DNA from: a virus
Virus record (IMG/VR): IMGVR_UViG_3300046376_000226
Location: 1-64,000 of that record
Direction: 5' to 3' (one strand)
DNA: 64,000 bases
Part shown: positions 1-64,000 of the stretch, piece after piece
How positions within the stretch are numbered: the first letter of the stretch is position 1
Layout of the letters: each line of letters begins with the position of its first letter
Translations under genes and position numbers: made by a program
Notes under the pieces: generated by a model
Database searches by the model: none
What the model saw: only the letters and a program-made list of their open reading frames with translations
Told to the model about the DNA's origin: nothing

Positions 1-2073
1 ATCAGCTACTGCCGGAACCAGGGTCTGAAAATGCTGCATATGCGGATCGCGCTGAGAAACTTGTACACCAATCCCGCCTAACATCGTGGTCCACTCGAGT
101 TGTTGGCTGCGTTGGGCCTCAATATCACTGGTCTGACCCGGTTGAGGCACGTACAGCTCCTTGCAAGTCTTAAAGCCGATCATCCGGTTCCCGGCCATTT
201 CGTCGAGCCTGGACTGATCGAAATTCGGGTTGCCTTTGGCCAGCTGATAAAACTGGAGGAACATCATGTCGTCGTCCCGGCCAGCGTGAGAAGTAAATTC
301 GGTCGCCGGTTGATGCGCGAGAATAATGATTTCCTGAATCGAGAGCCCGTCGTCCATTAGCGCCATGATCGTCTCGACACTGGCTTGATCGGCCTGGCCT
401 AGGTCCGGCGCCCGGACAAACTGGGTACTGGTATCGGGGTCGACCTCCATCATGGCGTCGTAGAGATCCTGGGCAATCAGGCTTTTGCCGCTGTCCGCTG
501 CTTTGAGCCTTGCTTTGCGCTGTTTCAGTGCGGCCCGCAAATTGGTCTTTGAATAGATCCGGCGTTGCATCGAGCTGACGCCTTTGGTGAACTGGACCCA
601 CCACCTATTCATCATCCCTTGTTTCACCTCTTCTTCCTTGACCGCATCGATCGATTCCTTGGTCGCGGTCTGGATCATCTGCCCGTTATTGCTAATCTGC
701 TGCTGATCGGGCATAAATGCCCCGGCAATAATCTCAGCCGTATTAATCAGCTTTTGATCCAACCCCAGCCACGCGTTGATATCGACCTTGAACTGCTGCA
801 TCAGCAACGTGAACCCTTCCGGAATAATCATGAAGGGACTGCGCACATGAGGCTGGAGCCGACCGATAATGGCTTCTTCGGCCTGGCCGACCAGCATCCC
901 GCTAATCCACATAGCATCCACAAACGCCATCCGGCATTTCTCGATCGCTAAACAAATATTGTATAAGAGCCGACCGATCCCCTTACTCCCGAAAAGCCGG
1001 TTATTGCCAGCCTGGAAACTGAACAAGGTGATACAATCATCCATGGCCTCGGCAACGGCCTGGAAATAACCCAGCTCATAAGGGTCGTCCTCCATCCGGC
1101 GAGGTTCATTCGTACCTTCTCCCTCTACCGGCGCAATCTGCCTGGCGCTCTGGGTCTTGTTACGAGAGCCCTGGTTAGAGCGCTTGGCGCCGTTACGGTT
1201 AACCCACCAGTGATCGACCGTGTTATCGTAACACTTCACAAAAACGTGTGCCGTTTCGATCATTTTACTCGAGCGGTGGAAGGAATAATAGAGATTCCCT
1301 TCCCGGACCATGTCAGAGAGCTGACGTGGGTTATAAACAAAACTGTCGTAGGGCGGCGAAGCTTTCTCGATCGCGCCCTGGATATTCTTGACGTTGTACC
1401 CGGCTTCGTCTGCCGCCTCTGAGTCCTCGATAATTGCGACCGCCTCGTGGATGTAATAATTGGCCTTGACCACAAAAACCGGGAGTTTCTCGGCCAGTTG
1501 CGGCGCTTGCTCGTCAAAAAGAGTGTCTTCCTGGCGGAAGGTTTTCGGCCGCCACTCGAATTGGTCCATTTGGACGGCGCTGGTGTAGCCGTAAAGAACA
1601 TTCTCAGTGGCGACTTGTTCGGCGTAATCGATCCAGCCGTTCCAGGCCCGGATCTGTTCAGTGGTCCTTTCGCGGAACTTCTGGGTCTTATCGGTTGCGT
1701 TAAGGAACGAGTCCGGTAATTGGCTTGCGGTCAGAAACTTCATGCCGTGTACGGCATCCGTTAGCCTGGGAGTGACCCGGTCGACAAAAGTAGCCAGTAC
1801 CAGGGTCGAGAAGTTTGCCCGCCAGCCTTCACTATTGGTATCCAGCTTTTTCTGATCAAACGGACTGCCGCCATTGTAGGAGTCGGAGATCAGTTTATTG
1901 CGATTTGCTCGAGCTTGGTTATCGCGCTGGAGCCGCTGAAAAACTTCGTAAGCCTGGTAAGCTGAACTGATCGGCCGGTTAATGACCCGGGTCGTTCCCT
2001 CTTCAAAGACCGGAGTGGCGAAACGCCCTAACTGTTCGCCCCCGAATGAAGCAGTAATGTTATCCGATGCCAC
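1..2073 (-). CDS. Portal protein (C-terminus cut by window edge)
   Basis: The reading frame is open from a GTG start at 2073 to the window edge (691 codons, no stop), with AAGGAAAG placed as ribosome-binding site before the GTG. The N-terminal part has a run ISDSYNGGSPFD followed by a region rich in helices, which resembles podovirus-type portal proteins that form the dodecameric ring for DNA entry. The gene lies about 1.4 kb downstream of the large terminase gene on the same strand, the usual head-gene order. Its start overlaps the end of an HNH gene by 14 bp. The identity rests on general resemblance and position rather than a diagnostic motif, so another head-tail connector protein is possible. 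Confidence 0.65.
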   Translation of the reverse strand, partial: MASDNITASFGGEQLGRFATPVFEEGTTRVINRPISSAYQAYEVFQRLQRDNQARANRNKLISDSYNGGSPFDQKKLDTNSEGWRANFSTLVLATFVDRVTPRLTDAVHGMKFLTASQLPDSFLNATDKTQKFRERTTEQIRAWNGWIDYAEQVATENVLYGYTSAVQMDQFEWRPKTFRQEDTLFDEQAPQLAEKLPVFVVKANYYIHEAVAIIEDSEAADEAGYNVKNIQGAIEKASPPYDSFVYNPRQLSDMVREGNLYYSFHRSSKMIETAHVFVKCYDNTVDHWWVNRNGAKRSNQGSRNKTQSARQIAPVEGEGTNEPRRMEDDPYELGYFQAVAEAMDDCITLFSFQAGNNRLFGSKGIGRLLYNICLAIEKCRMAFVDAMWISGMLVGQAEEAIIGRLQPHVRSPFMIIPEGFTLLMQQFKVDINAWLGLDQKLINTAEIIAGAFMPDQQQISNNGQMIQTATKESIDAVKEEEVKQGMMNRWWVQFTKGVSSMQRRIYSKTNLRAALKQRKARLKAADSGKSLIAQDLYDAMMEVDPDTSTQFVRAPDLGQADQASVETIMALMDDGLSIQEIIILAHQPATEFTSHAGRDDDMMFLQFYQLAKGNPNFDQSRLDEMAGNRMIGFKTCKELYVPQPGQTSDIEAQRSQQLEWTTMLGGIGVQVSQRDPHMQHFQTLVPAVAD

Positions 2074-2497
2074 AGGTCTTTCCTTTCGTTAGCTCGTGAT
2101 AGATCAGTGACCCCTTGACAAGATGAGCGATGCTTCGTGCCTCCGGCTCCGTGGCGATTCCGCTAATATCAATCATCATTTCACCGACTTTGAACCGGAC
2201 ACGCCATTTCCCTTGATGAACCATGATCCACTTGCGCTTCGAGGAATTGAGGTTGTTCAACTTTTTGGTGACAAACCGGAGGTTCTCTTTGCGGTTATCG
2301 AGCCTATTCTCGTTCTTGTGATCGGTGACGAATCCTGGTGGGTTCCGCCCGATTATCTTTGAGTGGAGACTTACGCCATTGCAAAGGACTGCGTAGCCGT
2401 AGGCATTGCGGTACCAACGGAAGTCAACTACGCGGTCAAAATCTTCATCATCGACGATGGCAAAGCCGCCATCATGGAGGGGTACTTTCTTAGCCAT
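2060..2497 (-). CDS. HNH homing endonuclease with AP2-like DNA-binding tail
   Basis: This is a 145-residue free-standing HNH endonuclease. Residues about 45-85 carry the HNH core (LHSKIIG, then TDHKNENRLDNRKENLR with the catalytic-type His and the Asn cluster). It is followed by an AP2-like stretch (WRVRFKVG with GIATEPEARSIAHLVKG) that normally reads the DNA target. Such genes are mobile and often sit between essential phage genes. Here it is wedged between portal and the upstream gene, overlapping both by a few bases. It is probably a selfish homing gene rather than a packaging component, although some HNH proteins assist terminases. Confidence 0.85.
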   Translation of the reverse strand: MAKKVPLHDGGFAIVDDEDFDRVVDFRWYRNAYGYAVLCNGVSLHSKIIGRNPPGFVTDHKNENRLDNRKENLRFVTKKLNNLNSSKRKWIMVHQGKWRVRFKVGEMMIDISGIATEPEARSIAHLVKGSLIYHELTKGKTCGIG

Positions 2498-3128
2498 TTT
2501 GATTCTTCCAGCAAACTGCTGGGGCTTTCTGTTCAGAGCTTGAGTGAGTGTCGCTTAGCCAGATCGCGACCTCATTGGCATGGCCAAAGATCCGGCAACT
2601 GAATAGGTGCCGGTCATAGGGAGTCGCCAGACTGCCTTTGGCGTTCTGGATTCCTATGGAGACATTCTCGTTGCAGGGCCCGCATCCTGTCGCCCAGCGG
2701 ATATTCTGCGGACAAGTCGCGCAGACCTGGGCTCGAGATGCCGCCAGTGCCGGGTCAACTTTAGGGATGCTGGTTTTCGCGATCCGGCCTAGCCAGTCTG
2801 CGGTGCGGTCGATCGGCCGCTGGTATTGGGTGATCCCGATCCCGGGGGCCCTGGCGGTAACGGTATTGGTTCCGGGCGAGTCCGCGCAGTTCTGGCGGAA
2901 GTGCGCGCACATGTAAGCCTTGAGATCGGCTCGGACCGCTTCGATCGTGGCTTTAGCCGCGCCGCCGCACAGATCACTGTGCCTGCGCCGGAAATCCAGC
3001 ATGTCGGCCAGGATCTGTTCGAATGAGTGGCTGGAGAGCTTGACCGTCTGGCCGCTGGAAAGAAGCTGGGGATAATGCCAGCCACCCGGCGGCATAACCG
3101 CCGTAATGATGCCGAATTGCACACTCAT
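2490..3128 (-). CDS. Hypothetical protein with a Cys-rich zinc-binding-like motif
   Basis: A 212-residue protein I do not recognise. The middle contains CATCPQN and TGCGPCN, two CxxC pairs about 11 residues apart that could hold one zinc ion, followed by a single FSCRIFG cysteine. The N-terminal third is helical. It sits between terminase and portal genes and overlaps the following HNH gene by 8 bp, so it is cotranscribed with head genes. A role in DNA packaging or head assembly is inferred only from position. Confidence 0.6.
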   Translation of the reverse strand: MSVQFGIITAVMPPGGWHYPQLLSSGQTVKLSSHSFEQILADMLDFRRRHSDLCGGAAKATIEAVRADLKAYMCAHFRQNCADSPGTNTVTARAPGIGITQYQRPIDRTADWLGRIAKTSIPKVDPALAASRAQVCATCPQNIRWATGCGPCNENVSIGIQNAKGSLATPYDRHLFSCRIFGHANEVAIWLSDTHSSSEQKAPAVCWKNQNG

Positions 3129-3137
3129 CAGTGTGCT

Positions 3138-3416
3138 TTATGTGCTCGGAGTTTTTCTGCCGCTGGATCTTGCCTTGGAAAACGCCGGGACGCTCTTGGC
3201 CGCTGCACCGGAGTGAGATTTAAATGCCGGGTGCCCCATTTTAGGCTTAGCCCCGGTATGGCCGCCCCCGGTGGCACCACCCGCCATATGCGGCGGACTC
3301 TTGGGTTTACCGGCGTTGGTACTCTTCACGTTCGGCGTGAAACCGGCGCGCTGGCCGCCGCCGCCCACTGTGGGACCGGTGCCTGATTTCTTAGAAAACG
3401 CTGGAATGGATCGCAT
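3138..3416 (-). CDS. Small basic low-complexity protein
   Basis: 92 residues, rich in Gly, Ser, Lys and Pro and with almost no predicted core. A related short motif, PAFSK, occurs near both ends (IPAFSKKSG and VPAFSKARSS). Basic proteins of this kind occur among phage head genes and may bind DNA. No domain is recognisable. The gene lies between terminase and the Cys-rich gene with a 9-bp gap to the latter. Confidence 0.5.
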   Translation of the reverse strand: MRSIPAFSKKSGTGPTVGGGGQRAGFTPNVKSTNAGKPKSPPHMAGGATGGGHTGAKPKMGHPAFKSHSGAAAKSVPAFSKARSSGRKTPST

Positions 3417-3457
3417 TTGACTTTTTTGGGGAGGACGCTTGTAGCAGTGCGAAAATA

Positions 3458-5272
3458 TCAGACATCCTGAGAGAAGTCGACATACGCGGTTTTTTCCCGG
3501 TGGCCGATGTTGCCTGTGGGCTGTCTCAGCACTGCTCGGTTGCTGCCGAGCATGCTTGCTTTCTCCGGACCGTTAAGCGCACAGATATGGCACATCATGA
3601 CTAAGGCATCCGCGATATCCGGGCTCCAGCCCAACCGATGTCTAAACTCTTTCTTGGGCTCCAGCCGGATCCGGGGCTTACCGCTGGGGCCCTTAGTCGC
3701 GGGCTGATACCGGCGGCCGCTAAGCTCCTTAAAAAGCTGGGCCGTAAGGATCTGGGGATGGAACGCCAGGAACCCGAATTCCAGAAATTTCCGGACTCTT
3801 AGATACATCTCGACCGCGATCCCGTCACAGATCTCGACCGCGAAGTCATGATCATCAGCCAGGATTTTTAAGGGAGTGGCTTCGGCGCCCCACATGACTC
3901 CGCGCACGAGCGGGCTCCATTGCTCGACTAATGCGTCATGCGGGCCGGTGCCGACCCCGGTCCGGTCACAGGCTGTCCATTCCGGGTGAATATGTAAGCC
4001 GGTAAGCCGAGCTTCGATTGAGTTCGCGAGCGCGATGGTGCGCTCCTGAGGCATCTCGTAGTATTGTTCGGCCTGGACACAGTAACGCGGCTTCTTCCAC
4101 AGAGTAGGCTGCCCGTTAATGGGCTGGAACCCGATGGCGCGTCCGTATTTGCCGACAAAGGCAATGATCCGGCCGCCGCCGTCACTGGCTAGATCGATCC
4201 CGGCGCAGCCCACCGTGCGCTGGTCAAAGATGAATTGGCCGACCACCGCTTCCAAAAGCGAGTAAGCAATCAGGGTCGATTGCAGAGCCGAGAGCGGATA
4301 CATGGCCCTGCCAAAGGTCAGGTACTTCGGACTCTGGCCCCCCAGCTCGAGAGCGAACTTTTGGTAACCGTCCCAGGTCAAAAACCCGGGGTAAACCAGC
4401 GTCCGCTCTATCACGTTCTCGCAATCGATCCCATCCAGGCGCAGCACATGCCAGCGCTCGCTCGATACCCATTCCTTGTCGGTATCCAGGTTGAGAGTGG
4501 TCCAGCCGTTCACCGGCTCGGCCAACTGAGCCAGTTTCGAGGTTACATCGCGGGGGTTAGTCGCACAGAAGACTTTTACCGCTTCCGGGCCCCAGGCAGA
4601 GGCCAATAGGTTACTGACCCCCTCCCAAACTCCGCTCGGTATTTCCTCGGCCTCATCAAGAAGAGCCCGCACCCGGCTCATCGCCCCGAAGATCGGGTGC
4701 GGACGTTTTCTCGGGACGGGATGGAATCCTTGGAGCACCCCACGTCCATCTTCGCCCTGTGGGATCGCAACCAAGGTGATTGCTGAGTGCCGGTCCTTGG
4801 GATTAAGGCCCACGAAACCGTCCATCGAAAGCCCGGGTAGGGGCACAATGGCAGCCTGGTAAAGCCGTTGCAGGGTAGAGAACGACTGGCTCTTAGCGTG
4901 GCCGCCGGTCGTCGAAATGATCTTGATCTCGGTATGCTCTGGATCCCGGATCCAATCTAAAAGGGTATAGCAGATCAGGGTATAGGTTTTACCCATGGCG
5001 GCTGCCCCCAGGACGATCATGTTCTGGGTCGAGCGCACGAATTTGAGCAGTTGCTGGACGGCCCTGGGGCCCCCGTTAAAGAGGGCAGGGCCCCAGAGCA
5101 GCATCCCGGCTAGCGCATAGCGCTCCGTATCCAGGAGCCGTTTAACCAGGGCCCAGATCCATGCCTTGGCTTGATCGGGCACCTGGACGCTCGGATCAAT
5201 CTCGGCTACAGCCTTGACGAGTTCTTCGTCAGAGCACTCGCCGCAGGCTCGCCGGAATTCGAGCAGGTCCAT
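3458..5272 (-). CDS. Terminase large subunit
   Basis: 604 residues, the usual length for a large terminase subunit, the motor that pumps DNA through the portal and cuts concatemers. Walker A is GAAAMGKT at about residues 89-96. Walker B with the catalytic glutamate is ALLDEAEE at 203-210. CATNP near 236-240 fits the coupling motif. The C-terminal RNase-H-like nuclease starts with GIDLA around 358-362, continues with CDRTGVGTG and closes with PDIADALVMM. The acidic residues needed for the nuclease are therefore present. The start is preceded by AGAGG. The gene is on the head-gene strand upstream of portal. Confidence 0.95.
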   Translation of the reverse strand: MDLLEFRRACGECSDEELVKAVAEIDPSVQVPDQAKAWIWALVKRLLDTERYALAGMLLWGPALFNGGPRAVQQLLKFVRSTQNMIVLGAAAMGKTYTLICYTLLDWIRDPEHTEIKIISTTGGHAKSQSFSTLQRLYQAAIVPLPGLSMDGFVGLNPKDRHSAITLVAIPQGEDGRGVLQGFHPVPRKRPHPIFGAMSRVRALLDEAEEIPSGVWEGVSNLLASAWGPEAVKVFCATNPRDVTSKLAQLAEPVNGWTTLNLDTDKEWVSSERWHVLRLDGIDCENVIERTLVYPGFLTWDGYQKFALELGGQSPKYLTFGRAMYPLSALQSTLIAYSLLEAVVGQFIFDQRTVGCAGIDLASDGGGRIIAFVGKYGRAIGFQPINGQPTLWKKPRYCVQAEQYYEMPQERTIALANSIEARLTGLHIHPEWTACDRTGVGTGPHDALVEQWSPLVRGVMWGAEATPLKILADDHDFAVEICDGIAVEMYLRVRKFLEFGFLAFHPQILTAQLFKELSGRRYQPATKGPSGKPRIRLEPKKEFRHRLGWSPDIADALVMMCHICALNGPEKASMLGSNRAVLRQPTGNIGHREKTAYVDFSQDV

Positions 5273-5324
5273 CCCAGGACCTCTACCGCGATTTTAGCGC
5301 TTTGTAGATCCATAAATACAGCCA

Positions 5325-5654
5325 CTAGAATTCCATGTCGGTCGAGAACGTGATAGACAGGCCGGGTTGGGGTGGGCCAGCCTCTGGGGTAATCCCAATG
5401 TTCAAATTCCTCGACTCGCCAGGGGAGTCCGAGATCAGCCCCTCCTCGATCGCCTTTTGCACCACTCGCCGCATTGCTATCACCATCGCTTCCCGGAGGT
5501 AATACCTCCGTTCTTTTCCGTCTTCTCGTTCCGTTACCCCGTAACATAGATTCACTTCCTCCATCTTCAGATCGTCAGCCAGTCGGATCTCGATCTGGCC
5601 ATTTTGTAGACGGCGGATAGAAAGCCGAAGATTCTTACATAAGTAATCACTCAT
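5325..5654 (-). CDS. Hypothetical protein upstream of terminase
   Basis: 109 residues, mixed alpha/beta, with an acidic N-terminal half (IEIRLADDLKMEEVNLCYG) and a helix rich in Arg and Glu in the middle. It lies immediately upstream of the large terminase gene, where a small terminase subunit would often be found, but no helix-turn-helix is evident. Function unknown. Confidence 0.6.
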   Translation of the reverse strand: MSDYLCKNLRLSIRRLQNGQIEIRLADDLKMEEVNLCYGVTEREDGKERRYYLREAMVIAMRRVVQKAIEEGLISDSPGESRNLNIGITPEAGPPQPGLSITFSTDMEF

Positions 5655-5657
5655 AAA

Positions 5658-5724
5658 TGCGCAACGTAGGCTATCGGCGCGCCGCCGATGCGCAACGTTG
5701 CGGTATCGGCGCGCCGCCGAAAAA
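5658..5724. repeat. Two tandem copies of a palindromic intergenic element
   Basis: Two copies of about 31 bp follow one another. Each starts TGCGCAACGT and continues with CGGCGCGCCGCCGA, and the second contains the longer palindrome GCGCAACGTTGCG. The second copy is followed by AAAAATTCG. The same element is found at 26923-26953 (inverted), 28556-28587 and 44276-44307, with partial copies at 20341-20356 and 44891. All lie outside or at the borders of genes. Possible roles are transcription termination, a binding site for a phage protein, or a mobile short element. Confidence 0.8.
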
Positions 5725-5750
5725 TTCGTTGATTTCCAACTAGTTACAAC

Positions 5751-5822
5751 TCAGTTAAAGAAGCGCAGCATCAGCAGGGTCAGCACAATCCAGGCGCTTA
5801 CCCCGCAAAGTACGTAGGTCAT
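5751..5822 (-). CDS. 23-residue single-membrane-helix peptide
   Basis: A tiny reading frame starting MTYVLCGVSAWIVLTLLM, almost entirely one hydrophobic helix ending in RFFN. The start is supported by an ATGA overlap with the stop of the upstream gene. Minipeptides of this kind occur in phage early and lysis regions. Function cannot be assigned. Confidence 0.45.
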   Translation of the reverse strand: MTYVLCGVSAWIVLTLLMLRFFN

Positions 5823-6325
5823 GGGTTCTCCCGGTAGTAGATTTCCTTGATCTGTTCCAGGACCGCATGGGCCCGTTCGGGGGTATCGATGGGCATCCGA
5901 GCCCAGTAGCCCCCGGTAGAAAGCAGTTTTTGGTAAGCGTAGTTCCCTATGCGGACGCACCGGTACTTCTCGCCGTGGTCCTCGTAATACCGGATGGCGT
6001 ATTCCCGGTGAACCGGGAACTTAGCTATCGCCATTTGAGGCCGCGCGCCTTGCTGGCTGGGGAAAGCGCGGTAGCGCTTCCAGGTCCGCATAGCGGCTTT
6101 CCAGTCTCTAATCTTGCGGCCGCCCTTCAAGCGGAACCCGCTCGCCAGCCACGCATCGTAGATCGCTTCCGCGTCGGAATCAGGAAGCCCCATTTTTGCC
6201 GCTTCTCCTTTGATGACCGAGAGCGACGGCATCCCGGCAGGCCGGGAATCGAAGGAGTCCTCGACAGCCTGCTGGACTGTCGGAATCCATTGTTGTCCTT
6301 GGTTTAGTTTCTTATTGCTTGCCAT
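5819..6325 (-). CDS. Hypothetical protein resembling replisome-organiser C-termini
   Basis: 168 residues. The segment YDAWLASGFRLKGGRKIRDW and the following KAAMRTWKRY resembles the Trp-rich tail found in phage replication-initiation proteins (pattern G-W-x-x-G-x-x-I-x-D-W-x-x-x-x-x-x-W). The N-terminal helix-turn-helix domain of those proteins is not present, so this may be a detached tail module or a small DNA-binding adaptor. The stop overlaps the next start as ATGA. Confidence 0.55.
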   Translation of the reverse strand: MASNKKLNQGQQWIPTVQQAVEDSFDSRPAGMPSLSVIKGEAAKMGLPDSDAEAIYDAWLASGFRLKGGRKIRDWKAAMRTWKRYRAFPSQQGARPQMAIAKFPVHREYAIRYYEDHGEKYRCVRIGNYAYQKLLSTGGYWARMPIDTPERAHAVLEQIKEIYYRENP

Positions 6326-6507
6326 ACGTCCTTAAAAATAATCCCCGAGGAGGATATCTTTTAGGCTTGACTGCCATCCCGATTTTTCCTCCTTATGGAT
6401 CCTTCTTTTTTTCGTAGAGTTTTTTTCTTGGAAAAGTTCTCTCTTAGTCGGACCGGAGGGCCGCAAGAAAGAGGAAAGGCGGTGGGGGACGGGAGCCCTT
6501 TCTCCCC

Positions 6508-6729
6508 TTAAGAACCTGGCTCTAAGCGCGCCTGAAAATCTGCGTGTAATTTCCGCAGGAGTTCTACCCGGTTTTCGTCCAGGTTGAACCGATCCGCAAC
6601 GTCGCGCATGGCCGCCTCGTCCCACCCGACTACGATCCCGTAGATAAGCGCATCGTTGTGCATCTCGCCCCAGTCCCTGGCAGAGAACACGATGAGACTG
6701 GCTAGCACTTCCAGGGAATTCATCGTCAT
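6508..6729 (-). CDS. Small acidic helical hypothetical protein
   Basis: 73 residues with a helical pattern (WDEAAMRDVADRFNL then NRVELLRKLHADF). The central AAMRDVADRFNLDENRV could be a helix-turn-helix but the match is loose. A GGGAGG motif lies upstream of the start. About 180 bp of A/G-rich (minus-strand) sequence without a gene separates it from the next gene. Function unknown. Confidence 0.6.
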   Translation of the reverse strand: MTMNSLEVLASLIVFSARDWGEMHNDALIYGIVVGWDEAAMRDVADRFNLDENRVELLRKLHADFQARLEPGS

Positions 6730-6792
6730 TGGTTAGTTGCATCCCAGTGGTCTCTAAAGCCGGTAGTTATTGGAACCTCCCTGTTCATAAAG

Positions 6793-6811
6793 CGTTATAC
6801 TGCGCGTTATA
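6793..6811 (-). promoter_or_regulatory. Paired TATAAC boxes, possible promoter
   Basis: On the minus strand two TATAAC hexamers stand 12 bp apart within AGTATAACGC repeats, about 65-80 bp upstream of the gene at 6508-6729. The 14-mer AGTATAACGCTTTA recurs on the plus strand at 36741-36754, again upstream of a gene and again paired with a second TATAAC. TATAAC would serve as a -10 box. No clear -35 is seen. Confidence 0.35.
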
Positions 6812-7268
6812 CTAGCCGGTCAAAAAGATTCACTGCTTTCCTGCGCCGAATTTTCCGTCGCTTCCTGTCGCAGATTCTGCATTGACGTTCGCCTTTTGAG
6901 TTACGATAAAGATTTTCTCCACTAAGGGGATGGCCGCGTTTACAATAAAATTTCCGCCCGTTGATAGCCGCCGGAGCGATTGGTGATCGAAGAGTATTCT
7001 CGAGGTTGGTGACCGGTTCTAAGTGCCAGGGATTGCAGCACGAACGGTTCCTGCATAGGTGATCTAACTGGAGTCCGCTTGGGATCGGATCGCGAAAAAA
7101 TTCATACGCGAATCGATGCGCGCGCATCCATCGATGCGGCATCCGAAATCGTCCGTAGCCGTCCTTGTCTAGCAAGCCGGTCCAATTCCAGCAATCCATC
7201 GTTTCATCGAACAGGATTTTCGGACAGAATCTCTCGATAGGTGGCTTTGGCGGACGTCCTGTTCTCAT
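6807..7268 (-). CDS. HNH endonuclease with C-terminal zinc ribbon
   Basis: 153 residues. The HNH core reads RAHRFAYEFF, then LQLDHLCRNRSCCNPWHLEPVT, with the His, Asn and His of the family and two Cys that bind zinc. A second zinc ribbon follows (CKRGHPLSGENLY then CRICDRKRR). This two-part layout is typical of phage free-standing HNH enzymes, which act as homing endonucleases. It overlaps the upstream nuclease gene start region by one base. Likely mobile. Confidence 0.9.
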   Translation of the reverse strand: MRTGRPPKPPIERFCPKILFDETMDCWNWTGLLDKDGYGRFRMPHRWMRAHRFAYEFFRDPIPSGLQLDHLCRNRSCCNPWHLEPVTNLENTLRSPIAPAAINGRKFYCKRGHPLSGENLYRNSKGERQCRICDRKRRKIRRRKAVNLFDRLV

Positions 7269-7681
7269 TAGATTAGCCTGTCGAAGTAGCGAACCAGTTC
7301 AATGGCTTCTTGGGCTGAGTAAACGATGTAAAGCCGCATGCCTTGAGCCTCAAGTTTCCGAGCGAACTCCTCCTGATCAGGAGACAGTTTACAGGTGTAG
7401 TCTTTCTTAAACTCGATCCAGAGGCCCACTAGATTGCAGCCGACCCAAAAGTCCGGGGTCCCCGGGGTCGCTTTCGAGGGCCGGTGAGTGGCATGCCAGA
7501 CAAAAGGATAGTCTTTTAGGAGACAATAGCTGGCAAACTGGCGTTGTTCCTGGCGTTCCAGGGCGCCGGTCTTAGCGCTTGGGTGGATCTCATCCGGCGG
7601 ATGGATCCCCGGCCCGTAGGTGCGCTGGTCTTCCGGGCTCATCAGACTGACCAGGTGCGGGTTATCGACCAGGCGGATCAT
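7268..7681 (-). CDS. VRR-NUC family nuclease
   Basis: 137 residues. The VRR-NUC fold (PD-(D/E)xK superfamily) is visible as TPGTPDFWVG near residue 75 with the catalytic Asp, followed by LWIEFKKDY carrying the ExK signature, then helices ending in MRLYIVYSAQEAIELV. Phage VRR-NUC proteins are structure-specific nucleases that resolve branched DNA made during replication and recombination. The start overlaps the stop of the upstream gene (ATGA at 7678-7681). Confidence 0.9.
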   Translation of the reverse strand: MIRLVDNPHLVSLMSPEDQRTYGPGIHPPDEIHPSAKTGALERQEQRQFASYCLLKDYPFVWHATHRPSKATPGTPDFWVGCNLVGLWIEFKKDYTCKLSPDQEEFARKLEAQGMRLYIVYSAQEAIELVRYFDRLI

Positions 7682-7971
7682 GGGCTGCTTTTGACCGATT
7701 CGAGCGCAATGGCTCGAGCTTTCCTGGCCTGGGTTAAGCCGCGCTCGAAATTAGCTTGGGCCTCGTGTTCGTCCCCTGGGGGGTTAGTCACCAATTTATC
7801 GTACAGACTTTTGTAGAGGACCATGATGGCCTGCTCGTAGGCTCGCTCGACGGCATCGCGATCGTTCATAACTCGGTGGTTAATAGTCTCAGCGCCGCCG
7901 ATAGTGATGACGATCCCGATGACCAGTAGTGTGACCAATAAGCGCTCATAGATCACATAGGGCTTGACCAT
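7678..7971 (-). CDS. Membrane-anchored hypothetical protein
   Basis: Taken from the ATG at 7971 (97 residues: MVKPYVIYERLLVTLLVIG...), because the longer version would begin upstream of a terminator hairpin. One membrane helix occupies about residues 8-28, followed by a soluble helical tail rich in Arg and Ala. A spanin-like or holin-accessory role is conceivable, but nothing specific supports it. Confidence 0.55.
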   Translation of the reverse strand: MVKPYVIYERLLVTLLVIGIVITIGGAETINHRVMNDRDAVERAYEQAIMVLYKSLYDKLVTNPPGDEHEAQANFERGLTQARKARAIALESVKSSP

Positions 7972-7992
7972 ATAGGTTGGAGCCCCGGGAGG

Positions 7993-8032
7993 GAAATAAA
8001 AATGCTCCGAAGCTACTAGCCTCGGAGCATTT
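7993..8032 (-). terminator. Rho-independent terminator
   Basis: On the minus strand an 11-bp perfect stem (AAATGCTCCGA paired with TCGGAGCATTT, 11-nt loop) runs into TTTTTATTT. It stops transcription coming from the 8117-8797 gene and so separates it from the membrane-protein gene that starts at 7971. Confidence 0.85.
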
Positions 8033-8116
8033 CGCCTGCACCGCACCCGAGACGTCTTAGATACTCGGATGCGGGCAGGACTTTTGTTCCGTAACCTACA
8101 TTAGGTTTGGAAAAGC

Positions 8117-8797
8117 TTACTTCTTTTGCGGAACCCAGATCTCAACCGGCACGCCTGGACCGGCGCTCACATACAGGGTCCTGGTGTCGCCGGGTAGCAC
8201 AATCGGATGTTCCGGCGTCAGACCGTTGCCCCCGCCGCTTTCTGGCGGCAACACGATCGGATGCGCAGGCGCCACCGGGTAGTAGATCGGCTGTGTCGGT
8301 ACTCCACCGCTAGCTGGGGGTTGCTCCGGCGGCAGCTCAATCGGATGGGCTGGCGCGACCGGAATATAAATCGGATGCTCGGGGCTCGCCCCTTCTCCAG
8401 GCAGATAGATCGGATGCTCCGGTGTCGGCGGCAGGATGTAGATCGGATGCTCTGGCGCGATCGGAAAATAGATCGGATGGGTCGGTACTCCTCCACCGCT
8501 AGCTGGCGGTTGGTCTGGCGGCAAAACGATCGGATGAGCTGGGGCCACCGGAATGTAAATGGGATGTTCAGGACCAACCGGGACGCTCGGTGGTGGCAAA
8601 TAGATCGGATGCTCGGGGCTGACGTCGATATAGATCGGATGCTCGGGATGAGCCCCGCTGTCGACCGGCGGCAATACGATCGGGTGAGCTGGGAAAATGG
8701 GGATATAAATGGGTTGCTCGGGATGAGTGCCATCTGGCGGCGGCGTTGGCACCAGAATCGGGGGGACCGCAATCGTTTTAGTGACAGATAGATACAT
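8117..8797 (-). CDS. Pro-rich protein built of His-Pro-Ile-Tyr repeats
   Basis: 226 residues, nearly all composed of repeats of the type PEHPIYIP / PAHPIVLPP separated by short Gly/Ser/Pro linkers. HPI occurs more than a dozen times, about every 10-20 residues. The C-terminus (YVSAGPGVPVEIWVP) looks like a short beta structure. There is no catalytic motif. The regular aromatic-proline pattern suggests an extended rod or a surface- or lectin-type decoration. The nucleotide repeats (ATCGGATG) follow from the protein repeat. The gene ends before a strong terminator. Function unknown. Confidence 0.75.
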   Translation of the reverse strand: MYLSVTKTIAVPPILVPTPPPDGTHPEQPIYIPIFPAHPIVLPPVDSGAHPEHPIYIDVSPEHPIYLPPPSVPVGPEHPIYIPVAPAHPIVLPPDQPPASGGGVPTHPIYFPIAPEHPIYILPPTPEHPIYLPGEGASPEHPIYIPVAPAHPIELPPEQPPASGGVPTQPIYYPVAPAHPIVLPPESGGGNGLTPEHPIVLPGDTRTLYVSAGPGVPVEIWVPQKK

Positions 8798-8844
8798 ATC
8801 GTTTCTCGGGGTTAACGTTTAGAGTGTGCTAGCGTTCGTCCAGG

Positions 8845-8993
8845 AAAGCATGCTTTTTGGGTGGAAGCGAGTCGTTTAGCACGGGATTTTTCAAATCGGC
8901 TATTTCGGAGGCAGTCTTCGACGTTTAGGTCGCGGTTCCAGCAAAGCATGCTTTTTTACTGGCGTGTCGCCCAGTGCGGGATTTTTCAAATCC
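8845..8993. repeat. Imperfect direct duplication of about 52 bp
   Basis: 8845-8898 and 8943-8993 are related: both start AAAGCATGCTTTTT and end GCGGGATTTTTCAAATC or ACGGGATTTTTCAAATC. The upstream copy in the reading direction encodes DLKNPALGDTPVKKHAL of the 8900-9319 protein. The other lies just past its stop codon and would still read DLKNPVLNDSLPPKKHAF in another frame, a relic of a duplicated C-terminus. Confidence 0.75.
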
Positions 8994-9319
8994 AGTTCCA
9001 GTACCCGGGCAGCGGCTAGGCAAAGGTCACGAAAAGCACGGTCTAGCGTTTCTTGGCTGGGATCATCCTGGGGCAGTGGCAACTGGACTGTCACCGAGCG
9101 TTCGCCCTGGGGGCGCCGCAGGTTCGGCACCGTCGAGAGTGGCATCAGGTCTTCAGTGAAACGGGTAGGTAGCGCTCTGGCTGCGCCGGAGTAGAGCTTA
9201 AACTGGTAGGAGTCCGGGAAATACTCGCAATCGATGTAATGCCCCAGCTTTGCCATCCAGGCATGGAGCTGGCCGGTCCACTTGGCATATACCGCGTACA
9301 GCTCCTGGGGATCATTCAC
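8900..9319 (-). CDS. Hypothetical protein with basic C-terminus
   Basis: 139 residues, unrecognised. The N-terminal half is rich in aromatic residues and the C-terminus ends in a basic run (RPKRRRLPPK). Its last third carries the KKHAL motif encoded by the AAAGCATGCTTT palindrome and is duplicated out of frame just after the stop codon. It overlaps the next upstream gene by 8 bp. Confidence 0.6.
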   Translation of the reverse strand: MNDPQELYAVYAKWTGQLHAWMAKLGHYIDCEYFPDSYQFKLYSGAARALPTRFTEDLMPLSTVPNLRRPQGERSVTVQLPLPQDDPSQETLDRAFRDLCLAAARVLELDLKNPALGDTPVKKHALLEPRPKRRRLPPK

Positions 9320-9530
9320 GGTTGATTACGACCATGTGATCTGGGTTTACACACTGGGGTTCGTCACAGGTTCTGGCTAAGATTTTACCTGAAGCTATCT
9401 CCCCGCCGGATTTAAAATAGAGGTAATAAGCAGCGGCATCGGCGTCAAGCACTTCAGGTTCATCAGTGTCCAGAGCAAACTCAATATCGAGTTGTTGCTC
9501 GAAGCTAAGCAGGATCGGTGTCATTGCCAC
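9312..9530 (-). CDS. Small protein with a partial HNH-type zinc motif
   Basis: 72 residues. The C-terminus ARTCDEPQCVNPDHMVVIN matches the second half of HNH_3-type endonucleases (C-x-x-x-x-C-V-N-P-x-H-L). The preceding His-containing half of the site is missing, so it is probably a worn-down HNH gene or a protein that kept only the zinc knuckle. It overlaps the helicase stop by 10 bp. Confidence 0.55.
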   Translation of the reverse strand: MAMTPILLSFEQQLDIEFALDTDEPEVLDADAAAYYLYFKSGGEIASGKILARTCDEPQCVNPDHMVVINRE

Positions 9531-11086
9531 CTCCGCGCTTGCTCGGGGGTCAAGTCCCAGATGTCTTTTACCGCATGTTCCGCCGCAGGGCCAAGAGCCC
9601 TGATCTCAGCAAGACCTTTAAAGCGCCTACGGCCAATCGCGAGCATAACCTGGCGAGCGAGCCCTTCCGATGGCACACTTTCCGGGTCGATCCCCGCGCG
9701 CGATAAGAGCCCGCGCGTAAAGGGCGTCGGTTTACGGGTTTCCCAGGGATAGATGGGCTCGTAGTTGAATAGCGCGTGTTCGCCGGTCGACGCTGCGAAA
9801 TATTGGGCTGCGACTTTGCCTTCGCGAAACCTGGCGGTCGCTTGTAAGCGCCGCCGTATAGCCTCCTCTCGTTCGAGTTGGACTTGGCGGGCTACCGCTC
9901 GCAGGGAATAGCTCGAGCCAGCGGCTTTATGCATCTCATTGGCGAACTCTTCATCGGGAGCGATTAGGAACGAGGGGGTACAGAGATCGTGGTCCTGGGA
10001 TAGCCATAACGGATCAATGATGAAAGCTTTCGGCTTACTCGAGCCCGCGATCGCGGCCAGACGTCCTTGGACGTCCTGGATGTTGTCGATCAGCCCCGGC
10101 ACGGTCCGGGTGGATCGGCCGATGATCTGCTGGTACAAAACTTTCGACTTCGTCGGCCTCAGGTTTAGGGTTGCATCGCATACCGGCATATCCACGCCGG
10201 TATGTAGCAGGCTAGCGTTGGAAAGAAGACCGATTTTACCTTGTTTGAACAGCTCTAGCTTCTGATCGCGCTCGGGGTCTTCCCCATCGATATGGACCGC
10301 ATCGATCCCTTCGGCGCGGCAGGCTTCGACGAACTTCTGCGAGCTTGCGACCAGGGGCAGAAACGCCAGGATATGGCGCTGGGCGTGTTTTGCTTTTAGC
10401 TCCTTAGCGATCTCACGGAAATACGGTGCGATCGCATCAGCGGCATCCTGGGCGTCGTAATCGATACCCTCAGTCGAGTGTTTCACCCGGACATCGGCTA
10501 GGCTGATCGCGGTCTCCAGCCGGTCGACATGGTCCGGGTCAACCAGGTACCCGTCGTCAACCAGGGCGAACAGGTCCTTGCGGTACGCTTCAACCTGGAA
10601 AATGTCGGAAAGCTTTTTGCCGTCAGAGCGAAACGGGGTTGCCGTAATGCCGCAGCGTTTAGCGCTGGTGAAATGCTCGAAGATGCGCCTCCAGCTGGCT
10701 GCCACCGACATATGGCATTCGTCAGCGAAAATGTAAGAGAAGTGATCGCGCGGCCAGCGTTCCAGGCGTTTCTTTCTGGATAGGGTCTGGACACTTCCAA
10801 CGACTACCTGGGCGTCCAGAGGCGCGAAAGAGTCGGCTTTTTCCAGAGCAGGCACATAACCCAGTTGATCGCGGAAAGCCGCCATCGGCTGGGTACAAAG
10901 TTCGTTGCGGTTAGCAAGGAACAGGATGCGGCCAGCGCCGTTTTTTTGGACATAGGCGCTGGTCCCGGCTGCGATCAGGGTCTTGCCACCTCCGGTAGCA
11001 ACTACCGCGATACAATGCTCGCCTTTTTTCCAGGCTGCGAGGATGGCAATTGCCGCCTCGGATTGGTATGGTCGGAATACCTTCAT
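9521..11086 (-). CDS. DEAD/DEAH-box superfamily 2 helicase
   Basis: 521 residues. The Q-like motif RPYQ is at the N-terminus. Walker A is ATGGGKT at about 30-36, the DEAH-type box is ADECHMS, motif III is GITATPFR, and motif VI is QQIIGRSTRT in the second RecA domain. The set belongs to the SSL2/type I restriction helicase branch that phages use in DNA replication or repair. The C-terminal 150 residues are extra and unassigned. It sits next to the VRR-NUC and RecT genes, which supports a DNA-processing role. Confidence 0.93.
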   Translation of the reverse strand: MKVFRPYQSEAAIAILAAWKKGEHCIAVVATGGGKTLIAAGTSAYVQKNGAGRILFLANRNELCTQPMAAFRDQLGYVPALEKADSFAPLDAQVVVGSVQTLSRKKRLERWPRDHFSYIFADECHMSVAASWRRIFEHFTSAKRCGITATPFRSDGKKLSDIFQVEAYRKDLFALVDDGYLVDPDHVDRLETAISLADVRVKHSTEGIDYDAQDAADAIAPYFREIAKELKAKHAQRHILAFLPLVASSQKFVEACRAEGIDAVHIDGEDPERDQKLELFKQGKIGLLSNASLLHTGVDMPVCDATLNLRPTKSKVLYQQIIGRSTRTVPGLIDNIQDVQGRLAAIAGSSKPKAFIIDPLWLSQDHDLCTPSFLIAPDEEFANEMHKAAGSSYSLRAVARQVQLEREEAIRRRLQATARFREGKVAAQYFAASTGEHALFNYEPIYPWETRKPTPFTRGLLSRAGIDPESVPSEGLARQVMLAIGRRRFKGLAEIRALGPAAEHAVKDIWDLTPEQARRWQ

Positions 11087-11139
11087 ATACGTGCCTGTAG
11101 TATCGCACCTGCTCTTTTGAAAAGCAAGTGCGAAATCAT

Positions 11140-11212
11140 CAGGCCGGGAAGGATTCGAACCTTCAGTCGGCGGTTTTGGGGACCGCTGCTTTCCCTGTTA
11201 AGCTACCGGCCT
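11140..11212 (-). tRNA. tRNA-Trp (CCA anticodon), unusual C33
   Basis: Read on the minus strand: acceptor stem AGGCCGG paired with CCGGCCT, D-arm GCTT/AAGC, anticodon arm GCGGT-CCCCAAA-ACCGC, variable loop of 5, T-arm GAAGG-TTCGAAT-CCTTC, discriminator G, no encoded CCA. The loop gives anticodon CCA (Trp), with C instead of the nearly universal U at position 33. The fold is otherwise complete (73 nt). The 3' end of a small protein gene overlaps it. Confidence 0.85.
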
Positions 11213-11372
11213 TTCCATCTTTTCCATCTTTCTTAGCCCAGCGGGCCCGGGCCGCTTTCCGGGCTTGCGCCGGGGTCCGGCCCTTGGTGCCCTTCTTACC
11301 CATTAGCGCTGCGCCCTGGGAAATGACCCAGTTATCTTTGAGTATTTTATTGCAGTGCGGGCACCGGCTCAT
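11163..11372 (-). CDS. Small zinc-knuckle protein overlapping the tRNA
   Basis: About 69 residues from MSRCPHCNKIL, one CxxC pair followed by a very basic tail (AQARKAARARWAKK). The last 16 or so codons are also tRNA-Trp sequence. The gene may be genuine with the tRNA inserted in its 3' end, or the tail may be accidental read-through. It overlaps the next gene by 26 bp. Confidence 0.45.
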   Translation of the reverse strand: MSRCPHCNKILKDNWVISQGAALMGKKGTKGRTPAQARKAARARWAKKDGKDGKAGSLTGKAAVPKTAD

Positions 11373-11712
11373 GGGCTCCATCTCCCTCTATGGTGGCGAC
11401 CTGGGCCGCTTCTTCCTGGTCGATCGCGCCTAAATCCACGGTAAGCCCGGGCACCGGTTTAATGCTTTCCTCGAGCCCTTTCACGTCCAAAAAGAACCCG
11501 CGCCGCTCGTGGTCTTTGTTCCCGACTTCGATGCCGGTCCGTTTCCAGAACCGCACTACCGCGTAGTCTTTTACCCGGACAATCATCTGGCTATTGCGCC
11601 AGCCGATCACTTCTGCCTGGTACTCCTTCACAGAAGCCGGTTCGGGTACCCGGTCAATCCAGCGCACCGTGACCCGTAAAGCGTGGCCGATCGCGAGATC
11701 TTGATGGTTCAT
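11347..11712 (-). CDS. Hypothetical protein
   Basis: 121 residues, beta-rich (ALRVTVRWIDRVP, MIVRVKDYAVVRFW) with an acidic C-terminus. It starts with an ATGA-type overlap with the upstream gene, so it is translated with the recombination block. No family recognised. Confidence 0.6.
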   Translation of the reverse strand: MNHQDLAIGHALRVTVRWIDRVPEPASVKEYQAEVIGWRNSQMIVRVKDYAVVRFWKRTGIEVGNKDHERRGFFLDVKGLEESIKPVPGLTVDLGAIDQEEAAQVATIEGDGAHEPVPALQ

Positions 11713-12602
11713 GCTAGCGCCGCCAGCCCGATTTGCACCACCACTTTCTCGTCCAGGTAATCGATAGCCAGGTTGCCGCCCCGGGCCTCGGCCCGCTCAA
11801 TGACCTTACCGAATGGGGTGGCTGGTCCGATGGCTTGGGACTCAAAGCCCAGGGCTTTAGCAATGCTCCAGCGTTGCTCGATCAGGTAATAGGCCAGGCT
11901 CGCCACTAAATCGTCGTCTTGCTCGGCCCACTTAAGCAGGTCGCGTTCGCTGATCGGTACTCGCAGGTAACGAATGGCGTCAGCCGCCTCGTCTCCGGCC
12001 AGCCGCCGGATCCGTTCCAATGCCGCTTCGCCTTCCTCGGTAAAAGTGACCTCATCGGGTACCCGTTTCTTGCCACTGCCGGTGGCAGGCGCGGCCGCTT
12101 TTTCGCCGTTAGCGTCCCCTGAGTCCAGGTCCAGGTCGGTCTTTACCCCGGTGCGTTCCTTGGCGGCCGCTTTAGCCTGGGCGTCCTCGATCTGGTCGAC
12201 AATGGCTCGGACGCCCCGGCTGGTTAGAGGCTGGCTCCGGCGCGCCTGGGCGTCCAGGATCTGGCCCCAGACCTCAGTCTGGCGTTCGGCATCCAGGCGG
12301 CTCAGCTCGGCGGCCATACTCTCGTTATCGGGCAGCGCCAGGCCCGCTTTTTTAATGCGGTCGACGGTCAGCGAGATCCCGATGATTCGCTCGGTTGAGC
12401 GCGGCTCGAAGGGGAGTGTGGCCGTGATATAGTCAGCCCAGGCTTCGTAGCCCCGCTCTTCATAGAGCTTCTCGCTTTTGATCTTATAAAGCTCGCGCCC
12501 AATAGCGACCGTTGCGTCCTGGGTCCGTTTCAGGTTGGTGGCGATCTTCAGCTCGCATTGCTCGAGTGCCAGCAAACGTTCTTTGGAGGTAAGTTCTTTC
12601 AT
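11709..12602 (-). CDS. Hypothetical protein, helical, phage DUF3102-like N-terminus
   Basis: 297 residues. The N-terminal 120 residues (ATVAIGRELYKIKSEKLY, then GYEAWADYI and RSTERIIGIS) resemble the helical domain of ParB/DUF3102-like phage proteins that contain a helix-turn-helix. A charged linker (residues about 150-185) leads to a second helical domain. It stands directly after the RecT gene and may bind DNA. Exact role unknown. Confidence 0.6.
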   Translation of the reverse strand: MKELTSKERLLALEQCELKIATNLKRTQDATVAIGRELYKIKSEKLYEERGYEAWADYITATLPFEPRSTERIIGISLTVDRIKKAGLALPDNESMAAELSRLDAERQTEVWGQILDAQARRSQPLTSRGVRAIVDQIEDAQAKAAAKERTGVKTDLDLDSGDANGEKAAAPATGSGKKRVPDEVTFTEEGEAALERIRRLAGDEAADAIRYLRVPISERDLLKWAEQDDDLVASLAYYLIEQRWSIAKALGFESQAIGPATPFGKVIERAEARGGNLAIDYLDEKVVVQIGLAALA

Positions 12603-12614
12603 GCCCTTGGGTTC

Positions 12615-13790
12615 CTACCATGGTTTGGCTTGCTTGTGGAATGCGATCGCGGCTTCGAACATCGCATAATCGGCGCGCTGGAGATCGTTAGCCTCATCCC
12701 AGCCTTCCCGCACCTTGGGTAACCACTGGTTCTCGATTACCTGGAGTTCGGCCTGGTTCAGCTCGGAGATTTTGCGCTTGTGATACTTCACGTGCGTTAC
12801 CCCCAGGATCACATGGTCGCGCCAGGGCGGCTCCGGCGGCGCGGCAGGCGGGCTCATATCCAGCTCGTTGTCATCGGGGCTTGGCCCCATCCGTTTCTCG
12901 GCTTTCTGCGGCTCAACTGTTTGCGGCTTAGGCGGCTCTACGGGTTTAGGGGGCAGCTCATGGACAGTAGCCGGTTGAGCTGCTTCTTCTGGGGTAGGCA
13001 ACGGTTTCTCGGGTTGTAACGTGGTCATGTTAGGCGGCAGAGGCGCTTTAGCCAGCTCCGCTTCGCGTTCCCGGTTACGCCGGATCTTTTCCTCGTCCAG
13101 CCCTAAGGTCTCGGTGTCCGTCTCAGCGTCGGTGATGTTACTGTCCAGTTCTTCCCGGATATAGATGTTGGACAACTGGTCAGGGAAGGCACCGCGCAGC
13201 GCTGCTGCTTTGGCGCATTTGCCCAGCATATAGTCGTCCATCTTGGACCAGAACTCTGAGACCTCCCATTGCTTCTTTTCCTGGTTCCAGCTCTGCCCGA
13301 CGTAAGCGTGCCAGCGGGCGATCCCGATCTCGGGGTGCGCCCGGTGCCGGTGATGGACGATTGCTCGAGCGGCGGCAGGCGCGTTCTCGAATAGCCATTC
13401 GGTCAGCCATTTAACTTCGCCGGTCCCTTCCTCCGGAGGACCCGCCCAGGCGATCTCGCACCCGTTGTAGTCGCCGGTCCGGGTGGCTACGGCCGTCAGG
13501 CCCATGATGCCGGTGACGATCACCAGCGTAGGCACCTTTTTCGTATTACCGTTCTCGTCGCGCACCTTTTGATAACGTCGGGTGGCATAGATCTGTTTAG
13601 TAAACGGATCCAATTTGGTACGCTGACAGACGCGGATAAAACTCTCAGCCTCGTCCTCGGGGAACTTGGCGAGCATCGTTCTTTTCAGTAACTCGACCTC
13701 TTCTTTGGACAGGAAATCGGGCATCGGGGAGAACTGTGGGGTGTAGGTTTGGGCTATAGGATAGGATTGCTCCTGTGGGGCGAGATTCAT
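12615..13790 (-). CDS. recT: RecT/Bet family single-strand annealing protein
   Basis: 391 residues. Diagnostic stretches are RTKLDPFTKQIYA near residue 60, GIMGLTAVATRTGDYNGCE near 95-115, and the KCAKAAALRGAFPDQLSNIY motif near 205-225, as in Red-beta/RecT. These proteins anneal complementary strands during phage recombination and replication. The C-terminal 150 residues are a Pro/Glu-rich linker followed by a small helical domain, longer than in Red-beta. The stop overlaps nothing, but the start overlaps the coiled-coil gene upstream by 4 bp. No obvious RecE-type exonuclease is adjacent. Confidence 0.92.
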   Translation of the reverse strand: MNLAPQEQSYPIAQTYTPQFSPMPDFLSKEEVELLKRTMLAKFPEDEAESFIRVCQRTKLDPFTKQIYATRRYQKVRDENGNTKKVPTLVIVTGIMGLTAVATRTGDYNGCEIAWAGPPEEGTGEVKWLTEWLFENAPAAARAIVHHRHRAHPEIGIARWHAYVGQSWNQEKKQWEVSEFWSKMDDYMLGKCAKAAALRGAFPDQLSNIYIREELDSNITDAETDTETLGLDEEKIRRNREREAELAKAPLPPNMTTLQPEKPLPTPEEAAQPATVHELPPKPVEPPKPQTVEPQKAEKRMGPSPDDNELDMSPPAAPPEPPWRDHVILGVTHVKYHKRKISELNQAELQVIENQWLPKVREGWDEANDLQRADYAMFEAAIAFHKQAKPW

Positions 13791-14620
13791 AAGAGACCTT
13801 TGGCGTTAGCTTTCACTGATACATTGATAGAGCGTTTGACCTGGATCCCGGGCAGGGAGGGCGTGCAGTTGGGATCGATCGCTAATTGAGCCCGGACACT
13901 ATCCTGGCAAGCCTGGATATTCAGTTCCCAGCGCAGGAGCCCCAGGCACCCGGCTCGGACAGTTTCGCCCAAGTTAAGCAGCTTAAACTCGAAAGGATGA
14001 TCTACCCGGCCGGACGGCACCAGGCCCCGCCTAGGTTGATCCGCGCCGAGGTTAGCGACTTCCATGGCCATCTCTTTGGCTAGTTGCTCCTGGGCTGCGA
14101 CTAACATCTGGGCCTGGGCCTCGGCCTGCGCTTTAATTCGAGCCGCTTCATCTAAAGCCGCCCGGGCTTTCTCCTCGGCTGCTTCCTGGGCAGCCAGAGC
14201 CGCGCGAATTTTAGCGTCATGGGCTTCTCGTTCCCGGGCCAGAGCCTCGGCGTGTTTGCGATCTTGCTCTTTCTGGCGCGCCTCCAGCTCGGCTACGTAA
14301 GCATTCAGGAGCCCCAGGATCCGTTTGTGCTCGGCGCCGACAGAGTCACCGATCAGTCGCGCCTGTTCGTTGATTTGCTCATTAATGCTTTTAAACGGTT
14401 CCTGGGCTCCCTTACGGCCTTTGTCGATTTCGTTCAGGAACGCTTTGAGCTGGCCCGCCAGCTGTTGGGCCGTGGCGAAACTGGCGCTGTCAAAGACCGA
14501 CACAAACCCAGAGGTGCGATTTAGGAGTGCGTCAGCCCGCTTCTGATCCTTGGGGTTTACCCGGACCTGGACACTCTGGACGACAAGGGGTTGATCCCCA
14601 TAGTACGGAGTCAATTCCAT
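13787..14620 (-). CDS. Coiled-coil protein partnered with RecT
   Basis: 277 residues. A long coiled coil spans about residues 60-185 (repeated Ala/Glu/Lys heptads such as EEKARAALDEAARIKAQAEA). It is followed by a compact C-terminal domain. Proteins of this layout are common next to phage recT genes and may support the annealase. The ATGA-type junction with recT implies coupled translation. Confidence 0.7.
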   Translation of the reverse strand: MELTPYYGDQPLVVQSVQVRVNPKDQKRADALLNRTSGFVSVFDSASFATAQQLAGQLKAFLNEIDKGRKGAQEPFKSINEQINEQARLIGDSVGAEHKRILGLLNAYVAELEARQKEQDRKHAEALAREREAHDAKIRAALAAQEAAEEKARAALDEAARIKAQAEAQAQMLVAAQEQLAKEMAMEVANLGADQPRRGLVPSGRVDHPFEFKLLNLGETVRAGCLGLLRWELNIQACQDSVRAQLAIDPNCTPSLPGIQVKRSINVSVKANAKGLL

Positions 14621-14629
14621 GCGTGTCCC

Positions 14630-14980
14630 TTAGGTAGTTGGCACCGAGTCGGCTTGTAAACGTTGGAACGTTTCCCAATAGTCTTCAACGGCTTGTTCCA
14701 GGACCTCGGCCTGGGCAATAATGTCCTCACGCATTGCCGGGAAATATTCATCCAGATGCGCGCGCGCATGTTTCGCCGCGCGCAAAAGTATCGTGCGCAA
14801 CCCGGCGGCCTGAGTGAAACGGAAGTAGCGACACTCCATCACCGGAGTGCATGAACTTAAGCCTCCTACCCCTTTAATGTGATCTGCCAGGGGGGCGATA
14901 GCTCTGCGCAGCGCCGCGATTTCCTCGGGCGCATGCCGGTAAAAAATGTGCGCGTCGATGATCCTATTTTGCACGTCCAT
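14630..14980 (-). CDS. Hypothetical helical protein
   Basis: 116 residues, mostly helical, with HAPEEIAALRRAIAPLADHI near the start. No family recognised. It heads the recT operon and a 217-bp non-coding stretch precedes it that holds two AAAGCATGCTTT palindromes and a TIGR-like unit. Confidence 0.6.
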   Translation of the reverse strand: MDVQNRIIDAHIFYRHAPEEIAALRRAIAPLADHIKGVGGLSSCTPVMECRYFRFTQAAGLRTILLRAAKHARAHLDEYFPAMREDIIAQAEVLEQAVEDYWETFQRLQADSVPTT

Positions 14981-15025
14981 CTCCTTAGGATCAATCGTAG
15001 CATGATGGGCTTAGCATGCGCAACG

Positions 15026-15037
15026 AAAGCATGCTTT
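15026..15037. repeat. AAAGCATGCTTT palindrome
   Basis: A 12-bp perfect palindrome between genes, next to a half copy of the other dispersed element (TGCGCAACG at 15017-15025). Other copies are at 8845, 8943, 15180 and 16691. In four of the five the palindrome continues into extra T residues. It could be a regulator-binding site or a weak terminator. Confidence 0.65.
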
Positions 15038-15087
15038 AAGGTTAGCTTTTTTCTAAGCGCGCCAAGGCTAGTTGTGCGAAAGACTTA

Positions 15088-15169
15088 CCCAGAGCCAGAG
15101 TCAACGAGAAACCCGTATCCTGAGAGCGAGCCATCCTGGTTGAAGAGACCCATGAACGCTGAGCGTTAG
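15088..15169 (+). repeat. Possible solitary TIGR-like unit, opposite orientation
   Basis: On the plus strand GAGAAACCC (15106-15114) and GAGCGAGCC (15124-15132) are exactly 18 bp apart start to start. GAGCGAGCC is identical to the reverse complement of the conserved repeat in the big array. A GAGACCC (15145-15151) and a degraded GAGCGTTAG (15161-15169) continue the pattern at the right spacing, and a partial GAGCC precedes it. The variable 9-mers are GTATCCTGA, ATCCTGGTT and ATGAACGCT. This could be a relic or an outlying unit of the array. Confidence 0.45.
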
Positions 15170-15179
15170 CTTTTGGAGT

Positions 15180-15191
15180 AAAGCATGCTTT
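15180..15191. repeat. AAAGCATGCTTT palindrome
   Basis: Copy of the 12-bp palindrome followed by three further T, lying just downstream of the stop of the minus-strand HNH gene at 15198. Confidence 0.65.
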
Positions 15192-15197
15192 TTTGGA

Positions 15198-15461
15198 CTA
15201 AGCCAGGTACCCGTTAGCTCGAGCCCAGGCCGGTGAATCATGTATCCGGCGGTGACAATCGGTGCAGACCGCGATCCAGTCCCCGGTCCGGTTGAGCTGG
15301 GCTCCGATCCGGCCCGCGCGATGATGGATCTGGGTGGAGCGTCGCGCGTCGCATAGCTCGCACCGGGGATGGCTAGCCAGATGCCCTTGCCGCTCTTTTG
15401 CGTACAGGCGAAGCGCCCTGGCGCGCTTGGGACTAACGTGCCGGAGGGGGACGCGTTTCAC
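15198..15461 (-). CDS. Small HNH nuclease
   Basis: 87 residues from a GTG start that overlaps the upstream stop as GTGA. The HNH site is complete: CELCDARRSTQIHHRAGR, then WIAVCTDCHRRIH with a second CxxC that binds zinc. It is the compact type seen in phage recombination blocks and near terminases. A homing or Holliday-junction/nicking role are both possible. Confidence 0.85.
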   Translation of the reverse strand: MKRVPLRHVSPKRARALRLYAKERQGHLASHPRCELCDARRSTQIHHRAGRIGAQLNRTGDWIAVCTDCHRRIHDSPAWARANGYLA

Positions 15462-15577
15462 TTCCGGAAGAGGCCGATATCCGGGTCAAACAGGATCCCC
15501 CAGATCCCGATCGCGATGGCCAAAAAGCCTATCCCTGCCAGGCACAACTCGGCGGCATTATTCGGTAATGGAATCAT
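15458..15577 (-). CDS. 39-residue membrane peptide
   Basis: Small reading frame beginning MIPLPNNAAELCLAGIGFLA, with one membrane helix over about residues 11-30, ending PDIGLFRK. Its stop overlaps the HNH start (GTGA). Coupled translation makes it likely to be real. Function unknown. Confidence 0.5.
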   Translation of the reverse strand: MIPLPNNAAELCLAGIGFLAIAIGIWGILFDPDIGLFRK

Positions 15578-15791
15578 AAGCCTGAGAGTACTTGGCCGCT
15601 AGATGCATGGCTAATTCTAAAGTGAGCCGGGCCCCAGTTTCAGCAAGCCCACTATACTGGGTCATTCCTTCGTCATCCAGGTCCGGGTTGAGTTGTTGGT
15701 GGCGCAGCTGGCTTAGGTGATGGCGGGTCACCTCCGGCGCAACCGCTATCATGAAGTCCCTGACTAGTTCCAGTTGCTTGGTCGTCTCCAT
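15558..15791 (-). CDS. Hypothetical helical protein
   Basis: 77 residues from METTKQLELVRDFMIAVAPE, entirely helical. The longer upstream extension overlaps the preceding gene and is not favoured. It overlaps the membrane-peptide gene by 20 bp. Function unknown. Confidence 0.5.
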   Translation of the reverse strand: METTKQLELVRDFMIAVAPEVTRHHLSQLRHQQLNPDLDDEGMTQYSGLAETGARLTLELAMHLAAKYSQAYDSITE

Positions 15792-16125
15792 AGACAGGGC
15801 GAGGCATGGGCTCGTCGAGAGGTTCCCATAACGTAGCGTAGGGTTCAGGGCTAACATCAATCGGCGGGAAAAATTGGCAAACCCAGGCTTGGTCATCGAA
15901 GAAAAGGTCCCGTGCCTGCCGCAGGATATGGTGCCCCGGAGGCGTCGCCGTCAAATTAGCTGAAGTGTGCCGGACTAGAAGCCTGCGCCAGCCCTCGGAG
16001 TCCGAGAGAGTTATCCACCAGATGTCGCCAGAAATGGGCACTAGGAAGTGTCCATTCCAGCCATCCACCTCTGAGCCCCCGCGCCGCCAGCGGTTAGCTC
16101 TGATTAGCTTTTCGAGCAGGGTCAC
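15673..16125 (-). CDS. DUF7694-like phage protein
   Basis: 150 residues. The core WWITLSDSEGWRRLLVRHTS, then ARDLFFDDQAWVCQFFPP and ATLWEPLDEPMPRP resembles a small domain of unknown function found in many phages (aromatic-rich, ending in a Leu-Trp-x-Pro motif). The last 35 residues are low complexity and overlap the following gene by 119 bp, so the natural end may be debated. Confidence 0.6.
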   Translation of the reverse strand: MTLLEKLIRANRWRRGGSEVDGWNGHFLVPISGDIWWITLSDSEGWRRLLVRHTSANLTATPPGHHILRQARDLFFDDQAWVCQFFPPIDVSPEPYATLWEPLDEPMPRPVYGDDQATGTSQGLHDSGCAGGDPPSPKPAAPPTTQPGPG

Positions 16126-16550
16126 TTTCTGGGCTTTACCTTTTGAATAACCTCTTTGACTGCCTTGCGTTCCGCAGGCATTAGCGCGGCCAGGTGCCGC
16201 GCCCGCCGCGCCGCCCTGGCCTCGGCCCTGGCTGCTGCCCGAGTCGCCGGATCTCCGGCTACCCCGAGCGGGTCCACATAGAGGCTGGGATCAGGTCGTT
16301 CCTCCAGAGTTTCCAGGGCTAGGAATTCTGCCCGAGTCGGCACCGGATACCGGTCCAAATGTTTTTGCAGGAACTCCCCTATATAGATACTGTCCGCACC
16401 TTCGCGCAGTCGCTTGATAGTGTCTTTTTTGAGACTGCAAGTGACATAGCCCCAGGCATCTTTATCCGGTTTGCCCTTCCTGCCTGCCCCCAGGCGTGAG
16501 CCGCCTCTCCCGTTTTTCCGTTTCTTGATCATTTTTAATTTTTTGGCCAT
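16122..16550 (-). CDS. Basic AT-hook-like DNA-binding protein
   Basis: 142 residues. The N-terminus is strongly basic with NGRGGSRLGAGRKGKP, the GGxRxGAGRK motif common in phage DNA-binding proteins, and the C-terminus is an Ala/Arg helix. Start overlaps the upstream frame by about 90 bp. Likely a small DNA-binding or regulatory protein. Confidence 0.6.
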   Translation of the reverse strand: MAKKLKMIKKRKNGRGGSRLGAGRKGKPDKDAWGYVTCSLKKDTIKRLREGADSIYIGEFLQKHLDRYPVPTRAEFLALETLEERPDPSLYVDPLGVAGDPATRAAARAEARAARRARHLAALMPAERKAVKEVIQKVKPRK

Positions 16551-16710
16551 AAAAGATCCGATAATAAAATGTTCGTAATGCCGCTGGGTCAGTAATCGTG
16601 CCTTCCTTGCGGTTGGCTAGACGATAGCTGATTCCGCTGGAGCGTGCCTCTCTAACCGTCGAAAGCGCGCGCCAGTCTAGCATTTGGATGAAAGCATGCT
16701 TTTTTCCCAC
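16462..16710 (-). CDS. Hypothetical basic protein
   Basis: 82 residues starting MGKKHAFIQMLDW; the KKHAF codons are the AAAGCATGCTTT palindrome. SYRLANRKEGTITDPAALRTF suggests a small winged fold. The 3' end overlaps the AT-hook-like gene by about 90 bp in another frame, so one of the two may be shorter than drawn. Confidence 0.5.
   Translation of the reverse strand: MGKKHAFIQMLDWRALSTVREARSSGISYRLANRKEGTITDPAALRTFYYRIFYGQKIKNDQETEKRERRLTPGGRQEGQTG
16691..16702. repeat. AAAGCATGCTTT palindrome at a gene start
   Basis: The fifth copy. It lies inside codons 3-6 of the gene that starts at 16710 and is followed by TTTT on the plus strand. A binding site here would repress by blocking transcription or early elongation. 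Confidence 0.6.
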
Positions 16711-16917
16711 TTATCTTAGATTATTAAAAAAGGGTATGGTTGTGATCTGGTAGTTTCCCACTGGATGGGTTTCAATCCAGGTCCGGGCCGCTAGTTCGCT
16801 CGAAAAGCCGAGCATGGCGAAATAGACGCCAGGGAAAGTGGGACTTTCCCTTTCCACCAGGTAGACGGTCTGGCAGACCGTCGCGATATCGTAGTTGAGC
16901 AGTGAATCAGTTTTCAT
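16711..16917 (-). CDS. Hypothetical small protein
   Basis: 68 residues, alpha/beta (TVCQTVYLVERE, VYFAMLGFSSELAARTWIET). It is the first gene after the Nop-like gene and has a promoter-like element about 190 bp upstream, leaving a long structured leader. No family recognised. Confidence 0.6.
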   Translation of the reverse strand: MKTDSLLNYDIATVCQTVYLVERESPTFPGVYFAMLGFSSELAARTWIETHPVGNYQITTIPFFNNLR

Positions 16918-16925
16918 TTTAGGAA

Positions 16926-16972
16926 AGTCCCGAGCAGGGTTCCCACCTGCGTCTCCCGGCGTCAGCCGGACT
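16926..16972 (-). ncRNA. Three-way-junction or tRNA-like RNA in a 5' leader
   Basis: On the minus strand AGTCC (16972-16968) pairs with GGACT (16930-16926). Between them are a short GGC-TGAC-GCC hairpin and a 5-bp stem GCAGG/CCTGC with a 7-nt loop. The loop and stem sizes resemble tRNA arms, but no acceptor or D-arm fits. It sits directly before the start codon of 16711-16917. It may be a cis-regulatory RNA or a decayed tRNA. Confidence 0.3.
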
Positions 16973-17108
16973 ATTTTACGCTTTATCCCAGTCTCCGGTC
17001 GAAGGCTCCCAAGATTCTCTATTCTGCGTAGCTACTGCATTTCGATACGTCTCAGTGTTGCAACGTGCCTCGAGTCGGTGACCGGCTCAAAACTATCGGA
17101 ACGCCACT

Positions 17109-17146
17109 AGCCTAAGGCCGGACATTTGAATTGTCAAGGGCTAATC
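17109..17146 (-). promoter_or_regulatory. Promoter-like module 1
   Basis: Minus strand: TTGATTAGCCC, then TTGACA (17137-17132), a 17-bp spacer starting ATTCAAA, and TAGGCT at -10. TTGACA is the perfect -35 consensus. The element's TGA is also the stop codon of the Nop-like gene. Five relatives lie between 22.2 and 26.9 kb. Here the next ATG is 190 bp away, unlike the others. Confidence 0.55.
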
Positions 17147-17960
17147 AATTAGGAGGGGGAATGATGCCGTCATGTCCCAGAACCTGCCCTACGTAAGGTC
17201 CTCTCACCGGCAGGCCGCGCGCCTTCCTACCCTCTCCCCAGTAGTGGACCAGGAAAATTTTGACGGCGCGGCGGCGCGCCTTGTTGTCGATGTGAGCGTC
17301 AGAGAGCTTACCCTCCAGTAGCCTGGTTTTCGTAACCGTGTCGTCCCGCCAGTTCTTGGTTGCGAGCAGCTCGGCCGCCGCTTTTTTGTAGTGGCCGGAC
17401 TCATTGCGCCGGATCTCCTCGGCCTTGAACTCCCGATACAAGCCGCCGTAAAAACATTCCTCCTGCCCCGAAAATTTGACAAACGAATCGCCAATTTTCC
17501 AGCAGAGGGTCTTCAGCCGGGAGTTGTATTGCAGTTTCTCGCCTTTGATCCGGCGATCGAAGCCGGGAGCCAAGCCCGCAAACTTCCAGAGCGCCGATGG
17601 ACTGTTCGCTTTGCTAATGTCGATATGCGCGGCTAAGCCAGCTGCTAGGACCGGGCCGATACCGTACTGAGAGTAAGCCCAGCGGGATTCTACCGGCGCA
17701 TCGCTCTCTACCCATTTCTGCAACTTAGCCTGGATAAGCGCCTCGCCAAAATGCAAGTACTCAAAGAACCAGGCATCGAGATCCCGTGGCTCTTCCGTTC
17801 GTTTTTTGGCGGCATGCCGTTTCCGGTGCTCCTGACAGTCGTAATATAGTTCGACGATTCGGGCCACACTTGAGGCTTCGATTTCGTAGGCTTTTACAAT
17901 CTCATTGATTAGGTCATTGCGCGCTAGTTTGACTAGTTCCTTGTGTTGTTCTTTTTTCAT
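17145..17960 (-). CDS. Nop-domain TIGR-associated (Tas-like) protein, nuclease-free
   Basis: 271 residues. Residues 98-160 match the C-terminal domain of IS110/IS116/IS902 transposases: YGIGPVLAAGLAAHID at 99-114, WKFAGLAPG at 125-133, then LQYNSRLKTLCWKIGDSF. That domain is related to the Nop domain of box C/D snoRNP proteins and of Tas proteins. The N-terminal 95 residues are helical, charged and probably coiled. The IS110 DEDD/RuvC-like nuclease domain is absent and no HNH motif is present, so it corresponds to the nuclease-free Tas form. The ATG lies inside a degenerate copy of the array repeat, so array and gene touch. Expected role: bind 36-nt guide RNAs from the array and find DNA. The alternative of a truncated IS110 transposase is less likely because of the array. 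Confidence 0.85.
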   Translation of the reverse strand: MKKEQHKELVKLARNDLINEIVKAYEIEASSVARIVELYYDCQEHRKRHAAKKRTEEPRDLDAWFFEYLHFGEALIQAKLQKWVESDAPVESRWAYSQYGIGPVLAAGLAAHIDISKANSPSALWKFAGLAPGFDRRIKGEKLQYNSRLKTLCWKIGDSFVKFSGQEECFYGGLYREFKAEEIRRNESGHYKKAAAELLATKNWRDDTVTKTRLLEGKLSDAHIDNKARRRAVKIFLVHYWGEGRKARGLPVRGPYVGQVLGHDGIIPPPN

Positions 17961-20171
17961 TCGCTCTTTCGCTATGGGTGTCTCTGTTTCGCTGGCTCGC
18001 TCATTCCGTATTGGGTGTCTCTTTCTTTTTGGCTCGCTCCTATGCTATGGGCGTCTCGGTTTCGCTGGCTCGCTAATTCATGATGGGTGCCTCTATCTTT
18101 TTGGCTCGCTAATTTGTTATGGGCGTCTCGTATCTACTGACTCGCTCATTCGCTGTGGGTGCCTCGTTCTTATTGGCTCGCTTCCGCTCCTGGGGCGTCT
18201 CTGGATTCGCGGCTCGCTCGTTTACGGTGGATGTTTTTTGGTATGTGGCTCGCTCCATTGAAGTGGCTGACGCTCTTCCAACATGACTCGCTCACGGCTT
18301 TCGGATGTCTCGCGAACAATGACTCGCTCCATTGAACTGGTTGTCTCTTTCATCATGGCTCGCTCGTACGCTCTGGATATCTCTCTTTTAGCGGCTCGCT
18401 CATTTTCGATGGGTGGCTCAGCTGCTCTGACTCGCTCGCGTATCGTGGATGGCTCGTGGGCAGCGGCTCGCTCGCACTCTCTGGTTGTCTTGTGGTTCAG
18501 GGCTCGCTCGCTGCTGATGGGTGTCTCATATGGTGTGGCTCGCTCGCGGCCCTTGGTCGTCTCATTAATTTTGGCTCGCTCTTTTGTGGTGAGTGTTTTT
18601 CCTTTTGCATGGCTCGCTCGTTCATCACGGTTATCTCTCGTAGAGTGGCTCGCTCCTGTCTGTTGGGTGCCTCTTAAACCTTGGCTACTGCATTCCTCCG
18701 CTTGCGATGTATGGGGTTCTCTATCCGTTCGACTCGCTCCTCGTCTTTTGGATATCTCGTCAGGGCTGGCTCGCTCTCACCTTTTGGGGCTCTTCATCGA
18801 CAATGGCTCGTTCCCCGGCTTTGGGTGTCTTTTACGGATTGACTCGCTCATCTTTAAGGTTGTGACTCAATGGTCATGGCTCGCTTCTTATTTCTTGGGT
18901 GTCTCTTGCCAGTTGGCTCGCTCCTAGAATATGTGGCTCTGTTCGGTTCCCTTGGCTCGCTCTCATGCGATGGGGTTCTCTCACCATACGGCTCGCTATT
19001 CCGTCTCTGGGCGTCTCCGGTATTGTGGCTCGCTATTGTCCAATGGGCGTCTTATGGATTCTGGCTCGCTTCTCATTGCTGGTTGTCTCGTATTGCTCGG
19101 CTCGCTCCAACTTAATGGGTGCCTCATCTGCTTGGCTCGCTCTCTTCGCGCGGTTATCTACAATCGCATGGCTCGCTCATCCGCGATGGGTTGCTCTTTC
19201 TGAATGGCTCGCTCCCATGCCTTGGGTATCTCACTTTGCTTGGCTCGCTCTTGCGTTATGGGTTGCTCGTCATGGATGGCTCGCTCATTCATTTTGGGAC
19301 TCTCTTTTGCCATGGCTCGCTCTTTACATCGGTGGGATAGCTCTTCTGATTTGACTCGCTCGTTCTGGTTGGATGGCTCATCAGGGTTGGCTCGCTCTTC
19401 CGTCTCAGGGTTTCTGTTTTCTCATGACTCGCTCTATTTGAATGGGTGCCTCTACAACCGTGACTCGCTCGCCTATTATGGGGTGACGTCCTCTTGATTG
19501 ACTCGCTCTCTCACTTTGGGTTTCTTGCTTGGCGCGGCTCGCTTAAGCTCTATGGGTTTCTCCTTGGTGTTGGCTCGCTCATTGTGCTTGGATGGCTACC
19601 GAATCAAGGCTCGCTTTCTTTTCTTGGATATCTCTCGATTAATGACTCGCTCCTCTCAATTGGGTGACTCTTCGAGAATGGCTCGCTAGTTTATCCTGGG
19701 GTTGCTCTTCTTGTAGTGGCTCGCTTTGTTTTCGCGTGGATGATTCACCTTCTGTGGCTCGCTCTTCATTTATGGGGTTCTCACGCAGGCTGGCTCGCTC
19801 GCACATGTTGGGTATGGGTAATCTCGCGTAGTCCGGCTCGCTCCAATGATTTGGGGTTCTCTATCGCTCTGGCTCGCTCCCGCTCTGTGGATGGCTCGTT
19901 ACCTATTGGCTCGCTTGTGATTCATGGGCGTCTTGCACCATTTGGCTAGCTCCTTTCGAATGGGCTCCTCAAGTTTCATGGCTCGCTTGTATATTGTGGG
20001 ATTACTCCGAGGGCTTGGCTCGCTTTACAGACGTGGGTTGCTCCGGGTTCCTGGCTCGCTCGTGACATATGGGCGTCTCGTACCTATTGGCTCGCTCGTT
20101 TATCCTGGGTTGCTCCTAATTGATGGCTCCGCTCGTTCGGCGACGGTTGTCTTTTGGGGCTCGGCTCGCTC
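17958..20171. repeat. TIGR array: 60 units with dual 9-nt spacers
   Basis: On the plus strand each unit reads GGCTCGCTC, variable 9, GGGTGTCTC-like, variable 9. I counted 61 copies of the first repeat (starts 17958, 17994, 18031, 18067 ... 20125, 20163) and thus 60 units; 40 are exactly 36 bp, the rest 35-48 (48 at 18683, 43 at 19792). GGCTCGCTC is nearly invariant (GACTCGCTC in 11 copies; last base sometimes T or A). The second repeat varies more (GGGCGTCTC, GGGTTGCTC, GGATGGCTC) but keeps GG at the start and mostly CTC at the end. Spacers are almost all different. This matches published TIGR arrays (edge repeat, spacer A, loop repeat, spacer B; 36-nt tigRNAs). The transcribed strand is not settled: minus would run into the Tas-like gene. 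It is not CRISPR: repeats are 9 bp and no cas genes exist. Confidence 0.93.
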
Positions 20172-20407
20172 TCCGAAAACTTCGTAGAGCTTGCCGCCAA
20201 AAGACAGGTCATTTTGATTGGTTTGGACCCAATCATATTCTCTGATAATTACCATAAAAAATGCCCTTTTCGACCCCCGCTTTAAACGCACCAGGTTGAC
20301 CGCAGGCGCGTCGCAAGGCCGAGCAGGTGCATTGGACCTGTGCGCAACGTTGCGCATCCTGGGGCATCCTCGAGCGTTTGTGGGCCATAGCCAAATGATG
20401 ACATGTG
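20172..20407 (-). promoter_or_regulatory. Array-distal flank, candidate leader
   Basis: A 236-bp stretch beyond the last repeat and before the next gene. It holds an AT-rich segment (20215-20265), the palindrome at 20341-20356, and a short minus-strand frame from ATG 20255 (MVIIREYDWVQTNQNDLSFG...) that runs on into the first two array units as ERAEP repeats before stopping. If the array is read on the minus strand, its promoter must be here. No convincing -35/-10 pair was found. The short frame may be the remnant of a gene. Confidence 0.4.
20341..20356. repeat. 16-bp perfect palindrome of the dispersed element
   Basis: TGCGCAACGTTGCGCA, the left half of the dispersed intergenic element, here without the GGCGCGCC-centred part. 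It lies in the array-distal flank. Confidence 0.75.
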
Positions 20408-20515
20408 TCAGGGTTTGCGCCTGGTTAAGTACTCCGAAAGCGCGATCAGCGTGAAGTACAAGATGATCGCCAAGGCACCACTCAAGAACCCTAGAAGGAA
20501 AGTGGTTACATCCAT
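20408..20515 (-). CDS. 35-residue membrane peptide
   Basis: Frame beginning MDVTTFLLGFLSGALAIILY, one membrane helix (about residues 5-27) followed by a short charged tail (SEYLTRRKP). It follows the upstream gene by 2 bp, so it is probably cotranslated. It is the last gene before the array flank. Function unknown. Confidence 0.45.
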   Translation of the reverse strand: MDVTTFLLGFLSGALAIILYFTLIALSEYLTRRKP

Positions 20516-20517
20516 AC

Positions 20518-20745
20518 CTATTGGACTAGCAGGTTCCGGATAATGACTCCAGCGCAGTCGCGCGCTGAGACGTGGGTGCCAGCCGGTGCGTTATCCTGGA
20601 GCGTCTGCCGCCAGTCCTCTGCCATGACGGCCGACAGCAGTGCCTGACCCTCTGAGCCCTTGGTCCAGGCGCTTGCTATCTGGATGATATAATGCCGGAC
20701 CCGTTCCCAGTACCGGGCATCGCGGTCGTAAACAGTCGCTTTCAT
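20518..20745 (-). CDS. Hypothetical small protein
   Basis: 75 residues from MKATVYDRDARYWERV; the start is fixed by an ATGA overlap with the upstream gene. Helical, with no recognised family. Last of a run of overlapping small genes that starts at 22279. Confidence 0.6.
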   Translation of the reverse strand: MKATVYDRDARYWERVRHYIIQIASAWTKGSEGQALLSAVMAEDWRQTLQDNAPAGTHVSARDCAGVIIRNLLVQ

Positions 20746-20960
20746 TTTGCCGCCTCGCACCATTTGTCAATGACCCGTTGGGCGGCTGCTATGGCCTGCC
20801 CGAGGCTTTCATAGTAGCCAGTGGTCTGGCCATCGGCGTGAGCCATCCAGGTGAGCACTCCCTGACTATAATAGGAGTGGATGCCGATCTCGTGCTGCCG
20901 GTATTCGATTACGTGATCGTATCGGACCAGCCGGTCGTTAAGTCTAAATGCGTACCTCAT
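20742..20960 (-). CDS. Hypothetical small protein
   Basis: 72 residues from MRYAFRLNDRLVRYDHVIEY; ATGA overlap with the preceding stop selects this start. Beta-rich first half with a helical tail (LGQAIAAAQRVIDKWCEAAK), a layout shared by several small proteins in this region (compare 25125-25343). Confidence 0.6.
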   Translation of the reverse strand: MRYAFRLNDRLVRYDHVIEYRQHEIGIHSYYSQGVLTWMAHADGQTTGYYESLGQAIAAAQRVIDKWCEAAK

Positions 20961-21169
20961 AGTGGAATCCATTTACCCTGGACTAAGCGAGCGGCGGCTT
21001 TGATGTCGCCGTAGCCTTTGCGCGAATCATACGTCCGGACTTCGCCGCCGTTAGCCAGGCGGACGCCAATGGTGCTCCCTTTGACGAAGATCACCTCGGC
21101 GGGAGTATTGTTGCCTCCCTTACCGGTGACTAGAACGTAGTCACCGGCTCGTAGCGTGCTCACTTTCAT
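20957..21169 (-). CDS. Hypothetical small beta-rich protein
   Basis: 70 residues from MKVSTLRAGDYVLVTGKGGN, probably a small SH3-like barrel (AGDYVLVTG, PAEVIFVKGSTIGVRL). ATGA overlap with the upstream stop. Function unknown. Confidence 0.6.
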   Translation of the reverse strand: MKVSTLRAGDYVLVTGKGGNNTPAEVIFVKGSTIGVRLANGGEVRTYDSRKGYGDIKAAARLVQGKWIPL

Positions 21170-21510
21170 CGGGAGAGAGCGTCGTAAGTACTTGGGCTTT
21201 CCCACCGGTCATGAAGTGCGATCGGTTGTTCGCTCGGGAACCGGCTATCACTGGAATAGATGAAGTTCCCGCCAAACATTGGACCCACTAAACCCTTTGG
21301 TTGATAAACTGGTTCAGCGTGCAGATAATTTCCTCGGCGCACCAAGCGCACAGGAGGTCGTTCTGGGTTGGGTGCGAAGATCTCAGCCTCTTTACCCAAC
21401 TCGACTAAGGTCACTTCCTCGCACTGGCTGCTGACGCCTCCGTTGCTGCAATCCCAGCCGCATTTGTAGATCAGGCATACGAGCCCTAGCATAGATTCAG
21501 AGTTGCTCAT
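21166..21510 (-). CDS. Hypothetical protein
   Basis: 114 residues with a short hydrophobic N-terminus (MLGLVCLIYKCGWDC) and Cys residues. Overlaps both neighbours by 4 bp. No family recognised. Confidence 0.55.
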   Translation of the reverse strand: MSNSESMLGLVCLIYKCGWDCSNGGVSSQCEEVTLVELGKEAEIFAPNPERPPVRLVRRGNYLHAEPVYQPKGLVGPMFGGNFIYSSDSRFPSEQPIALHDRWESPSTYDALSR

Positions 21511-21821
21511 AGCTCACCTCCGTTGCGGCTGCGCCAGTACTCCATCACGTACTCACGCAGTGCCTGCTTAGTGGGTAAGCCGCCCAGTCCTTTATTGGCA
21601 ACGGTATCCCTGCTGACAGACCATTGGTCCTCGGACTTGAGGTCCGCATAGAACAAGCCTCCCTGCTCGTACCAGTAGCCAAGCGGATGGTAATCACCTC
21701 CGTTTGTCAGTTTGGTGCTATCACCGGTCAAGCGAGGTCGACCCGGTCCGTCGCTACCGCAGGCCACTACCAGTCCACTTTTCCTCAGTACCACGCGCCG
21801 TTTGCCATACATCATGCTCAT
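21507..21821 (-). CDS. Hypothetical protein
   Basis: 104 residues, basic N-terminus (YGKRRVVLRKSGLVV), Gly-rich loops and an acidic helix near the C-terminus. Overlaps neighbours as ATGA. No family recognised. Confidence 0.55.
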   Translation of the reverse strand: MSMMYGKRRVVLRKSGLVVACGSDGPGRPRLTGDSTKLTNGGDYHPLGYWYEQGGLFYADLKSEDQWSVSRDTVANKGLGGLPTKQALREYVMEYWRSRNGGEL

Positions 21822-22279
21822 AGCGCACCTCCTTCCATCAGGGCGGCGCAGTCAGGCCCGATTCCCCGGTCTATCGACTCGGGCACAGTCAGCGTGCGCC
21901 CACAGCGCCCACAGCGTCCTTCATGCCTCACCACTAGCTCTGGGTGCAGTTCGGTGCTCGTGTAAAAGAACCGGAACGCAGCCACTGGGCCAGTCGCGAT
22001 GCCTAAGCGGCTTTTGGCCGTGAGCGTGAATTGCCCATTGCGAATTAAGCCCAGGTAAGTGAACCCGTCGTCATCCGCTGAACCGCTAGTCAGCAAATTG
22101 ACGAAGTAGACGCCAGGCTGGGGCCGCTGGGTTTGCCGGTCAGTGGCCTGTTTTACTTTGTACGTGTAATGGGTGCCAGTCCGAGTGGACTGTAGAGTGA
22201 GAATGGCGTTGCCAGCGAGTGCGAAGGCTTTCGCGTCCTCGATGCTGGCAAACTTGTGGTCGGAAACTTCAGCTTGCAT
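21818..22279 (-). CDS. DUF6011-like zinc-ribbon protein
   Basis: 153 residues. The C-terminus GRCGRCGRTLTVPESIDRGI then GPDCAALM is the CxxC...GIGPxC knuckle shared by many phage proteins (DUF6011 type). The N-terminal 100 residues are beta-rich. First gene of the cluster, only a few bases after a promoter-like module. Probably binds nucleic acid or a partner through zinc; precise role unknown. Confidence 0.7.
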   Translation of the reverse strand: MQAEVSDHKFASIEDAKAFALAGNAILTLQSTRTGTHYTYKVKQATDRQTQRPQPGVYFVNLLTSGSADDDGFTYLGLIRNGQFTLTAKSRLGIATGPVAAFRFFYTSTELHPELVVRHEGRCGRCGRTLTVPESIDRGIGPDCAALMEGGAL

Positions 22280-22285
22280 ATCTTC

Positions 22286-22325
22286 TTCTTAAGGCCGGAG
22301 CCTTTGATTGTCAAGGGCTAATCAA
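22286..22325 (-). promoter_or_regulatory. Promoter-like module 2
   Basis: Minus strand: TTGATTAGCCC, TTGACA (22314-22309), 17-bp spacer, TAAGAA. The ATG of the next gene is only 6 bp beyond the -10-like box, so transcripts would be leaderless or the AAGAAG there doubles as a ribosome-binding site. The TGA/TAG in the element terminates the upstream gene. Confidence 0.6.
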
Positions 22326-22642
22326 GCGTCTTGGATCTTATTCGGAAAGAAGCTTTCCAGGGCGTCAGTTTCCCCATAGCTCTGAAGCCATTCAAACGCT
22401 TCGTCATCAGTGAAGACCTGCCACTGGCTCCCGCCGCACCAGGAATTATTCCCGCAGGATTGGGCGTATCGGGTCAGTGCCCCACCTACGCCAACCATAA
22501 AGAATTGGCCCTTAGGCGTCCGGTAGAGGGTTTCGGTCACAGAATGGAAATCGGAGGGCGAAAGCCGGTTCCAATATTCCGCGATCTTAGTGGCGGTTTC
22601 AGTGTTGTAGCGTTTGCCTTCGATGATCTTAATGGTTTGCAT
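22322..22642 (-). CDS. Hypothetical protein
   Basis: 106 residues with MQTIKIIEGKRYNTETATKI at the N-terminus and an aromatic/Gly middle (FFMVGVGGALTRY). The start IKIIEGKxYNTETA is a pattern seen in small uncharacterised phage and plasmid proteins. Compare MKKVIKVYEGESYHADRL of 23418-23636, which shares the opening strand. Confidence 0.6.
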   Translation of the reverse strand: MQTIKIIEGKRYNTETATKIAEYWNRLSPSDFHSVTETLYRTPKGQFFMVGVGGALTRYAQSCGNNSWCGGSQWQVFTDDEAFEWLQSYGETDALESFFPNKIQDA

Positions 22643-22682
22643 ATACGTTTTTTCTTTATTGAGTTTGGTTGTTAATTGGAAA

Positions 22683-22880
22683 TCAATCGAGCGTCTCTTG
22701 CTCCCAGTGTGTGCCCAGTTCGGCCAGTTTCTCCACTAACCACTGGTAATCATCAGGTATCATGCCTTCAGTAAGCCGCCCTGATTCAATCATGTCGGAA
22801 AGTCCATCGTGGAGTTCGCCGTAACCAAGGAGCGTCTCGTGCTCCTGGTCGTTGGAATCGTCCTTTAATTGCATGCTCAT
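22683..22880 (-). CDS. Small acidic protein
   Basis: 65 residues, very acidic and helical. Overlaps the upstream zinc-ribbon gene by 4 bp. No family recognised. Confidence 0.55.
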   Translation of the reverse strand: MSMQLKDDSNDQEHETLLGYGELHDGLSDMIESGRLTEGMIPDDYQWLVEKLAELGTHWEQETLD

Positions 22881-23068
22881 ATGTCTCGTTGTTCGTTTAC
22901 AGAGTTTTCAGTGTCGCGGTTCGCGGCGGCGCAGTAGCCGCAGATCTGATCCTCGGCCGGACATTCACCGCCACACTCGATGCAGCGTCCTTCACCGGAC
23001 TCTTCGTCCGGCTCTGGCTGGGGCGCGTCATCGAGGTCGCTGCGGGTTTTCCAGGCGTCGTAGCTCAT
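22877..23068 (-). CDS. Small zinc-ribbon protein
   Basis: 63 residues. CIECGGECPAEDQICGYC holds two CxxC pairs of a rubredoxin-like zinc ribbon in an acidic protein. Start overlaps the upstream stop (ATGA). Probably a protein- or nucleic-acid-binding adaptor. Confidence 0.65.
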   Translation of the reverse strand: MSYDAWKTRSDLDDAPQPEPDEESGEGRCIECGGECPAEDQICGYCAAANRDTENSVNEQRDI

Positions 23069-23202
23069 AGTTCCTTTACGGTTTCGCGAGTTATGTACTG
23101 GTTGAGATTGTCGGAGTATTCCTCGCTAAATTCCTCGTCTGCTTCCGCTCTGCTTTCCGCGTCAATAACCACTTCGCAAGTGATGGTATATTTGAAGATC
23201 AT
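23065..23202 (-). CDS. 45-residue hypothetical protein
   Basis: MIFKYTITCEVVIDAESRAE..., one beta hairpin followed by an acidic helix. ATGA overlaps at both ends (23065-23068 and 23199-23202) show that it is translated with its neighbours. Function unknown. Confidence 0.6.
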   Translation of the reverse strand: MIFKYTITCEVVIDAESRAEADEEFSEEYSDNLNQYITRETVKEL

Positions 23203-23375
23203 TGGATCTCCTCCTTTCCGTCGCGCGCGTAGATCCGATAAACCTCATCTTTAAACGCTGTCATTTGAGCCATCGCAAAAAGCTCACCCCGTCCAGTATT
23301 TTGGAAATGCTTCAATTCCAGCTCTAGTTGAAGGGCGATCTTTTGGAGTTCTTTCTCTTTTGCTATTTCAATCAT
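23199..23375 (-). CDS. 58-residue helical protein
   Basis: MIEIAKEKELQKIALQLELE..., a Glu/Lys/Leu-rich helix likely to form a coiled coil. It starts 6 bp downstream of promoter-like module 3, with AAGGTGAGG as ribosome-binding site. Function unknown. Confidence 0.6.
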   Translation of the reverse strand: MIEIAKEKELQKIALQLELELKHFQNTGRGELFAMAQMTAFKDEVYRIYARDGKEEIQ

Positions 23376-23381
23376 ACCTCA

Positions 23382-23420
23382 CCTTTAAAGCCGGACGTTT
23401 GAATTGTCAAGTGAATATCA
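23382..23420 (-). promoter_or_regulatory. Promoter-like module 3
   Basis: Minus strand: TTTGATATTCAC, TTGACA (23410-23405), 17-bp spacer (ATTCAAA start), TAAAGG, then the ATG after 6 bp. The TGA of TTTGATATT is the stop of the 23418-23636 gene. Confidence 0.6.
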
Positions 23421-23636
23421 AAGCGCCATGCCTTTTCGAATAAATGCTGCAACGCTTGCGGGACTGTAAGACTTGTGATCGCCGTCGATATTCACCTCGA
23501 CGTAACACATCGTTTCTCTCGTTCTGTCTTCGTGCTCTCCGAATATCGGAATGAAATACCTATGAGTGCTGACGCCTTCCCGCAGCCGGTCCGCGTGATA
23601 TGATTCGCCTTCGTAGACCTTGATAACTTTCTTCAT
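23418..23636 (-). CDS. Hypothetical small protein
   Basis: 72 residues, MKKVIKVYEGESYHADRLRE at the start, beta-rich middle (TMCYVEVNIDGDH). Overlaps the upstream gene (ATGA) and ends inside promoter-like module 3. Confidence 0.6.
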   Translation of the reverse strand: MKKVIKVYEGESYHADRLREGVSTHRYFIPIFGEHEDRTRETMCYVEVNIDGDHKSYSPASVAAFIRKGMAL

Positions 23637-23842
23637 TGCTCCTCCCGTGCCGGTGACCCGAATTGGCTCATTTGCTGGCAGTCCACTACGAATCGAAACA
23701 TTTCTTCAGCCTCTTCAATTGCTTTCGCCGCCTCATCGACTGCTAGCCTGTATTCCTTTACATTGATCAGGGCTATAACCTCATCGGATCTCGATTTTAA
23801 AGCAGTAACCGAGTTGCGTACTCCGGTTTCGTAATGAGACAT
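23633..23842 (-). CDS. Small helical protein
   Basis: 69 residues, helical throughout (SRSDEVIALINVKEYRLAVDE, AAKAIEEAEEMF). No family recognised. Confidence 0.55.
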   Translation of the reverse strand: MSHYETGVRNSVTALKSRSDEVIALINVKEYRLAVDEAAKAIEEAEEMFRFVVDCQQMSQFGSPAREEQ

Positions 23843-23868
23843 CGGACGTTATTCGAGGCATAATTAGT

Positions 23869-24300
23869 TCAGGCCGTGACTTTGCGCCTCTGCAATTCGG
23901 CCTCTAGCGCCTCGGTTGAGAAATCAGCTAACGGATTGTGATCCTCGGAAACGATCTCGTGTTTGCGCTCCCATTGGCGGGCCTCGTTCGCCGCTAACCG
24001 GCAGGCTCTGGCCAGACCCTCATTGTCAGCTTCCATGGATTCGCAATAGGCCGTGGCCTCATCGATTACTGTGTCCAGAGTCTCGCCGTTGATGCGCTCG
24101 ATCTCGCCTCCGTTCTCCTGAAAATATCCCTGATTGCTCCCCCATCTCGTGTCGATCCTGGCACGGTAATCCCCATTCGCCATGAGGAAAAAAGTCACCT
24201 CCTTGTACCGGATTGAGCCGCCGGGAGTCTGGTAGTGTCCCTGGTCGTTGGATGCTATTTCGAGAGCCTTGTCAATTTCACTGAGTTTGATTGTGTTCAT
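23869..24300 (-). CDS. Hypothetical protein
   Basis: 143 residues. First half beta-rich with aromatic residues (SIRYKEVTFFLMANGDYRAR), second half helical (CESMEADNEGLARACRLAAN). It lies alone with short gaps on both sides. No family recognised. Confidence 0.6.
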   Translation of the reverse strand: MNTIKLSEIDKALEIASNDQGHYQTPGGSIRYKEVTFFLMANGDYRARIDTRWGSNQGYFQENGGEIERINGETLDTVIDEATAYCESMEADNEGLARACRLAANEARQWERKHEIVSEDHNPLADFSTEALEAELQRRKVTA

Positions 24301-24374
24301 CGGATTTTGGTTCGCGCTTTAATTGCGCCTGCTGCCTCCTGTCACGCGAGGCAGATGGCGAAACTAGATTCTCA

Positions 24375-24587
24375 TCACGATCTCAGAATTAGGTTGCAGG
24401 CTATCCACAGAGCGCTGGCCCTGATCCAACGCTGGCGCATATCAGCGTTCTCCCTGGAATGAGGTTTCAGCTCGCAGAGGAGTAAGTCTAACGCGCCTCG
24501 GATCTCGAGCAGATTCTCCGGCGTCAACTGTCGCAGCGTTGGCAATACCTCGGCTTGGATAGACTCGTTGAGTTCAACGTCAGTCAT
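24375..24587 (-). CDS. Small helical protein
   Basis: 70 residues, acidic N-terminal half (VELNESIQAEVLPTLRQL) and basic C-terminal half. Follows the upstream gene after 2 bp. Function unknown. Confidence 0.55.
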   Translation of the reverse strand: MTDVELNESIQAEVLPTLRQLTPENLLEIRGALDLLLCELKPHSRENADMRQRWIRASALWIACNLILRS

Positions 24588-24589
24588 GG

Positions 24590-24826
24590 CTAGCGCACCT
24601 CCTCTTCGGTCCCATGAAAGGCAGCCGAGTTCAGCGCCGAGTTAGCGCGCATAAGGAAGGTATTAGCCGAGCGCAATTGAGTGCGCGCGGTTCTGAGCCA
24701 ATAGAGCCGGTCGACGTTAGTCTCTGTGGCGATAGCACCATTGAGCCGGTGTTCCATGGTGCGGAGGTTCTGGTACACCTCAGAGTTGAGGTCAGTCCAT
24801 TCGCTGTTGAAGGGGAAGGTTTGCAT
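24590..24826 (-). CDS. Small helical protein
   Basis: 78 residues from MQTFPFNSEWTDLNSEVYQN, the ATG placed 7 bp after promoter-like module 4. The frame could be drawn longer upstream but that part overlaps other genes. Helices such as RTAR-TQLRSANTFLMRANS. Function unknown. Confidence 0.6.
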   Translation of the reverse strand: MQTFPFNSEWTDLNSEVYQNLRTMEHRLNGAIATETNVDRLYWLRTARTQLRSANTFLMRANSALNSAAFHGTEEEVR

Positions 24827-24833
24827 GGCTTTA

Positions 24834-24873
24834 CTCTTAAACGATTGGGATTTGATTGTCAAGTGAATATCAA
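24834..24873 (-). promoter_or_regulatory. Promoter-like module 4
   Basis: Minus strand: TTTGATATTCAC, TTGACA (24862-24857), 17-bp spacer, TAAGAG, ATG 7 bp later. Same layout as modules 2, 3, 5 and 6. Confidence 0.6.
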
Positions 24874-24876
24874 AGG

Positions 24877-25128
24877 CTAAATGTCCTTTTGATAATACTT
24901 CCAGTGAGACGCCTCCAGCCATTCGGCCATATGCGTCCGGAACGTTGCCGAATTGATCTCGGTGACATCGCCCTGGTGCTCTCGGTAAAACCGAGTCGGC
25001 ACCCCATCGGTCGTAGAGGCCCACATCGTGAGCCGTATCCAGACGCCCAGTTTGACGGCGTAATTGATATCCGCCAGTTTGCGGTAGCTCGACTGGAGTC
25101 CGAATCGTTTGCGGTAGTCGATGTTCAT
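24877..25128 (-). CDS. Hypothetical protein
   Basis: 83 residues (MNIDYRKRFGLQSSYRKLAD...), aromatic and basic. ATGA overlap with the upstream gene; ends at promoter-like module 4. No family recognised. Confidence 0.6.
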   Translation of the reverse strand: MNIDYRKRFGLQSSYRKLADINYAVKLGVWIRLTMWASTTDGVPTRFYREHQGDVTEINSATFRTHMAEWLEASHWKYYQKDI

Positions 25129-25343
25129 TGGTTACCTCCAAGCGGCTGGTCCAGGCGATCGGCGTAATTGATCGCAATCTGCATTGCGTTTTCCTGACCC
25201 ATCGCGATGGCTTTCCAGTCCTTGTCAATCTGTATGCTGTACCAGCCCTTGCTGATTTTGGTCACGTACAGGATGTAGCTGGAGTAAGAGGCCCATCTGG
25301 TGAGCGAGCCGCTTTTATGCCAGTAGAGTTTCGGTGCTTGCAT
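25125..25343 (-). CDS. Hypothetical small protein
   Basis: 72 residues: a beta-hairpin half (YSSYILYVTKISKGWYSIQI) and an Ala-rich helix (MGQENAMQIAINYADRL). Similar layout to 20742-20960. It starts 6 bp after promoter-like module 5. Confidence 0.6.
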   Translation of the reverse strand: MQAPKLYWHKSGSLTRWASYSSYILYVTKISKGWYSIQIDKDWKAIAMGQENAMQIAINYADRLDQPLGGNQ

Positions 25344-25349
25344 GGCGTG

Positions 25350-25388
25350 AGCTTAAGGCCAGGCGTTTGAATGTCAAGGGCTAATCAA
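25350..25388 (-). promoter_or_regulatory. Promoter-like module 5
   Basis: Minus strand: TTTGATTAGCCC, TTGACA (25377-25372), 16-bp spacer, TAAGCT, ATG 6 bp later. The module's TGA ends the PP-loop enzyme gene. Confidence 0.55.
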
Positions 25389-26344
25389 ATGGGGCCGCAA
25401 CTTTCCCCAAAGGCACCAGCTGGCCGGACCCAAGTTGCGAGCCTGATTGAGCCTGACCAGTTGACATCGTTGGCCTCGGCTACCAGGGCGGGATCTCGCG
25501 TCGCGGCATAAGCAACGCCCAGGGCGGCTTTCTGGCATACCGTTTTACCCTGGCGATCAATGGTCTTACCGAATTCGGCTTCATAGGCTGCGATCCGGTT
25601 AAACTGGCCCGGAGCTACGGCCCGGGCACTGGCCCATTGGTTAGAGTTCCCGAAAATGCAGGTTAAGCAGGACAAACGGCCCCAGCCCAGCCGATAGGCT
25701 GGATGCATATTGATGCGGTGCCGCTCGATGATTGCCCAGACCTGGTCCTCAGTCCATTTGTGGACTGGGCGCAGCCGGTCAACGTGGCGGCTCTGGCAAT
25801 TGGTCCGGTCCGGCTCAAACTCAGCGTAGCGGGCCCGAGCGGCAGACTCCTGGGCGCGTTCGCCGCTGATGACCAGTGTGCGTTTGCCTTTGAAACGCGG
25901 CTGGTTAGCCAGGGCGCTGTCGCACACATCAATCTTGAGTTTAGCTGAGCACCAGCGCTTGGAGAGATCAGGCGTAACCTGGGGAAACAGACGGCGCGTA
26001 TTTAATGGCCCGGTTGTTCCACCGGCACTCTTGATGCCGTCCGGAGTCTCGAAAATGCTCGGTGCGGTGCGCGTGTTCTGGCGCAGCATCTCGCGAGCGA
26101 AGCCGCCCTCACGCCAAGAGAAGTAAATCTTGACGCCAAAGGCGCGAGCAAAAGCTTGGCAATAGGCCCGAGTACTGGGCCAGTCCATCAGGTGCTCAGC
26201 GTCCTCTCTGCCATCAATATCATGATGCCAGAGTTCAATCTTGGACAGCTCAACCCCCGCTTCCACTAGGGCAAGGAAAGAGGCAATGGAATCTTTGCCC
26301 CCGCTAAAGGCGACAACGTAGTAATCGTAATCGAGAGGAATCAT
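25385..26344 (-). CDS. PAPS reductase-like PP-loop ATP pyrophosphatase
   Basis: 319 residues. The PP-loop SGGKDS is at 14-19. RWCSAKLKID near 130 and SCLTCIFGNSNQW near 225 contribute cysteines of the type seen in PAPS reductase and DndC-like enzymes. VISGERAQES fits the second nucleotide motif. Members activate substrates with ATP and use Cys or Fe-S chemistry in sulfate reduction, DNA phosphorothioation (DndC) or RNA modification. No dndA/B/D/E partners are in the window, so a phosphorothioation role is not shown. It stands in the small-gene region between promoter-like modules 5 and 6. Confidence 0.88.
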   Translation of the reverse strand: MIPLDYDYYVVAFSGGKDSIASFLALVEAGVELSKIELWHHDIDGREDAEHLMDWPSTRAYCQAFARAFGVKIYFSWREGGFAREMLRQNTRTAPSIFETPDGIKSAGGTTGPLNTRRLFPQVTPDLSKRWCSAKLKIDVCDSALANQPRFKGKRTLVISGERAQESAARARYAEFEPDRTNCQSRHVDRLRPVHKWTEDQVWAIIERHRINMHPAYRLGWGRLSCLTCIFGNSNQWASARAVAPGQFNRIAAYEAEFGKTIDRQGKTVCQKAALGVAYAATRDPALVAEANDVNWSGSIRLATWVRPAGAFGESCGPI

Positions 26345-26347
26345 GGC

Positions 26348-26551
26348 TTAGTGTTCCCCCAGTATCCGGCAGACTCCGGCCCAAGTGAGGTTCTCAATCG
26401 TCTCAAGGCCCAAACTGAGACTGTAATAGTAGTCAACGTGGTATTGAGCCCCCTGGTAGGTGCGGACGTAGGTATCAAGAATCAGAGAACGGCCAGTCTT
26501 AGCGTAGACAATGCGGCTAGACTCTTTTCTGGTGGAAACCGTTGCTTGCAT
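26348..26551 (-). CDS. Hypothetical small protein
   Basis: 67 residues, beta-rich with many Tyr (GAQYHVDYYYSLSLGLETIE). Lies 3 bp upstream of the PP-loop gene. No family recognised. Confidence 0.6.
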   Translation of the reverse strand: MQATVSTRKESSRIVYAKTGRSLILDTYVRTYQGAQYHVDYYYSLSLGLETIENLTWAGVCRILGEH

Positions 26552-26781
26552 TAGCGCACCTCCTTTCGGAAAAAGTCTGAATGGACTTCGCCATCGACAA
26601 TCACCTGGGAATAGGTGAGCGGTGAGGACATTTCAGCAGAGCGTTGGTACTCGTCGGTGAGGTAGTACCTCGCCCTATCCCTGGCTTGGGCGATCGTATC
26701 GTTAAAGTCGTCCCAGATATCGCACTGACCGGCTTCGACTTGCTCCTGGGTATGAGCGGCTGCTACGATGATGCTTTTCAT
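26551..26781 (-). CDS. Hypothetical small protein
   Basis: 76 residues (MKSIIVAAAHTQEQVEAGQC...), acidic with a helical middle. First gene of the leftward cluster, 9 bp after promoter-like module 6 with AGGTGAGG as ribosome-binding site. Confidence 0.6.
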   Translation of the reverse strand: MKSIIVAAAHTQEQVEAGQCDIWDDFNDTIAQARDRARYYLTDEYQRSAEMSSPLTYSQVIVDGEVHSDFFRKEVR

Positions 26782-26790
26782 TGGACCTCA

Positions 26791-26830
26791 CCTTTAAAGC
26801 CGCAGCATTTGATTGTCAAGTGAATATTCA
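26791..26830 (-). promoter_or_regulatory. Promoter-like module 6
   Basis: Minus strand: TTTGAATATTCAC, TTGACA (26819-26814), 17-bp spacer, TAAAGG. It faces leftward from a 257-bp divergent intergenic region (26782-27038), so no gene stop is needed here. This is the strongest case for the module being a real promoter. Confidence 0.65.
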
Positions 26831-26922
26831 AAGCATGAACGCACTTTTCTGGCATTCTTACCAGCTAAACGCCTTTAGGCGGTCAACTGCGCTTCATAAG
26901 TGCCTCAAAATCAACCAAATTG

Positions 26923-26953
26923 TCGGCGGCGCGCCGATGCCGGACGTTGCGCA
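26923..26953. repeat. Palindromic intergenic element, inverted copy
   Basis: TCGGCGGCGCGCCGA followed after 3 bp by CGGACGTTGCGCA, the dispersed element in the opposite orientation. It lies in the divergent region between the leftward and rightward genes. Confidence 0.8.
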
Positions 26954-27038
26954 TGTTACCAAAGTTTCCCTTATTTAAGCGTCCAATTTAGGGCAAATTA
27001 ACAATTTTCCGCCGGCGTAAAAAGTCTTAGCCTCGCCT

Positions 27039-27602
27039 ATGTCACTGCCGCAGATCGATCTCGCCGCTATCCTGGACCAAGCCGAGGAACATCCTAAGAA
27101 GAAGCGTAAGAGCGCTATCGCCCAGATCCAGGCCCGCACCACAGTCGCCCCAGACGCCCCGGCGCCGCACTTAGAGGAAATGATCCAGGAGTTGGGCGCT
27201 GAGCCCACCCAGAACGCCGTAGAAGCCTGGAACGCTATTGTGGCTGGCAGGCCCATCATTGATGTGGCTCACGCCCTGGGCATCTCTATTGAACTGTGCC
27301 GTCACCTGATCAGAGAAGTGCATGCTGCCATCTATGAGGACCTCAAAAGCGCCGTTGACCTAAACCGTCAGATCGATCTTGCCCGGATCGATCAGATCCT
27401 AATGGCATTCTTACCAGGAGCTAAAATGGCAGATCCGGATGCCGCCAACATCGTGTTGAAAGCCCTAGCCCACCGAGCTAAACTCACGGGGCAAGAGCCA
27501 GACCCAGGCCCGAGCCGTACTGAGCCCAAGAACGTGATGGTCTGGATACAGAACCAACTGCCTTCCATTAACCGTATCGTAGACAGTTTACCAATCGAAT
27601 GA
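27039..27602 (+). CDS. Putative small terminase subunit-like HTH protein
   Basis: 187 residues. A helix-turn-helix-like stretch (PIIDVAHALGISIELCRHLI) is followed by DLARIDQILMAFLPGAKMAD and NIVLKALAHRAKLTGQEP, the helical oligomerisation pattern of small terminase subunits and related phage DNA-binding proteins. It is on the plus strand, far from the large subunit, which makes the assignment tentative. First gene of a rightward run. Confidence 0.55.
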   Translation: MSLPQIDLAAILDQAEEHPKKKRKSAIAQIQARTTVAPDAPAPHLEEMIQELGAEPTQNAVEAWNAIVAGRPIIDVAHALGISIELCRHLIREVHAAIYEDLKSAVDLNRQIDLARIDQILMAFLPGAKMADPDAANIVLKALAHRAKLTGQEPDPGPSRTEPKNVMVWIQNQLPSINRIVDSLPIE

Positions 27603-27820
27603 CTGAGCTAGAACTTTACCAGATTACTAGCCGCACTTTTTGCGCTGGCGCTTTCGTTCACCAGGGCCGGATCGTCAAGGCCGCGCCTATCCTGCGCCGT
27701 TATGTGCGCTGGACTCTGGCCGAGCTGGCTCGCCAGTATCCGGACTGGAAGATAGAGCCAGCCGAGCCTGTGCTCCTGCCTGTAGCTCTTTCTGAATCTG
27801 AAGACCGCGACTCTGATTAA
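27599..27820 (+). CDS. Hypothetical small protein
   Basis: 73 residues; start overlaps the previous stop (ATGA). Contains ILRRYVRWTLAELARQYPDW, one helix, and an acidic tail. Function unknown. Confidence 0.6.
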   Translation: MTELELYQITSRTFCAGAFVHQGRIVKAAPILRRYVRWTLAELARQYPDWKIEPAEPVLLPVALSESEDRDSD

Positions 27821-28087
27821 ATGAACATCAAACGGCGCACCTTCTTTGGCACCATCGTTTTCGCGTTCGCCAGCCTGTTCGTCCCGCGAGCTAAGCCTGA
27901 TCTACTAGGCGAGATGCTGGACCAGCGTTACCCAATCCAGCGTCAGTTCACCAACCGGCACCTCGGCCGCTACGAAGGGCGCGAGATCCCCAAAGGCGCA
28001 GTGTTCAGCCAACCCTGCGGCAGATTCAACCCGGCTGGACCTAAACTGGCACTTGCTAAACTCCAAAGCGTAACCAGCAACTCATGA
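27821..28087 (+). CDS. Small protein with twin-Arg-like export signal
   Basis: 88 residues. The N-terminus MNIKRRTFFGTIVFAFASLF has two Arg, a hydrophobic stretch and then FVPRAKP, similar to a Tat or Sec signal. The mature part is short and basic. It begins immediately after the previous stop. Exported or membrane-anchored; role unknown. Confidence 0.55.
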   Translation: MNIKRRTFFGTIVFAFASLFVPRAKPDLLGEMLDQRYPIQRQFTNRHLGRYEGREIPKGAVFSQPCGRFNPAGPKLALAKLQSVTSNS

Positions 28088-28278
28088 GCACCCATCACGG
28101 TCGACCTTCTCAGGTTGTCCGGTGCCTCCATTGCAAGCGTCCCTTCAAAGCCTACGCTTACCGACTCCGCAAAGGTCAAGCACGCTTCTGCTCTCATGCC
28201 TGCGTCTCGCATGCTTGGCGAGCGTGGCTTGCGCTTTGCGCTAAAGAAGCTGAAGAGCAACTTGGCAAGGCTGCTTAA
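28084..28278 (+). CDS. Small zinc-finger protein
   Basis: 64 residues. CLHCKRPFKAYAYRLRKGQA then RFCSHACVSHAW gives a CxxC...CxxxC finger on a basic helix, common among small phage nucleic-acid-binding proteins. ATGA overlap with the previous gene. Confidence 0.65.
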   Translation: MSTHHGRPSQVVRCLHCKRPFKAYAYRLRKGQARFCSHACVSHAWRAWLALCAKEAEEQLGKAA

Positions 28279-28281
28279 GGC

Positions 28282-28491
28282 TCATTCGGAGTGCGGCCTG
28301 CGCAAACTCTGGCGCTGCGCCTCGATGCGCTTCTGCGCCAGGCGCACGTCCTGCATCCAGTAGGGCTCAGCCCCCAGCTCCAGCTTGTCGATGGCTTGGA
28401 CCAGCCGTTTGGCGGTCACATCAATGGCGTTCTCCAGTTCATTTGTCGAAATGTCATCATGCGGTTCAGGCTCGGAATTGGGTGCTTTCAT
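28282..28491 (-). CDS. Small helical protein
   Basis: 69 residues, convergent with the rightward run. Acidic N-terminus and helical C-terminus (RLVQAIDKLELGAEPYWMQD). No family recognised. Confidence 0.5.
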   Translation of the reverse strand: MKAPNSEPEPHDDISTNELENAIDVTAKRLVQAIDKLELGAEPYWMQDVRLAQKRIEAQRQSLRRPHSE

Positions 28492-28555
28492 AAGTGCTTG
28501 TCGTTGTGTGTGTTAGCCATAACTACATACAATAAAGGTCATATAAAATAGACTG

Positions 28556-28619
28556 TGCCAACGTTGCGCAGTCGGCGCGCCGCCGGACGCGGCCGCCAGG
28601 CGGGAGGGCGACCCTCCCG
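28556..28619. repeat. Palindromic element plus a strong GC hairpin
   Basis: 28556-28587 is a copy of the dispersed element (CCAACGTTGCGCAGTC then GGCGCGCCGCCGG). It is followed at 28601-28619 by a perfect 8-bp stem CGGGAGGG/CCCTCCCG with loop CGA and, further on, short GCATAATGC-type repeats. No T-run follows. The 239-bp region from 28492 to 28730 has no clear gene. Confidence 0.7.
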
Positions 28620-28760
28620 GCATAATGCCGGAACACGCCGGGGGGTATTGCCCGCTTTTGGGACTCCGGTTTAGGCATTGCCATCCTTACAAGCCATGGC
28701 CCGACATTTTTATAAAAAATCATTGCCGAGGTGGTATACCCCCTTTTATGTAAGAAGGCA

Positions 28761-29246
28761 ATGCTGGAAACAATACCTAGGCGGATACGGGAGAGCATTG
28801 AGGTGGAGAGTGAGGAGGGATGCTGGCCGTGGACAGGGGCGCGTACTAGTGGAGGGTACGGGGTGGTATCGGTGGGAGGGAAGCCGGTACGGGTACACCG
28901 GTACGTGTATGAGAAAGTTAAAGGGGTGGTATTAGGGCCTGAGGTAGAACTGCATCATGAGAGGTGTAAGAACAAGCTATGCTGCAATCCGGCGCACGTT
29001 AAAGAGGTGACGCACTCTGAGCACGCGCGGATTCACCGGCGCTGGGAGAGGGATAGGGACAAGGACCGGCCGAAGACGCACTGCCGGTATGGGCATGAGT
29101 TAGCGGTGGCTGGGGTACGGGTTGACGAGAAAGGGCACCGGAAATGTCGGGTATGCGAGCGAGCGAAATGGCGGCGCAAGAATGCCCGGGTGCGGGCTAA
29201 AAAGAAACGGACCCTGGGTGGGGTGGTGGTGGACTTAGTGATCTAG
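28761..29246 (+). CDS. HNH endonuclease with C-terminal zinc ribbon
   Basis: 161 residues from MLETIPRRIRESIEVESEEG; the N-terminus could be 10 residues longer (ATG 28731). VHRYVYEKVKG, then VELHHERCKNKLCCNPAHVK are the HNH core, with CRYGHELAVAG and CRVCERAKWRR as a second zinc ribbon. It has the same two-part layout as the HNH gene at 6807-7268. Plus-strand bases are strikingly G-rich compared with neighbours, which suggests recent arrival. Likely homing endonuclease. Confidence 0.85.
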   Translation: MLETIPRRIRESIEVESEEGCWPWTGARTSGGYGVVSVGGKPVRVHRYVYEKVKGVVLGPEVELHHERCKNKLCCNPAHVKEVTHSEHARIHRRWERDRDKDRPKTHCRYGHELAVAGVRVDEKGHRKCRVCERAKWRRKNARVRAKKKRTLGGVVVDLVI

Positions 29247-29255
29247 GGAGGGTGG

Positions 29256-29459
29256 TCATACCCGGGTAGTTAGGATCCGGCTTAAGCGATGGGCTTCGAT
29301 GCGGCGTTTACGAATTAAAGCGCGGGCGTGCCATTTGCAGGAGTGAGTTTTCTCCCAGTATTGCATGAGGAGGCAGTTGGTAGAGGCGCAGGAGAGTTCC
29401 TGGGATACTTTGCGTTTTGCTAGCTCGAAGTCGCTGTCGGAAAGCAGGAGGACTTTCAT
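29256..29459 (-). CDS. Small Cys/His protein
   Basis: 67 residues containing SCASTNCLLMQYWEKTHSCK, with Cys/His spacing that might bind zinc, and basic helix RKRRIEAHRLSR. Convergent with the HNH gene. Function unknown. Confidence 0.5.
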   Translation of the reverse strand: MKVLLLSDSDFELAKRKVSQELSCASTNCLLMQYWEKTHSCKWHARALIRKRRIEAHRLSRILTTRV

Positions 29460-29462
29460 AGG

Positions 29463-29633
29463 TCACTTGGGTGAGATCTTCCAGGTTAAGAAGATGATGA
29501 AGTTAGAGGCGGCGATAACGGAGTCGCGGAAGAGGTCGGTCCACATACTGGAGGTGATATCGCCTAGGGCGAAACCCAAGTTGATGGCGAAGAGGAGCGC
29601 ACTGGCCCAGAGCATCAGGGAACGGATTTTCAT
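29463..29633 (-). CDS. 56-residue protein with two membrane helices
   Basis: MKIRSLMLWASALLFAINLG is the first hydrophobic helix, VIAASNFIIFLTWKI the second. The start overlaps the upstream stop (TAATG). Small two-helix proteins may be holin-like or accessory; nothing more specific. Confidence 0.55.
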   Translation of the reverse strand: MKIRSLMLWASALLFAINLGFALGDITSSMWTDLFRDSVIAASNFIIFLTWKISPK

Positions 29634-29839
29634 TAGCCGTAGAGGCGTACCCGGCGTTTATGGATGGCGGCGCCCCGTTGGAGGCTGACCCGTTCACTGT
29701 CGGCGTTAGCCATGATGAAGGGGCCGACCGCCAGGAGTTCTTTTCCGTCTAGGTGATCGACTAAGACCCAGTTATACTCGGCTGAGTCGAAGTCTTCCCG
29801 GGCGTGGTAGCAGGCCCAGTAATAGAATTTAGGCTTCAA
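29633..29839 (-). CDS. Hypothetical protein, TTG start proposed
   Basis: 68 residues. The recognisable sequence begins KPKFYYWACYHAREDFDSAE; the only nearby initiation codon in frame is TTG at 29839, overlapping the end of the previous gene by 11 bp. A longer frame upstream would overlap that gene entirely. Aromatic/beta N-terminus, basic C-terminus (AAIHKRRVRLYG). Confidence 0.5.
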   Translation of the reverse strand: MKPKFYYWACYHAREDFDSAEYNWVLVDHLDGKELLAVGPFIMANADSERVSLQRGAAIHKRRVRLYG

Positions 29840-29999
29840 TTGTTTTAGCTGCGATGGTGCAACCCGGGTGCAGGGCTTTAACTTCCTGGATAGCGGCCAG
29901 GTGGGCGACGCCTTCGTCGGACGCTTCCAGTTCGACGGTGTAGGAAGCGAGCTGGCGGTCGTCACCGTCGTATACGTAGACTTTGATTCTGAAGCTCAT
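29829..29999 (-). CDS. 56-residue hypothetical protein
   Basis: MSFRIKVYVYDGDDRQLASY opens with two beta strands, followed by an Ala-rich helix and HPGCTIAAKTIEA. The start overlaps the upstream stop (ATGA at 29996-29999). It is short and unrecognised but is flanked by coupled genes. Confidence 0.55.
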   Translation of the reverse strand: MSFRIKVYVYDGDDRQLASYTVELEASDEGVAHLAAIQEVKALHPGCTIAAKTIEA

Positions 30000-30193
30000 A
30001 GCAAGGCTTCTAAAGCGTTACGCAATTGTTCTTTGGCGCGGGCCTGGGCCAGGAACGCTATAGCATCGGATACGTTAGGTTCGACTTTGAGGACGCCGCG
30101 CAGCTGGTAGATGGCCTGGATCAGGCTTTGGGCGTCGTCATCGCGCAGGTCGTGCTCGAGCACCACGGTGAGATAATTATACCTGTCGCTCAT
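29996..30193 (-). CDS. Hypothetical small protein
   Basis: 65 residues: VVLEHDLRDDDAQSLIQAIY then LRGVLKVEPNV. The DDDAQSLIQAIYQLRGV pattern with V/E strands is a common uncharacterised phage family. Overlaps neighbours as ATGA. Confidence 0.65.
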   Translation of the reverse strand: MSDRYNYLTVVLEHDLRDDDAQSLIQAIYQLRGVLKVEPNVSDAIAFLAQARAKEQLRNALEALL

Positions 30194-30393
30194 ATTTCCG
30201 GATCTGGTGGGCCTTGGTGAGATAGCTCGGCCTGGCGTTTACGGAATTCGGCGATGACAGCGGCGGCGGTGTTTTCCCATACGTCGCGGAACTGTTCAGG
30301 TATCTGTTGGTAGTCGGTGACGTTCAAGAGGGTCGGATCCAGTCCGCAGAAAGTTTTATAGGCGACTTCGCCGTAGGTGATGTGACGGGGCAT
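30190..30393 (-). CDS. Hypothetical small protein
   Basis: 67 residues, helical (IPEQFRDVWENTAAAVIAEF). Overlaps the following gene by 4 bp. No family recognised. Confidence 0.6.
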   Translation of the reverse strand: MPRHITYGEVAYKTFCGLDPTLLNVTDYQQIPEQFRDVWENTAAAVIAEFRKRQAELSHQGPPDPEI

Positions 30394-30398
30394 AAGAG

Positions 30399-30632
30399 TT
30401 ACTTGGTGAAACGCTCGACCAGGCCATGGACGATCACGAGGTCAACCGGGTCGCGGGAGTTGAGGCACATGACCCGGTGATAGGCGGCACGCTGGGCGCG
30501 CGAAGTGGTTTCCCAGATGGCCATAATCTTGAGCATGGTGGGGTGGTCGGCGGGCAGGACCTCGCCGGTCTCGAGGTTCATGAAAGCGGGTTTACACCCC
30601 GGGCAGTTGTCGTCGTACTCTTGGTGGCTCAT
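30399..30632 (-). CDS. Small CxxC protein
   Basis: 77 residues; CPGCKPAFMNLETGEVLPAD near the start, a lone CxxC pair, followed by helices. Function unknown. Confidence 0.55.
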   Translation of the reverse strand: MSHQEYDDNCPGCKPAFMNLETGEVLPADHPTMLKIMAIWETTSRAQRAAYHRVMCLNSRDPVDLVIVHGLVERFTK

Positions 30633-30635
30633 AGG

Positions 30636-30863
30636 CTAATCAGACAAGCGAAGCGCGGCCCACTCTGCGATCATGGGGTAGAGCAGGGCACGCATCTGGA
30701 AGTCAGGAGCCAGGACTTTTTCATCGGCACCGTGAGGGGCGGCCTCGATTTTCGCGTTGAGATAAGTGACCGGGATACTAGTCGAATCGGTGATACTCTC
30801 GACCAGGTCGCGGTATTCGCCCAGGGTAGCGGGGCAGGGATAACCGGCTTCATCGGTTCTCAT
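30636..30863 (-). CDS. Hypothetical small protein
   Basis: 75 residues (MRTDEAGYPCPATLGEYRDL...), overlaps the upstream zinc-ribbon gene by 14 bp. No family recognised. Confidence 0.55.
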   Translation of the reverse strand: MRTDEAGYPCPATLGEYRDLVESITDSTSIPVTYLNAKIEAAPHGADEKVLAPDFQMRALLYPMIAEWAALRLSD

Positions 30864-31092
30864 AGTAACGTTTGATGGCTTCGACTTGTTTAGGGGTAGG
30901 CGGCATGAAGATCATCTCCTCGCCGGTCTGGGCTAGTTCTTGGCCGCAGTCCAGGCACAGGATCTCCGGACCGGGATCACTGGAGAGAGCGCGCCAGACT
31001 TGCGTCCGGCATTTTGAGCAGCATTCTCTTACGCTCTCGACTCTGGGGTTGGGCCAGCGCGAGACCGGCAGACAGAGCAGGTATTCGTTCAT
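30850..31092 (-). CDS. Small zinc-ribbon protein
   Basis: 80 residues: CCSKCRTQVWRALSS then ILCLDCGQELA give two CxxC pairs of a zinc ribbon, followed by a PTPKQVEAIKRYY helix. ATGA overlap with the upstream gene. Probably nucleic-acid or protein binding. Confidence 0.65.
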   Translation of the reverse strand: MNEYLLCLPVSRWPNPRVESVRECCSKCRTQVWRALSSDPGPEILCLDCGQELAQTGEEMIFMPPTPKQVEAIKRYYENR

Positions 31093-31265
31093 AGGCGGCC
31101 TTGAGGCGCGTTTTGATCCGGGGGCAGGGTGATGACAGGGGGTACGGTGTTTGGCGCGGCCTCGCGCTCAGCAGCGCTTGCCAGGGCGGCACGCCAGGTA
31201 TCGCCCAGGCCCAGTTTATCGAGCTTAGCCGCCATGGCTTGGAAGATCGGGTCGTTCGGATTCAT
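31089..31265 (-). CDS. 58-residue hypothetical protein
   Basis: MNPNDPIFQAMAAKLDKLGL..., a helical half and a Pro-rich half (VPPVITLPPDQNAP). ATGA overlaps on both sides (31089-31092 and 31262-31265) support it. Confidence 0.6.
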   Translation of the reverse strand: MNPNDPIFQAMAAKLDKLGLGDTWRAALASAAEREAAPNTVPPVITLPPDQNAPQGRL

Positions 31266-31492
31266 TTTGGTTTGGTGACGCGCCGGACCCAGAGATCATG
31301 GACTACTCGGCCCGCATCGGAGTCGGTGGTGGCGTGCGGGGGCAGAAATTCGTTGGAGCAACGGATCCATCCTTGTTTACCCGTAAAGCCACTGGTGAGG
31401 ACGAAATGGTGCAGGACCGGGTTAATGCACGGGTTGTTACCTTTCTCCAGGTAGGACATGAAGAGCTGGCTATTTATTGCCGGGATACTCAT
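31262..31492 (-). CDS. Hypothetical small protein
   Basis: 76 residues, aromatic, with two well-spaced Cys (NNPCINPVLHHFV and IRCSNEFLPP). Overlaps the upstream gene by 23 bp. No family recognised. Confidence 0.55.
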   Translation of the reverse strand: MSIPAINSQLFMSYLEKGNNPCINPVLHHFVLTSGFTGKQGWIRCSNEFLPPHATTDSDAGRVVHDLWVRRVTKPK

Positions 31493-31973
31493 TTATTCCA
31501 TGGATGCTTTTAAGAAAGGCTAAGCCTTCCTGGTGCTGGGCTAAAGCCTCGGCCCGGGTGGTGCAGCGGGCGCTCCACAGCGCGGGGCGCGGGTAATAAT
31601 CGGTGGTGCCCGGGAAAGCCTCGCTCTCCTGGGGGCCAAAGACGATGGTCTCAAACCAGAGGGGCAGGCCGCCGGAGACATACTGATGGTTTAACCCCAG
31701 GAAAACCGTGGAGACCAGATGGTGATCCAGCTCGTCCCGGCCGATCCGGCGCTGGGCGTCATGGGTTTCAAACCACTCGGCCCACTCGATGAGCTTGGAT
31801 TGGATCAGCTGGTGTTTATTGTCGTAGACCGCGATCGGGACCACCTCCCCCGCCTCGTCCAGGATGGCGTGGTTAAACTGGTGGAACCCGTGGATACCCT
31901 CCTCAAAAGCCTTCTTTAGTTCTTCGAGGGTAGGCAGGAGGCCGTTGAAGGGATCTGGGAGTTGGTCGTTCAT
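31470..31973 (-). CDS. Conserved phage protein (FETIVFG family)
   Basis: 167 residues. VSTVFLGLNHQYVSGGLPLWFETIVFGP and TTRAEALAQHQEGLAFLKS correspond to a widespread uncharacterised phage family with the motif S-T-V-F-L-G-x-x-H...F-E-T-x-V-F-G. Its role in other phages is unknown to me. It overlaps the small upstream gene as ATGA. Confidence 0.7.
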   Translation of the reverse strand: MNDQLPDPFNGLLPTLEELKKAFEEGIHGFHQFNHAILDEAGEVVPIAVYDNKHQLIQSKLIEWAEWFETHDAQRRIGRDELDHHLVSTVFLGLNHQYVSGGLPLWFETIVFGPQESEAFPGTTDYYPRPALWSARCTTRAEALAQHQEGLAFLKSIHGINEYPGNK

Positions 31974-32215
31974 AGCTGGTTTCGTCTGACGAGCCAGGCG
32001 ACAATCTCGGCTTTCGCCCGTTCCAGGTCGAAGTAATACCGGGGCCAGCCGTCCGATTCATCGATGTCCCGGGCCAGGTCGCCCTTGGCGTCCAGCTGCG
32101 CCAGCCAGTTGCCCCGGTCGCAATAATTGGGGCGTTCAGTCAAATAGACGGTGCAGTATTTACCATCTATTCGTAAAGAGTCATCCTTTTCTATCCAGCG
32201 TGTTGCATGTTCCAT
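31970..32215 (-). CDS. Hypothetical protein
   Basis: 81 residues, beta-rich first part (KYCTVYLTERPNYCDRGNWL) and a helix at the end (DLERAKAEIVAWLVRR). Divergent from the next plus-strand gene. No family recognised. Confidence 0.6.
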   Translation of the reverse strand: MEHATRWIEKDDSLRIDGKYCTVYLTERPNYCDRGNWLAQLDAKGDLARDIDESDGWPRYYFDLERAKAEIVAWLVRRNQL

Positions 32216-32257
32216 TGCTTTTGCGTCATTAATACTTTTCTGTTAGATGTTCAAGCA

Positions 32258-32644
32258 ATGAAAACTGTAACCCTGAAACTCGAAGATAACGAATGGACTG
32301 ATTTACGCATAGCCGCATTCAAGGAACGTCAACCATTTGGGGCATATCTGATTTCCAGAATACGGATAGCGGTAGCTAAACCTAAACCAGAATCGAAGGT
32401 TCGTGAACTAAACCCTGAAACCACATCCAGGGTTCACCCAATGGACCCGCAAAGCGTAGAACAGACGTTAGGGAAAGCTACTGAAAAAGCCGAGCCGGTT
32501 TCAAGGAAACCCCTTAAAGGCTTAGATGTGCCGATAATGGCAGTCTCCAATTCAGCAGAAGATGTAAAGGCGCAACTCAAGCGTTTAGAAAGCGCCAATA
32601 AAGAGATGAGGGAACGCGGCTACGGACCTAAGAAGGGTTCCTAG
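32258..32644 (+). CDS. Ribbon-helix-helix-like DNA-binding protein
   Basis: 128 residues from MKTVTLKLEDNEWTDLRIAA; a longer start at 32207 is less likely. The beta strand TVTLKL followed by helices WTDLRIAAFKERQPFGAYLI fits the ribbon-helix-helix (CopG/Arc) fold of small repressors. A long charged tail follows. It is a lone plus-strand gene between minus-strand genes and could regulate its divergent neighbour. Confidence 0.55.
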   Translation: MKTVTLKLEDNEWTDLRIAAFKERQPFGAYLISRIRIAVAKPKPESKVRELNPETTSRVHPMDPQSVEQTLGKATEKAEPVSRKPLKGLDVPIMAVSNSAEDVKAQLKRLESANKEMRERGYGPKKGS

Positions 32645-32864
32645 GCGCAGGCTTGGCTTTCTTCAGGACCTTAGTTTTAAACTTCCCCTGGATGCGGGCC
32701 TTGAAAAACTTGCCCTTTGAGGGGGCGGCCAGGAACGACTGATAAGTGGGGGCCGGGACTCCGGCGTAAGCGTAGACGCTTGAATCCCTGAAGCTGACGG
32801 TCAGGGTGCGATCCGGCACCGAGTAATCGACGGCGCTTATGTGGGAACTTCTAACGTTAGGCAT
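32628..32864 (-). CDS. KTSC domain protein
   Basis: 78 residues. ISAVDYSVPDRTLTVSFRDS then VYAYAGVPAPTYQSFLAAPS and GKFFKARIQGKF are the signature of the KTSC domain, related to the C-terminus of lysyl-tRNA synthetase and common in phages. Function unproven; nucleic-acid binding is suggested by homology. It ends opposite the plus-strand gene by a 17-bp overlap. Confidence 0.85.
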   Translation of the reverse strand: MPNVRSSHISAVDYSVPDRTLTVSFRDSSVYAYAGVPAPTYQSFLAAPSKGKFFKARIQGKFKTKVLKKAKPAPRNPS

Positions 32865-32865
32865 A

Positions 32866-32988
32866 TCATCTTAGCTGCCCATTCAGGAGAAGTATCCCTA
32901 CCACCACAAAGAGAAATGTCGCCGCTAACAGGAATATTATTATCGCGATTTCCACTGGCTCCGGCGGCTCCGGCTTGAAGTTTCTCAC
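32866..32988 (-). CDS. 40-residue membrane peptide
   Basis: GTG start overlapping the upstream stop (GTGA). The sequence opens MRNFKPEPPEPVEIAIIIFL and is a single membrane helix of about 22 residues with a Pro-rich N-terminal end. Small membrane peptide of unknown role. Confidence 0.5.
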   Translation of the reverse strand: MRNFKPEPPEPVEIAIIIFLLAATFLFVVVGILLLNGQLR

Positions 32989-33158
32989 CGGCAAAGCTCT
33001 TCATTGAGCCGCTCAATTTTGCGGCATACCCGGTTTAACCGGAAGGTTGTTAACCAACCTAAGTGGCCTTGCTCGATCAACAAATTGAGATGGGCCAGGG
33101 TACGTTCGGCCTGGGCTAGTTTGCGCAGTAGCCGTTCCTTCGATATGGCAGTAGTCAT
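32985..33158 (-). CDS. 57-residue helical protein
   Basis: MTTAISKERLLRKLAQAERT..., basic, helical, probable coiled coil. ATGA overlap with the upstream gene (33155-33158) and GTGA with the next. Function unknown. Confidence 0.55.
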   Translation of the reverse strand: MTTAISKERLLRKLAQAERTLAHLNLLIEQGHLGWLTTFRLNRVCRKIERLNEELCR

Positions 33159-33379
33159 AGTTTTTTCGGTATTGCCCAGGCCATAATTGCTAAGGCGACC
33201 TCGTTTATAGGCGGCTCTAAACTCGGGTCCAGATGGGCATTAGCTCGCTCGAGAATCTCGGAGACTTCGGGCTGGCTGAAGCGGCCAGCCTCGAAGATGG
33301 AGGTCGTGTAACCGTGCCGGTTTGAAAGCCACCAGGCTTGGTGTTCTTCACTCCAGATTAGGTAATGGGCATCCCTCAT
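33155..33379 (-). CDS. Hypothetical small protein
   Basis: 74 residues. WSEEHQAWWLSNRHGYTTSIFEAGRFS is a beta pair with many Trp, then a helix PEVSEILERANAHLD. Overlaps the beta-helix gene stop by 4 bp. Confidence 0.55.
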   Translation of the reverse strand: MRDAHYLIWSEEHQAWWLSNRHGYTTSIFEAGRFSQPEVSEILERANAHLDPSLEPPINEVALAIMAWAIPKKL

Positions 33380-34887
33380 TGGTTAGGTGGATCCCCTGGC
33401 GTCACCGTCACATCCATCGGCGCGTCGCTTTCGATTCGGATGTTTTGCACATGCCGGTGCGCTGGGCTCGGTGTCGGTTGAGGCGTAGGATTAGGCGTGG
33501 GCGTTGGGTTCGGGTTTGGTGGAGTCGGCTGCGGCGTAGGCGTCGGAGTCGGGTTCGGACCACTGCCACCGCCGCTGCGCATCGGATGCGGATAAGGGTA
33601 CGGCGTCCAACCCGGCTTAGGACCTGCATCAACGAAGTAGTCACGGCCTTTTCGTAGGTAGGTATCGATGACCTGATTATTGCCGCAGTTGTCCGGCATA
33701 TAAGTCTGGGTCGAGACGTAGCCTGGCGCTTTGGTGCCGGGGCCGGTGTTATCCCAGACATAGACAGGGTCGCAGACCGCGCCCTTGCCATTCGGTAAGA
33801 AATAGCCAGGGCTACGGCCGCCCTCGAGCAGCTGCGGATTCTGCTCGTCTTCTACCTTACCCCAGTTAGCACCGTTATTGGCCCATGACCAGCCGGTCTG
33901 GCGCGGAGAGGGATATTCGATCGGACAGAAGCTGCCGTTCGCGCCGTCATTTGCGCCTCGGGTAATCGCATACACATTCAGCTCGAACTGGGCCTTCCCC
34001 CACGGGACTTCGCCTACGACATTGTCGGTAATGACTCCGGTGCCGCCCCGGCAGCTGAACCAGTTATTGAGGTTCTTCGGATTATCCTGGGTGATCTCGA
34101 AAGTACAACCGTAGATCTCCCACGAAGTCACGCCGATGGGGCTAGTCTCCTGGCCGTGGCTCCCCATGGTCGCGTCATGCATGTGGTTATGGCGCCACAC
34201 TGTCCGGGAGTTTGCATCGAAATTGGCGTCCCCGGTGTTGGCGTTAGAGAAGTTGCAATCCTCCACGTAGGAATTGTGCAACCCATCCGGATCTTTGGTC
34301 CCGAGCGTTGAAGGCTGGTTGTAGCTATTGTAGTCGCCCATGCCGATCACGAACGAGATCCCGCCCATGCCGCCGGACCCTACAAAGTCGCAGTTCCAGA
34401 CGAGGATCCCGTTGCTAGAAACCAGCATCGAGTAGGCATAGATCGAGCCCTGGTTGAAACTGCAATCGTGGATCATGACCGTGTAGCGAGTCGATTCATC
34501 TCTCCCGGCATTAATGCTGAACCCTCTGCCGCCGCCGTTGTCGGCAACCTGCTCGAATTTGATGCCGTAGATAACGGTGTTGCCGTTCTTGCCCGATTTG
34601 GCGTTGATCAAGGTAGAGCTACCGTTCTGGTTGCGGATAATCGTGTCGCTGCCCGCCAACGTGACCGCTTTATTGATGTTGAGCTGGCCGCTCCAGCTAA
34701 AGGTGCCAGCCGGAATGATCACAGTACTGCCGTCATTCGCACTATCGATGGCGCGTTGGACATCGGCCTGGGAACCATCAGTCTGGATCGATTTACCGCT
34801 GCTGCCTTTACGGGTGTAGGCGTCCAGAGAGGGCGGCTGGCCAAGGACGAATATGGCTAAAGTCAGGAGGAGCATGGGGAGTTTCAT
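33376..34887 (-). CDS. Exported right-handed beta-helix protein
   Basis: 503 residues. A Sec signal peptide occupies about residues 1-23 (MKLPMLLLTLAIFVLG, cleavage near SLDA). Residues about 40-290 are pectate-lyase-like: ADVQRAIDSANDGSTVIIPA opens the fold and repeated short strands of the type IHDCSFN, VWNCDFVG, VEDCNFSNA form a beta-helix. A Pro/Thr/Asn linker (repeats of PTPTP and PNP) follows, then a C-terminal tail. This resembles surface adhesins or polysaccharide-binding proteins of bacteria. A signal peptide is unusual for a virion tailspike and suggests host export, possibly modifying the infected cell surface. Confidence 0.8.
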   Translation of the reverse strand: MKLPMLLLTLAIFVLGQPPSLDAYTRKGSSGKSIQTDGSQADVQRAIDSANDGSTVIIPAGTFSWSGQLNINKAVTLAGSDTIIRNQNGSSTLINAKSGKNGNTVIYGIKFEQVADNGGGRGFSINAGRDESTRYTVMIHDCSFNQGSIYAYSMLVSSNGILVWNCDFVGSGGMGGISFVIGMGDYNSYNQPSTLGTKDPDGLHNSYVEDCNFSNANTGDANFDANSRTVWRHNHMHDATMGSHGQETSPIGVTSWEIYGCTFEITQDNPKNLNNWFSCRGGTGVITDNVVGEVPWGKAQFELNVYAITRGANDGANGSFCPIEYPSPRQTGWSWANNGANWGKVEDEQNPQLLEGGRSPGYFLPNGKGAVCDPVYVWDNTGPGTKAPGYVSTQTYMPDNCGNNQVIDTYLRKGRDYFVDAGPKPGWTPYPYPHPMRSGGGSGPNPTPTPTPQPTPPNPNPTPTPNPTPQPTPSPAHRHVQNIRIESDAPMDVTVTPGDPPNQ

Positions 34888-34924
34888 GAGACCTCTGTAA
34901 GCCTCCCATTGAACTAATCAAATC

Positions 34925-35227
34925 TTATTCAGTCATGGTCCATTCGGGCATTTCCTTAAGGATCGGATGATCCGGCTCGTCGCTGGTAAGAATCGCTACC
35001 ACCCACCACTCCCGGTTGTTATCAATCTCGGCCATCAAGTTGTAGGCGCCTATGTAAGGATGAGAGCTGATCGAGAGCCGGGTAAGGTTGGGATTAGCTT
35101 CCCGGTCGACCCAGCGTTTGATGAAGGGGATGGCTAAGAGTTCAGCCACCGTTTCTACATCCGCTTCGTCAGTTTCAAACCCGCTGAAAAATGCGGGCCG
35201 GTATTGCCGGACGTGAATTGTGCTCAT
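34925..35227 (-). CDS. Hypothetical protein
   Basis: 100 residues; IHVRQYRPAFFSGFETDEAD and REWWVVAILTSDEPDH. Acidic, beta-rich. Overlaps the next gene by 4 bp. No family recognised. Confidence 0.55.
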   Translation of the reverse strand: MSTIHVRQYRPAFFSGFETDEADVETVAELLAIPFIKRWVDREANPNLTRLSISSHPYIGAYNLMAEIDNNREWWVVAILTSDEPDHPILKEMPEWTMTE

Positions 35228-35427
35228 CGTTTCGGGGGCCTTACAAGCCGGATCATGGGGGCTTTAATGATGCAGCGGCGGTCATCTTCACAGTAACGGA
35301 CGTTCTGGCTGAGCGTCCCAGGCTCCAACCCAAACTCGGCACTCAAATCGACAGTGTAGACCTTAATCCGGTCATCGGGCCGTTCGCGCCCGCAGACGTG
35401 ACAGGTCCAGAAAATGGCATTCATCAT
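35224..35427 (-). CDS. Small zinc-ribbon protein
   Basis: 67 residues. WTCHVCGRERPDDRI gives a CxxC pair; a further RYCEDDRRC pair follows near the C-terminus, completing a zinc ribbon. Function unknown. Confidence 0.6.
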   Translation of the reverse strand: MMNAIFWTCHVCGRERPDDRIKVYTVDLSAEFGLEPGTLSQNVRYCEDDRRCIIKAPMIRLVRPPKR

Positions 35428-35774
35428 GGCTTCTTAGCCTGGTAATAACTGTCTAGCGCGGCGTCCAGGCTCCGGTAGAGGTTTTCATAAGGGGAGCCGT
35501 AGAACTTGGTGGAGTCCTCCCGGCGCATCTCCCGCAGGTGATCACACAAATGCTCGATGATATAAGCCATACGCAGGCGCTGGGGGTCGGTGCCCATCTG
35601 GCCCAAGAGGCCCGAGCCTTGCATGCTCTGACCCTGGCCTGACATCATCTGCTGCTGCAAGCCTGGGTAACCCGGTTGCGGCTGCTGGGTCTTAATCGGG
35701 CACCAATCCAGATGCCCGTCTGGCCAGGGGCCGTGACAGATCTGGCAGAAAGTGCCTTGCGTGGGCTCACTCAT
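35424..35774 (-). CDS. Zinc-ribbon protein with Gln/Gly-rich linker
   Basis: 116 residues. FCQICHGPWPDGHLDWCPIK is a CxxC...C motif, then a Gln/Gly/Met-rich linker, then a helical domain (YIIEHLCDHLREMRRED). Overlaps neighbours by 4 bp. Function unknown. Confidence 0.6.
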   Translation of the reverse strand: MSEPTQGTFCQICHGPWPDGHLDWCPIKTQQPQPGYPGLQQQMMSGQGQSMQGSGLLGQMGTDPQRLRMAYIIEHLCDHLREMRREDSTKFYGSPYENLYRSLDAALDSYYQAKKP

Positions 35775-36139
35775 GGCTGGCGGATAATCTCTCGGGCGGC
35801 CTCGAGCGTTTCGGGGGTTAGCTGGCCGCCTTCGGATATGAGCGAGCCTAGCATCATGCCTGCTTTCAAGGCTTTTTCCGGAGTCACCTCTTCCCCGTAG
35901 TTACCAAAGATAGGGTGCTCAGTCTGATAGAGGTCCAGTATCCGGCGTTGTTCTTCGCGGTTGCTAAGGTAGCCGGTGAAATAGCCGATATTCTTGAGCT
36001 GGATTGCTTTGGCCTCGCCGTAGTTCAGGGTGGGATCTTCAGCTCGCGCCATCTCGATTAGCTTAATCACTACCACCTCGGCTTCGAGCCGGGTTTTTGC
36101 GTGCATAGCGACCTGTAAAGCCTGCCAGTATTCAGTCAT
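35771..36139 (-). CDS. Hypothetical protein
   Basis: 122 residues, helical with many Glu and Arg. Overlaps the following zinc-ribbon gene as ATGA. No family recognised. Confidence 0.55.
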   Translation of the reverse strand: MTEYWQALQVAMHAKTRLEAEVVVIKLIEMARAEDPTLNYGEAKAIQLKNIGYFTGYLSNREEQRRILDLYQTEHPIFGNYGEEVTPEKALKAGMMLGSLISEGGQLTPETLEAAREIIRQP

Positions 36140-36365
36140 GTTTTGGTTCTTTAGTTAGTAACGCTAGTTCGATCTCGATCGTGATTTTCTGTTGGAGACT
36201 CCTAAACTTGACTGCTCCATGGGCCGGTCGCACTTCCAGATCGCAGCCGCCTTCAGCCAGAGTAAAGCCTTTGTGTTTCGCCGCCTCTAGCAGAGCTGTG
36301 TCCGGGCCGCCATCCGGGTTAATGGTGATTTCGACGGTGAGAGTTCTGGGTAAAAACAGGATCAT
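36132..36365 (-). CDS. Hypothetical small protein
   Basis: 77 residues from MILFLPRTLTVEITINPDGG; the start is set by an ATGA overlap (36362-36365). Beta-rich. No family recognised. Confidence 0.55.
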   Translation of the reverse strand: MILFLPRTLTVEITINPDGGPDTALLEAAKHKGFTLAEGGCDLEVRPAHGAVKFRSLQQKITIEIELALLTKEPKHD

Positions 36366-36739
36366 TCCGGACTCCATACCATCCCGGCAATGAACGCGTC
36401 ACTGCACATTTGCCGGATCGTCGACATAGCGCCTCGCTCGATTTCCTCCCGCTTCACTCGGCGTATCTCAGTCTCCCACCATTTTGCGAAGCCCTGGTCG
36501 GCATTGGTGCGCTCGTCCTGGTCGGTAAAAGTCTCGGGGTTGTTAGTATTCTTAGCGATGAACTCGCGCATGGCTTGGATGATGTCATCGCGGTTACCGT
36601 TAGCGAGGTAAAGAACGGCGCCTCCGGTGCCGAAGGGAAAGGCGAGCAAGACGAAGCCCCAGTGTTTACCGGGAAGCTGGCTCTGGATCGAGCGCCCGAT
36701 GGCTTGTAGATTTGCTTTGACGGTTTCTTCTTCGGACAT
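36362..36739 (-). CDS. Hypothetical protein
   Basis: 125 residues. HWGFVLLAFPFGTGGAVLYL is a hydrophobic beta segment, and the C-terminal half is helical. Similar small proteins with FPFGxGG occur in phages. Divergent from the plus-strand gene at 36768. Confidence 0.6.
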   Translation of the reverse strand: MSEEETVKANLQAIGRSIQSQLPGKHWGFVLLAFPFGTGGAVLYLANGNRDDIIQAMREFIAKNTNNPETFTDQDERTNADQGFAKWWETEIRRVKREEIERGAMSTIRQMCSDAFIAGMVWSPE

Positions 36740-36742
36740 AAG

Positions 36743-36763
36743 TATAACGCTTTAAGATATAAC
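36743..36763 (+). promoter_or_regulatory. Paired TATAAC boxes, possible promoter
   Basis: TATAAC at 36743-36748 and again at 36758-36763, 15 bp apart, just before the ATG at 36768. The 14-mer around the first copy is shared with 6790-6810. One box may serve as -10 for each direction of the 28-bp divergent gap, but no -35 is evident. Confidence 0.35.
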
Positions 36764-36767
36764 GGTA

Positions 36768-36989
36768 ATGCCACGTCCTCGTAAATACGCAACCGAAGAA
36801 GAAAGACAAACAGCAATTCGGGAACAGACCCGAGTTCGGGTTGCGCGCTGGGCCAAAGCGCATCCGCGTAAATGGCGCAAGATCCAGAGACGCTGGCGAG
36901 CCGCAAACCCACAGACTCAGAGACGCTGGCGGCACGGGCGCACCCGGCGCACTATCGTGATTCCCTTAACCATTCTCTTAAAAAGATGA
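36768..36989 (+). CDS. Small basic DNA-binding-like protein
   Basis: 73 residues, strongly basic (KYATEEERQTAIREQTRVRV, then KWRKIQRRWRAA). The PRKYATEEERQ opening is common in short phage proteins. Likely nucleic-acid binding. The stop overlaps the next start (ATGA at 36986-36989). Confidence 0.55.
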   Translation: MPRPRKYATEEERQTAIREQTRVRVARWAKAHPRKWRKIQRRWRAANPQTQRRWRHGRTRRTIVIPLTILLKR

Positions 36990-37624
36990 ACCATCCCCCC
37001 GATGTCCCTATGCCGAAGCGCATCGAGGCGCTCGAGCGCGACCCGGAGCGCGGCTACCCGGTCCCTTACTTTGTTGCCTGGGTCGACGGCAAACCTGATT
37101 TCCGGATTGCTGACGCCCGGGCTCATTTGAATTGTATCCAGGAAAAGCTGTGCTGGATCTGTGGCCAAAAGTTAGGCAAACACTTAGCCTTTGTGATCGG
37201 CTCGATGTGCGTGGTTAACCGGGTTAGCGCCGAGCCGCCCATGCATAGGGACTGCGCCCTTTATTCGGTCCAGGTTTGTCCTTTTCTGCTTAACCCCAAC
37301 CAAAAACGCAATCCAAAGGGGGGAATAGAGAAGTATAGCTCTAGCCCGGGCGGGATCCTGATTGAGCGTAACCCCGGGGTAATGGCCCTGTGGCTGACCG
37401 AGTCCTACCAGATTGTGCGTGACGGGAACGGGCGCTGGGTCTTGCGTGTGGGTGAACCACAGAGTGTCCAGTGGTATGCCCAGGGCCGGATCGCCACGCG
37501 CGACGAAGTCTTACACTCTATCGAGACCGGGCTGCCATTCTTACGTGACCTGGCTGCGCAAGATGGAGCCAGCGCGCATCTAGAAAAGGCCGTGCTCAGC
37601 GCCATGAAACTGGTCCCACTATGA
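36986..37624 (+). CDS. Hypothetical Cys-containing phage protein
   Basis: 212 residues from MNHPPDVPMPKRIEALERDP; that ATG is coupled to the previous stop, so longer versions are not favoured. LCWICGQKLGKHLAFVIGSM and PPMHRDCALYSVQVCPFL give zinc-binding-like Cys/His pairs. The remainder is beta-rich (RWVLRVGEPQSVQWYAQGRI). Similar proteins are frequent in phages; function unknown. Confidence 0.7.
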   Translation: MNHPPDVPMPKRIEALERDPERGYPVPYFVAWVDGKPDFRIADARAHLNCIQEKLCWICGQKLGKHLAFVIGSMCVVNRVSAEPPMHRDCALYSVQVCPFLLNPNQKRNPKGGIEKYSSSPGGILIERNPGVMALWLTESYQIVRDGNGRWVLRVGEPQSVQWYAQGRIATRDEVLHSIETGLPFLRDLAAQDGASAHLEKAVLSAMKLVPL

Positions 37625-38022
37625 GAACCCTAGGTGATATCCCTCAACGCGGTAAGGTCGTCTTTGAAGGTCATCTCGCCACCCAGTTCTGGATCCGGGC
37701 CCTGGGCTTACAGGACGAGATCGGGCAGGCCCAGGTGTTACTGAGTCAGGAGAAGCGTCGCAAAGAAGCAGCGGTCCCAATCGTTGCTGAGTACGAAGTT
37801 GATAGCCGCTTAACCTTTGTTTACCTGATTGTCGCCAAGGTTGACATGCTCGGGATTCAGAATGGGACCGGCGTCATTTATTTCGCCTCCCCTCATTATC
37901 TAAAGGAAGCGAAACGGATCCGCGACGGGTTCGCGGACGACATCATGAAGGACTTAGAAAAACGCGGTTTCGACGAAATAGTCGAGATCGAAGACAAGAC
38001 AGAAAGGAAGCGTAAAGACTAG
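37621..38022 (+). CDS. Hypothetical protein
   Basis: 133 residues, alpha/beta with VDSRLTFVYLIVAKVDMLGI and a charged tail. Overlaps the previous gene by 4 bp. No family recognised. Confidence 0.55.
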   Translation: MRTLGDIPQRGKVVFEGHLATQFWIRALGLQDEIGQAQVLLSQEKRRKEAAVPIVAEYEVDSRLTFVYLIVAKVDMLGIQNGTGVIYFASPHYLKEAKRIRDGFADDIMKDLEKRGFDEIVEIEDKTERKRKD

Positions 38023-38044
38023 GGAAGCGTCAGAAAGCAAGCTA

Positions 38045-38560
38045 ATGAAACGAAGACGAATTAAGAAATCCGACAGAATGTACAAGAACATCCCGGTCAG
38101 AGAGGCATTGGCCTCTCTTCATGTTCAACCCAGTAAACAGGACATCCAGGGGGCAACTAAAGAGGACCCGGAGAACTGTGCTTATGCGCGTTGTCTCCGG
38201 CGCACGATGGAGTGTGCCAACGTTTACGTCTTTAAAACGATCGCCTACGTGCAGACTCTTGACCAGGAAGGAAAGCCTCAATTTACTCGGTACACGGTCA
38301 AGAAATATGCGCGCGAGTACATCCTGAAATTTGACAGTGGGCAAAAGGTCCAACCCGGCGGGTTCGTATTTCATAAGCCAGCCAGGAGCATCACCTTGGA
38401 CTACAAGATGAAAAACTACAGGAAATACAGTCACCCGCGCACAGGCAAGAAAGCGACCCCGCCTCTGCGAATGGGGCTGCGCTCCGGCAAGGGCCGGGTA
38501 CACTTTTTACATAACCAGGAGATCGTCCCCAGAAAACTGGAAGATCAGGTAAGCCCGTGA
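38045..38560 (+). CDS. Hypothetical basic protein
   Basis: 171 residues, basic ends (MKRRRIKKSDRM and KAPPLRMG-type). CAYARCLRRTMECANVYVFK carries Cys residues. Ends convergent with the minus-strand tail genes. A nucleic-acid-binding role is possible. Confidence 0.55.
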   Translation: MKRRRIKKSDRMYKNIPVREALASLHVQPSKQDIQGATKEDPENCAYARCLRRTMECANVYVFKTIAYVQTLDQEGKPQFTRYTVKKYAREYILKFDSGQKVQPGGFVFHKPARSITLDYKMKNYRKYSHPRTGKKATPPLRMGLRSGKGRVHFLHNQEIVPRKLEDQVSP

Positions 38561-38913
38561 TTATGTCCCCCGGCGCCCATCCCGCCGCTTTCAAATTCGT
38601 CGGTGCCTTTTTCATCCCAGCCAGCGTAGCGGGTCCAGGGACCGGCTGTGCTCGGACCTCGGATCGTGAACCGGCCGTTTTGAGTGGGGGTGGCACAGGT
38701 CACAGTGGCCCGGGGCGGCCCGTACTTAGGCGGCAGAGGCTTTTGCATCGGCCTTAGCGTTTTCTTGTACCGGTCGACGCAGAGGATTGCTCCCGGGGCG
38801 TTACGCTGCGGCGGCCAGGCGTTCCCGGGTGCTTGCTGGCAGGGGGCAGCGGGCCAGCCGCTGAAAGAGCGGCACCCGGAATAAGGGCTAGTGAATAGGA
38901 CCGACTCAATCAT
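38545..38913 (-). CDS. Hypothetical protein, end of tail operon
   Basis: 122 residues from MIESVLFTSPYSGCRSFSGW, coupled to the previous stop by ATGA (38910-38913). Pro- and Gly-rich, several Cys. It resembles short extracellular beta domains. Overlaps the plus-strand gene by 16 bp. Confidence 0.5.
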   Translation of the reverse strand: MIESVLFTSPYSGCRSFSGWPAAPCQQAPGNAWPPQRNAPGAILCVDRYKKTLRPMQKPLPPKYGPPRATVTCATPTQNGRFTIRGPSTAGPWTRYAGWDEKGTDEFESGGMGAGGHNHGLT

Positions 38914-40826
38914 AAAGGCCAAGTCTGTTGGGCAGTGAAGATATCGGTTTGTTTGACCGGCGGCGGCAGCCAGACCTCGCACGGTACCTGGTTAGATGGT
39001 AAGGGCGGCATCACTCGAGGGCCGTCTTCCCAAGGTGGCGGGGGACCCTGAACATTGATCAGGGTTTGCTGATCCTGGCCTGCGTAGGGCGCAAACGGAT
39101 TATCCGGTATCGGCACCGGAACATAGGGAATAGGCGGATTAAACGGGCTGAAATTACGGGTAGTCCTGGCGGCGGCCAGTAACAACATGCATTGATATTG
39201 CCAGTTGACCCCGCCCGGGGCGGCCGTCACGTCGCCTTGAGCTTGCCCCAGATACGCCTCGATAAATTGCAGTCCCCAGGAGATGCCATTCTGAAGTACT
39301 GCGGGCCATTGATCGACCCCCGCGTGCTGGGGCTGGCCACCGGCCGGGTTAGTCAGGGTAATAGCGTGAGCGATTTTAGCCGGGGTGATATCCTGACCGG
39401 CTGGGCCCAGGCTTATGTTCCAGTTGTTGTACTTGGTGCCGATTTGGCCAACGGGCGCGATCGAGAGCAGCCAGTTCATCCAGGGCACACCGATCTGGGT
39501 ATCATTAGCCAGGTTGTTCGGGAAAATCGGACTGTAAAAGTCGACCAGGAGCCGCGTTTTCTTGAATGCCAGCATCCACATCTGGGTGATCTGCTGAAAC
39601 GCATTGTAGAGCAGGTCTAAGCCGGTCCGTCCGTTATAGGTTGTGGCGTAGAGTTCAGCGTTGTCGGCGTCCGAGCGGCAAAAGGCCATCCCGGTCTGCC
39701 AGCCAAACCCCGAGATCACGATATAGGTAAGGCAGGGATGATTATCGTAACGGTGAGCGAAAGCCTTGATGAAAGCTTGCAGTATCAGTTGGTAGTCTAG
39801 ATCCCACGGGGCAGGGACGAGCCCTGTGCCCTGATCGACATCAAAAGTGTTGATCCCGGAATTCATCACCCAGTCCGGGGCCATAGCGCCTGAACCGAAA
39901 ATGATCCCGATCATTTTACCGGTGGCTTGCGCTTGGGCTAGCGCCTGATCGATATAGTTCCAGTTGTAGTCGGTGTCCGGATTATTGCCGCTGGGCGGCT
40001 GATGAGATAGATCGCTCCATTGCATCCGAATGGTTAACCCCGAGCAAAAGGGGTAACCCCATACCGGAGAAGCTTGCATCGGGGGCACGGTATCGCCAAA
40101 GGGTCGGATTGGCGTGAGCCCACCAGGCAGCGTCTTACCGTTTTGATCGACGCTGAACCCGATATTAGGTGTTGGCGCCATGGCGAAGACGATCATCACG
40201 TTACCGGGTTTAGCTGTAGCGTTATAGGAACAGGGTTGCGCCGTGAATGCCCCGCTAGTGGAGGGCACGATCGAAAAGACGGCATGGCCGCTGCTAGTGC
40301 TTTGCTGGACCACAGTCCAGCCGGGAGTTACGGTCTGGCCGGTCCCGTTCCCGTAACAAATCGCGATAACGGTATCGTAAATGTCCGGCAAGTTCATCGC
40401 GATAGAAGGATGAGGCTGGGTGCCTATGGGATAGGCCACGCCCGTAAGGCTGCCAGGAATGATGAGCGGAGTCGCGGGGATGCACAGAGTAAAGGGGCAC
40501 AGGAACAAGTTGTTCACCCCGATGCTCATGTTCACCTGGACCGTAATAGTGGTACCGTCAAAGGCTTGGGTCGGGTTAGCGCATAGAAACAGAGCAGCTG
40601 AATTAGAGGTAGTCTCCCCGGTATTTTGACTGAGCTGGAGCACATAGGTATTACCGGCGCTATCGGTCACGGTGGGTACGGCCGTGCCGGTTATGCGCCA
40701 GGCCACCGCAACGAAAATTGGCCCAGTAACCGGGAAATTTAACTGGGCACTCTGCGTAGAAGTTAGAAGCGTGGTGAGCGCTTGCGCCGAATCGAATACC
40801 CCGGCTGCTCCGGTAAGGGGAGTCAT
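38910..40826 (-). CDS. Tail protein with glycoside-hydrolase-like domain
   Basis: 638 residues. N-terminal domain (about 1-225) is Ig-like with VTDSAGNTYVLQL, shared with the protein at 61604-62242. From about residue 230 a TIM-barrel-like region begins: LTIRMQWSDLSHQPPSGNNP, then DYNWNYIDQALAQAQATGKM, GAMAPDWVM and a later WQTGMAFCRSD. This pattern resembles beta-galactosidase/endoglycosidase-type hydrolases. Located among tail genes, it likely degrades host surface polysaccharide. Catalytic residues were not identified with certainty. Confidence 0.65.
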   Translation of the reverse strand: MTPLTGAAGVFDSAQALTTLLTSTQSAQLNFPVTGPIFVAVAWRITGTAVPTVTDSAGNTYVLQLSQNTGETTSNSAALFLCANPTQAFDGTTITVQVNMSIGVNNLFLCPFTLCIPATPLIIPGSLTGVAYPIGTQPHPSIAMNLPDIYDTVIAICYGNGTGQTVTPGWTVVQQSTSSGHAVFSIVPSTSGAFTAQPCSYNATAKPGNVMIVFAMAPTPNIGFSVDQNGKTLPGGLTPIRPFGDTVPPMQASPVWGYPFCSGLTIRMQWSDLSHQPPSGNNPDTDYNWNYIDQALAQAQATGKMIGIIFGSGAMAPDWVMNSGINTFDVDQGTGLVPAPWDLDYQLILQAFIKAFAHRYDNHPCLTYIVISGFGWQTGMAFCRSDADNAELYATTYNGRTGLDLLYNAFQQITQMWMLAFKKTRLLVDFYSPIFPNNLANDTQIGVPWMNWLLSIAPVGQIGTKYNNWNISLGPAGQDITPAKIAHAITLTNPAGGQPQHAGVDQWPAVLQNGISWGLQFIEAYLGQAQGDVTAAPGGVNWQYQCMLLLAAARTTRNFSPFNPPIPYVPVPIPDNPFAPYAGQDQQTLINVQGPPPPWEDGPRVMPPLPSNQVPCEVWLPPPVKQTDIFTAQQTWPL

Positions 40827-41051
40827 TTAAGGGATTTTGCTCAATGAGGGCGGCGCCGCGCCCGGGGCAGTGTGCCGGGGCGGCTTAGGGGCCACATTAA
40901 CGATCGCCGTGGTCTGGGTCAGTCCGTAATAGACCGGGGGCCCGGTCTCAACCGGATTAACAAACGCTCCGGGCCCGTCTTCACGGACGTGCGGTTTTAC
41001 GGGTGGCCCAGCAGCAAACTTGACCGGTATGAAAGGAGGATTGTGTGCCAT
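40827..41051 (-). CDS. Small Pro-rich structural protein
   Basis: 74 residues, Pro- and Gly-rich, few hydrophobic residues (PPVKPHVREDGPGAFVNPVE). It starts 7 bp before the gene that follows in transcription. Function unknown; probably a minor virion component. Confidence 0.5.
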   Translation of the reverse strand: MAHNPPFIPVKFAAGPPVKPHVREDGPGAFVNPVETGPPVYYGLTQTTAIVNVAPKPPRHTAPGAAPPSLSKIP

Positions 41052-41058
41052 TGCTTCC

Positions 41059-41526
41059 TTATGGGGTTGAGGTGCCGGAGCCGACCACTTTAACCAGGGT
41101 CGGAGTAATGAGGACCCCTAAGCCGTCGATATAGCTACCGGCCGGGAAAGTCTTGGTTGTGCCTCCCATACGTCCGATTTGGCTGGCAAGAAGATGTGGC
41201 GCGCTGGAGCCTGGGCCCATGATGGGCGGGGGCTGGATCTGGGAAATTAATGGTGAGGCTTTATCGGGCAGCACATTAACCCGGCTATGCGGCCAAGTCG
41301 GCCAGCCTGCTGGCGGCGCTTGGTTCTGGCCGTTGGCGCCGGTCGGCATTTTCTTGGGGAAAAATGTGCTCGGGTAAGGGTGAGTCGGAATCGGCGGCGC
41401 AACGGCGATAGTTCCTGTCTGCGGTGAGCCGTAGGGAACGGGGTTAAGGATCGGCCCCAGCTCGAAACCAGGGAAAGGCGCGCCACCCGATGGCGGCGGC
41501 CAGGTTGGGAATGGAGGTAAAGCCAT
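41059..41526 (-). CDS. Pro-rich hypothetical virion protein
   Basis: 155 residues, rich in Pro, Gly and Ser with a C-terminal beta segment (TKTFPAGSYIDGLGVLITPT). Sits between tail-collar and glycosidase-like genes. No family recognised. Confidence 0.5.
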   Translation of the reverse strand: MALPPFPTWPPPSGGAPFPGFELGPILNPVPYGSPQTGTIAVAPPIPTHPYPSTFFPKKMPTGANGQNQAPPAGWPTWPHSRVNVLPDKASPLISQIQPPPIMGPGSSAPHLLASQIGRMGGTTKTFPAGSYIDGLGVLITPTLVKVVGSGTSTP

Positions 41527-41536
41527 AGTTTTCCTT

Positions 41537-42934
41537 TCAAGTTTTAATGATGAATTGCACTGCCAGATAAGGCGGCATGTTGTTATGCGGGGTGCCGCTC
41601 CCGGTGTTAGCCATAGTGATATTAGCCTGGCTCGAGCTGGTTGTAACTAGGCCAGCCCCAGCCACCGCTGCGGCAACGCCGCCGCTTCCGAGCGCTCCGG
41701 TCGGGACGGTGTGAGTATGGCCGGGATCAGTCAGTTGGTGGGCATGGGCCGCTAGCTCAGCGACAATCAGGGCATGAGTGGCCTCGCCTCCGGTTACGGC
41801 TATCGGGAAAGAGTTGCTTTGTCCCAAGGGGAACCTGCCTCTGAAATCGGGCACGTTAAAAGTGGTGCTCCCGTCACCAGCGCCCCAGGTAGTCGAGATA
41901 GCCGCGAACAGGGCAGGAAAACTCGTGCGGCTTAAAGCTGCGCCGTTACAGGCCACCCAGCCTGCTGGAGGCGAGGCAGCCCCGTACATCTTGATCGTGC
42001 CCGGGAGATCCGAGCCGGGTACTCCTTGCGGTCCGGCCGGTCCGGCAGGCCCGACTGCTCCTTGGGCTCCTCTAGGGCCGGTGCCGCTCACGATCGCTCC
42101 GGTCGGGATCACGGTCCCTGGCGGTTCAGCTCCGGCATAATTGAGGTTTAAGAGGTTGAGCGAGTTGGCTGTGAGGTCAACGGACTGGATACTGAAATAA
42201 TTGCCGCCAACCGGCCCAGCCATAAACACAACGAGCCCCGCCGCAAACGCATCCGCTGCGACCACAAAGGCGGTCCCGTTCGTAGTAGGCACCGTGAAAG
42301 CCTGCGCTAAGGTCGTGTAAGCACTGGATCCGGATACCCCTTGCGGCCCGGGCGGCCCTTGCGGTCCCTGCGGTCCTTGGCCGCCGGTTGGCCCGCGCAA
42401 ATTCGCCGGAGAAACCATAGCTCCGGCGCCAATCAAGGTGCCGACTGGCGCATTAGCCGGATCACCAGAATTAACCAGATTAACGTGTAAGGAGTTTGGC
42501 GCGCCGCCTACGCAGGTAAAGGTGCCAGCATTCGGGATATAGACTAAGAGCCCCGCCTTCATCCAGGATGAGTCGGTGACCTGCGTGGTCACCGTTAAGC
42601 CGAGGGCAGGGACACTGAATTGATTCGAAAGAAAGCTAAACGGGGTTTGACCCGGCGGCCCTTGCGGCCCTTGACCGCCTGCTTGACCTGGGGGGCCAAT
42701 CTGACCGGCTGGCCCTGGCAACCCCATTCCAGGCGGCCCTTGTGGCCCTGGGCCACCTCGCAATTGATCAATCCACATCCAAGCTGGAAGCGCACCGGGA
42801 GGGGCGTCGGGTTGAGTCGCACGCCAGAAACCGCCGTCATCGCGCGTGTAAGCGAAGTCGCCGGTAAAGACCACGATCTGATCGATCGCAGGAAGCTGAG
42901 TGTAGGTTGGGAATCCGCCTAAGAAGTTACTCAA
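41537..42934 (-). CDS. Collagen-like tail fibre with tail-collar domain
   Basis: 465 residues. Two blocks of Gly-x-y repeats (GPQGPPGMGLPGPAGQ and GPTGGQGPQGPQGPPGP) separate small beta domains. The C-terminus, from about residue 310, is the phage tail-collar domain: GTIKMYGAASPPAGWVACNG, NVPDFRGRFPLGQ, and a NNMPPYLAVQFIIKT ending. Such proteins form trimeric fibres that contact the host. Collagen-like stretches act as stalks. Confidence 0.93.
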   Translation of the reverse strand: MSNFLGGFPTYTQLPAIDQIVVFTGDFAYTRDDGGFWRATQPDAPPGALPAWMWIDQLRGGPGPQGPPGMGLPGPAGQIGPPGQAGGQGPQGPPGQTPFSFLSNQFSVPALGLTVTTQVTDSSWMKAGLLVYIPNAGTFTCVGGAPNSLHVNLVNSGDPANAPVGTLIGAGAMVSPANLRGPTGGQGPQGPQGPPGPQGVSGSSAYTTLAQAFTVPTTNGTAFVVAADAFAAGLVVFMAGPVGGNYFSIQSVDLTANSLNLLNLNYAGAEPPGTVIPTGAIVSGTGPRGAQGAVGPAGPAGPQGVPGSDLPGTIKMYGAASPPAGWVACNGAALSRTSFPALFAAISTTWGAGDGSTTFNVPDFRGRFPLGQSNSFPIAVTGGEATHALIVAELAAHAHQLTDPGHTHTVPTGALGSGGVAAAVAGAGLVTTSSSQANITMANTGSGTPHNNMPPYLAVQFIIKT

Positions 42935-43049
42935 ATCCGTGTTCCCACGGAGAGGCGAGCTTGCTAGTAGTGGCCGAAACTTAGCTAGCTTTTTACTCGG
43001 TGACGAGTTAAAACTTGCTTGACTTTAAAGCTGCCGCTACAAGCCCCGT

Positions 43050-43343
43050 GTGAATACGCTGCAAGAAGTATTGACCACTTTAGGTAGCCAGAAACTGAGC
43101 CCGGGTTATCTGACCCCTGCTGGCACCGGCACGGCGCACGATACGCTCCGAGCGCTTAAACAGGGTTTCGATCCTTATACCCTGATCAGTAACCCGATTG
43201 CTCGGCCCGCGCTGCTCTTTACTCCGGCCTGGGTCAGAAGCATTGCCGTTGGCCAGGATGCGATTTTCTTGGATGGTGTTGATGGGAACCTGGACTTAAG
43301 CCACGCTCAGGGACCGGCGTATCTATTTACGGAGCCGGTCTGA
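43050..43343 (+). CDS. Hypothetical protein
   Basis: 97 residues, GTG start. Beta-rich with Pro and Gly, including ARPALLFTPAWVRSIAVGQD. First gene of a short plus-strand island. No family recognised. Confidence 0.5.
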   Translation: MNTLQEVLTTLGSQKLSPGYLTPAGTGTAHDTLRALKQGFDPYTLISNPIARPALLFTPAWVRSIAVGQDAIFLDGVDGNLDLSHAQGPAYLFTEPV

Positions 43344-43549
43344 TGCCCAATAAGCCTAAAGGGACAATCAAAGGTAAAAAGATCACCTCTGCCCAACAGC
43401 GCCTCTTTGGTACGGCTCGCGGCATGCAGGAGAGCGGCAAATCGAGCAAGACCGCAGCGGGCAAGATCGCGGCTTCGATTGCCCCAAGCGACCTTCACAA
43501 CATTGCAAAAAAGCCCAAGGGCGGTTACCGCTCAAGGAAAGGTAAATAA
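43343..43549 (+). CDS. Small basic protein
   Basis: 68 residues, Lys-rich (KPKGTIKGKKITSAQQRLFG), ending in KPKGGYRSRKGK. The helix ITSAQQRLFGTARGMQ is typical of small phage proteins of unknown function. Start overlaps the previous stop as TGATG. Confidence 0.6.
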   Translation: MPNKPKGTIKGKKITSAQQRLFGTARGMQESGKSSKTAAGKIAASIAPSDLHNIAKKPKGGYRSRKGK

Positions 43550-43551
43550 AT

Positions 43552-43719
43552 ATGGCAGCCAAGAAAAAAGCACCGCCCAAACGGAAGACCGCCAGCGCTA
43601 AAGCCGCCCCACCCAAACGAGTCGGCTCATTTAAACCTCCTAAAAAGCCAAAGATGCCAACGCTGGGCGGCGGCATGATGGGTCTGGGCGGCACTGGTGC
43701 AGGCGGGATGCTCCCGTAG
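43552..43719 (+). CDS. 55-residue basic protein
   Basis: MAAKKKAPPKRKTASAKAAP..., Lys/Pro/Ala-rich then Gly/Met-rich. Resembles a histone-H1-like tail; follows the previous gene by 2 bp. Possibly packaged with DNA. Confidence 0.5.
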   Translation: MAAKKKAPPKRKTASAKAAPPKRVGSFKPPKKPKMPTLGGGMMGLGGTGAGGMLP

Positions 43720-43724
43720 AGCCC

Positions 43725-44180
43725 GTGAGCGTAGAGCAATACTACGCTAGCTTGATGAACCAGCAGGCCCAGGCGGCTCAGCAGCCTCCCTGGCTTAGTG
43801 GTTACGCTAACCAGTACGGTAACCTGCTCCAGCAAGCTCAGCCGTTCCAGCAGGAAGGACTACAAAATGCGGCTGTTATCCCGGATGGGGTCGAACTGGA
43901 TTTCGAGGGTGACCGGTGCGGTAAATCCTACCGGATCAAGCAGAACTGTATTAAGAGCTGGGACATCTATTTCTACGACTGGCACGAGGGGGGCTGGTAC
44001 CAGTTGCGCGACTACGGGGTGACCCAGAAGCGAACTGAAGCGATTGCGGCCTGCAATCAGCATGCGCGCGACTATAAGCTGATCGATTTCCTTCCTACCC
44101 GGCCGAAGTTTAAGTCTAATTGGTATGGCGCCATCGCTGGAGCTGTTGCGTCTGCTGCGTCTGCTGCGGCTTGGATATGA
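43725..44180 (+). CDS. Hypothetical protein
   Basis: 151 residues, GTG start. Gln-rich N-terminus (SGYANQYGNLLQQAQPFQQE), a central domain (DIYFYDWHEGGWYQLRDYGV) and an Ala-rich hydrophobic end (AIAGAVASAASAAAWI). It ends at the tRNA-like gene. Function unknown. Confidence 0.55.
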   Translation: MSVEQYYASLMNQQAQAAQQPPWLSGYANQYGNLLQQAQPFQQEGLQNAAVIPDGVELDFEGDRCGKSYRIKQNCIKSWDIYFYDWHEGGWYQLRDYGVTQKRTEAIAACNQHARDYKLIDFLPTRPKFKSNWYGAIAGAVASAASAAAWI

Positions 44181-44275
44181 TGGGGTGGGCGAGTGGTTAT
44201 AAGCCAACGGTGATACGTGACCGGTAGCATATCACCTCTGCTAGCGGTCCGCTGGTTCGAATCCAGCCCCCATCA
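44179..44275 (+). tRNA. tRNA-like gene with an enlarged, atypical fold
   Basis: Acceptor stem GATGGGG pairs with CCCCATC (7 bp, discriminator A). T-arm is GCTGG-TTCGAAT-CCAGC and the D-arm GGC-GAGTGGTTATAA-GCC. Between them are 48 nt, too long for a normal tRNA. One reading gives an 8-nt anticodon loop and a class II (Leu/Ser-like) variable arm; another places an extra 20-nt hairpin before an anticodon arm with loop ATCACCT (anticodon CAC, Val). The identity and activity are open. Confidence 0.55.
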
Positions 44276-44307
44276 TGCGCAACGTTGCGCTATCGGCGCG
44301 CCGCCGA
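44276..44307. repeat. Palindromic intergenic element
   Basis: TGCGCAACGTTGCGCTATC, then GGCGCGCCGCCGA and a run of A. It lies directly after the tRNA-like gene and before the terminator of the leftward gene. Confidence 0.8.
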
Positions 44308-44317
44308 AAAACGAGAA

Positions 44318-44351
44318 GCCCCTTGAAAGGTTCCGACTCCTTCCAAGGGGC
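44318..44351 (-). terminator. Hairpin terminator of the leftward operon
   Basis: On the minus strand a 13-bp stem with one mismatch (GCCCCTTGGAAGG paired with CCTTTCAAGGGGC, 8-nt loop) is followed by TTCTCGTTTTT. It follows the 44424-44891 gene and would end the virion transcript. Confidence 0.7.
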
Positions 44352-44423
44352 GCGTCGTATATGCAAGCACGGCGAGAAACGCCAAGCTAGTTTGCAGAAC
44401 AGTGCTTTAGTCTTACGGGAAAA

Positions 44424-44891
44424 TCAAGGTCCTTCTGGTTCCGGCGCCTGCCCAGCTTGTGCTGGATAAGGTTGACTTACTCCTTGGGGCCCACTGGGTG
44501 CGGGCGGCGGTGTCGGACTGGTCTGCTGAGCCTGCGCTTGCTGAGCCGCTACTTCGGATTGCTGAGCCGCTTTCTGCTGCAAAACGGCTCGCTGCTTCGC
44601 TAAGTTGGCTTGAGCCTCAGTCGGCCCTAAACCCGGTGAGCCGCCGGTCTGGGCAGCATGCATCTTTTCAGCGCTGGCTTCGCCACTCGGGGGCTCCTCG
44701 TCCGGGTCCCGCCTCTTGCGGGGCGGCCCCTGGTAGGTCCCCGGATGCGGACCAAAACCCGCAGCATGCCGGAAGGCTGCTAGCCCGTATTCCTTCATCT
44801 CCGAAGGCATCTCGTCCTCATCAGGATTCTGAAATCCTATGTTCTGGTCCTGGTCTTGACCTCGACCCTGATCCTGATCTTGATCTTGCAT
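44424..44891 (-). CDS. Gln/Asp-rich low-complexity protein
   Basis: About 155 residues from MQDQDQDQGRGQDQDQNIGF. The N-terminus alternates Gln and Asp, the middle contains RHAAGFGPHPGTYQGPPRKR, and the remainder is Ala/Gln/Pro-rich and probably coiled. Its start follows a half copy of the palindromic element. Virion or scaffold-like; function unknown. Confidence 0.6.
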   Translation of the reverse strand: MQDQDQDQGRGQDQDQNIGFQNPDEDEMPSEMKEYGLAAFRHAAGFGPHPGTYQGPPRKRRDPDEEPPSGEASAEKMHAAQTGGSPGLGPTEAQANLAKQRAVLQQKAAQQSEVAAQQAQAQQTSPTPPPAPSGPQGVSQPYPAQAGQAPEPEGP

Positions 44892-44899
44892 GCGCAACG

Positions 44900-47800
44900 T
44901 TATGCTGCTTCCTGCATTTCTTCAACCGGTAAAGAGGGCAGCTTACCCTGCTTAACCTTGTAAACTAAGGCATGCATGGCATCCAGATAATCAGCCTTGG
45001 GCCGCTGCGGTGAGCCTGCCATCTTGAATAAATCCTTAATGTCAAACCAGAGTAGCGCCTGCTTATCGGCATTGGTCAGGTGGACCCCGGCAGCTTTTAG
45101 CTTTTCACCTGCGCGTCGCATAATGTCGCGCCACCATTCCCGTTCAGTGCCGTTGCGTGGCGCGTCAGCTAGCTTAGTCGTACCCTCATCCAGCTTCTTA
45201 GCCGTCAGGTTCTCCGGAGTCTTGAACGATTCGTCGTAGCTTCCCTCCACTCCTGGGCTCTGTTGATAAAGCCTGTGCCGCTGCCGAGCCCACTTGTAAA
45301 TCTCTGGCGCCAGGGCTCGCGCCGTTGGCCGGTCCAGCTTGCCCTCTGGTACTGCCATCAGCGCATCTAGTTCCTTGGATATCGTCTTGGCCTGATCCTC
45401 ATCGATAGAAACCAACCCCGAATTGAGCACATCCCGAAGCTGGCTCAGATGGGATTTAACGACCTCGCCTTTCTCGATCCGGTCTTTGCGGGTAGCCTCA
45501 TCGCTGAACTTAAACATGTTCCCCGCCATCAGGTTCATGTTCCGGCTGAACCACAGGTCCATAGTGGTGGGATCGTAGTCACCGTTGAGGTTAGAAAAGA
45601 ATGCCCCGATCTTGGCACCCAGCATCATAGCGCCGTTAACCGTGTGGTGCGCTAGTTCACCCCCTACGTCTAAACCAGGATACTGCTTAGCCAGCTCGCC
45701 CACGGTCATGCGCTTCATGAGCATCTTGCGCAGTTTGTCGCTGCCTAGCCCTGGATTATTCTCATCCCCGTGCCAGAGCTTATTGATCTTGGCGAAGTTC
45801 TCTTCCATCTGCTCGGCTTTAAGCCCACCCCCGAAGATCTCGCGCGACTCTGGCAGGCGGCCCGTCTTAACGAAGTGATGGTACGCTGCCCAGGTGCTCT
45901 CGGTATTAGGGAATACATCCTGACCTTGGCTAGTGATAGCCCACGCTAGTTTGAAGGCTAGGTCATGATCCTTATCCGTTGCGATCTTGGGTGCAATCTC
46001 GCCAGCTTTCTTGAGAGCCTTCCGAATGGTGCGACTGTACCAGCCAAAAGCATGGCTGGGCTTGCCGCCAGTCGTAGTGCCAGCCAGCGAGTGCATAACA
46101 TCGTGAACGACCGCATCCGATGCGTGCTCGCGATGCTCCTCATTTTCGTAATCGAGCTTCGGGTTATTGGCATCGTAGTACTCACCAATCTGCTCGTTCT
46201 TAAGCTTGCCTGGGAAGCTCCTAGCTCCAGTCAAGTGAGCATGCATGCTTTGTGGGTGAATGTCCGGATTCTGCTTAACCCAGGCTTTGCTAATTTTGTT
46301 TAGCCGGACAGAGGCAGCCTGCTCTTTTTTGTCTTCCGGAGTCTCGATTTTATCCCGATCAATGGCTGCTGTACGCATTGCTTCAGCCTTGATCGCCTTT
46401 TCTTCGTCCGCTTCGGCCTTAGTCTTCTTGACTTTGCCCGGAGCGGGCTGCTCCTCGGCCTCGGGCTCCTCGGCTTCTTCTTCCGCTCCAGGTTTTGCTC
46501 CAGGTTTAGTACCGGCCGTCTCGGGCAGCGGCTCGCCAGGGGCAGGTGGTGCGGCTTTCTGAGGCTTGGGCTTGGCAGCCTCAGTTTCGGTTGAAGTCGG
46601 TTTTTCAGGGACTAATCGGTTACGCCCCAGATCTTCGGCTGCTAAGCTTTCGTCTTCTGTCTTACCGACCTGTTTAGCCGATTTGGCGATTTGATGCGCT
46701 TCGTCACGATCAACAAATCGCCCTTTATTAGTGGTGAAACCGACTTCGTAGTTATTAGGATCTTTTCTGCGCTCAGCGGCTACAGCTGCGTCATAATGAG
46801 TAAAACCCTCGGTGATTTTCCCGGTCGGGACATGATGGACGGCAGCCGCCCGGATTGCCTCAGGTTGTTCCGGTGAGGGTTGCGGCTTCGCGGAAGGCGC
46901 TGCTGGCGGGGTTTTTGTCGGCGCGGCAGCAGGAGGTTCGTCATCCTGGTCTGGGGGCGGCGTTGCCGGGGGTGCCGCAGTAGTCGATACTGTCTGTCCA
47001 GCTAAATCATCGGGATCGCCCTGGGGTTTAACTAAACCGCCTTTAGCAAAGCCAGCAGGCTTAGTGGGTAACGGCACCTCGGCAGCCTTTTGCCGGTACT
47101 TTTCGACATCGATCTTTCCGTTAATCCATTGCTCACGCAGATTGTGCTTCATCTGCGTATGCTCTTCCGGTGTGATCGCTTCCGGGTCGTCCTCGTACGG
47201 TGTCACTAACCCACCACTACCTCCAACAAAGCGGTACTCATCCGGATCCTCACCCATGGCTTCTAAGCGCCTGTGCGCTTCGGCTTCATCGATCTTATGA
47301 TCAGAGAAATCGCGCTCGATCTTATTGATCTGGGCGTTGTCCTGATAGGTGTGATGCAACGAGGTAGCAATCGGTACATCCGGACGCCCTTGTTCAGAGG
47401 TGTTTTGGATTGCCCTGGTCAGGTTCTGGAATTCTTTTCCGGGCCGGATGGTCTCCGGGAAATAACGTTCATCCTGGTGGTGCGCCACGATTAAGCCGGT
47501 CTTAAAACTGCGGACACTGGGTTCCAGTACCCGATTGCGCCAGCCTGGGTCGTGCTGTTCGATATGATGGCGCATCCGGTTGGTTTCGCCCTCCGGAGTA
47601 ATCAAAGTGCCGTTGGCTTTAGCTAGCTCCCGCAGTTTCTGCGCGTCCTCGTGGCCCGCAAAAGCCATCGTGTTATTAATTACCGTGTTAATGAAGTCGG
47701 CTTCCCGTCGCTTCAATTTGTACGGAACATGGCTCGGGTCAGGTATATTAGGCAGATCCTCGGTACCCAGCGCATGCCCGCGCCCGGTCGCGGTATGACC

Positions 47801-50527
47801 GGCATTGAGATTAGAATAGTAGCCTTCCAGGTCGTTATAGAACTTGTTTCCCAGGCTCTTGTACGGCGTTTTCAAGCCCAGGGCGGCCAGCTTCTCGTTT
47901 AAATGCCCGAAATTATTAGCCAGGATATTAGTCGAGATGCCCTGGATATAGGATTGATGCGGTTCACCGGCTTTTCTGGGCAGGCTGACGCCTACGGAGG
48001 TAGGAATAAAACTGTGTCCCACTAGCTGTCCTACCGTAGTTCCCATCAGACGCGCCTCCGGGGTGTGTTCTTCGTACTGGACAGTGCGACTTTCGCGGGT
48101 GGGATAACGCTGAGCTTCTTTAGGTGCCGACAGATAACTGATATGCATCGGGCGCTTCTCAGCGATCGCTTGCTCGGCTTGGGCTAACATCTGGCGCTGC
48201 GGACCATGCTTGCCTTCCGGTAAGCCTCCTAGGAGCTGGTCATGGATCGGGTCGCCTTCAACGAAGTGCTCGCCTTTTATCGCGCCGTCTTTTTGTTTCT
48301 TAACACGCGGATCATCCTCGGAAACTAAGCGGGCGTGTTCTTTAACGGCTTCGGGTAATTTCGTTCCGGGGCTAAGCGCTTTAAATGCTGGCGGGTTAGC
48401 TTGGCCGTGGGTGCTACCTGGTGGCGCTCCTCCGGTGTAGATTCCACCCTTGGCTGGCGCAGTTGGCTGTGCGGTCGTAGCCGGTGGTACCGGTGCTTTA
48501 GCCGGTGGTACCGGCGCTTTAGCTGCCGCAATCGGCTTCTTTGGCGCTGGTGCTGAAGGAGCAGGGAGGAGCGTCTTCGGTTTAGCTGGCGCAACCGGCT
48601 GGACTTTCCCGAGTTCCGGTTTTTGCAGGAGCGAAAGCTCAACTGTCTTGGCGCTAGGCTGAGCAGGAAGAGAAGAAGGTGCCGCTGGCGGGGGCAGTAA
48701 GGACTGCGGCCTGGCGGCCGGGGCAGCCGGAGCTGGTAGCTGGGCTGACTGGGAAGCACCCGGAAGGATATTCTGGGTATCGGTAATGGCTCGCGGCTGA
48801 CTAGATCCCCGCGTGATTAGTTTAGTTGTTAACGGGGTTTGTTCTTCCTCTTCCTCTTCCTCGGTTTGCGCGGCTTGAGCTTGCGGTGTTCTGCCGCGAA
48901 AAGGCCAGGGAATCCCGCCAAACCAACCACCTTGGCTTGGAGCGGCTTCCGGTGCCGCGCTAATATGGGCTGTTCCTCCGCTAGCGCCCAGTGGGACCTC
49001 TGTCTGTGCAGGCGCAGGCGCATTGGTTTCACTAGGAACCATGGGCACTAACGTGTCTCCACCTTTGCCTTTACCTTTACCTTCACCACCGCCTTTGCCG
49101 GTGAGTTCAATGTCAGGGATTGGGTAGGGCTTACCATCACCGCCGACTATCTGGTAGCTGACAGCATGGTTATCGCTAAATCCCATGTCTTTGGCCGCAC
49201 CGTAGGTTAGGTCTAATACTTTACCTGGGTGCCTCCCTAGAGAGCCCTGGATATCGACAATCGGGAACTTGTGGATCTTGCCGTTGGGATCCGGTAGTTC
49301 GACATGAGCAGATTGAATCTGCCGGATGATCGCTTTGGCTTCAGGCGTATCCAATGCGTCATAACCGCCCTTCGAATTTAGCTGAGCAAAATGGCCGAAG
49401 GTCTTTTCCAGGACATCTACTGGCACGGCAACCGCCTTTAAATTTGGGTTCCGCGTGTTGACTCCACCAAAGAAGCCCCGCCCGTTATCATCAGCATCGA
49501 TACTACCGTCGTAATTGAGTCCAAAACTGGTGGCGGTACCGTAGATCCTCTTCCCGTCAATTGTGGTTGGCGCCTGATCTCCGGTGCCGGGTGATGGCAG
49601 TTGAATCTTGGGGGACTTTGCGCCTGTTTCACTACCGCTTGTTTGCGGCTCGCCACCGCCTTTCCGTCGATTGAATTCGGCAATAACTCTCGGGTCATCA
49701 AGCCGGTCGGTATCTAAGCTGCGCGCAATTTCGGATTTAAGCAGCGTGTCATTCAGGTTATCCTGCTCGCTGGGCTTGGCTGGCTCTGCCTTGGGCTTGG
49801 GTGCTGCCCCTGAAAGCGTCTTGGGCTCCTGACCTGAAACAATTGCTTGAGCGGCCCCTGGACTGTGTCCCTGATTAATCAGACCTCTCAGCTGCTCCTC
49901 GGTATCGGGCTGATCCTCGGCTATTTTCGGATAGACGGTCGGTTGCTGCTGGGGAGACTGTTGCTGCGGAGACTGCTGCTGGGGCGGCTGGGGCGGCGGC
50001 AACTCCCGACTCGCCATAGAGACCGGGGGCGCTGGCTGCTGTTGCTGGGGCTGCTGGTTGACCTTAGCTTCTGGTGCGTTAGGGGCAAAAACCTTTGGTT
50101 GATCTCCTTTCGCCTTCTCGACTGGAACTTCTGGCGCGTCTGGAGCAAAAGTTTTGGTTTCTGACTTCTCGACTGGGACCGCTGATGCGTCTGGAGCAAA
50201 AACTTTTCCACTGGGAGGAGGTTCTTGTGTTTTTGGCGGAAGCTCCTCGCGAGAGTGTAACTGGAAGGGATTCCCAGAGCGCGAAGGGTCTGGCGGCAAC
50301 GTCCATGGAATTTTTGATATGGCCGCCACGGGATCGGGATCACCCAATGCCAGCTGTTTGACGCTACCTCCCTCTTCGTATCCACGAGCGCCCTGGTTCA
50401 ATTGGTCCAGTTTCTTTACACCTATGCGCCTGACAGCATCCCGTTTTATTACGTACTCACCGGGCGTCAGCATCGCCGGAACGGTGTCAGTAGGACCAGG
50501 AGCGGGAGGTGGGGGGCGTGTCGGCAT
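44900..50527 (-). CDS. Giant virion polyvalent-type protein (1875 residues)
   Basis: Starts with MLTPGEYVIKRDAVRRIGVK, a motif found near the N-terminus of large phage virion proteins. Then come Pro/Gln-rich stretches, a domain near residue 330 of the type YDGSIDADDNGRGFFGGVNT ... NPNLKAVAVPVDVLEKTFG (a double-psi-barrel-like hydrolase family), a long helical middle (SYLSAPKEAQRYPTRESRTV), and a C-terminal half with the helical 'large polyvalent protein' pattern (VVHDVMHSLAGTTTGG, FNLAW-type segments). Phages inject such proteins with their DNA, where they protect it or act on the host. The GGLV/GG motifs are shared with the two neighbouring large proteins. Confidence 0.8.
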   Translation of the reverse strand: MPTRPPPPAPGPTDTVPAMLTPGEYVIKRDAVRRIGVKKLDQLNQGARGYEEGGSVKQLALGDPDPVAAISKIPWTLPPDPSRSGNPFQLHSREELPPKTQEPPPSGKVFAPDASAVPVEKSETKTFAPDAPEVPVEKAKGDQPKVFAPNAPEAKVNQQPQQQQPAPPVSMASRELPPPQPPQQQSPQQQSPQQQPTVYPKIAEDQPDTEEQLRGLINQGHSPGAAQAIVSGQEPKTLSGAAPKPKAEPAKPSEQDNLNDTLLKSEIARSLDTDRLDDPRVIAEFNRRKGGGEPQTSGSETGAKSPKIQLPSPGTGDQAPTTIDGKRIYGTATSFGLNYDGSIDADDNGRGFFGGVNTRNPNLKAVAVPVDVLEKTFGHFAQLNSKGGYDALDTPEAKAIIRQIQSAHVELPDPNGKIHKFPIVDIQGSLGRHPGKVLDLTYGAAKDMGFSDNHAVSYQIVGGDGKPYPIPDIELTGKGGGEGKGKGKGGDTLVPMVPSETNAPAPAQTEVPLGASGGTAHISAAPEAAPSQGGWFGGIPWPFRGRTPQAQAAQTEEEEEEEQTPLTTKLITRGSSQPRAITDTQNILPGASQSAQLPAPAAPAARPQSLLPPPAAPSSLPAQPSAKTVELSLLQKPELGKVQPVAPAKPKTLLPAPSAPAPKKPIAAAKAPVPPAKAPVPPATTAQPTAPAKGGIYTGGAPPGSTHGQANPPAFKALSPGTKLPEAVKEHARLVSEDDPRVKKQKDGAIKGEHFVEGDPIHDQLLGGLPEGKHGPQRQMLAQAEQAIAEKRPMHISYLSAPKEAQRYPTRESRTVQYEEHTPEARLMGTTVGQLVGHSFIPTSVGVSLPRKAGEPHQSYIQGISTNILANNFGHLNEKLAALGLKTPYKSLGNKFYNDLEGYYSNLNAGHTATGRGHALGTEDLPNIPDPSHVPYKLKRREADFINTVINNTMAFAGHEDAQKLRELAKANGTLITPEGETNRMRHHIEQHDPGWRNRVLEPSVRSFKTGLIVAHHQDERYFPETIRPGKEFQNLTRAIQNTSEQGRPDVPIATSLHHTYQDNAQINKIERDFSDHKIDEAEAHRRLEAMGEDPDEYRFVGGSGGLVTPYEDDPEAITPEEHTQMKHNLREQWINGKIDVEKYRQKAAEVPLPTKPAGFAKGGLVKPQGDPDDLAGQTVSTTAAPPATPPPDQDDEPPAAAPTKTPPAAPSAKPQPSPEQPEAIRAAAVHHVPTGKITEGFTHYDAAVAAERRKDPNNYEVGFTTNKGRFVDRDEAHQIAKSAKQVGKTEDESLAAEDLGRNRLVPEKPTSTETEAAKPKPQKAAPPAPGEPLPETAGTKPGAKPGAEEEAEEPEAEEQPAPGKVKKTKAEADEEKAIKAEAMRTAAIDRDKIETPEDKKEQAASVRLNKISKAWVKQNPDIHPQSMHAHLTGARSFPGKLKNEQIGEYYDANNPKLDYENEEHREHASDAVVHDVMHSLAGTTTGGKPSHAFGWYSRTIRKALKKAGEIAPKIATDKDHDLAFKLAWAITSQGQDVFPNTESTWAAYHHFVKTGRLPESREIFGGGLKAEQMEENFAKINKLWHGDENNPGLGSDKLRKMLMKRMTVGELAKQYPGLDVGGELAHHTVNGAMMLGAKIGAFFSNLNGDYDPTTMDLWFSRNMNLMAGNMFKFSDEATRKDRIEKGEVVKSHLSQLRDVLNSGLVSIDEDQAKTISKELDALMAVPEGKLDRPTARALAPEIYKWARQRHRLYQQSPGVEGSYDESFKTPENLTAKKLDEGTTKLADAPRNGTEREWWRDIMRRAGEKLKAAGVHLTNADKQALLWFDIKDLFKMAGSPQRPKADYLDAMHALVYKVKQGKLPSLPVEEMQEAA

Positions 50528-50576
50528 CGTTGATTTCCTACTTGAGTTTCAATCCTCGGTACTGTATAGTGGACAC

Positions 50577-50804
50577 ATGCTGCGGCGGCTTTTACTCTTA
50601 TTCCTGTTCCCTTATTTGCTTGCGGGGTTGCTTGCGGGAATCTATTTCCTGTGCTGGGCTGTGGCGTGGGCTTTCTTTGTTCTGGCGATTCCTATCTGTG
50701 AAATAACGCATCTGAATTACAATTTTGTGATGCTAGCAGAAGGAGTAGCACTGGTAATATGGTTGCTCTATTTATGTACTAAAGAAGCACTCAAGAAGTC
50801 TTAG
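50577..50804 (+). CDS. Small two-helix membrane protein
   Basis: 75 residues, MLRRLLLLFLFPYLLAGLLA... with two or three hydrophobic helices and a short basic tail (CTKEALKKS). It is the only plus-strand gene between large minus-strand virion genes. The size and topology suit a holin, but no lysin is adjacent. It overlaps the next gene by 4 bp at its end. Confidence 0.55.
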   Translation: MLRRLLLLFLFPYLLAGLLAGIYFLCWAVAWAFFVLAIPICEITHLNYNFVMLAEGVALVIWLLYLCTKEALKKS

Positions 50805-53410
50805 GGTTTAGTTTTCAACTTCCCGTCTCCATCCCAGAACAACGTGCCGCTCTTGATGGCCTTGTAATCGGCATCGGTCTTGGGACGAGGTGCAGCATCT
50901 GAAATTTCCTTACTTACAGGCGTTGGTGAAAGTGAAACCTTTGCTGACGTAGATCCATCGCTCGAAGCATCCCAGCCGTGAGTAGGTGACCAAGGGGCAT
51001 CCCACTTCCTTTGCGGCGGTATCCCGATGTTATTTACTAGATTGCGATTCTTGTCCCTCATCCTATTGTTTTCATCCTCTATGTAGCCCTTTGTTGAATC
51101 CGTTAAGTTGCTCAGATTTTTCAGATCCGTTTCTGGGATGCGAGAACCGCCCTTGGTTAACTCGTCATTGTAGCGTTTGTAATCAGCTATAGCGTTGTTT
51201 TTAACCTCTCTGATGCCAGCCAGAGCCGTATCATAATCATTACCCCCTTGGGTAATTTTATTTAGAGGATTGATAGTGCTCACATTCGTTCCTCTCGGTA
51301 CCGAGAGGTCTATATTAGTAAACGGAATAGTACCACCCAACTCTTCCTGCTTCGGCGTCGCTGCGATGCCCTCGTATGTGCCTCCTGGTGTTTTCCCCAA
51401 GTGAGTGTTTAGATTTACCATGTCCTGCGCCAGCGAATCCGCGAACTTATTTACCGGCCCTTTTTTGGCCAGGAAGTCCCAGAAATCGTGTCCCCAGGAC
51501 TGCGCCCAGCTTGGCATCCCAGGCTGATATGCTGCCTGCGCCCAGGCAGCTTCCTTGCTCCGGACCATTTCATCTTGGGAAATAGTACTCAGAGGTATCT
51601 TATTCTCCTTTAGCCATAAGATCTTATCTTCAATTTGCTGCGCGTCCTTGATAGAATTTGCTGCGTTCTGAAGTCCAATTGCTTGAGGGCCTGTCGGGTC
51701 AGGAGCATTGGGATGGAGCTTGTAAAACCTGGCGTGCCGGAGCCACAAGTCCTGCCACTCTGGGCTAGAGTTCTTGATTGTGTCATAATTCATGGTTATA
51801 CCGTCTGGGATCGGTGGGCCACCGGGCCCAGCGTATTCCTCAAGCAGTTGTTGCTTACGCAAGTCCTCTGGACTCCCTTGTCCCGGTACAAATCCACTAG
51901 AGCCTTTGTAGAAGCGCCGTTCTAAAAATGGGTGTGCTGCATCCTCAGGAAGCGACGTATAAACCTTGCCCTTCTCATCTGTTTGCCAATTGAAAATAGG
52001 GTGAGCGGAATTCGCATCAGCATTCAATGTTTCCGCTGAGGCGTTCTCCTTTTGAGCATCAGCTGCTGCTTTCGCGCCCTCTACCGCCTGCTGATTACTA
52101 CCGCCAGCCATTAATGCAGGGTTTACCGCGCCTGTCTGACTAACAGTGGGTCCCTGCGGCATTTGATATGGAGCAGGATTATAGGCCCCAGGAGCCGCTG
52201 GCGGCCCTGTTTGGTCTTGGGCGATTGTCGGGTAACGCTGAGCCGGGTTCGGTTGCTGGGGGACCGGAGGAGCAGGGGCACTCGCCGGAAAGGGGACCTG
52301 ATTGCCAAAAGGCGACCAAACCGGACCCTGCTGGCTGCTAGGTGGTTGTTGTCCGTTGCCCTGTGGTTGTTGTGCGTTGCTCTGCTGCTCTAATACCTCG
52401 CTGGCATTGTGGTTAGTCATTAATGCCCGACCCCACGGTGTTGCTGCTAACTGCGAGGCGGATATCGTGGTCGAGCCGCCGCCCTTCAGGTTGATAACCC
52501 AGGCGGGTTCGCCCTTAATGCCGCCACCGGACAAATAGGTAGCGTCCTGGGCAGCGGTACTGACATTAGTCCTGAAAGCATCCAGTACCGCTTTTGGCGC
52601 AATAACCGGATGAACGTTCTGATCTTGCCAATGAGCCAGCGCACTTGCTTCAGGCGGGGGCGGGGCTGCTTGAGCTTGTTGCGGCGCTTGGTTATCCGGT
52701 GCCGGGGGCGCTAAGGGCGTTGGTCGCCGTGCCGGACTCCAGATGGAGCCGCCTTGTTGCGGCGGGTTGACTTGGGGCGGTGGTTCCTGCGCCTGCGTCG
52801 GTTCATAGTTACCCGTGGAAGGGTTCAAGAACATGCGTGTGCCCAGACCCGCTGCCTGGCGCTCTAGCGCCATTTGATTTAGAGGAGCAGCGTCCGATTT
52901 AGACTCAGAGCTTACAGTTCCTCCGGCATCATAACCTCGCACTAGACCTCCCTGCGCCATCCCTGCGCTAGGATCCTTCGGGGGAGGTTGCGGGGGTGTT
53001 CCCGATGTCCACTGATTGCTCCCAGGTTTTGCCTCGTAGTATGGCTGACCGTTTTCGTCTACCCCCGTATTCTTACCAGTACGAGTTATAGTCGGGTTCG
53101 GCTTCGTTACTGTTTTATTGTCACTGCCGTCGCCAGTGGTGTCTATATTTTGCGCGGCCTGTTGCGTGACTGGCTGCGTTATAGGAGCAACCATGGTCGC
53201 ACCTTGAGGAGTCTCTGCGACGGTACCATAGAGCCAGTTTTTATTCGCGGCCGCATGCTTCATTGCCGCCTCACCGAGTTGCGCCCTCTGTACCCCCTCT
53301 TTCATCTGCTCCCGCACCAGCGGGTTTATAGGCGAACTCATGAGTTGGTTAGCCGCTTCCATTGCGGTCTTACCAACCCCCGCCCACAGCGCACCTGCTT
53401 CTGTTGGCAC
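50801..53410 (-). CDS. Large low-complexity virion protein, uncertain start
   Basis: 869 residues from the GTG at 53410. Regions of Pro/Gln/Gly alternate with helical ones; AQGGLVRGYDAGGTVSSES is the GGLV...GG motif shared with its neighbours. C-terminal third is charged and helical. The GTG lacks a ribosome-binding site, while AAGAAGAGGG followed by GTTAGTACC in frame lies 98-120 bp upstream, leading into VSTIAAPETQRQAVNVPYTF. The real start may be there, with a non-canonical codon or a base change. Likely an internal virion protein. Confidence 0.7.
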   Translation of the reverse strand: MPTEAGALWAGVGKTAMEAANQLMSSPINPLVREQMKEGVQRAQLGEAAMKHAAANKNWLYGTVAETPQGATMVAPITQPVTQQAAQNIDTTGDGSDNKTVTKPNPTITRTGKNTGVDENGQPYYEAKPGSNQWTSGTPPQPPPKDPSAGMAQGGLVRGYDAGGTVSSESKSDAAPLNQMALERQAAGLGTRMFLNPSTGNYEPTQAQEPPPQVNPPQQGGSIWSPARRPTPLAPPAPDNQAPQQAQAAPPPPEASALAHWQDQNVHPVIAPKAVLDAFRTNVSTAAQDATYLSGGGIKGEPAWVINLKGGGSTTISASQLAATPWGRALMTNHNASEVLEQQSNAQQPQGNGQQPPSSQQGPVWSPFGNQVPFPASAPAPPVPQQPNPAQRYPTIAQDQTGPPAAPGAYNPAPYQMPQGPTVSQTGAVNPALMAGGSNQQAVEGAKAAADAQKENASAETLNADANSAHPIFNWQTDEKGKVYTSLPEDAAHPFLERRFYKGSSGFVPGQGSPEDLRKQQLLEEYAGPGGPPIPDGITMNYDTIKNSSPEWQDLWLRHARFYKLHPNAPDPTGPQAIGLQNAANSIKDAQQIEDKILWLKENKIPLSTISQDEMVRSKEAAWAQAAYQPGMPSWAQSWGHDFWDFLAKKGPVNKFADSLAQDMVNLNTHLGKTPGGTYEGIAATPKQEELGGTIPFTNIDLSVPRGTNVSTINPLNKITQGGNDYDTALAGIREVKNNAIADYKRYNDELTKGGSRIPETDLKNLSNLTDSTKGYIEDENNRMRDKNRNLVNNIGIPPQRKWDAPWSPTHGWDASSDGSTSAKVSLSPTPVSKEISDAAPRPKTDADYKAIKSGTLFWDGDGKLKTKP

Positions 53411-53536
53411 TTGGACGTATTGAGGGTGATATTGACTGGGGGTGAAGGTATACGGAACGTTTACCGCCTGCCTTTGGGTTTCGGGGGCTGCGATGGTACT
53501 AACCCTCTTCTTTCTGTGTTATGACATGTTGCGGTT

Positions 53537-54883
53537 CTAGACCAAGCCTTCCATGCGCAATCTGTAATAGAGGTCGTTTGGATTTTCCTGTTGCCCTTCT
53601 CCACGCTGTGATTGGGACTGGTTTAACGTCACTTCTTTCGCGGGAGGTGGAGCCGGGATCGCTGATGTCTGCATCTGCCACGGTTTAACTGACTGGGCGT
53701 ATTGCTGGGCGGCAGCCGTTAAGCCTGAGGCTAGCCCGCCAATTACGCCAGCCGCTTGGACTCTAGGATTTTGCCCTCCGCTCCACGAGGTATTAGCGGC
53801 ATTCGCTGCGTCAATTGATGGTGAAGCAGTGGCCACTCCTCCGGTCGTTTGCGGTGCCTGCGGAGTGGTTGGGGTTGGAGGCCCAACTTGTAAAGACTGG
53901 GTTCGGTCGGCGTAACTCTGGCCAGCCGGTCCTGGGTTTGTGGCATTAATGCCTGCCAGAGAGAGAGCCCTTCTGCGAGCCTCTTCAGGCTGGTCATCGC
54001 CCACATAACCTCCGGAGTCCATTCCAACTGGGGGTACTAACCCACCAGAGCGCATCTTTATTGGCGGCCCTCCTGCAATCGCGCTTTGTAGTTGGCTGTG
54101 AAAGTCTGCGATATCCGCAGGCGTAGCGGAACTGGGGTCACCGCCAAAATGAGCAAATATGGCCTTACCAGCATCGGCTAATGCGTTGGTGTGAGCCGAC
54201 AAAAAATCTGGTGCGGCGGGAGGCTGGCCTGGCTGGGTAATGGGTACAGCAGGTGGCGCTCCTGGCGCGGCGGGTGCGTGTACCCTGGCAAAAGCTTGTC
54301 CAGGCTGATAAGGCACATAATCCACCCCGCCAGAAGCGAGGGGTTGAGGAGTCCCGCCCCCGCTCGGGGGTAGCGGTGTGGCAGCCTGGAAGACTCCCGG
54401 CATCTGGGGTCCCTCGGAACCGGGACCGGCCTTCAGGAAACCGGGCTGGAATGGGCCGAAGGTGGGTGAACCCACGTTTTGAACCCCGCCAATGCTGGCC
54501 TGGCCGCTCGGGATTGGGTTGTAGACCGGGTAACCGCCATAGCGACCCAGTCCTACCGCGCTAAGACCAGCTGCACCCAGATTGGTTAGTCCAGCATCGG
54601 GACCGCCCACACCGTAGGGCGAATTTGTGCTGCCGCCTTGGCTATTACCACCGCTGCCCTGCGCATTGAGCCCCGCTAGATTCGTTCCGCCCCGCGCATT
54701 AATCAGCCCCGCTAGATTACTCGGATCATTTTGGTTGTTGGCGCCCTGGGCAATGGTGGGAGCAATACTACTGATGAAGGTGCCGACCTGGTCCAAGGGA
54801 ACATTCTGGGCTTGTAACGCCTGCGCTACACCCGGCCCGAAGGTGCTCGCAACGCTGTTCCAATCGCTAAAACTAGCTGCCAT
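53537..54883 (-). CDS. Gly/Pro-rich virion protein
   Basis: 448 residues; helical N-terminus (FGPGVAQALQAQNVPLDQVG) and long Gly/Ala/Gln/Pro-rich stretches. GGLVPPVGMDSGGYVGDDQP is a version of the GGLV...GG motif. It overlaps the TfuA gene stop region by 11 bp. Probable minor virion protein. Confidence 0.65.
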   Translation of the reverse strand: MAASFSDWNSVASTFGPGVAQALQAQNVPLDQVGTFISSIAPTIAQGANNQNDPSNLAGLINARGGTNLAGLNAQGSGGNSQGGSTNSPYGVGGPDAGLTNLGAAGLSAVGLGRYGGYPVYNPIPSGQASIGGVQNVGSPTFGPFQPGFLKAGPGSEGPQMPGVFQAATPLPPSGGGTPQPLASGGVDYVPYQPGQAFARVHAPAAPGAPPAVPITQPGQPPAAPDFLSAHTNALADAGKAIFAHFGGDPSSATPADIADFHSQLQSAIAGGPPIKMRSGGLVPPVGMDSGGYVGDDQPEEARRRALSLAGINATNPGPAGQSYADRTQSLQVGPPTPTTPQAPQTTGGVATASPSIDAANAANTSWSGGQNPRVQAAGVIGGLASGLTAAAQQYAQSVKPWQMQTSAIPAPPPAKEVTLNQSQSQRGEGQQENPNDLYYRLRMEGLV

Positions 54884-56180
54884 GGGTTGACTCCTTTGCC
54901 GCGTTAAGTCTTTCTAAGGCTACCCCTAGCTCGATGCAGTTGCTGAAACCGGTATCCAGGAGGTATTCTTCCGGATTGCAGTGCAGTTCTAGCCCCTCAC
55001 GTTCAAAATGCTCAGTTAGTATTTCAAAAGCGCCTCGCTCGAGGTTAACGCTGAGCCAATCGTCAACGCCGCTCTCTTTGATCTTCTTTTCAGTTGTAAC
55101 CGCTTGGGTCGCCCAGTAATCAAAGGCTTGATGGGTGCGCAAATAATCAATGATTTGCTGGCTATTGCGCCGGTACATCTTAGCCACGGTATTACTATGT
55201 TGTAATTTGCGGATGCGAGCATTCTGGATAATCAGCCGGTTGTACTCGCCCTGGGTCCAGCCATTAGCTGAAAGGTAAGAGGAAAACTCGCCCGGGGTTT
55301 CGATACCGCTGCGCTGTTGGAACCGGATATTCTCGCGCTCGACTTCCTCAATCGAGACGGTCACTAGCAGCAGATCGCAAAGCATCAGCGCCAGTTCCTG
55401 GTTAGAGCTGTCCCAGCAGATCCGCTCATACTCGGGGTGGTGAAGCAGCACGTAAGCGTCGATGTGCTGTTGGGGAATCGGTTCGTCGTTGACCTCAATC
55501 CTGCGATCCCGTTCATAGAGCGCCTGGAAAAAACGGGAGAGGTGGTCTGGAGTGGGCTTAAGCTTGGGCTCTGGTTTCAGTTCGCGGAAATTTTCCAGGA
55601 GCGCAGTAGCGTCAATGGCCTTCTGAGGTATGAGCGGGAAATCGGGACCACCCCAAAGCTGTTCACAGACCTCCTTAGTCCGCTCTGTGTAATTGATCTT
55701 CTGCGCTGCGGCAAGGAACGCTTCGGCCTTGTTATCTTTGACTGCGTTGACCCCGGCCCTGATATCGACCAATGGAACAGTGAAACATTTATAGTCTCCA
55801 CTGGGTAATTCAGCATACGAAACAGCCACCTCCCCGTCATCTTCGGTTACACCGTCTCGATACCATTCGTAGATCTGGCCCACACCGATCATTCCCAGCC
55901 AATCCAACTCCGATGCGCGTAAAGCGCCCATCGATGCCGCGCCATAGATGGCCTTGACGCCCGGATACTGGAGCGCATAGACGATCTCCTTATGCCAGGG
56001 GGATAAATTTTCCCTGAACGAACCATCCACCAGAAGGATATGCGTAGGATTCAGGTTAACTACGTCGGTGACGATGTCCCCTTGTCGGGCAGGTCGACGG
56101 TAGATTGCCTCAGGAAGGATCTCGCGTGCCCGTGTTATAGGCAGCGAAGGGCCCAGATAGACTAGGACTTTCTCACTCAT
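54873..56180 (-). CDS. TfuA-like core protein
   Basis: 435 residues. The TfuA domain occupies the N-terminal half: VLVYLGPSLPITRAREILPE, then THILLVDGSFRENLSPWHKE and IYGAASMGALRASELDWLGM. TfuA partners YcaO enzymes in installing thioamides or azolines on peptides. The C-terminal 200 residues are extra and helical. The start overlaps the YcaO stop by 8 bp, so the two are cotranslated. Finding TfuA among virion genes is unusual. Confidence 0.9.
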   Translation of the reverse strand: MSEKVLVYLGPSLPITRAREILPEAIYRRPARQGDIVTDVVNLNPTHILLVDGSFRENLSPWHKEIVYALQYPGVKAIYGAASMGALRASELDWLGMIGVGQIYEWYRDGVTEDDGEVAVSYAELPSGDYKCFTVPLVDIRAGVNAVKDNKAEAFLAAAQKINYTERTKEVCEQLWGGPDFPLIPQKAIDATALLENFRELKPEPKLKPTPDHLSRFFQALYERDRRIEVNDEPIPQQHIDAYVLLHHPEYERICWDSSNQELALMLCDLLLVTVSIEEVERENIRFQQRSGIETPGEFSSYLSANGWTQGEYNRLIIQNARIRKLQHSNTVAKMYRRNSQQIIDYLRTHQAFDYWATQAVTTEKKIKESGVDDWLSVNLERGAFEILTEHFEREGLELHCNPEEYLLDTGFSNCIELGVALERLNAAKESTHGS

Positions 56181-57390
56181 TTAAAACCGCCTTTTCGGAC
56201 AGTGCTTTGATTTTGCGTTCCGCGTAAGAAAGGCATCGCAGGCCAGGTCGCCAATGGTCGAACCGGAACGGCTCGCACTGGGGCGAGAACACGCGCACCA
56301 CGTGAACCGCGCCGTCTAGGTACGAACCCATCTCTTTAACGAAGACCTCCGAGATGCCGTAGCCCCTGATTAGCTTAAGCAGGTAACGCAATTCGTTTTT
56401 AACATCCGGGAAAGAAACGGTGCGGTAATCAGACAGGGGTGATCCAACGGGCAGCTCCTGAAACAGCTCATGCAACTTGGCTTGATTCATGCGCTTCATT
56501 AACAAGAACTGCCGCCGGAACAAATCATCGCGCGCGCCTGATATGTAACAGCACCTCGCCTGGGCTGCCTCGGTGATAGCGCGGATAGCCGCTACCTCGG
56601 CGTTCAGGTGGGCGCCGTAGCCGCCGAATGTACCGGCACAGCGGCCGCTTAAGTCCAGGATAATGGCCGAAAATACCGGGATATTGTAATCGGTAGTGAT
56701 ATCGAAAAGGTGCAGGCGCAGATCGGCGGACTCGATCTTGCGAATACAGCTCTCTATCTTCTCTGATACGGTCCCTAGCGGGGTTCGGGTAAGGAGCATT
56801 CCGCTGTCCAGGAGGAACTGGTTCAGCGTCCAGGCATCCCGCTCGATTACTTCGTACAGACCGGCCAGGATTGCGTCTTGGACTGAGCCCCCGCTGGCTA
56901 ACCCATTAGAACCCATCTGAACATACATCAGGGCTTGACCTTTAATTCTGGTGACTAACCAGAGCAGGTCGCTCGGAACTAACTTAACTACGCCGTTCTG
57001 AATGTTAGTTGCTTCTTCCCAGGCGATCGGGGTCAGCTCACTTAAGACACTAGACCGGGTGGGGAAACAGTCCTCCAGTGCTAAGCGCTCTGCTTGGGGT
57101 AGTTCAGCGGCTCGAGCGATCCGGAAGGCGCCATAGGGATGTTCCCCTGCATGGAACTCGATTGCTTCCATGATCGCGCCGCACCGGGAATAAGCTGGGG
57201 CGAGTCCCTTGCCAGAGTGAATGGAGACGGTCTCCGAAAGCGCCCGCACGCAGCTATGGACCGGCAGACCCACCGCATCTAACCCGGTCAGATCCGCTAC
57301 CCTGGAAATGCCGAAGTCCTTAAGCAAGTCTGTGCGCGTTACCGCATTGACTGCCTGGGCGGTTGCTTCACGTAGTTCTTTGCGGGTCAT
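56173..57390 (-). CDS. ycaO: YcaO-family cyclodehydratase
   Basis: 405 residues. The ATP site motifs of YcaO are present: HSGKGLAPAYSRCGAIMEAI at about 58-77, SNGLASGG at 161-168 followed by GLYEVIERDAW at 177-187, and AITEAAQARCCYISGARDD at about 271-289. YcaO enzymes phosphorylate peptide backbone amides to make azolines (with Cys, Ser, Thr) or, with TfuA, thioamides. No short precursor peptide is obvious nearby; substrates could be a virion protein. Overlaps TfuA and, by 4 bp, the next upstream gene. Confidence 0.92.
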   Translation of the reverse strand: MTRKELREATAQAVNAVTRTDLLKDFGISRVADLTGLDAVGLPVHSCVRALSETVSIHSGKGLAPAYSRCGAIMEAIEFHAGEHPYGAFRIARAAELPQAERLALEDCFPTRSSVLSELTPIAWEEATNIQNGVVKLVPSDLLWLVTRIKGQALMYVQMGSNGLASGGSVQDAILAGLYEVIERDAWTLNQFLLDSGMLLTRTPLGTVSEKIESCIRKIESADLRLHLFDITTDYNIPVFSAIILDLSGRCAGTFGGYGAHLNAEVAAIRAITEAAQARCCYISGARDDLFRRQFLLMKRMNQAKLHELFQELPVGSPLSDYRTVSFPDVKNELRYLLKLIRGYGISEVFVKEMGSYLDGAVHVVRVFSPQCEPFRFDHWRPGLRCLSYAERKIKALSEKAVLNE

Positions 57391-58874
57391 ATGGTTGAGG
57401 CTCTGAAGAATTCAGCAATAAGGACTCGGTCATAGATGGCTCTGTCCATGGCCAGCCTGATAAGGCCGCACAAGCGTTCCGCTCGTGAGGAGCGCAATAT
57501 ATTGTCCGCTACCCAGCGTCCGAATTTCAGGTAGAGCGCCCTTAGTAGCCACGGGCAGCGCTTCGAGTAGAGCCAGCTTCGGAACATCACCCAGCGAGGG
57601 TTATCTGCTCCGTAGCACCTCCTAGCCACCCAGCAGCTTATGGCCGCCGCCGCTGCTGCTGCCGATGCGACGGCTCCTGCTGCTCCCACTCCCGCTGAGA
57701 CCATGCCCGCTTGCTGCTGGGCTGCTAACTGCTGTTGTTGCGCATTTATTTGGGCCTGATTAAATGCAATCCCATTCATGGTGGCGTAATTGGCTTGTTG
57801 AAAACTGTTATAGGCTCCGGCCTGCCCCAGTTCTGTTTGGGCCAGGTTGGTGCCCCCTAATCCGAATGGGCGCTTTTGAAATAGTTGACCGGCAGTCTGC
57901 ATGTTCAGCATGAGATTTTGGGCCTGCTGATTTTGCAGGTTGCCATAGATATTAGCCATCTGGGCGGTATCCATGGCCATCTGTTCGGTAGCTCCTTGGG
58001 CTTGCCCGTAGAGCTGGCCGCCTAAGCTTCCTACGTTTGCGCCTCCCTGGTAGAGCTGACCGGCTCCCTGGAGTTGCTGGCCGCCTAGACCGATGGTCTG
58101 GCCACCGGCCCCGATCGTTTGAGCGCCCAGACCCTGGAGCTGGCCTGCCTGGCCGAGCATAGAAGCGTACTGGTTAATGTCGCCCATCGCTTCACCCCGG
58201 CGCTGCATCCCGTACTGGATGGTGTTAAGGCCCAGCTGACGGGCAGCAGCAGCTTGCCCAGCCATGCCCTGGCCTAAGGATGCTGCTCCCAGTGCTCCGG
58301 CGCTCGAGCCCAGGCCCGCGAGCATCATCTGTTGCTGGACCTGGGGGTCCATGGGTTGCTGCAAGAGTTGTTGCCCTAATTGATAGGGGATCTGGGCGCT
58401 TCCGGCTAATTGCCCTCCTAGACCTGCGATTTGGCCGCCAAGCCCTGCCTGTTGCTGGCCCATACCGATCAGAGGCTGAGCGAGTCCGGCCTGGGTTGAT
58501 CCCAGGTTATACATAGGCTGAACGGCTTGATTCACTGTCTGGGCCGCGTTACGGATCCCCTGGATATCGGCGGTATTGGTGACTCCTTGGCGACCAGCGA
58601 TCGTGTTAGCCAGGCCCGACATGATAGCCTGCTGGCCAGCGGTGCCCGCACCAACCGCCCCAGTCTGCTGACCGAGATTGGACTGCCATTGGTTGTAGGC
58701 GTTCTGTAGTGCCGGATACCGGTTAGCAAAGTCTGCGTCACTTAACGCGTAAGAGGATATGTCACCCCCGATAGCCAGCTGGTTGAGCCCCATTCCCGAT
58801 TGATAATCAAAGCCCGGGGGCGCGCCTTGCGCTTTAAACTGAGTTGAACCGCCGCCGCCACCACCACCGCCCAT
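57387..58874 (-). CDS. Gly/Gln/Ala-rich virion protein with conserved C-terminal domain
   Basis: 495 residues. It begins with nine Gly and continues in Gln/Ala/Gly-rich helices (QQAGLGGQIAGLGGQLAGSA). The C-terminal 85 residues (ISCWVARRCYGADNPRWVMF, then KRCPWLLRALYLKFGRWVAD) match the conserved tail of many phage tail and virion proteins. Several Cys lie there. TAATG couples the upstream gene to it. As the neighbour of YcaO it is a candidate substrate, but this is inference. Confidence 0.65.
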   Translation of the reverse strand: MGGGGGGGGSTQFKAQGAPPGFDYQSGMGLNQLAIGGDISSYALSDADFANRYPALQNAYNQWQSNLGQQTGAVGAGTAGQQAIMSGLANTIAGRQGVTNTADIQGIRNAAQTVNQAVQPMYNLGSTQAGLAQPLIGMGQQQAGLGGQIAGLGGQLAGSAQIPYQLGQQLLQQPMDPQVQQQMMLAGLGSSAGALGAASLGQGMAGQAAAARQLGLNTIQYGMQRRGEAMGDINQYASMLGQAGQLQGLGAQTIGAGGQTIGLGGQQLQGAGQLYQGGANVGSLGGQLYGQAQGATEQMAMDTAQMANIYGNLQNQQAQNLMLNMQTAGQLFQKRPFGLGGTNLAQTELGQAGAYNSFQQANYATMNGIAFNQAQINAQQQQLAAQQQAGMVSAGVGAAGAVASAAAAAAAISCWVARRCYGADNPRWVMFRSWLYSKRCPWLLRALYLKFGRWVADNILRSSRAERLCGLIRLAMDRAIYDRVLIAEFFRASTI

Positions 58875-59278
58875 TAGTTTACCTCCTCGTCGTAGATGTA
58901 GGCGGTTTCAGGTGCTCGTTTGAGCCGGATCCGCCTCAGGTTTTTCGGGCCGAGCGCCTCGGCTTTTTCGCATAACAGGAACAAGGGGTTCCCCGTCATG
59001 CGCTTAAACTCGGTAATCAGACTCCGGGTTAATTTCAGGAAGACGCGCGGGCTCATCTTATCGGGATGAAGCGCCGGGTAGACTACCAGTTGCGGGATCG
59101 TATGAGCGTAGCCGCGCAGCTGGCCGTGATAAAACACGAGGTAGATCGGGAACATGCGCAACAGCTCTTTCCCGGTCAGCTCGCGCGCCATCTGGTCCAG
59201 GTTCCAGTGCTGCAAATCTTTCTCGTTTTCACAGCGAATCAGTGAAATACCGGCTTTATCAGAGTCTGGGGAGTTCAT
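58874..59278 (-). CDS. Hypothetical protein of the virion operon
   Basis: 134 residues from MNSPDSDKAGISLIRCENEK; the start is fixed by ATGA overlap (59275-59278). YLVFYHGQLRGYAHTIPQLV and SLITEFKRMTGNPLFLLCEK suggest an acetyltransferase-like alpha/beta fold, seen in some phage virion operons, but no CoA-binding loop is evident. Confidence 0.5.
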   Translation of the reverse strand: MNSPDSDKAGISLIRCENEKDLQHWNLDQMARELTGKELLRMFPIYLVFYHGQLRGYAHTIPQLVVYPALHPDKMSPRVFLKLTRSLITEFKRMTGNPLFLLCEKAEALGPKNLRRIRLKRAPETAYIYDEEVN

Positions 59279-61407
59279 GTTAGTCTTCCGTCTGCTGTGA
59301 TGATGGCCCATAACAAATCCCCTCTGGAGATGCCTGCCCCGAAGACAAGCACCACAGCGGTCCCGGCCGCGTTCACAAATCCTGAAAGAGTCACCTGGGT
59401 TTTTGAGTCAACGGTCGCGACGGTCGCCCCGGGCAGGATCCCTAGCCCGCTAACCGGCATCCCGGGCTTGATCTGGGTAGTGTCCGGAATGGCCGTAATC
59501 TTCTTGGTGCCGAAAGTGAGGCCGACCGCCAGAGCTGTCCCGGTAGCCGCGACTGAAATCGTGATGGTCTTATCCATCGAGAAAGTGAGCGCTACCCCGA
59601 TCGCTAGGCCGTGCGTAAAGCCGCTTAGAATCACAGAGTTTGCCCCTGTGTTAACCTGGACCACGGTGGTTCCCGCCCCGATCCCGTTGCCGACCGCCTC
59701 CATGCCGACCGTGATATTGGCAATATCCGCGCTCGGGATGTTACTGATCTTGGTACTCCCATCGATGGTGCCAGTGGTGTTAACGGTCACGCCGCCAGTC
59801 GGAGCGCTCGCGACCGTGGCTCCGACCGGGATCCCGGCCCCGGTGACCGGTGCTCCTACTACGATGCCGGAGCTAACGCCCTCAAGAGTGATCGTGACCG
59901 AGCCATTATTAATATCGCCCGTAGTGGTAATCAGGGAGGTGGTGCCACTGGTAGTCAGGACGGGCGGAAAATTAGTGAAGGTCAGCCCGACATTCGCCTG
60001 GCTGATGGTGGCAGCCGCCGAAATAGTCAGCGAAGTCGACGAGAGAATTTTAACGACCGTGGCCCCGGTCGGAATACCGTTCCCGCTTACCCCAGCACCG
60101 ACGTCGATCCCGGGGGTAGCCACCAGGGTAATAGTCGTAGTGCTATTTAAGGTGCCGCTGGTATTAATGACCGCGCCGCCGGAGTCGGTGATACCCCGTC
60201 TGCTCGCCGCTAAGTTCGGGATCAGGATATCAAAGTTGGTGAACATATCAGTCACCAACCCGGCCGCCTGGGTCTGGTAACTGTACGGAGTGACCACCGG
60301 ATGCAGGAGCGCCATCCGGCGAGGGAAAATAAAGGTGGCAGCCCAATTATTATCCTGGGAAGCGAAAAACTGGACCGGTGCGCCGAAAGTTGACGATTGA
60401 TAAGCGAAGGTCGTGAAATAGTAGCGAGTCAGGATCTCCAGATCGTCTGCGAACGCTGGGACCGAGAGATAGGTTGGGCTAAGGCTGGCTTCTAGCTTGA
60501 TCCCGGTGATCGCTAAAGCGTTCCCGGCGGTTGCCAGCAAGTTCAGGTTCTGGCTAGTGCCAGCGTTTAGGCCCCCTAGCCATTTATTAAGGTTGCCGCT
60601 GGTGATCCGGAAGTTGGCGCCGACCCCAAAAGGGAATCCTACGTAGAGCCCGGTTACTCCTTCGCCAAAGTGCCAGGTACCGCCGCTAGGGAAGGCGGGA
60701 ATAGCAGGGACCGTGATCCAGGTCCACTGATTGGCCGTTGTCAGGGTAAAAGCGGCGGTGTAACTCTCGTCGCGTCCGCTGCTAGCCAGGTAGACCGAAT
60801 AAGTGCCCGGGGTAGTGCCATAGGCCCAAAAAGATAAGGACATCTTCTGCCCCCGGAGAGCCACGATGTCTGAGCCTTCGAAGAGATGCTCGTGCGAGTA
60901 AAGATCGGTGGCTAGCAGAGTAGTTACCACCCCGGGTCCGACCGTATAATTGATGGCGGTAGGGATGTTATCATTGTTGGGGCCTGCCGCCGGACCGTTA
61001 ATCGAGGAGATAGCCAAAATGTTAACGAGATTGGCTTGAGCAAAGCTCATGTCGTAAGCGGGTCCCCCGCCGGCCGGCACAGCAATGGCGGCACCGGTCT
61101 GTTGCACCTGGTAAACGCAATTCTTGACGTAATTCTTGATGGTCTTAACCGGGAACATCTGCGGCTCGTATTCGCCGGTTGCGGTATTCCAGAAATACCA
61201 GACGCCATCCATGGCGATCGGGCCCTGGTCACTGGTGGGCAGGTCTGAACCCGGTGGCAAAATTAAGCCCAGCAAAAAGTTGCCCTCGATATAGCCGGTC
61301 ATGAGCTGGACGGCTTGCTGGAAAGTTTCGTCCATGTCGCCCTTGAACCCTTCCGGGAAAGGCGCAATCGCGATCGTAAGCGGGATCTGAATAGCGGGGG
61401 TAGGCAT
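59275..61407 (-). CDS. Large tail-fibre-like protein with GIPxGATV repeats
   Basis: 710 residues. The N-terminus MPTPAIQIPLTIAIAPFPEG is common for phage tail proteins, followed by a carbohydrate-binding-like beta domain (SLSFWAYGTTPGTYSVYLAS). From about residue 410 come at least six repeats with the pattern (V/G)x-GxGIPxGATV (for example SGNGIPTGATVVKI and VTGAGIPVGATVAS). Such repeats form beta structures in fibres. Probable receptor-binding or fibre protein. Confidence 0.7.
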   Translation of the reverse strand: MPTPAIQIPLTIAIAPFPEGFKGDMDETFQQAVQLMTGYIEGNFLLGLILPPGSDLPTSDQGPIAMDGVWYFWNTATGEYEPQMFPVKTIKNYVKNCVYQVQQTGAAIAVPAGGGPAYDMSFAQANLVNILAISSINGPAAGPNNDNIPTAINYTVGPGVVTTLLATDLYSHEHLFEGSDIVALRGQKMSLSFWAYGTTPGTYSVYLASSGRDESYTAAFTLTTANQWTWITVPAIPAFPSGGTWHFGEGVTGLYVGFPFGVGANFRITSGNLNKWLGGLNAGTSQNLNLLATAGNALAITGIKLEASLSPTYLSVPAFADDLEILTRYYFTTFAYQSSTFGAPVQFFASQDNNWAATFIFPRRMALLHPVVTPYSYQTQAAGLVTDMFTNFDILIPNLAASRRGITDSGGAVINTSGTLNSTTTITLVATPGIDVGAGVSGNGIPTGATVVKILSSTSLTISAAATISQANVGLTFTNFPPVLTTSGTTSLITTTGDINNGSVTITLEGVSSGIVVGAPVTGAGIPVGATVASAPTGGVTVNTTGTIDGSTKISNIPSADIANITVGMEAVGNGIGAGTTVVQVNTGANSVILSGFTHGLAIGVALTFSMDKTITISVAATGTALAVGLTFGTKKITAIPDTTQIKPGMPVSGLGILPGATVATVDSKTQVTLSGFVNAAGTAVVLVFGAGISRGDLLWAIITADGRLT

Positions 61408-61409
61408 TT

Positions 61410-61601
61410 TTACCAGTGGTGCTCGGGCCGGGAGATAAGGAGGAGCTGCGGACCGAATGGGTTGGACTGGAAATTGGGCTGGGTGATTAGGACGTCATAG
61501 TTAAGCTCGCGCGAGCGGGTGTGATAAATCGGCGGCATCCCGGTCTGGAGGGTCAAATTGACCTGAGGGAATGGCGGGGTGGTTGTTGTGCTGGTGCTCA
61601 T
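61410..61601 (-). CDS. Small structural-operon protein
   Basis: 63 residues, Thr/Pro-rich N-terminus and beta-type middle (YDVLITQPNFQSNPFGPQLL). Lies 2 bp from both neighbours. Function unknown. Confidence 0.5.
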   Translation of the reverse strand: MSTSTTTTPPFPQVNLTLQTGMPPIYHTRSRELNYDVLITQPNFQSNPFGPQLLLISRPEHHW

Positions 61602-61603
61602 AA

Positions 61604-62242
61604 TTAGCCACCTGAAATCAGTTCCACTGGGGCCGTGCCTGGGGCCCGGGTTTTAGTGAGCGCGAAAATCATCTGGTTCGAATTGGAGCCGCACACGAAC
61701 CTCGCCTGGAAATTGCCGAAATAGCCGGGGTTTAAGAGGTAAGCCTGGGCCTGATTAGCGTTGGTTAGCCAGTTCCAGGGCGACGGCGGCCCAGTGCTGA
61801 CGCCGCCAGCCGTTCGAATCGCTGAGATTATCAAGTCATCGCTGTAACCGGTTGGTAATACCGCAGTCAGCGACTGGGCCGCACCTGCCGGGGTAGTATT
61901 GGTTAAGGCTGACCCATCAAGGGTAAAATCGTAGCCTGTGATATCCAAGAGGCCGATCTGATAACCGCGCGCTAAATCGGTCGCGAAAGTGACCGTGCAA
62001 GCTCCGGCGGCTTTAGAGGTTGTGCCCCAGGCGGCCAGGCTCTTGCCCCCTGTAGCAATAGCGGCAATCGGCTGGTAAGTGTTGCCTAAAGTGTCAGTGC
62101 AACCCGTGGCTACCGTTGCGGTGGTAGCTGAAGTCAGAAATGCGATTAAAACATCGCCTTTACCCACCGGGCTCGTAAAAGCGTAAGGGGGAAATTGATT
62201 GCTGCTAAGGAGCGCACTGATCTGGCTTTGTGGGACTGGCAT
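61604..62242 (-). CDS. Structural protein with Ig-like domain
   Basis: 212 residues. CTDTLGNTYQPIAAIATGG with repeated beta strands is the same type of Ig-like domain as the N-terminus of the 38910-40826 protein. Start overlaps the upstream stop (TAATG). Likely a virion surface or adhesion protein. Confidence 0.65.
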   Translation of the reverse strand: MPVPQSQISALLSSNQFPPYAFTSPVGKGDVLIAFLTSATTATVATGCTDTLGNTYQPIAAIATGGKSLAAWGTTSKAAGACTVTFATDLARGYQIGLLDITGYDFTLDGSALTNTTPAGAAQSLTAVLPTGYSDDLIISAIRTAGGVSTGPPSPWNWLTNANQAQAYLLNPGYFGNFQARFVCGSNSNQMIFALTKTRAPGTAPVELISGG

Positions 62243-64000
62243 TACGCGGTTGCCTCCACAACGATGTGCGGGGTGTTAGTCTCATCAGGCGTGCAGAAGC
62301 CTTGGGGGCTCTGGAGCTGGCGATCGTAAAAGAACTTTAGCGAGCGTATCCCCAGCCGACCCTGCCATTGGATCATGATCTGAAAGCCTTTATCGATCCC
62401 GTCCAGCCGCCCGATCTCGGTGCAAGCCGCTTCGTCCGGGCTTTCGTGGACTACGAATTCCTGGGTGCGCAAATGCCGGACTTGGCGCCGGTAATTCTCA
62501 AACTCGGTGGTCCTGCCCTGGGCAACGTAGTAAAGCTTAGTTAGAGCGTCCGGGTTGCCCCAGGGGCCGATATCGGCTCGTAACGTAGTGGAAAACAGGG
62601 GCTGATAATTCCCGCCTAGCCCGGTGACAAAGACCTGGATCGGGACGATTCCCTTCAGGTTCACCAGCATGATCTCAGCGAAAACGAACCGGTAATAATC
62701 GTCAGTGGCTAAGACAAATGCCCGGGTCTCAAAGGAGCAGGCAATCGAGGTCTCAACCTCTGAGATCTGGTTGGGCATGTAATTTTCGTACAGGTGGATA
62801 TAAGCCTGAGGCGGTAGATCAGTCTCTGGCTGGGGTGAGGGGCTTTCCCCATCCTGCAAAAGGAGATATCCGCTGCTGTAAGCCAGCTCGTAGTTATGCT
62901 GGGTGCCCTTGACGATAGGGGAGGTAAACTGGACCGGGTAAGAACCGACCCAGACGCCACTCCAACACATTCCGGCGGTGTTATTGAGTTTCTCAGCGAT
63001 CCCGGCATCCATGATCCAGGTATGCCGGTTAAGAGGATAGCTAGCGGGCCAGCCGACCATGAGCACATTTTCAAAGACCCCTAAACAGGCTCCGGTGATA
63101 TCGGCCGCCGCCAGATATTTAGAGCGCTGCATCTCTCCATCGGCAGTGAGAATCACTGTCGTCAGGTTCTGGGTCAGGGCCCGGTCAAAGGAGATCAGGC
63201 CCCGGGCCGTCAAAAACCAGATCATCCCGTGCAGATAGGCGATGCCCCAGGGCGCGATTAGTCCGATCTCCAGGTTCACATCGGTCTGGAAACCCTGGGT
63301 TGTCTGCCACTGGGTCCGGTCCTGGATATAGCTCTGGAGCGTGTGCATCGAGGACTCGGTAAAGACGATTACGCCCTGGAACGGAGCGCACCAGAGGTTT
63401 ACGACCGCTCGAGGGAACCGAAACCCGGTTTGTTCTGCGAGATAGGTTTCTTCCTGGAAAGATTGGGGATAGAGCAGGTCACTGGCAAAGACCAGGTTAC
63501 CGACTGCGACCCAGACACGGTTATCCTGCCAGACCATGGCGGTGCCGATCGGTATTGGTTTAACCGGGCTGCCGGTCACATAATTTTTATCGACAACCCC
63601 GCTGGAGAAATCGCTCGTATCCCAGTAGCAAGGGCTCGATACGCCGTCCTGCATGAGCACGATATTCTTTGGCTGGGGCAGGACCTTGATGAAATTATTG
63701 CTGTCGTATTCGATGGCCTGCTCGCCGTTGACGAACCAGATCCGGCGCGCATCGGAACGGAAAGTCACCCCATCTAGTTGGGTCCAATCGGTGAAAGGGT
63801 ACGGGGCCCAATAGATTTTGCCGTCGATAGCCACCATCTCGTAGTTGCGGTCATCGATAGTCCTGACCCAGAAATGTCCCTGGGCGTGACGGCCGCAGAA
63901 GCTTTTTACCCGGCGTTTAGCTGGCCGGGTCTGAGCCACGCCGCCCCGGTTAATGGTGTTGACGCCCCAGGCGTAAGTATTGGGCGCCAGATCGGTCGGG
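62242..64000 (-). CDS. Virion structural protein (N-terminus beyond window)
   Basis: The frame is open to the window edge: upstream of the GTG at 63939 it continues as LAPNTYAWGVNTINRGGVAQ, so the gene starts outside and the visible part is 585 residues. The NRGG-x-x-Q-T-R-P motif with beta-rich sequence throughout (WVAVGNLVFASDLLYPQSFQ) fits large phage virion proteins of the tail or head-completion type. Precise role not recognised. Confidence 0.75.
   Translation of the reverse strand, partial: PTDLAPNTYAWGVNTINRGGVAQTRPAKRRVKSFCGRHAQGHFWVRTIDDRNYEMVAIDGKIYWAPYPFTDWTQLDGVTFRSDARRIWFVNGEQAIEYDSNNFIKVLPQPKNIVLMQDGVSSPCYWDTSDFSSGVVDKNYVTGSPVKPIPIGTAMVWQDNRVWVAVGNLVFASDLLYPQSFQEETYLAEQTGFRFPRAVVNLWCAPFQGVIVFTESSMHTLQSYIQDRTQWQTTQGFQTDVNLEIGLIAPWGIAYLHGMIWFLTARGLISFDRALTQNLTTVILTADGEMQRSKYLAAADITGACLGVFENVLMVGWPASYPLNRHTWIMDAGIAEKLNNTAGMCWSGVWVGSYPVQFTSPIVKGTQHNYELAYSSGYLLLQDGESPSPQPETDLPPQAYIHLYENYMPNQISEVETSIACSFETRAFVLATDDYYRFVFAEIMLVNLKGIVPIQVFVTGLGGNYQPLFSTTLRADIGPWGNPDALTKLYYVAQGRTTEFENYRRQVRHLRTQEFVVHESPDEAACTEIGRLDGIDKGFQIMIQWQGRLGIRSLKFFYDRQLQSPQGFCTPDETNTPHIVVEATA

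What the first reader, a model, noticed from the sequence alone, without database searches (positions are those of the whole stretch)
17145..20171. TIGR-Tas-like locus: Nop-domain protein next to a 60-unit dual-spacer array
Seen in the sequence: 60 units of about 36 bp (40 are exactly 36), each with two conserved 9-mers and two variable 9-mers placed 18 bp apart. The array touches a 271-residue protein that keeps the IS110-type C-terminal (Nop-like) domain without any nuclease domain. Known: TIGR-Tas systems have tandem interspaced guide RNA arrays processed into 36-nt tigRNAs with two spacers, and Tas proteins with a Nop domain with or without RuvC or HNH. Inference: this is a phage TIGR system with a nuclease-free effector, acting as a guided DNA binder (silencing, replication or competitor control). 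An array of 60 units (about 120 spacers) looks large.
Basis: partly seen in the sequence, partly recalled or inferred. Interest (0 to 1): 0.97.

Follow-up and report, generated by a model that had tools for sequence, protein, structure and literature searches.

The report
Phage TIGR-TasA locus with large array
This phage carries a known kind of RNA-guided DNA-binding system (TIGR-Tas, published 2025) in its nuclease-free form, with one of the larger guide arrays in the sample I looked at; related arrays appear to avoid matching their own phage's genome, which points to foreign DNA as the target.

Summary
The minus strand at 17961-20171 carries about 60 units: edge repeat GAGCGAGCCA, 8-nt spacer A, loop repeat GAGACACCCA, 8-nt spacer B (10+8, not 9+9). 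It lies directly upstream of, and on the same strand as, a 271-aa protein. That protein is a Tas protein: it passes the curated cut-off of NCBIfam NF052498 (TIGR-Tas), matches solved TasH and TasR by sequence and predicted fold, and has no nuclease domain, so it is a TasA. The system is already known; this is a new member. Sixty units is large (median 13 in 103 related phage records) but not a record (96 and 65 elsewhere). Added here: (1) tas gene and array are co-oriented in 83 of 83 loci with both; (2) a sister phage keeps an orthologous tasA in the same gene order, but its array lies downstream and shares no spacer; (3) the own genome holds no target, and across 1,715 spacer pairs near-perfect self-matches in the functional geometry are absent (0 seen, 6.7 expected); (4) the array's truncated last edge repeat abuts the tasA start codon, an arrangement that recurs. 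Best reading: tigRNA-guided binding of foreign DNA without cutting. Natural targets remain unidentified.

The parts
17145..17960 (-). tasA: 271-aa solo Nop-domain TIGR-associated protein. Residues about 29-86 form two long helices (coiled-coil dimerisation arm, by analogy with TasR); residues about 90-265 match the Nop/IS110 C-terminal domain. No HNH or RuvC domain.
17961..20171 (-). TIGR array, about 60 units: edge repeat GAGCGAGCCA (10 nt), spacer A (8 nt), loop repeat GAGACACCCA (10 nt), spacer B (8 nt)
17961..17966 (-). 3'-truncated last edge repeat GAGCGA, directly abutting the tasA ATG at 17958-17960
   Evidence: similar GAGCG placed 6-9 nt before the start codon in other upstream-array loci
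18656..18739 (-). 84-nt interval holding one regular and one degenerate unit (irregular part of the array)
19801..19879 (-). 79-nt interval with an irregular second unit
20098..20171 (-). first (5'-most) two units, degenerate
9521..16125 (-). neighbouring genes (DEAD/ResIII helicase 9521-11086, RecT 12615-13790, HNH-like ORF 15198-15461 and others), collinear with the sister phage record G001, which carries tasA at the same place

Best explanation
A phage-encoded TIGR-TasA system. The array and tasA lie on one strand with no terminator found between them, so they are probably co-transcribed, the array forming a 2.2-kb leader of the tasA message (inferred). The transcript is cut within the edge repeats into 36-nt tigRNAs, each with two 8-nt guides. 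A TasA dimer holds one tigRNA by its box C (CCA) and box D-like ends, and the two guides pair with opposite strands of a roughly 16-bp target (shown for TasR and TasH, inferred here by homology). Lacking a nuclease, the complex binds and bends rather than cuts, blocking transcription, replication or partition of DNA that is not the phage's own: competing mobile elements or, less likely, the host. The truncated edge repeat fused to the tasA start codon would make tigRNA binding or processing compete with translation of TasA, a built-in feedback (inferred).
For: Tas identity. No nuclease fold. Array architecture as in PMC12045711, and the same edge repeat in over 100 IMG/VR stretches. Across arrays, edge and loop repeats agree at their box ends: 72 of 75 arrays at repeat position 10 and 74 of 75 at position 2, as expected if a symmetric dimer reads both. 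Tas gene and neighbouring array co-oriented in every locus with both, 83 of 83. No target in the window's own 74.5-kb genome or the sister phage. In 103 records and 1,715 spacer pairs, self-matches with at most one mismatch in the functional geometry (A then reverse-complement B, gap 0-2): 0 against 6.7 expected, P about 0.0012; at gaps 3-8 and in three wrong geometries, counts are near or above expectation. GAGCG-type motif close before the tas start in 9 of 28 upstream-array loci against 4 of 52 others, P 0.009.
Against: No foreign target was identified: matches to other TIGR phages do not rise above controls. Expression, processing and DNA binding are not shown for this locus. The self-avoidance signal rests on 6.7 expected hits, and self-matches with exactly two mismatches are only slightly depleted (117 against 136). 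The host is unknown, so host targets could not be tested. The published TasR did not block phage or conjugation in E. coli (PMC12045711).
Confidence: 0.72

Rival explanations
1. TIGR-TasA used as a regulator of the phage's own genes (self-binding to repress or bend its own DNA, or aid its integrase).
For: TasA lacks a nuclease, and PMC12045711 raises gene regulation and help to integrases as possibilities.
Against: Best own-genome matches have 2-4 mismatches of 16, the same as shuffled spacer pairings; pooled near-perfect self-matches are absent where 6.7 are expected.
Confidence: 0.08
2. TIGR-TasA aimed at the host chromosome, silencing host genes (for example defence genes) during infection.
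For: Spacers are generally lower in GC than the phage (0.44 against 0.56 in the window), and pooled spacers show depletion of CTAG and TTAG typical of bacterial coding DNA. Nothing found contradicts host targets.
Against: No host is known and no host target was tested; the same k-mer signature would also fit phage or plasmid genes.
Confidence: 0.2
3. An IS110-family transposon remnant with an unrelated tandem repeat.
For: Weak Pfam Transposase_20 match (18.8 bits, below the 21.3 cut-off); PHROG 4285 is labelled transposase.
Against: No DEDD catalytic domain, NF033542 far below cut-off (18.3 against 140), Tas profile far above, arrays co-occurring with tas in over 80 loci.
Confidence: 0.01
4. 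A decaying, non-functional array, swollen by slippage.
For: Some units are irregular (35-39 nt, three degenerate intervals), a few spacers are near-duplicates (10 pairs against 4.1 expected but within the shuffle range), and array content differs completely from the sister phage.
Against: Box ends are kept in most units, tasA is intact and conserved, irregular units are scattered rather than concentrated (rho 0.006), and related arrays carry the same edge repeat.
Confidence: 0.06

Closest known systems
TIGR-TasA systems (solo Nop domain; Faure et al. 2025, PMC12045711)
   Same: Nuclease-free Nop protein, dual-repeat array of about 36-nt units, phage setting, array beside the gene on the same strand
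   Different: Array of about 60 units (published: most often 5-15), lying upstream and ending in a truncated edge repeat at the tasA start codon
SpTIGR-TasH of Salicola phage CGphi29 (HQ634153; PDB 21kl, 9w04 and others)
   Same: Closest characterised relative by sequence (34% identity over residues 100-269); 8-nt spacers and nearly the same repeats (edge AAGCGAGCCA, loop AAGACAACCA)
   Different: TasH carries an N-terminal HNH nuclease that the window protein lacks; its array of about 8 units is downstream and ends in a terminator-like stretch
TaTIGR-TasR (PDB 9mty)
   Same: Nop domain and dual-spacer guide
   Different: TasR has a RuvC nuclease and 9-nt spacers
IS110/IS621 bridge-RNA recombinases
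   Same: Related C-terminal RNA-binding domain (Foldseek probability 1.00 but E 0.03-0.2; profile E 2e-7)
   Different: No DEDD catalytic domain here, and an array instead of a single bridge RNA

Membership tests
TIGR-Tas | Tas protein with Nop domain | tested here: met
   NF052498, 152 bits against cut-off 100; phmmer and profile matches to TasH and TasR; fold match
TIGR-Tas | Array of two alternating 8-12-nt repeats separated by short spacers of about 9 nt | tested here: met
   10-nt edge and loop repeats, 8-nt spacers; SpTIGR also has 16 nt of spacer per unit (PMC12045711)
TIGR-Tas | Box C/D-like ends shared between edge and loop repeats | tested here: met
   Both repeats begin GA(G) and end CCA; the ends agree between edge and loop in 72 of 75 and 74 of 75 arrays
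TIGR-Tas | Array adjacent to tas gene | tested here: met
   Array ends at the tasA start codon; in 83 of 83 loci with both, array and gene are on the same strand
TIGR-Tas | Array processed into 36-nt tigRNAs bound by Tas | not testable with these tools
   Needs small-RNA sequencing or pull-down
TIGR-Tas | tigRNA-guided DNA binding with the two spacers on opposite strands | not testable with these tools
   Biochemistry needed; the self-avoidance test in this geometry is indirect support
TIGR-TasA subtype | Solo Nop domain, no HNH or RuvC | tested here: met
   271 aa, all-helical model; no nuclease-domain family match in Pfam, NCBIfam or PHROGs (the NCBIfam name says endonuclease, but the 215-position model aligns to the Nop region)
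IS110 transposon | N-terminal DEDD catalytic domain | tested here: not met
   NF033542 18.3 bits against cut-off 140, matching only its C-terminal half
CRISPR-Cas | Repeats of about 25-36 nt with spacers of similar size, and cas genes | tested here: not met
   10-nt alternating repeats; no Cas family among TasA and nine nearby proteins in PADLOC

The most novel reading that the evidence does not exclude
TIGR arrays placed upstream of tasA are at once guide precursor and control element: the last truncated edge repeat overlaps the ribosome-binding region, so TasA bound to, or helping to process, its own array shuts off its own translation, while selection against self-matching spacers keeps the nuclease-free complex aimed at foreign DNA.
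Probability: 0.3. Interest if true: 0.6.

Novelty: new member of a known kind. Interest (0 to 1): 0.42.

Why it matters
The role and natural targets of nuclease-free TasA systems are open (PMC12045711). This locus supplies a large array of 8-nt-spacer guides, an orthologous sister system with complete spacer turnover at the same locus, and a start-codon arrangement that can be tested in E. coli. The pooled self-avoidance result, if it holds in larger sets, would be sequence evidence that TIGR arrays act on foreign DNA.

Tried and rejected
Own-genome targets: none above shuffles. Sister-phage targets in both directions: none. Targets in other TIGR phages (3.4-Mb pool): exact hits 17 against about 8.6 at gaps 0-2, but a like excess at non-functional gaps 3-4, so a composition effect of the shuffle and not a signal (an earlier smaller test, looked weakly positive). 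Enriched spacer motifs: only a general coding-DNA signature. Position-dependent decay of the array: none. Rfam over 16000-21000: no match. Sigma-70 promoter and terminator scan of 16500-21000: near chance. Fold of the stretch downstream of tasA: not more stable than shuffles. Terminase relatives in annotated phages: none, so no host inference. The genome-collection scan gave mostly chance or coding-repeat hits; within those loci a Tas homologue was found only in L171, L181 and L196, and L213's genome also has one. L084 was dropped as a simple repeat. Host-genome targeting was not tested: no host is known, and the genome tools take one pattern per search.

Full report
1. The observation. The window belongs to a 74,555-bp virus record. 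ORF 17145-17960 (-) encodes 271 aa. On the minus strand, from 20171 down to 17961, the sequence GAGCGAGCC recurs at array spacing, which never happens in shuffles. Parsing gives 57 anchored edge repeats plus one extra degenerate unit in each of three long intervals, about 60 units; 36 intervals are exactly 36 nt. Per-position information content gives a 10-nt edge repeat GAGCGAGCCA, an 8-nt spacer, a 10-nt loop repeat GAGACACCCA whose middle four bases vary, and an 8-nt spacer.

2. The protein. Pfam sees only a sub-threshold IS110 C-terminal match, and PHROGs files it with 'transposase'. NCBIfam, however, has a TIGR-Tas model (NF052498), which it passes at 152 bits against a cut-off of 100, while IS110 (NF033542) is far below its cut-off. 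The closest solved proteins by sequence are TasH and TasR; a family profile adds IS621 and ISCro4 weakly. An AlphaFold2 model built on 42 relatives (mean pLDDT 91, pTM 0.88, all helices) matches TasH and TasR complexes best (E down to 4e-9), then IS110-type recombinases with high Foldseek probability but weak E-values. There is no HNH or RuvC domain. It is a TasA in the sense of Faure et al. 2025 (PMC12045711). The NCBI name 'endonuclease' does not fit this member.

3. The array in context. An iterated profile finds 86 Tas proteins among these loci and earlier ones; 83 of them have an array in the same locus (20 upstream, 50 downstream, 13 both), and in every one the array is on the coding strand. 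Some records carry further arrays far from tas, and a few of those lie on the other strand. Repeat ends agree between edge and loop repeats in nearly every array, as the symmetric Tas dimer model predicts. Counting units in 103 records gives a median of 13; the window ranks third by the strict count (54), behind records with 96 and 65 units. Many records are fragments, so counts are lower bounds. The window's array is large, not unique.

4. Sister phage. Record G001 (68 kb) has a terminase 73% identical to the window's and keeps tasA (about 59% identity) in the same gene order after the helicase and RecT genes. Its array of about 30 units lies downstream of tasA, the loop repeat differs, and no spacer is shared. 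The gene is orthologous; the guide content and the array's side have turned over completely.

5. Targets. TasR pairs spacer A with one strand and spacer B with the other, tolerating 0-2 bp between them (PMC12045711). In that geometry the window's spacers have no target in its own genome beyond chance and none in the sister phage. Pooling 1,715 unique spacer pairs from 103 records, each tested against its own record with within-record pairing controls, I find 0 self-matches with at most one mismatch at gaps 0-2, where 6.7 are expected (P about 0.0012). At gaps 3-8 the counts are 10 seen against about 12 expected, and three wrong geometries at gaps 0-2 give 9, 5 and 8 against about 6 each. The geometry was fixed in advance from the paper, but the expected count is small and exact two-mismatch hits are only mildly depleted (117 against 136), so I call it suggestive. 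Cross-matches among TIGR phages do not exceed controls once non-functional gaps are considered. Spacers are usually lower in GC than their phage and, pooled, show the CTAG/TTAG depletion of bacterial coding DNA. Both fit host or mobile-element genes and do not decide between them.

6. The start codon. The window's array ends ...TAGCGAAA-GAGCGA-ATG: a truncated edge repeat touching the tasA start. Among 28 tas genes with an array close upstream, 9 have a GAGCG-like motif 5-12 nt before the start against 4 of 52 others (P 0.009); with a stricter 6-9 nt window, 8 against 2 (P 0.003). In four of these (L072, L102, L117, L123) the last spacer base plus GAG makes a GGAG Shine-Dalgarno-like site. Other upstream loci have a separate SD instead, so it is a recurring option, not a rule. 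I chose this comparison after seeing the window, so the P values are descriptive. If tigRNA maturation cuts or covers the last edge repeat, it would limit TasA translation. The paper does not mention this in the sections read.

7. Conclusion. Known system, new member, unusually large array; mechanism most likely guide-directed binding of foreign DNA without cleavage. Shown: protein family, fold, array anatomy, orientation rule, absence of self-targets. Inferred: transcription as one unit, processing to 36-nt RNAs, DNA binding and bending, foreign targets, feedback on tasA.

Noticed in passing
window 54873-57390 (-): A TfuA-like gene (PF07812) next to a YcaO cyclodehydratase (PF02624) within the phage's structural-gene region; such pairs thioamidate peptide backbones elsewhere (own knowledge), and a phage copy looks unusual.
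   Followed up: partly
window 25385-26344 (-): PAPS-reductase-like gene in the phage.
   Followed up: no
window 8117-8797 (-): 226-aa protein made of repeated P-E-H-P-I-Y-like segments.
   Followed up: no
L329, L330 (record G030) and L286, L287 (record G016): Phage records with 96 and 65 TIGR units spread over several arrays, larger than the window's.
   Followed up: partly
L295 and L296 (record G018), L268 and L269 (record G010), L390-L395 (record G048): Extra arrays far from tas, some on the opposite strand, so a single tas gene may serve arrays in several transcription units.
   Followed up: no
L171, L196, L213, L218: Dual-repeat TIGR-like arrays in bacterial metagenome-assembled genomes. 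L171 and L196 have a Tas homologue in the same locus; L213's genome has one; none was found for L218.
   Followed up: partly
L003 (Microcystis phage Mvi-JY20), 4474-4780: TIGR array of about eight units beside a 241-aa Tas-like protein annotated as hypothetical; an isolated phage with a known host, useful for target search.
   Followed up: partly
NCBIfam NF052498 and phrog_4285: The names 'RNA-guided endonuclease' and 'transposase' are misleading for nuclease-free TasA members.
   Followed up: no
L258 (record G001), units starting at 21519 and 21593 in record coordinates: Two units of the sister phage array share the same spacer A (cttggaaagc) with different spacer B, as if one half were copied or reused.
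   Followed up: no
window 17109-17137 (-): TTGACA-17-TAGGCT promoter-like stretch just downstream of tasA, read by eye; the promoter scan did not list it.
   Followed up: no

What the first reader, a model, noticed from the sequence alone, without database searches (positions are those of the whole stretch)
17958..17993. Start codon of the Tas-like gene lies inside a degenerate array repeat
The first array unit reads CATTCGCTC where the others read GGCTCGCTC. On the gene's strand this is GAGCGA followed by ATG, so the conserved repeat supplies the bases just upstream of the start and its last three bases became the start codon. Processing or protein binding at that repeat could therefore control translation, giving autoregulation. 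Alternatively the array simply grew up to the gene.
Basis: partly seen in the sequence, partly recalled or inferred. Interest (0 to 1): 0.7.

Follow-up and report, generated by a model that had tools for sequence, protein, structure and literature searches.

The report
Guide-RNA array ends at tas start
In this virus an array of short guide RNAs stops exactly where the gene for its own guide-binding protein begins, so cutting out the last guide would also define the start of that gene's message; the layout recurs in related viruses and suggests a testable form of self-control, which nothing here demonstrates.

Summary
The array's last repeat on the tas strand reads GAGCGA|ATG at 17966-17958, in register 36 nt after the previous repeat. 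The locus is a phage TIGR-Tas system (Faure 2025, PMC12045711) with a TasA-like protein (profile hits TasR 5e-31, TasH 4e-21). The 'degenerate' repeat is the usual 3' end of a TIGR array, a half edge repeat GAGCG; 88 of 228 related arrays end this way (control 5%). So no repeat was converted into a start codon: a normal array end abuts the gene, one base apart, with no promoter or terminator match between.

Among 192 non-redundant relatives array-gene fusion recurs. 17 of 54 upstream arrays end 6-13 nt before the tas start, usually with GAG at Shine-Dalgarno spacing, often extended to GGAG (12/17 against 52/192 internal repeats). 46 of 105 downstream arrays begin in or next to the tas stop codon. 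In this window the half-edge is NOT a usable Shine-Dalgarno. If the repeat is cut at GAGCG^AGCCA, as half-edges imply, tas mRNA would start one base before AUG. Autoregulation is plausible but untested; compact packing is a serious rival. Eight of nine clade relatives carry the array downstream, so the junction looks young here.

The parts
17145..17960 (-). tas gene, 271 aa, TasA-like (solo Nop domain, no RuvC or HNH)
   Evidence: phrog_4285 1.8e-34; PDB profile hits TasR 9mty 5.4e-31 and TasH 21kl 3.9e-21; AlphaFold pLDDT 89.8; Foldseek top hits TasH and TasR
17962..20171 (-). TIGR array, about 57 edge repeats GAGCGAGCCA alternating with loop repeats GAGACACCCA, units about 36 nt, sense = tas strand
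   Evidence: sense from relatives
17962..17966 (-). terminal 3' half edge repeat GAGCG
   Evidence: in register 36 nt after the edge at 18002; half-edge rule
17958..17960 (-). tas start codon ATG, one base after the half-edge
17962..17997 (-). predicted last 36-nt tigRNA AGCCA-GCGAAACA-GAGACACCCA-TAGCGAAA-GAGCG (5+8+10+8+5)
   Evidence: inferred from half-edge boundaries and the published 36-nt tigRNA cut in mid edge repeat
17967..18111 (-). tas-proximal four units = two diverged copies of a 72-nt (two-unit) duplication
   Evidence: spacer matches 13/17 for 18111/18039 and 18075/18002 against a mean of 5.2; TRF period 72
20142..20210 (-). stable hairpin at the distal (5') end of the array, enclosing the first edge and loop repeats
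   Evidence: 121-nt fold -42.9 kcal/mol, z -4.6

Best explanation
The feature is the normal 3' end of a phage TIGR array whose terminal half edge repeat abuts its tas gene with one base between. Array and tas are most likely one transcript (inferred). The last guide must be cut out of it, and half-edges across the family place that cut between GAGCG and AGCCA (inferred from sequence). The same cut would therefore set the 5' end of tas mRNA at about one base before AUG, giving a nearly leaderless message. Tas is required for tigRNA processing in the published TasR system, so maturation of the last guide and expression of tas would be coupled. In most other tight junctions GAG of the half-edge lies in the tas Shine-Dalgarno, so Tas binding or cutting there should lower tas translation (negative feedback). 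In the window there is no Shine-Dalgarno to lose, so the cut might instead permit leaderless initiation. Shown: architecture, register, sense, recurrence. Inferred: co-transcription, cut site, leaderless mRNA. Speculative: regulation and its sign (I give regulation about 0.3).
For: TIGR-Tas membership. Tas strand = array strand in nearly all of 137 relatives. No array-strand promoter or terminator match at the junction, whereas published arrays typically end in a terminator. Terminal edges keep GAGCG, then become random, n=88; 5+8+10+8+5 = 36 nt, the published tigRNA length. Tight junctions (6-13 nt) in 17 of 54 non-redundant upstream arrays, needing at least 14 changes on the Tas tree. Anti-SD pairing at terminal edges -5.9 against -3.5 kcal/mol at internal edges, p=1.9e-4; G before GAG in 12/17 against 52/192, p=5e-4; no such effect in loose junctions. 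The junction persists between Tas proteins about 86% identical (L384/L286).
Against: No RNA data exist. The window's own half-edge is a poor Shine-Dalgarno (-0.9 kcal/mol) with only 3 nt between GAG and ATG, so the negative-feedback form seen in relatives does not carry over directly. Eight of nine clade members have the array downstream. Published processing was shown for downstream arrays expressed in E. coli, not for an array upstream of tas. About 30% of downstream-only tas genes also lack a strong SD, so the window's lack of one is not in itself unusual. The promoter scan covers sigma-70 consensus only.
Confidence: 0.5

Rival explanations
1. Compact packing only. Phage genes and arrays are packed without spare bases; the array end happens to touch the gene, a start codon needs some Shine-Dalgarno, and the purine-rich repeat supplies one where it can. 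No regulation by Tas.
For: Fusion is seen at both ends of tas: 46 of 105 downstream arrays begin in or within 2 nt of the stop codon, where translational control is not expected. Array position flips often (at least 33 changes up/down on the tree). Tight junctions are scattered single events. Loose upstream junctions are commoner (37 of 54) and have a good SD of their own (median -7.4 kcal/mol).
Against: No result here contradicts it. It leaves open what the cut at the terminal half-edge, needed to finish the last guide, does to tas mRNA.
Confidence: 0.4
2. The array grew up to the gene by tandem duplication of two-unit (72-nt) blocks at its tas-proximal end, keeping the terminal half-edge.
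For: The four tas-proximal units are two diverged 72-nt copies (13/17 spacer matches each, mean 5.2). The array is long (57 edges against the 5-15 most often reported).
Against: Duplication inside the array lengthens it but does not explain why the terminal half-edge sits one base from the ATG; internal growth leaves the end where it was.
Confidence: 0.3
3. tas has its own transcription start right at the ATG (a leaderless promoter inside the last unit), independent of array processing.
For: No Shine-Dalgarno at the start; leaderless messages exist in bacteria (PMC9031893, abstract).
Against: No sigma-70-like site on the array strand there.
Confidence: 0.1
4. The real tas start is elsewhere, so the overlap is an annotation artefact.
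For: In some relatives Tas reading frames run through array units (L012/L290 N-terminus, L013 C-terminus).
Against: In the window no other ATG/GTG/TTG lies in frame between the array and the conserved region, and the N-terminal length is like that of L010 and L014.
Confidence: 0.05

Closest known systems
TIGR-TasA systems (Faure et al. 2025, PMC12045711)
   Same: Solo Nop-domain protein next to a dual-repeat array, edge and loop repeats ending in CCA, 36-nt units, truncated edge repeats at the array ends, found in phages.
   Different: The array is unusually long (about 57 repeats against 5-15 most often) and its 3' half-edge runs into the tas start codon and not into a terminator; the paper's main text does not describe sharing of bases between array and start or stop codon (its fig. 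S4 could not be seen).
Salicola phage CGphi29 TIGR-TasH (SpTIGR; PDB 21kl, 9w04)
   Same: Repeats AAGCGAGCCA and AAGACAACCA resemble GAGCGAGCCA and GAGACACCCA; same strand as tas; profile hit E=4e-21.
   Different: HNH domain present; the array lies downstream and ends in a clear terminator hairpin with T-run.
IS110-family transposases (IS621, ISCro4)
   Same: Distant relation of the RNA-binding part (profile 0.0018; Foldseek 0.018).
   Different: No DEDD/RuvC domain in the window's protein; a guide array in place of a single bridge RNA.
Messages whose protein binds its own ribosome-binding site (e.g. T4 gp43, ribosomal proteins; own knowledge)
   Same: A likely binding site of the protein touches the translation start of its gene.
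   Different: Here the site is part of a guide-RNA array and would be cut; binding and regulation are untested.

Membership tests
TIGR-Tas | Nop-domain (Tas) protein | tested here: met
   Profile of 32 relatives hits TasR 9mty 5.4e-31 and TasH 21kl 3.9e-21; model pLDDT 89.8; Foldseek 2.7e-09 and 5.0e-09
TIGR-Tas | Array of two alternating 8-12 nt repeats with about 8-9 nt spacers, about 36-nt period | tested here: met
TIGR-Tas | Box C/D-like motifs shared by edge and loop repeats | tested here: met
   GAGCGAGCCA and GAGACACCCA both begin GA and end CCA; the start motif is GA, not the UG of TasR arrays
TIGR-Tas | Array ends in a 3'-truncated edge repeat | tested here: met
   GAGCG at 17966-17962; 88 of 228 related arrays
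TIGR-Tas | Rho-independent terminator after the array (typical, not universal) | tested here: not met
   No terminator-like site on the array strand in 16900-21300; tas follows directly
TIGR-Tas | Transcription and processing into 36-nt tigRNAs | not testable with these tools
   needs small-RNA sequencing
TIGR-Tas | RNA-guided DNA binding | not testable with these tools
   needs biochemistry
TasA subtype | No HNH or RuvC nuclease domain | tested here: met
   271 aa; Pfam shows only a sub-threshold Transposase_20 match at residues 100-133
IS110 transposase | N-terminal DEDD/RuvC domain | tested here: not met
   absent: no Pfam match, and the model is helical from residue 3 on
Autoregulated leader (protein binds its own RBS) | Protein binds its own mRNA leader and changes its translation | not testable with these tools
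   needs binding and reporter assays

The most novel reading that the evidence does not exclude
TIGR arrays that sit upstream of tas double as its expression switch: the terminal half edge repeat is at once the 3' end of the last guide RNA, the cleavage site that frees tas mRNA, and (in most such lineages) part of its Shine-Dalgarno. Tas level is then set by guide maturation: either the ribosome or the Tas-guide particle owns the site. In the window and in L116 the cut leaves a one-base leader and tas is translated as a nearly leaderless message.
Probability: 0.25. Interest if true: 0.75.

Novelty: new variant of a known kind. Interest (0 to 1): 0.5.

Why it matters
How TIGR guides are cut and how Tas level is matched to guide supply are open questions (the maturation nuclease is unknown, PMC12045711). 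The half-edge statistics give a precise predicted cut (GAGCG^AGCCA) in this clade. Junctions such as this one turn guide processing into something that can be read with a tas-lacZ fusion, so both the processing enzyme and any feedback become easy to test. They also show how guide arrays and coding sequence come to share bases: start, stop and even Tas termini are encoded by array units in relatives.

Tried and rejected
Array sense opposite to tas: rejected (and CGphi29). Start codon carved out of a full repeat: rejected, half-edges are normal. Half-edge as Shine-Dalgarno in the window: rejected for this locus (-0.9 kcal/mol), though it holds for 14 of 17 tight relatives. RNA structure over the start: no excess stability (z -0.18). 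Known RNA family: no Rfam match. Defence-family models: no PADLOC match. Spacer targets in public collections were not pursued: 16-18 bp split targets would give chance hits at that scale. A pattern scan for arrays ending in RTG was made, but none of the 17 tight loci came from it. The searches were seeded partly with tight-junction Tas proteins, so 17/54 is not an unbiased frequency.

Full report
What the locus is. The window is part of a virus record of 74,555 bases. On the minus strand a gene of 271 codons (17960-17145) follows an array of about 57 repeats (20171-17962). The protein matches phrog_4285 at 1.8e-34. A profile of 32 relatives hits the solved TasR (9mty, 5.4e-31) and TasH (21kl, 3.9e-21) and reaches IS621 only at 0.0018. 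The AlphaFold model (pLDDT 89.8) matches TasH and TasR first in the PDB. It lacks a nuclease domain, so it is TasA-like. The array alternates GAGCGAGCCA and GAGACACCCA with about 8-nt spacers and a 36-nt period. This is a TIGR-Tas system as described by Faure et al. 2025 (PMC12045711). Of the twelve related loci found in cellular genomes about seven are Acidobacteriota MAGs or genomes, a hint of the host.

The observation. GAGCGA|ATG is present as described, in exact register with the array. Two corrections follow from relatives. First, sense: edge-repeat chains lie on the tas strand in nearly all of 137 relatives (one distant exception), and in the experimentally studied CGphi29 array the tas strand carries AAGCGAGCCA. 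Second, array ends: in 88 of 228 arrays the last repeat is only GAGCG, with random bases after it (random-position control 5%). The 5-mer was required by the search; the randomness after it was not. The paper states the same rule (5'- and 3'-truncated edge repeats). The window's junction is thus an ordinary array end placed one base before a start codon, without the usual terminator.

A cut site from the half-edges. The two kinds of half-edge meet between positions 5 and 6 (GAGCG^AGCCA): terminal repeats keep GAGCG, first repeats of downstream arrays keep (A)GCCA. AGCCA+8+10+8+GAGCG gives 36 nt, the published length of tigRNAs, which are cut in mid edge repeat. This boundary is inferred from sequence only. 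Applied to the window, the last tigRNA would be 17997-17962 and tas mRNA would begin at 17961, one base before AUG.

Relatives. Among 192 non-redundant Tas genes (90% clusters), 54 have an array directly upstream with a scorable start. In 17 the terminal repeat begins 6-13 nt before the start codon. In these, pairing with the 3' end of 16S rRNA is stronger at the terminal repeat than at internal repeats (mean -5.9 against -3.5 kcal/mol, p=1.9e-4), and G precedes GAG in 12/17 against 52/192 (p=5e-4). Loose junctions with a half-edge show no such effect. The SD energy of the tight set is like that of other tas genes (median -6.5 against -6.35 in downstream-only loci; random ATGs -2.4), with three exceptions: L155, L116 and the window itself (-0.9). 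So in 14 of 17 the half-edge lies in the Shine-Dalgarno, and in the window it does not. The window and L116 have the shortest gap (6 nt, one base after the half-edge) and no Shine-Dalgarno; two cases are too few for a claim, since about 30% of downstream-only tas genes lack a strong one too.

The mirror image is commoner: 46 of 105 downstream arrays begin in or within 2 nt of the tas stop codon, mostly as TAG|CC or TAA|GCC (contexts). In L012/L290 array units run into the tas reading frame at the N-terminus, and in L013 at the C-terminus. Array and gene share bases freely at either end.

Evolution. On a FastTree tree of 152 Tas proteins the tight state needs at least 14 changes and the side of the array at least 33. 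The window's own clade of ten has eight downstream arrays. The four tas-proximal units are two diverged copies of a 72-nt block, so the array has grown near the gene by duplication. The junction is thus a state that arises repeatedly and looks recent here. It does persist in some pairs (L384 and L286, Tas about 86% identical, junction 19/21 bases, though the unit before it is nearly as well kept, 33/36).

How it most likely works. Shown: register, sense, recurrence, SD role in relatives. Inferred: one transcript, since no promoter or terminator match lies between (consensus scan only); the cut site; a one-base leader. Speculative: coupling of Tas level to guide maturation. Published work shows that TasR is needed for processing, in a downstream array. 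If this holds here, cutting at the terminal half-edge removes the ribosome site in SD-type relatives (negative feedback), and in the window would produce a nearly leaderless message, a form that bacteria can translate (PMC9031893, abstract only). Plain compaction explains the anatomy about as well, notably the stop-codon fusions, and I give it 0.4.

Limits. No RNA data. Searches were seeded in part with tight-junction proteins, so frequencies are not unbiased. Start codons were called by rule. The paper's supplementary figures, which may show such junctions, could not be read.

Noticed in passing
window 20142-20210 (-): Very stable hairpin at the distal (5') end of the array (121-nt fold -42.9 kcal/mol, z -4.6) that pairs leader sequence with the first edge and loop repeats; it may shield the first unit or act in transcription.
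   Followed up: partly
window 17962-20171: Array of about 57 edge repeats, far longer than the 5-15 units most often reported for TIGR arrays; several units are 37-43 nt and one stretch (18739-18655) holds a decayed repeat.
   Followed up: partly
L012 and L290 about 3767-3990; L013 about 870-984: The Tas reading frame runs through array units, so array units encode the Tas N-terminal tail (L012...SEP...SNP...) or C-terminal tail (L013).
   Followed up: partly
downstream arrays, e.g. L001:4796-4802, L007, L048: The tas stop codon is shared with or touches the first half edge repeat (TAG|CC, TAA|GCC, TGA|GCC) in 46 of 105 non-redundant loci.
   Followed up: yes
window 11709-14620 (-): RecT-like annealing protein (12615-13790) and an exonuclease-like neighbour (13787-14620, weak match) on the same strand as tas, a likely recombination module.
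   Followed up: no
window 17147-17138 (-): At and just past the tas stop the sequence reads TGATTAGCCC, which could be a relic of a 5' half-edge from a lost downstream array; may be chance.
   Followed up: no

Follow-up and report, generated by a model that had tools for sequence, protein, structure and literature searches.

Backbone thioamides are, to our knowledge, confined to a few proteins (McrA and uL16) and some RiPPs. In methanogens, the McrA thioglycine is the work of a YcaO and a TfuA encoded by adjacent, overlapping genes. YcaO uses ATP to insert sulfur into the backbone (PMC13063428; PMC8120280; the McrA case is described in PMC5589413), and the role assigned to TfuA is the transfer of sulfide equivalents from a ThiS-like carrier in its thiocarboxylated form (PMC13063428; PMC8120280). 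The YcaO of E. coli, which thioamidates uL16, provides another example of a YcaO acting on a large protein. In some bacteria (Azospirillum, Minicystis, Acidobacteria and the Acidimicrobiales locus L148), a YcaO and a long form of TfuA are found in Nif11-type RiPP clusters.

The 64,000-base window analysed here, bases 1-64000 of a 74,555-base IMG/VR virus record from a soil phage, carries a pair that resembles each of these systems in part. It shares both protein families and the adjacent, overlapping genes with the methanogen pair, whose curated models also score best. However, it misses the equivalog cut-offs of both models (TIGR03266 and NF033432), its TfuA has an extra 265-residue domain, there is no McrA, and the pair is viral and occupies a separate tree branch. 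The substrate of the methanogen enzymes is a protein and not a peptide, and the same is proposed below for the phage enzymes. The bacterial long TfuAs align with the phage protein over its full length (27-34%), and their clusters are the nearest bacterial neighbours of the phage pair in trees. Unlike those clusters, the phages have no detected Nif11 precursor or ThiS, and the partner gene encodes a virion protein. E. coli YcaO, in contrast to the phage enzyme, has no TfuA. HMO-2011-type phages also end a large protein of a comparable gene block in a cysteine tail, but they carry neither YcaO nor TfuA.

The enzymes and their gene block

YcaO (405 aa, 56173-57390) and TfuA (435 aa, 54873-56180) belong to a compact late-type block on the minus strand that runs from 63939 to 44900. 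The block opens with a virion structural protein (62242-63939) whose homologs match PHROG 3287, 'virion structural protein'; this reading frame also has an in-frame upstream start at 64068. Next come a fibre-like protein of 710 aa (59275-61407; PHROG 6427, E 1.7e-11, a PHROG without assigned function) and a conserved 145-aa protein (58874-59311), the slot of which holds GNAT or 2OG-oxygenase-like genes in relatives that lack YcaO. Directly upstream of YcaO lies the gene for an A/G/Q-rich protein of 495 aa (57387-58874), putatively of the ejection type. TfuA is followed by a Pro/Gly-rich protein of 448 aa (53537-54883), in a gene order conserved in relatives, and the block ends with a giant protein of 1875 aa (44900-50527). 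YcaO overlaps the upstream gene by 4 bp, TfuA overlaps YcaO by 8 bp and the downstream gene overlaps TfuA by 11 bp, in agreement with the coupling described in an earlier, sequence-only reading of this DNA. That reading also placed the pair inside a virion operon. The label is supported, though not proven, by the PHROG 3287 matches and by a Tail Collar/collagen fibre protein at 41537-42934. The protein of 57387-58874 has no family match, and its virion status is inferred from gene position.

Both family assignments made at the outset hold far above the respective Pfam cut-offs. YcaO matches PF02624 over profile positions 1-324 of 325 (E 2.7e-56, 191.7 bits, cut-off 25.7), and this match and the conserved blocks identify it by sequence as a full-length member of the YcaO superfamily. 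Its closest solved structure is the MJ1094 YcaO (6pe3, E 3e-30), with which its GKG, E-A-I-E, E-x-x-ERD and R-A-x-TE-x-x-Q-x-R blocks align. The Glu/Arg blocks, which we take to be the ATP-binding site, are thus intact, so that the loss of ATP-site residues considered earlier is not seen. They are retained in 12 of 12 aligned phage YcaOs, conservative changes aside. In close pairs YcaO evolves with a dN/dS of about 0.05-0.08, equal to or below that of the neighbouring structural protein.

Among NCBIfam models the best match to YcaO is TIGR03266 (178.6 bits, below its equivalog cut-off of 365), followed by the SagD-type model TIGR03604 (100.8 bits, under its cut-off of 219.25); NF040716 is matched weakly (32.9 against 700). 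A C-terminal PxPxP is absent from YcaO A1 in the sequence alignment, and Pfam finds no E1-like protein among the genes that overlap the pair. The enzyme therefore does not appear to belong to the azoline-forming SagD/TOMM class: it falls short of the TIGR03604 cut-off and lacks both PxPxP and an E1-like partner. The higher score with TIGR03266 bears out the expectation of a thioamide-type pair, and a thioamide is a good deal more probable as the product than an azoline.

TfuA matches PF07812 (E 4.2e-31, 107.6 bits, cut-off 30) and NF033432 (137.5 bits, below the equivalog cut-off of 235.2), and has M. acetivorans TfuA (6xp8, E 6e-24) as its closest solved structure. Residues 1-168 form the TfuA domain and residues from about 170 to 435 a helical domain. 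The AlphaFold model has a pLDDT of 90.6; its N-terminal part superposes on 6xp8 with a TMt of 0.77, and comparison of the model with the PDB gives no match for the C-terminal 265 residues. The profile match and the fold establish membership of the TfuA family, in which such long forms also occur in bacteria, for example Azospirillum and Minicystis. TfuA dN/dS is 0.08-0.11 in the pairs that allow computation. Both proteins are almost certainly active enzymes, as judged from their sequences.

Distribution and origin of the pair

The impression that the pair has no common phage example was correct for cultured phages. The window's YcaO and TfuA match none of 50,697 cultured-phage records, a divergent YcaO query returned a single weak match to an E. 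coli-type YcaO, and a first scan of genome contigs gave no relatives. IMG/VR, however, contains 27 distinct phages with YcaO, in each of which the gene immediately follows one that is homologous or analogous to 57387-58874. TfuA stands beside YcaO in every one of these contigs that is long enough. Relatives with 61-83% YcaO identity share the entire gene order, and further ones, found with alignments, have YcaO identities of 29-38%. The low dN/dS of both enzymes and the conserved gene order in related phages argue that the pair is not a chance finding; it is a lineage trait under strong purifying selection. It is also an accessory trait, because YcaO, TfuA and the cysteine tail are all missing, in the available stretch, from phages whose structural protein is 27-33% identical. 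We found no earlier publication on YcaO-TfuA in phages in the open-access literature, subscription papers being mostly outside the search. The enzymes thus look real, conserved and functional, in a genomic setting that is apparently undescribed.

A tree of concatenated YcaO and TfuA sequences divides the phages into two groups. One, to which the window belongs, consists of phages only, and the second (L049, L239 and L330) adjoins the Acidimicrobiales cluster L148, a RiPP-like locus in which several Nif11-like small reading frames and transporter-like genes can be read from the sequences. A single phage clade is rejected with the concatenated set (p-AU 0.025) and not with YcaO alone (p-AU 0.246); a case for two origins from YcaO alone was therefore dropped. 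Two origins appear likely but not certain. Both groups sit behind the same tail domain, and if there were indeed two origins, linkage alone would not suffice to explain this association.

The cysteine tail and its exchange with the enzymes

The shared tail (57390-57635 in the window, with the sequence SCWVARRCYG and its Cys codon at 57635) has the motif CWVARxxYG. The NF041770 (CFI-box-CTERM) model, which likewise describes a C-terminal Cys domain, is matched by a relative's tail over nearly the whole profile (E 1.2e-5, 25 bits, under the cut-off of 40) and is not matched by the window's own tail. By sequence the tail appears to be a diverged CFI-box-CTERM domain that scores below the NF041770 cut-off. 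We know of no established function for this domain. In the model of the 57387-58874 protein only the tail folds, and the body is of low confidence (pLDDT 47.7); the folded tail has no match in the PDB. An Ala/Gly-rich hydrophobic segment precedes the tail and would suit a protein that, on ejection, inserts into a membrane or passes through it.

The cysteine tail is present in 23 of the 27 phages with YcaO. The other four have no tail anywhere in the available contig, in searches whose positive controls worked. A survey by DNA pattern, independent of YcaO, located at least 120 stretches that encode such tails. Among the first 80 of these, YcaO is missing downstream in 50 of the 53 loci with at least 2.5 kb of downstream sequence, so the tail is not diagnostic as a marker of YcaO. 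These 50 loci and the four tail-less phages show that the tail neither needs YcaO nor is needed by it.

Natural exchanges tie particular tails to the enzymes. In a phage with YcaO (L289) and one without it (L294), the bodies of the upstream protein are 93% identical in amino acids and the tails only 29%. DNA homology (83.6%) ends 96 bp before the tail Cys codon in both. In one phage it returns (88%) with the gene that follows TfuA, in the other past the stop codon of the tail. The same pattern is seen in L225 and L301, which lack YcaO, and L239, which has it, making a single misassembly unlikely. The YcaO of L289 looks frameshifted and that of L239 is whole. The exchanged unit is, by all appearances, a cassette comprising a variant tail, YcaO and TfuA.

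The tails that accompany YcaO also form a distinct group. A tree of 96 tails requires two changes of YcaO label, compared with 21 when labels are shuffled, and the bodies differ widely. Two or more Cys residues occur in 19 of 24 tails with YcaO and in 12 of 72 without it, and Glu at the fifth position after the Cys in 7 of 24 and 67 of 72, respectively; these counts are phylogenetically non-independent, and too few independent pairs were available for paired phylogenetic contrasts. The joint switch and the separate grouping make the tail the best candidate substrate. The swaps suggest that the enzymes may alter the Cys-bearing tail before host entry. Comparison with other carriers of the pair, which had been proposed as a check, thus yields a mixed answer: tail and enzymes switch together, and four of 27 carriers have no tail. 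The earlier choice of this tail as the candidate target gains from the cassette and the tail grouping and loses from these four phages and from a cysteine that is not diagnostic.

Candidate targets of the enzymes and the proposed modification

The pair might act outside the tail, on a different region of this virion protein or on another product of the block, with the tail merely hitch-hiking: adjacency alone could transfer tail and enzymes together. Retention of the pair in tail-less phages agrees with this, as does the R-x-[FY]-G-[LIV]-x-G motif, which the protein bodies of the window's clade and of several relatives have in common. However, in the swap pair the gene that flanks the enzymes opposite the tail, though equally adjacent, did not switch, and the body stayed 93% identical. 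The core of the motif, R-x-[FY]-G-[LIV], was rejected as a thioglycine-like site because it is missing in several phages with YcaO (L026, L239, L254 and L289). A target outside the tail, in this protein or elsewhere in the block, is unlikely. Alternatively, the enzymes, expressed late, might act on a protein of the host, such as a ribosomal one, and so help the phage to seize the infected cell or to protect it. Such a role would account for the tail-less carriers, and E. coli YcaO can thioamidate a ribosomal protein, uL16 (PMC13063428). Yet uL16-type YcaOs are reported without a nearby TfuA (PMC13063428), and a host target does not predict the separation of tails with and without YcaO; we regard this as quite improbable.

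The suggestion that the phage makes a modified peptide during infection receives little support from a scan for short precursors, although the nearest bacterial relatives of the pair adjoin Nif11-type precursors and transporters. No Nif11 precursor scored above the cut-off in 17 phage records, in a search whose control recovered the precursor of L133 and missed that of L135, and there is no intergenic room for a precursor beside the pair. A conserved small reading frame of 57-69 aa (61410-61601) is restricted to the window's clade, is absent from distant phages with YcaO and is similar to the terminal portion of a larger L041 protein; it was set aside as a precursor. The leader-bearing small precursor next to the enzymes that marks a thioamidated RiPP cluster thus seems to be lacking, and a thioamide RiPP such as an antibacterial or immunity factor, made from an unrecognised precursor, is very unlikely. 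Least credible is that YcaO and TfuA are structural or ejected proteins, or remnants, without catalysis. Their place among virion genes would suit such a role, but their catalytic blocks are intact and their dN/dS is 0.05-0.11.

We propose that the virus-borne pair thioamidates the backbone of the C-terminal domain of the upstream virion protein with host-supplied sulfur, and we rate the chances of this full proposal as even. That the 57387-58874 protein is the substrate is somewhat more likely than not; for its tail domain in particular the odds are balanced. The virion protein, YcaO and TfuA would be produced late and translationally coupled. TfuA would free sulfide from a ThiS-type thiocarboxylate carrier of the host, the likely donor given that 13 phage records contain no ThiS of their own. 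A linked PAPS reductase, present in 2 of 13 records with YcaO, was discarded as the sulfur source. With ATP, YcaO would then activate an amide bond in the backbone of the C-terminal domain and replace oxygen with sulfur (+16 Da). The modified domain would be packaged and act during or after entry. More tentatively, phages may on two or more occasions have taken over bacterial machinery for peptide thioamidation in order to tailor the C-terminal domain of a virion protein that is ejected, and tail and enzymes may pass from phage to phage as a mobile modification cassette.

If the proposed modification occurs, a virus that edits the backbone of its own particle by exchanging oxygen for sulfur would represent a new class of virion modification. 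It would explain why two enzymes are kept under strong selection in the phages with YcaO, and it would provide a testable model of how a thioamide affects a protein that crosses the cell envelope. The locus also offers a lead on a widespread, unexplained CFI-like C-terminal domain.

The YcaO and TfuA genes and their neighbours

The C-terminal domain of TfuA (54873-55670, minus strand; approximately 265 residues) also occurs in bacterial long TfuAs; a search for a PDB match to this domain found none. In L289, a related YcaO-carrying phage, YcaO appears to be frameshifted into pieces of 119 and 291 amino acids (L289:2137-3145), either by sequencing error or by decay, and TfuA is intact.

In one close relative, an ORF judged by eye to be HNH-endonuclease-like (L002:7505-8044) is inserted between the Cys-tail virion gene and YcaO. 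Two distant YcaO-carrying phages have small Cys-rich ORFs between YcaO and TfuA (L068:10130-10387, which is zinc-ribbon-like, and L071:10169-10474). A PAPS-reductase/PP-loop family gene (PF01507; 25385-26344, minus strand) is not linked to the pair, since only 2 of 13 YcaO-carrying records contain it.

Small ORF and fibre-like protein

Phages of the window's clade share a small conserved ORF of 57-69 amino acids (61410-61601, minus strand) with the sequence pattern QTGMPPIY..RSRELIYDAL...NPFGPQLL.LSRPNHHW. Its product is probably a small virion protein, and it is a weak candidate for a RiPP precursor. The C-terminus of a 312-amino-acid protein in the related phage L041 resembles its end. The fibre-like protein (59275-61407, minus strand) has 710 amino acids, versus approximately 435-500 in L002 and L005, with additional repeat-like stretches rich in Gly/Thr/Val in its C-terminal part.

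Distant and YcaO-less relatives

In L026, the most distant YcaO-carrying phage without the Cys tail, the block is followed downstream by an ORF that by eye resembles a phage-type integrase (L026:14949-16142), suggesting a temperate relative. In three YcaO-less relatives, DUF6445/2OG-oxygenase-like and GNAT genes (L107:13769-14365, L121:13831-14427 and L109:13307-13759) occupy the slot preceding the same type of virion protein. These are perhaps other protein-modifying enzymes.
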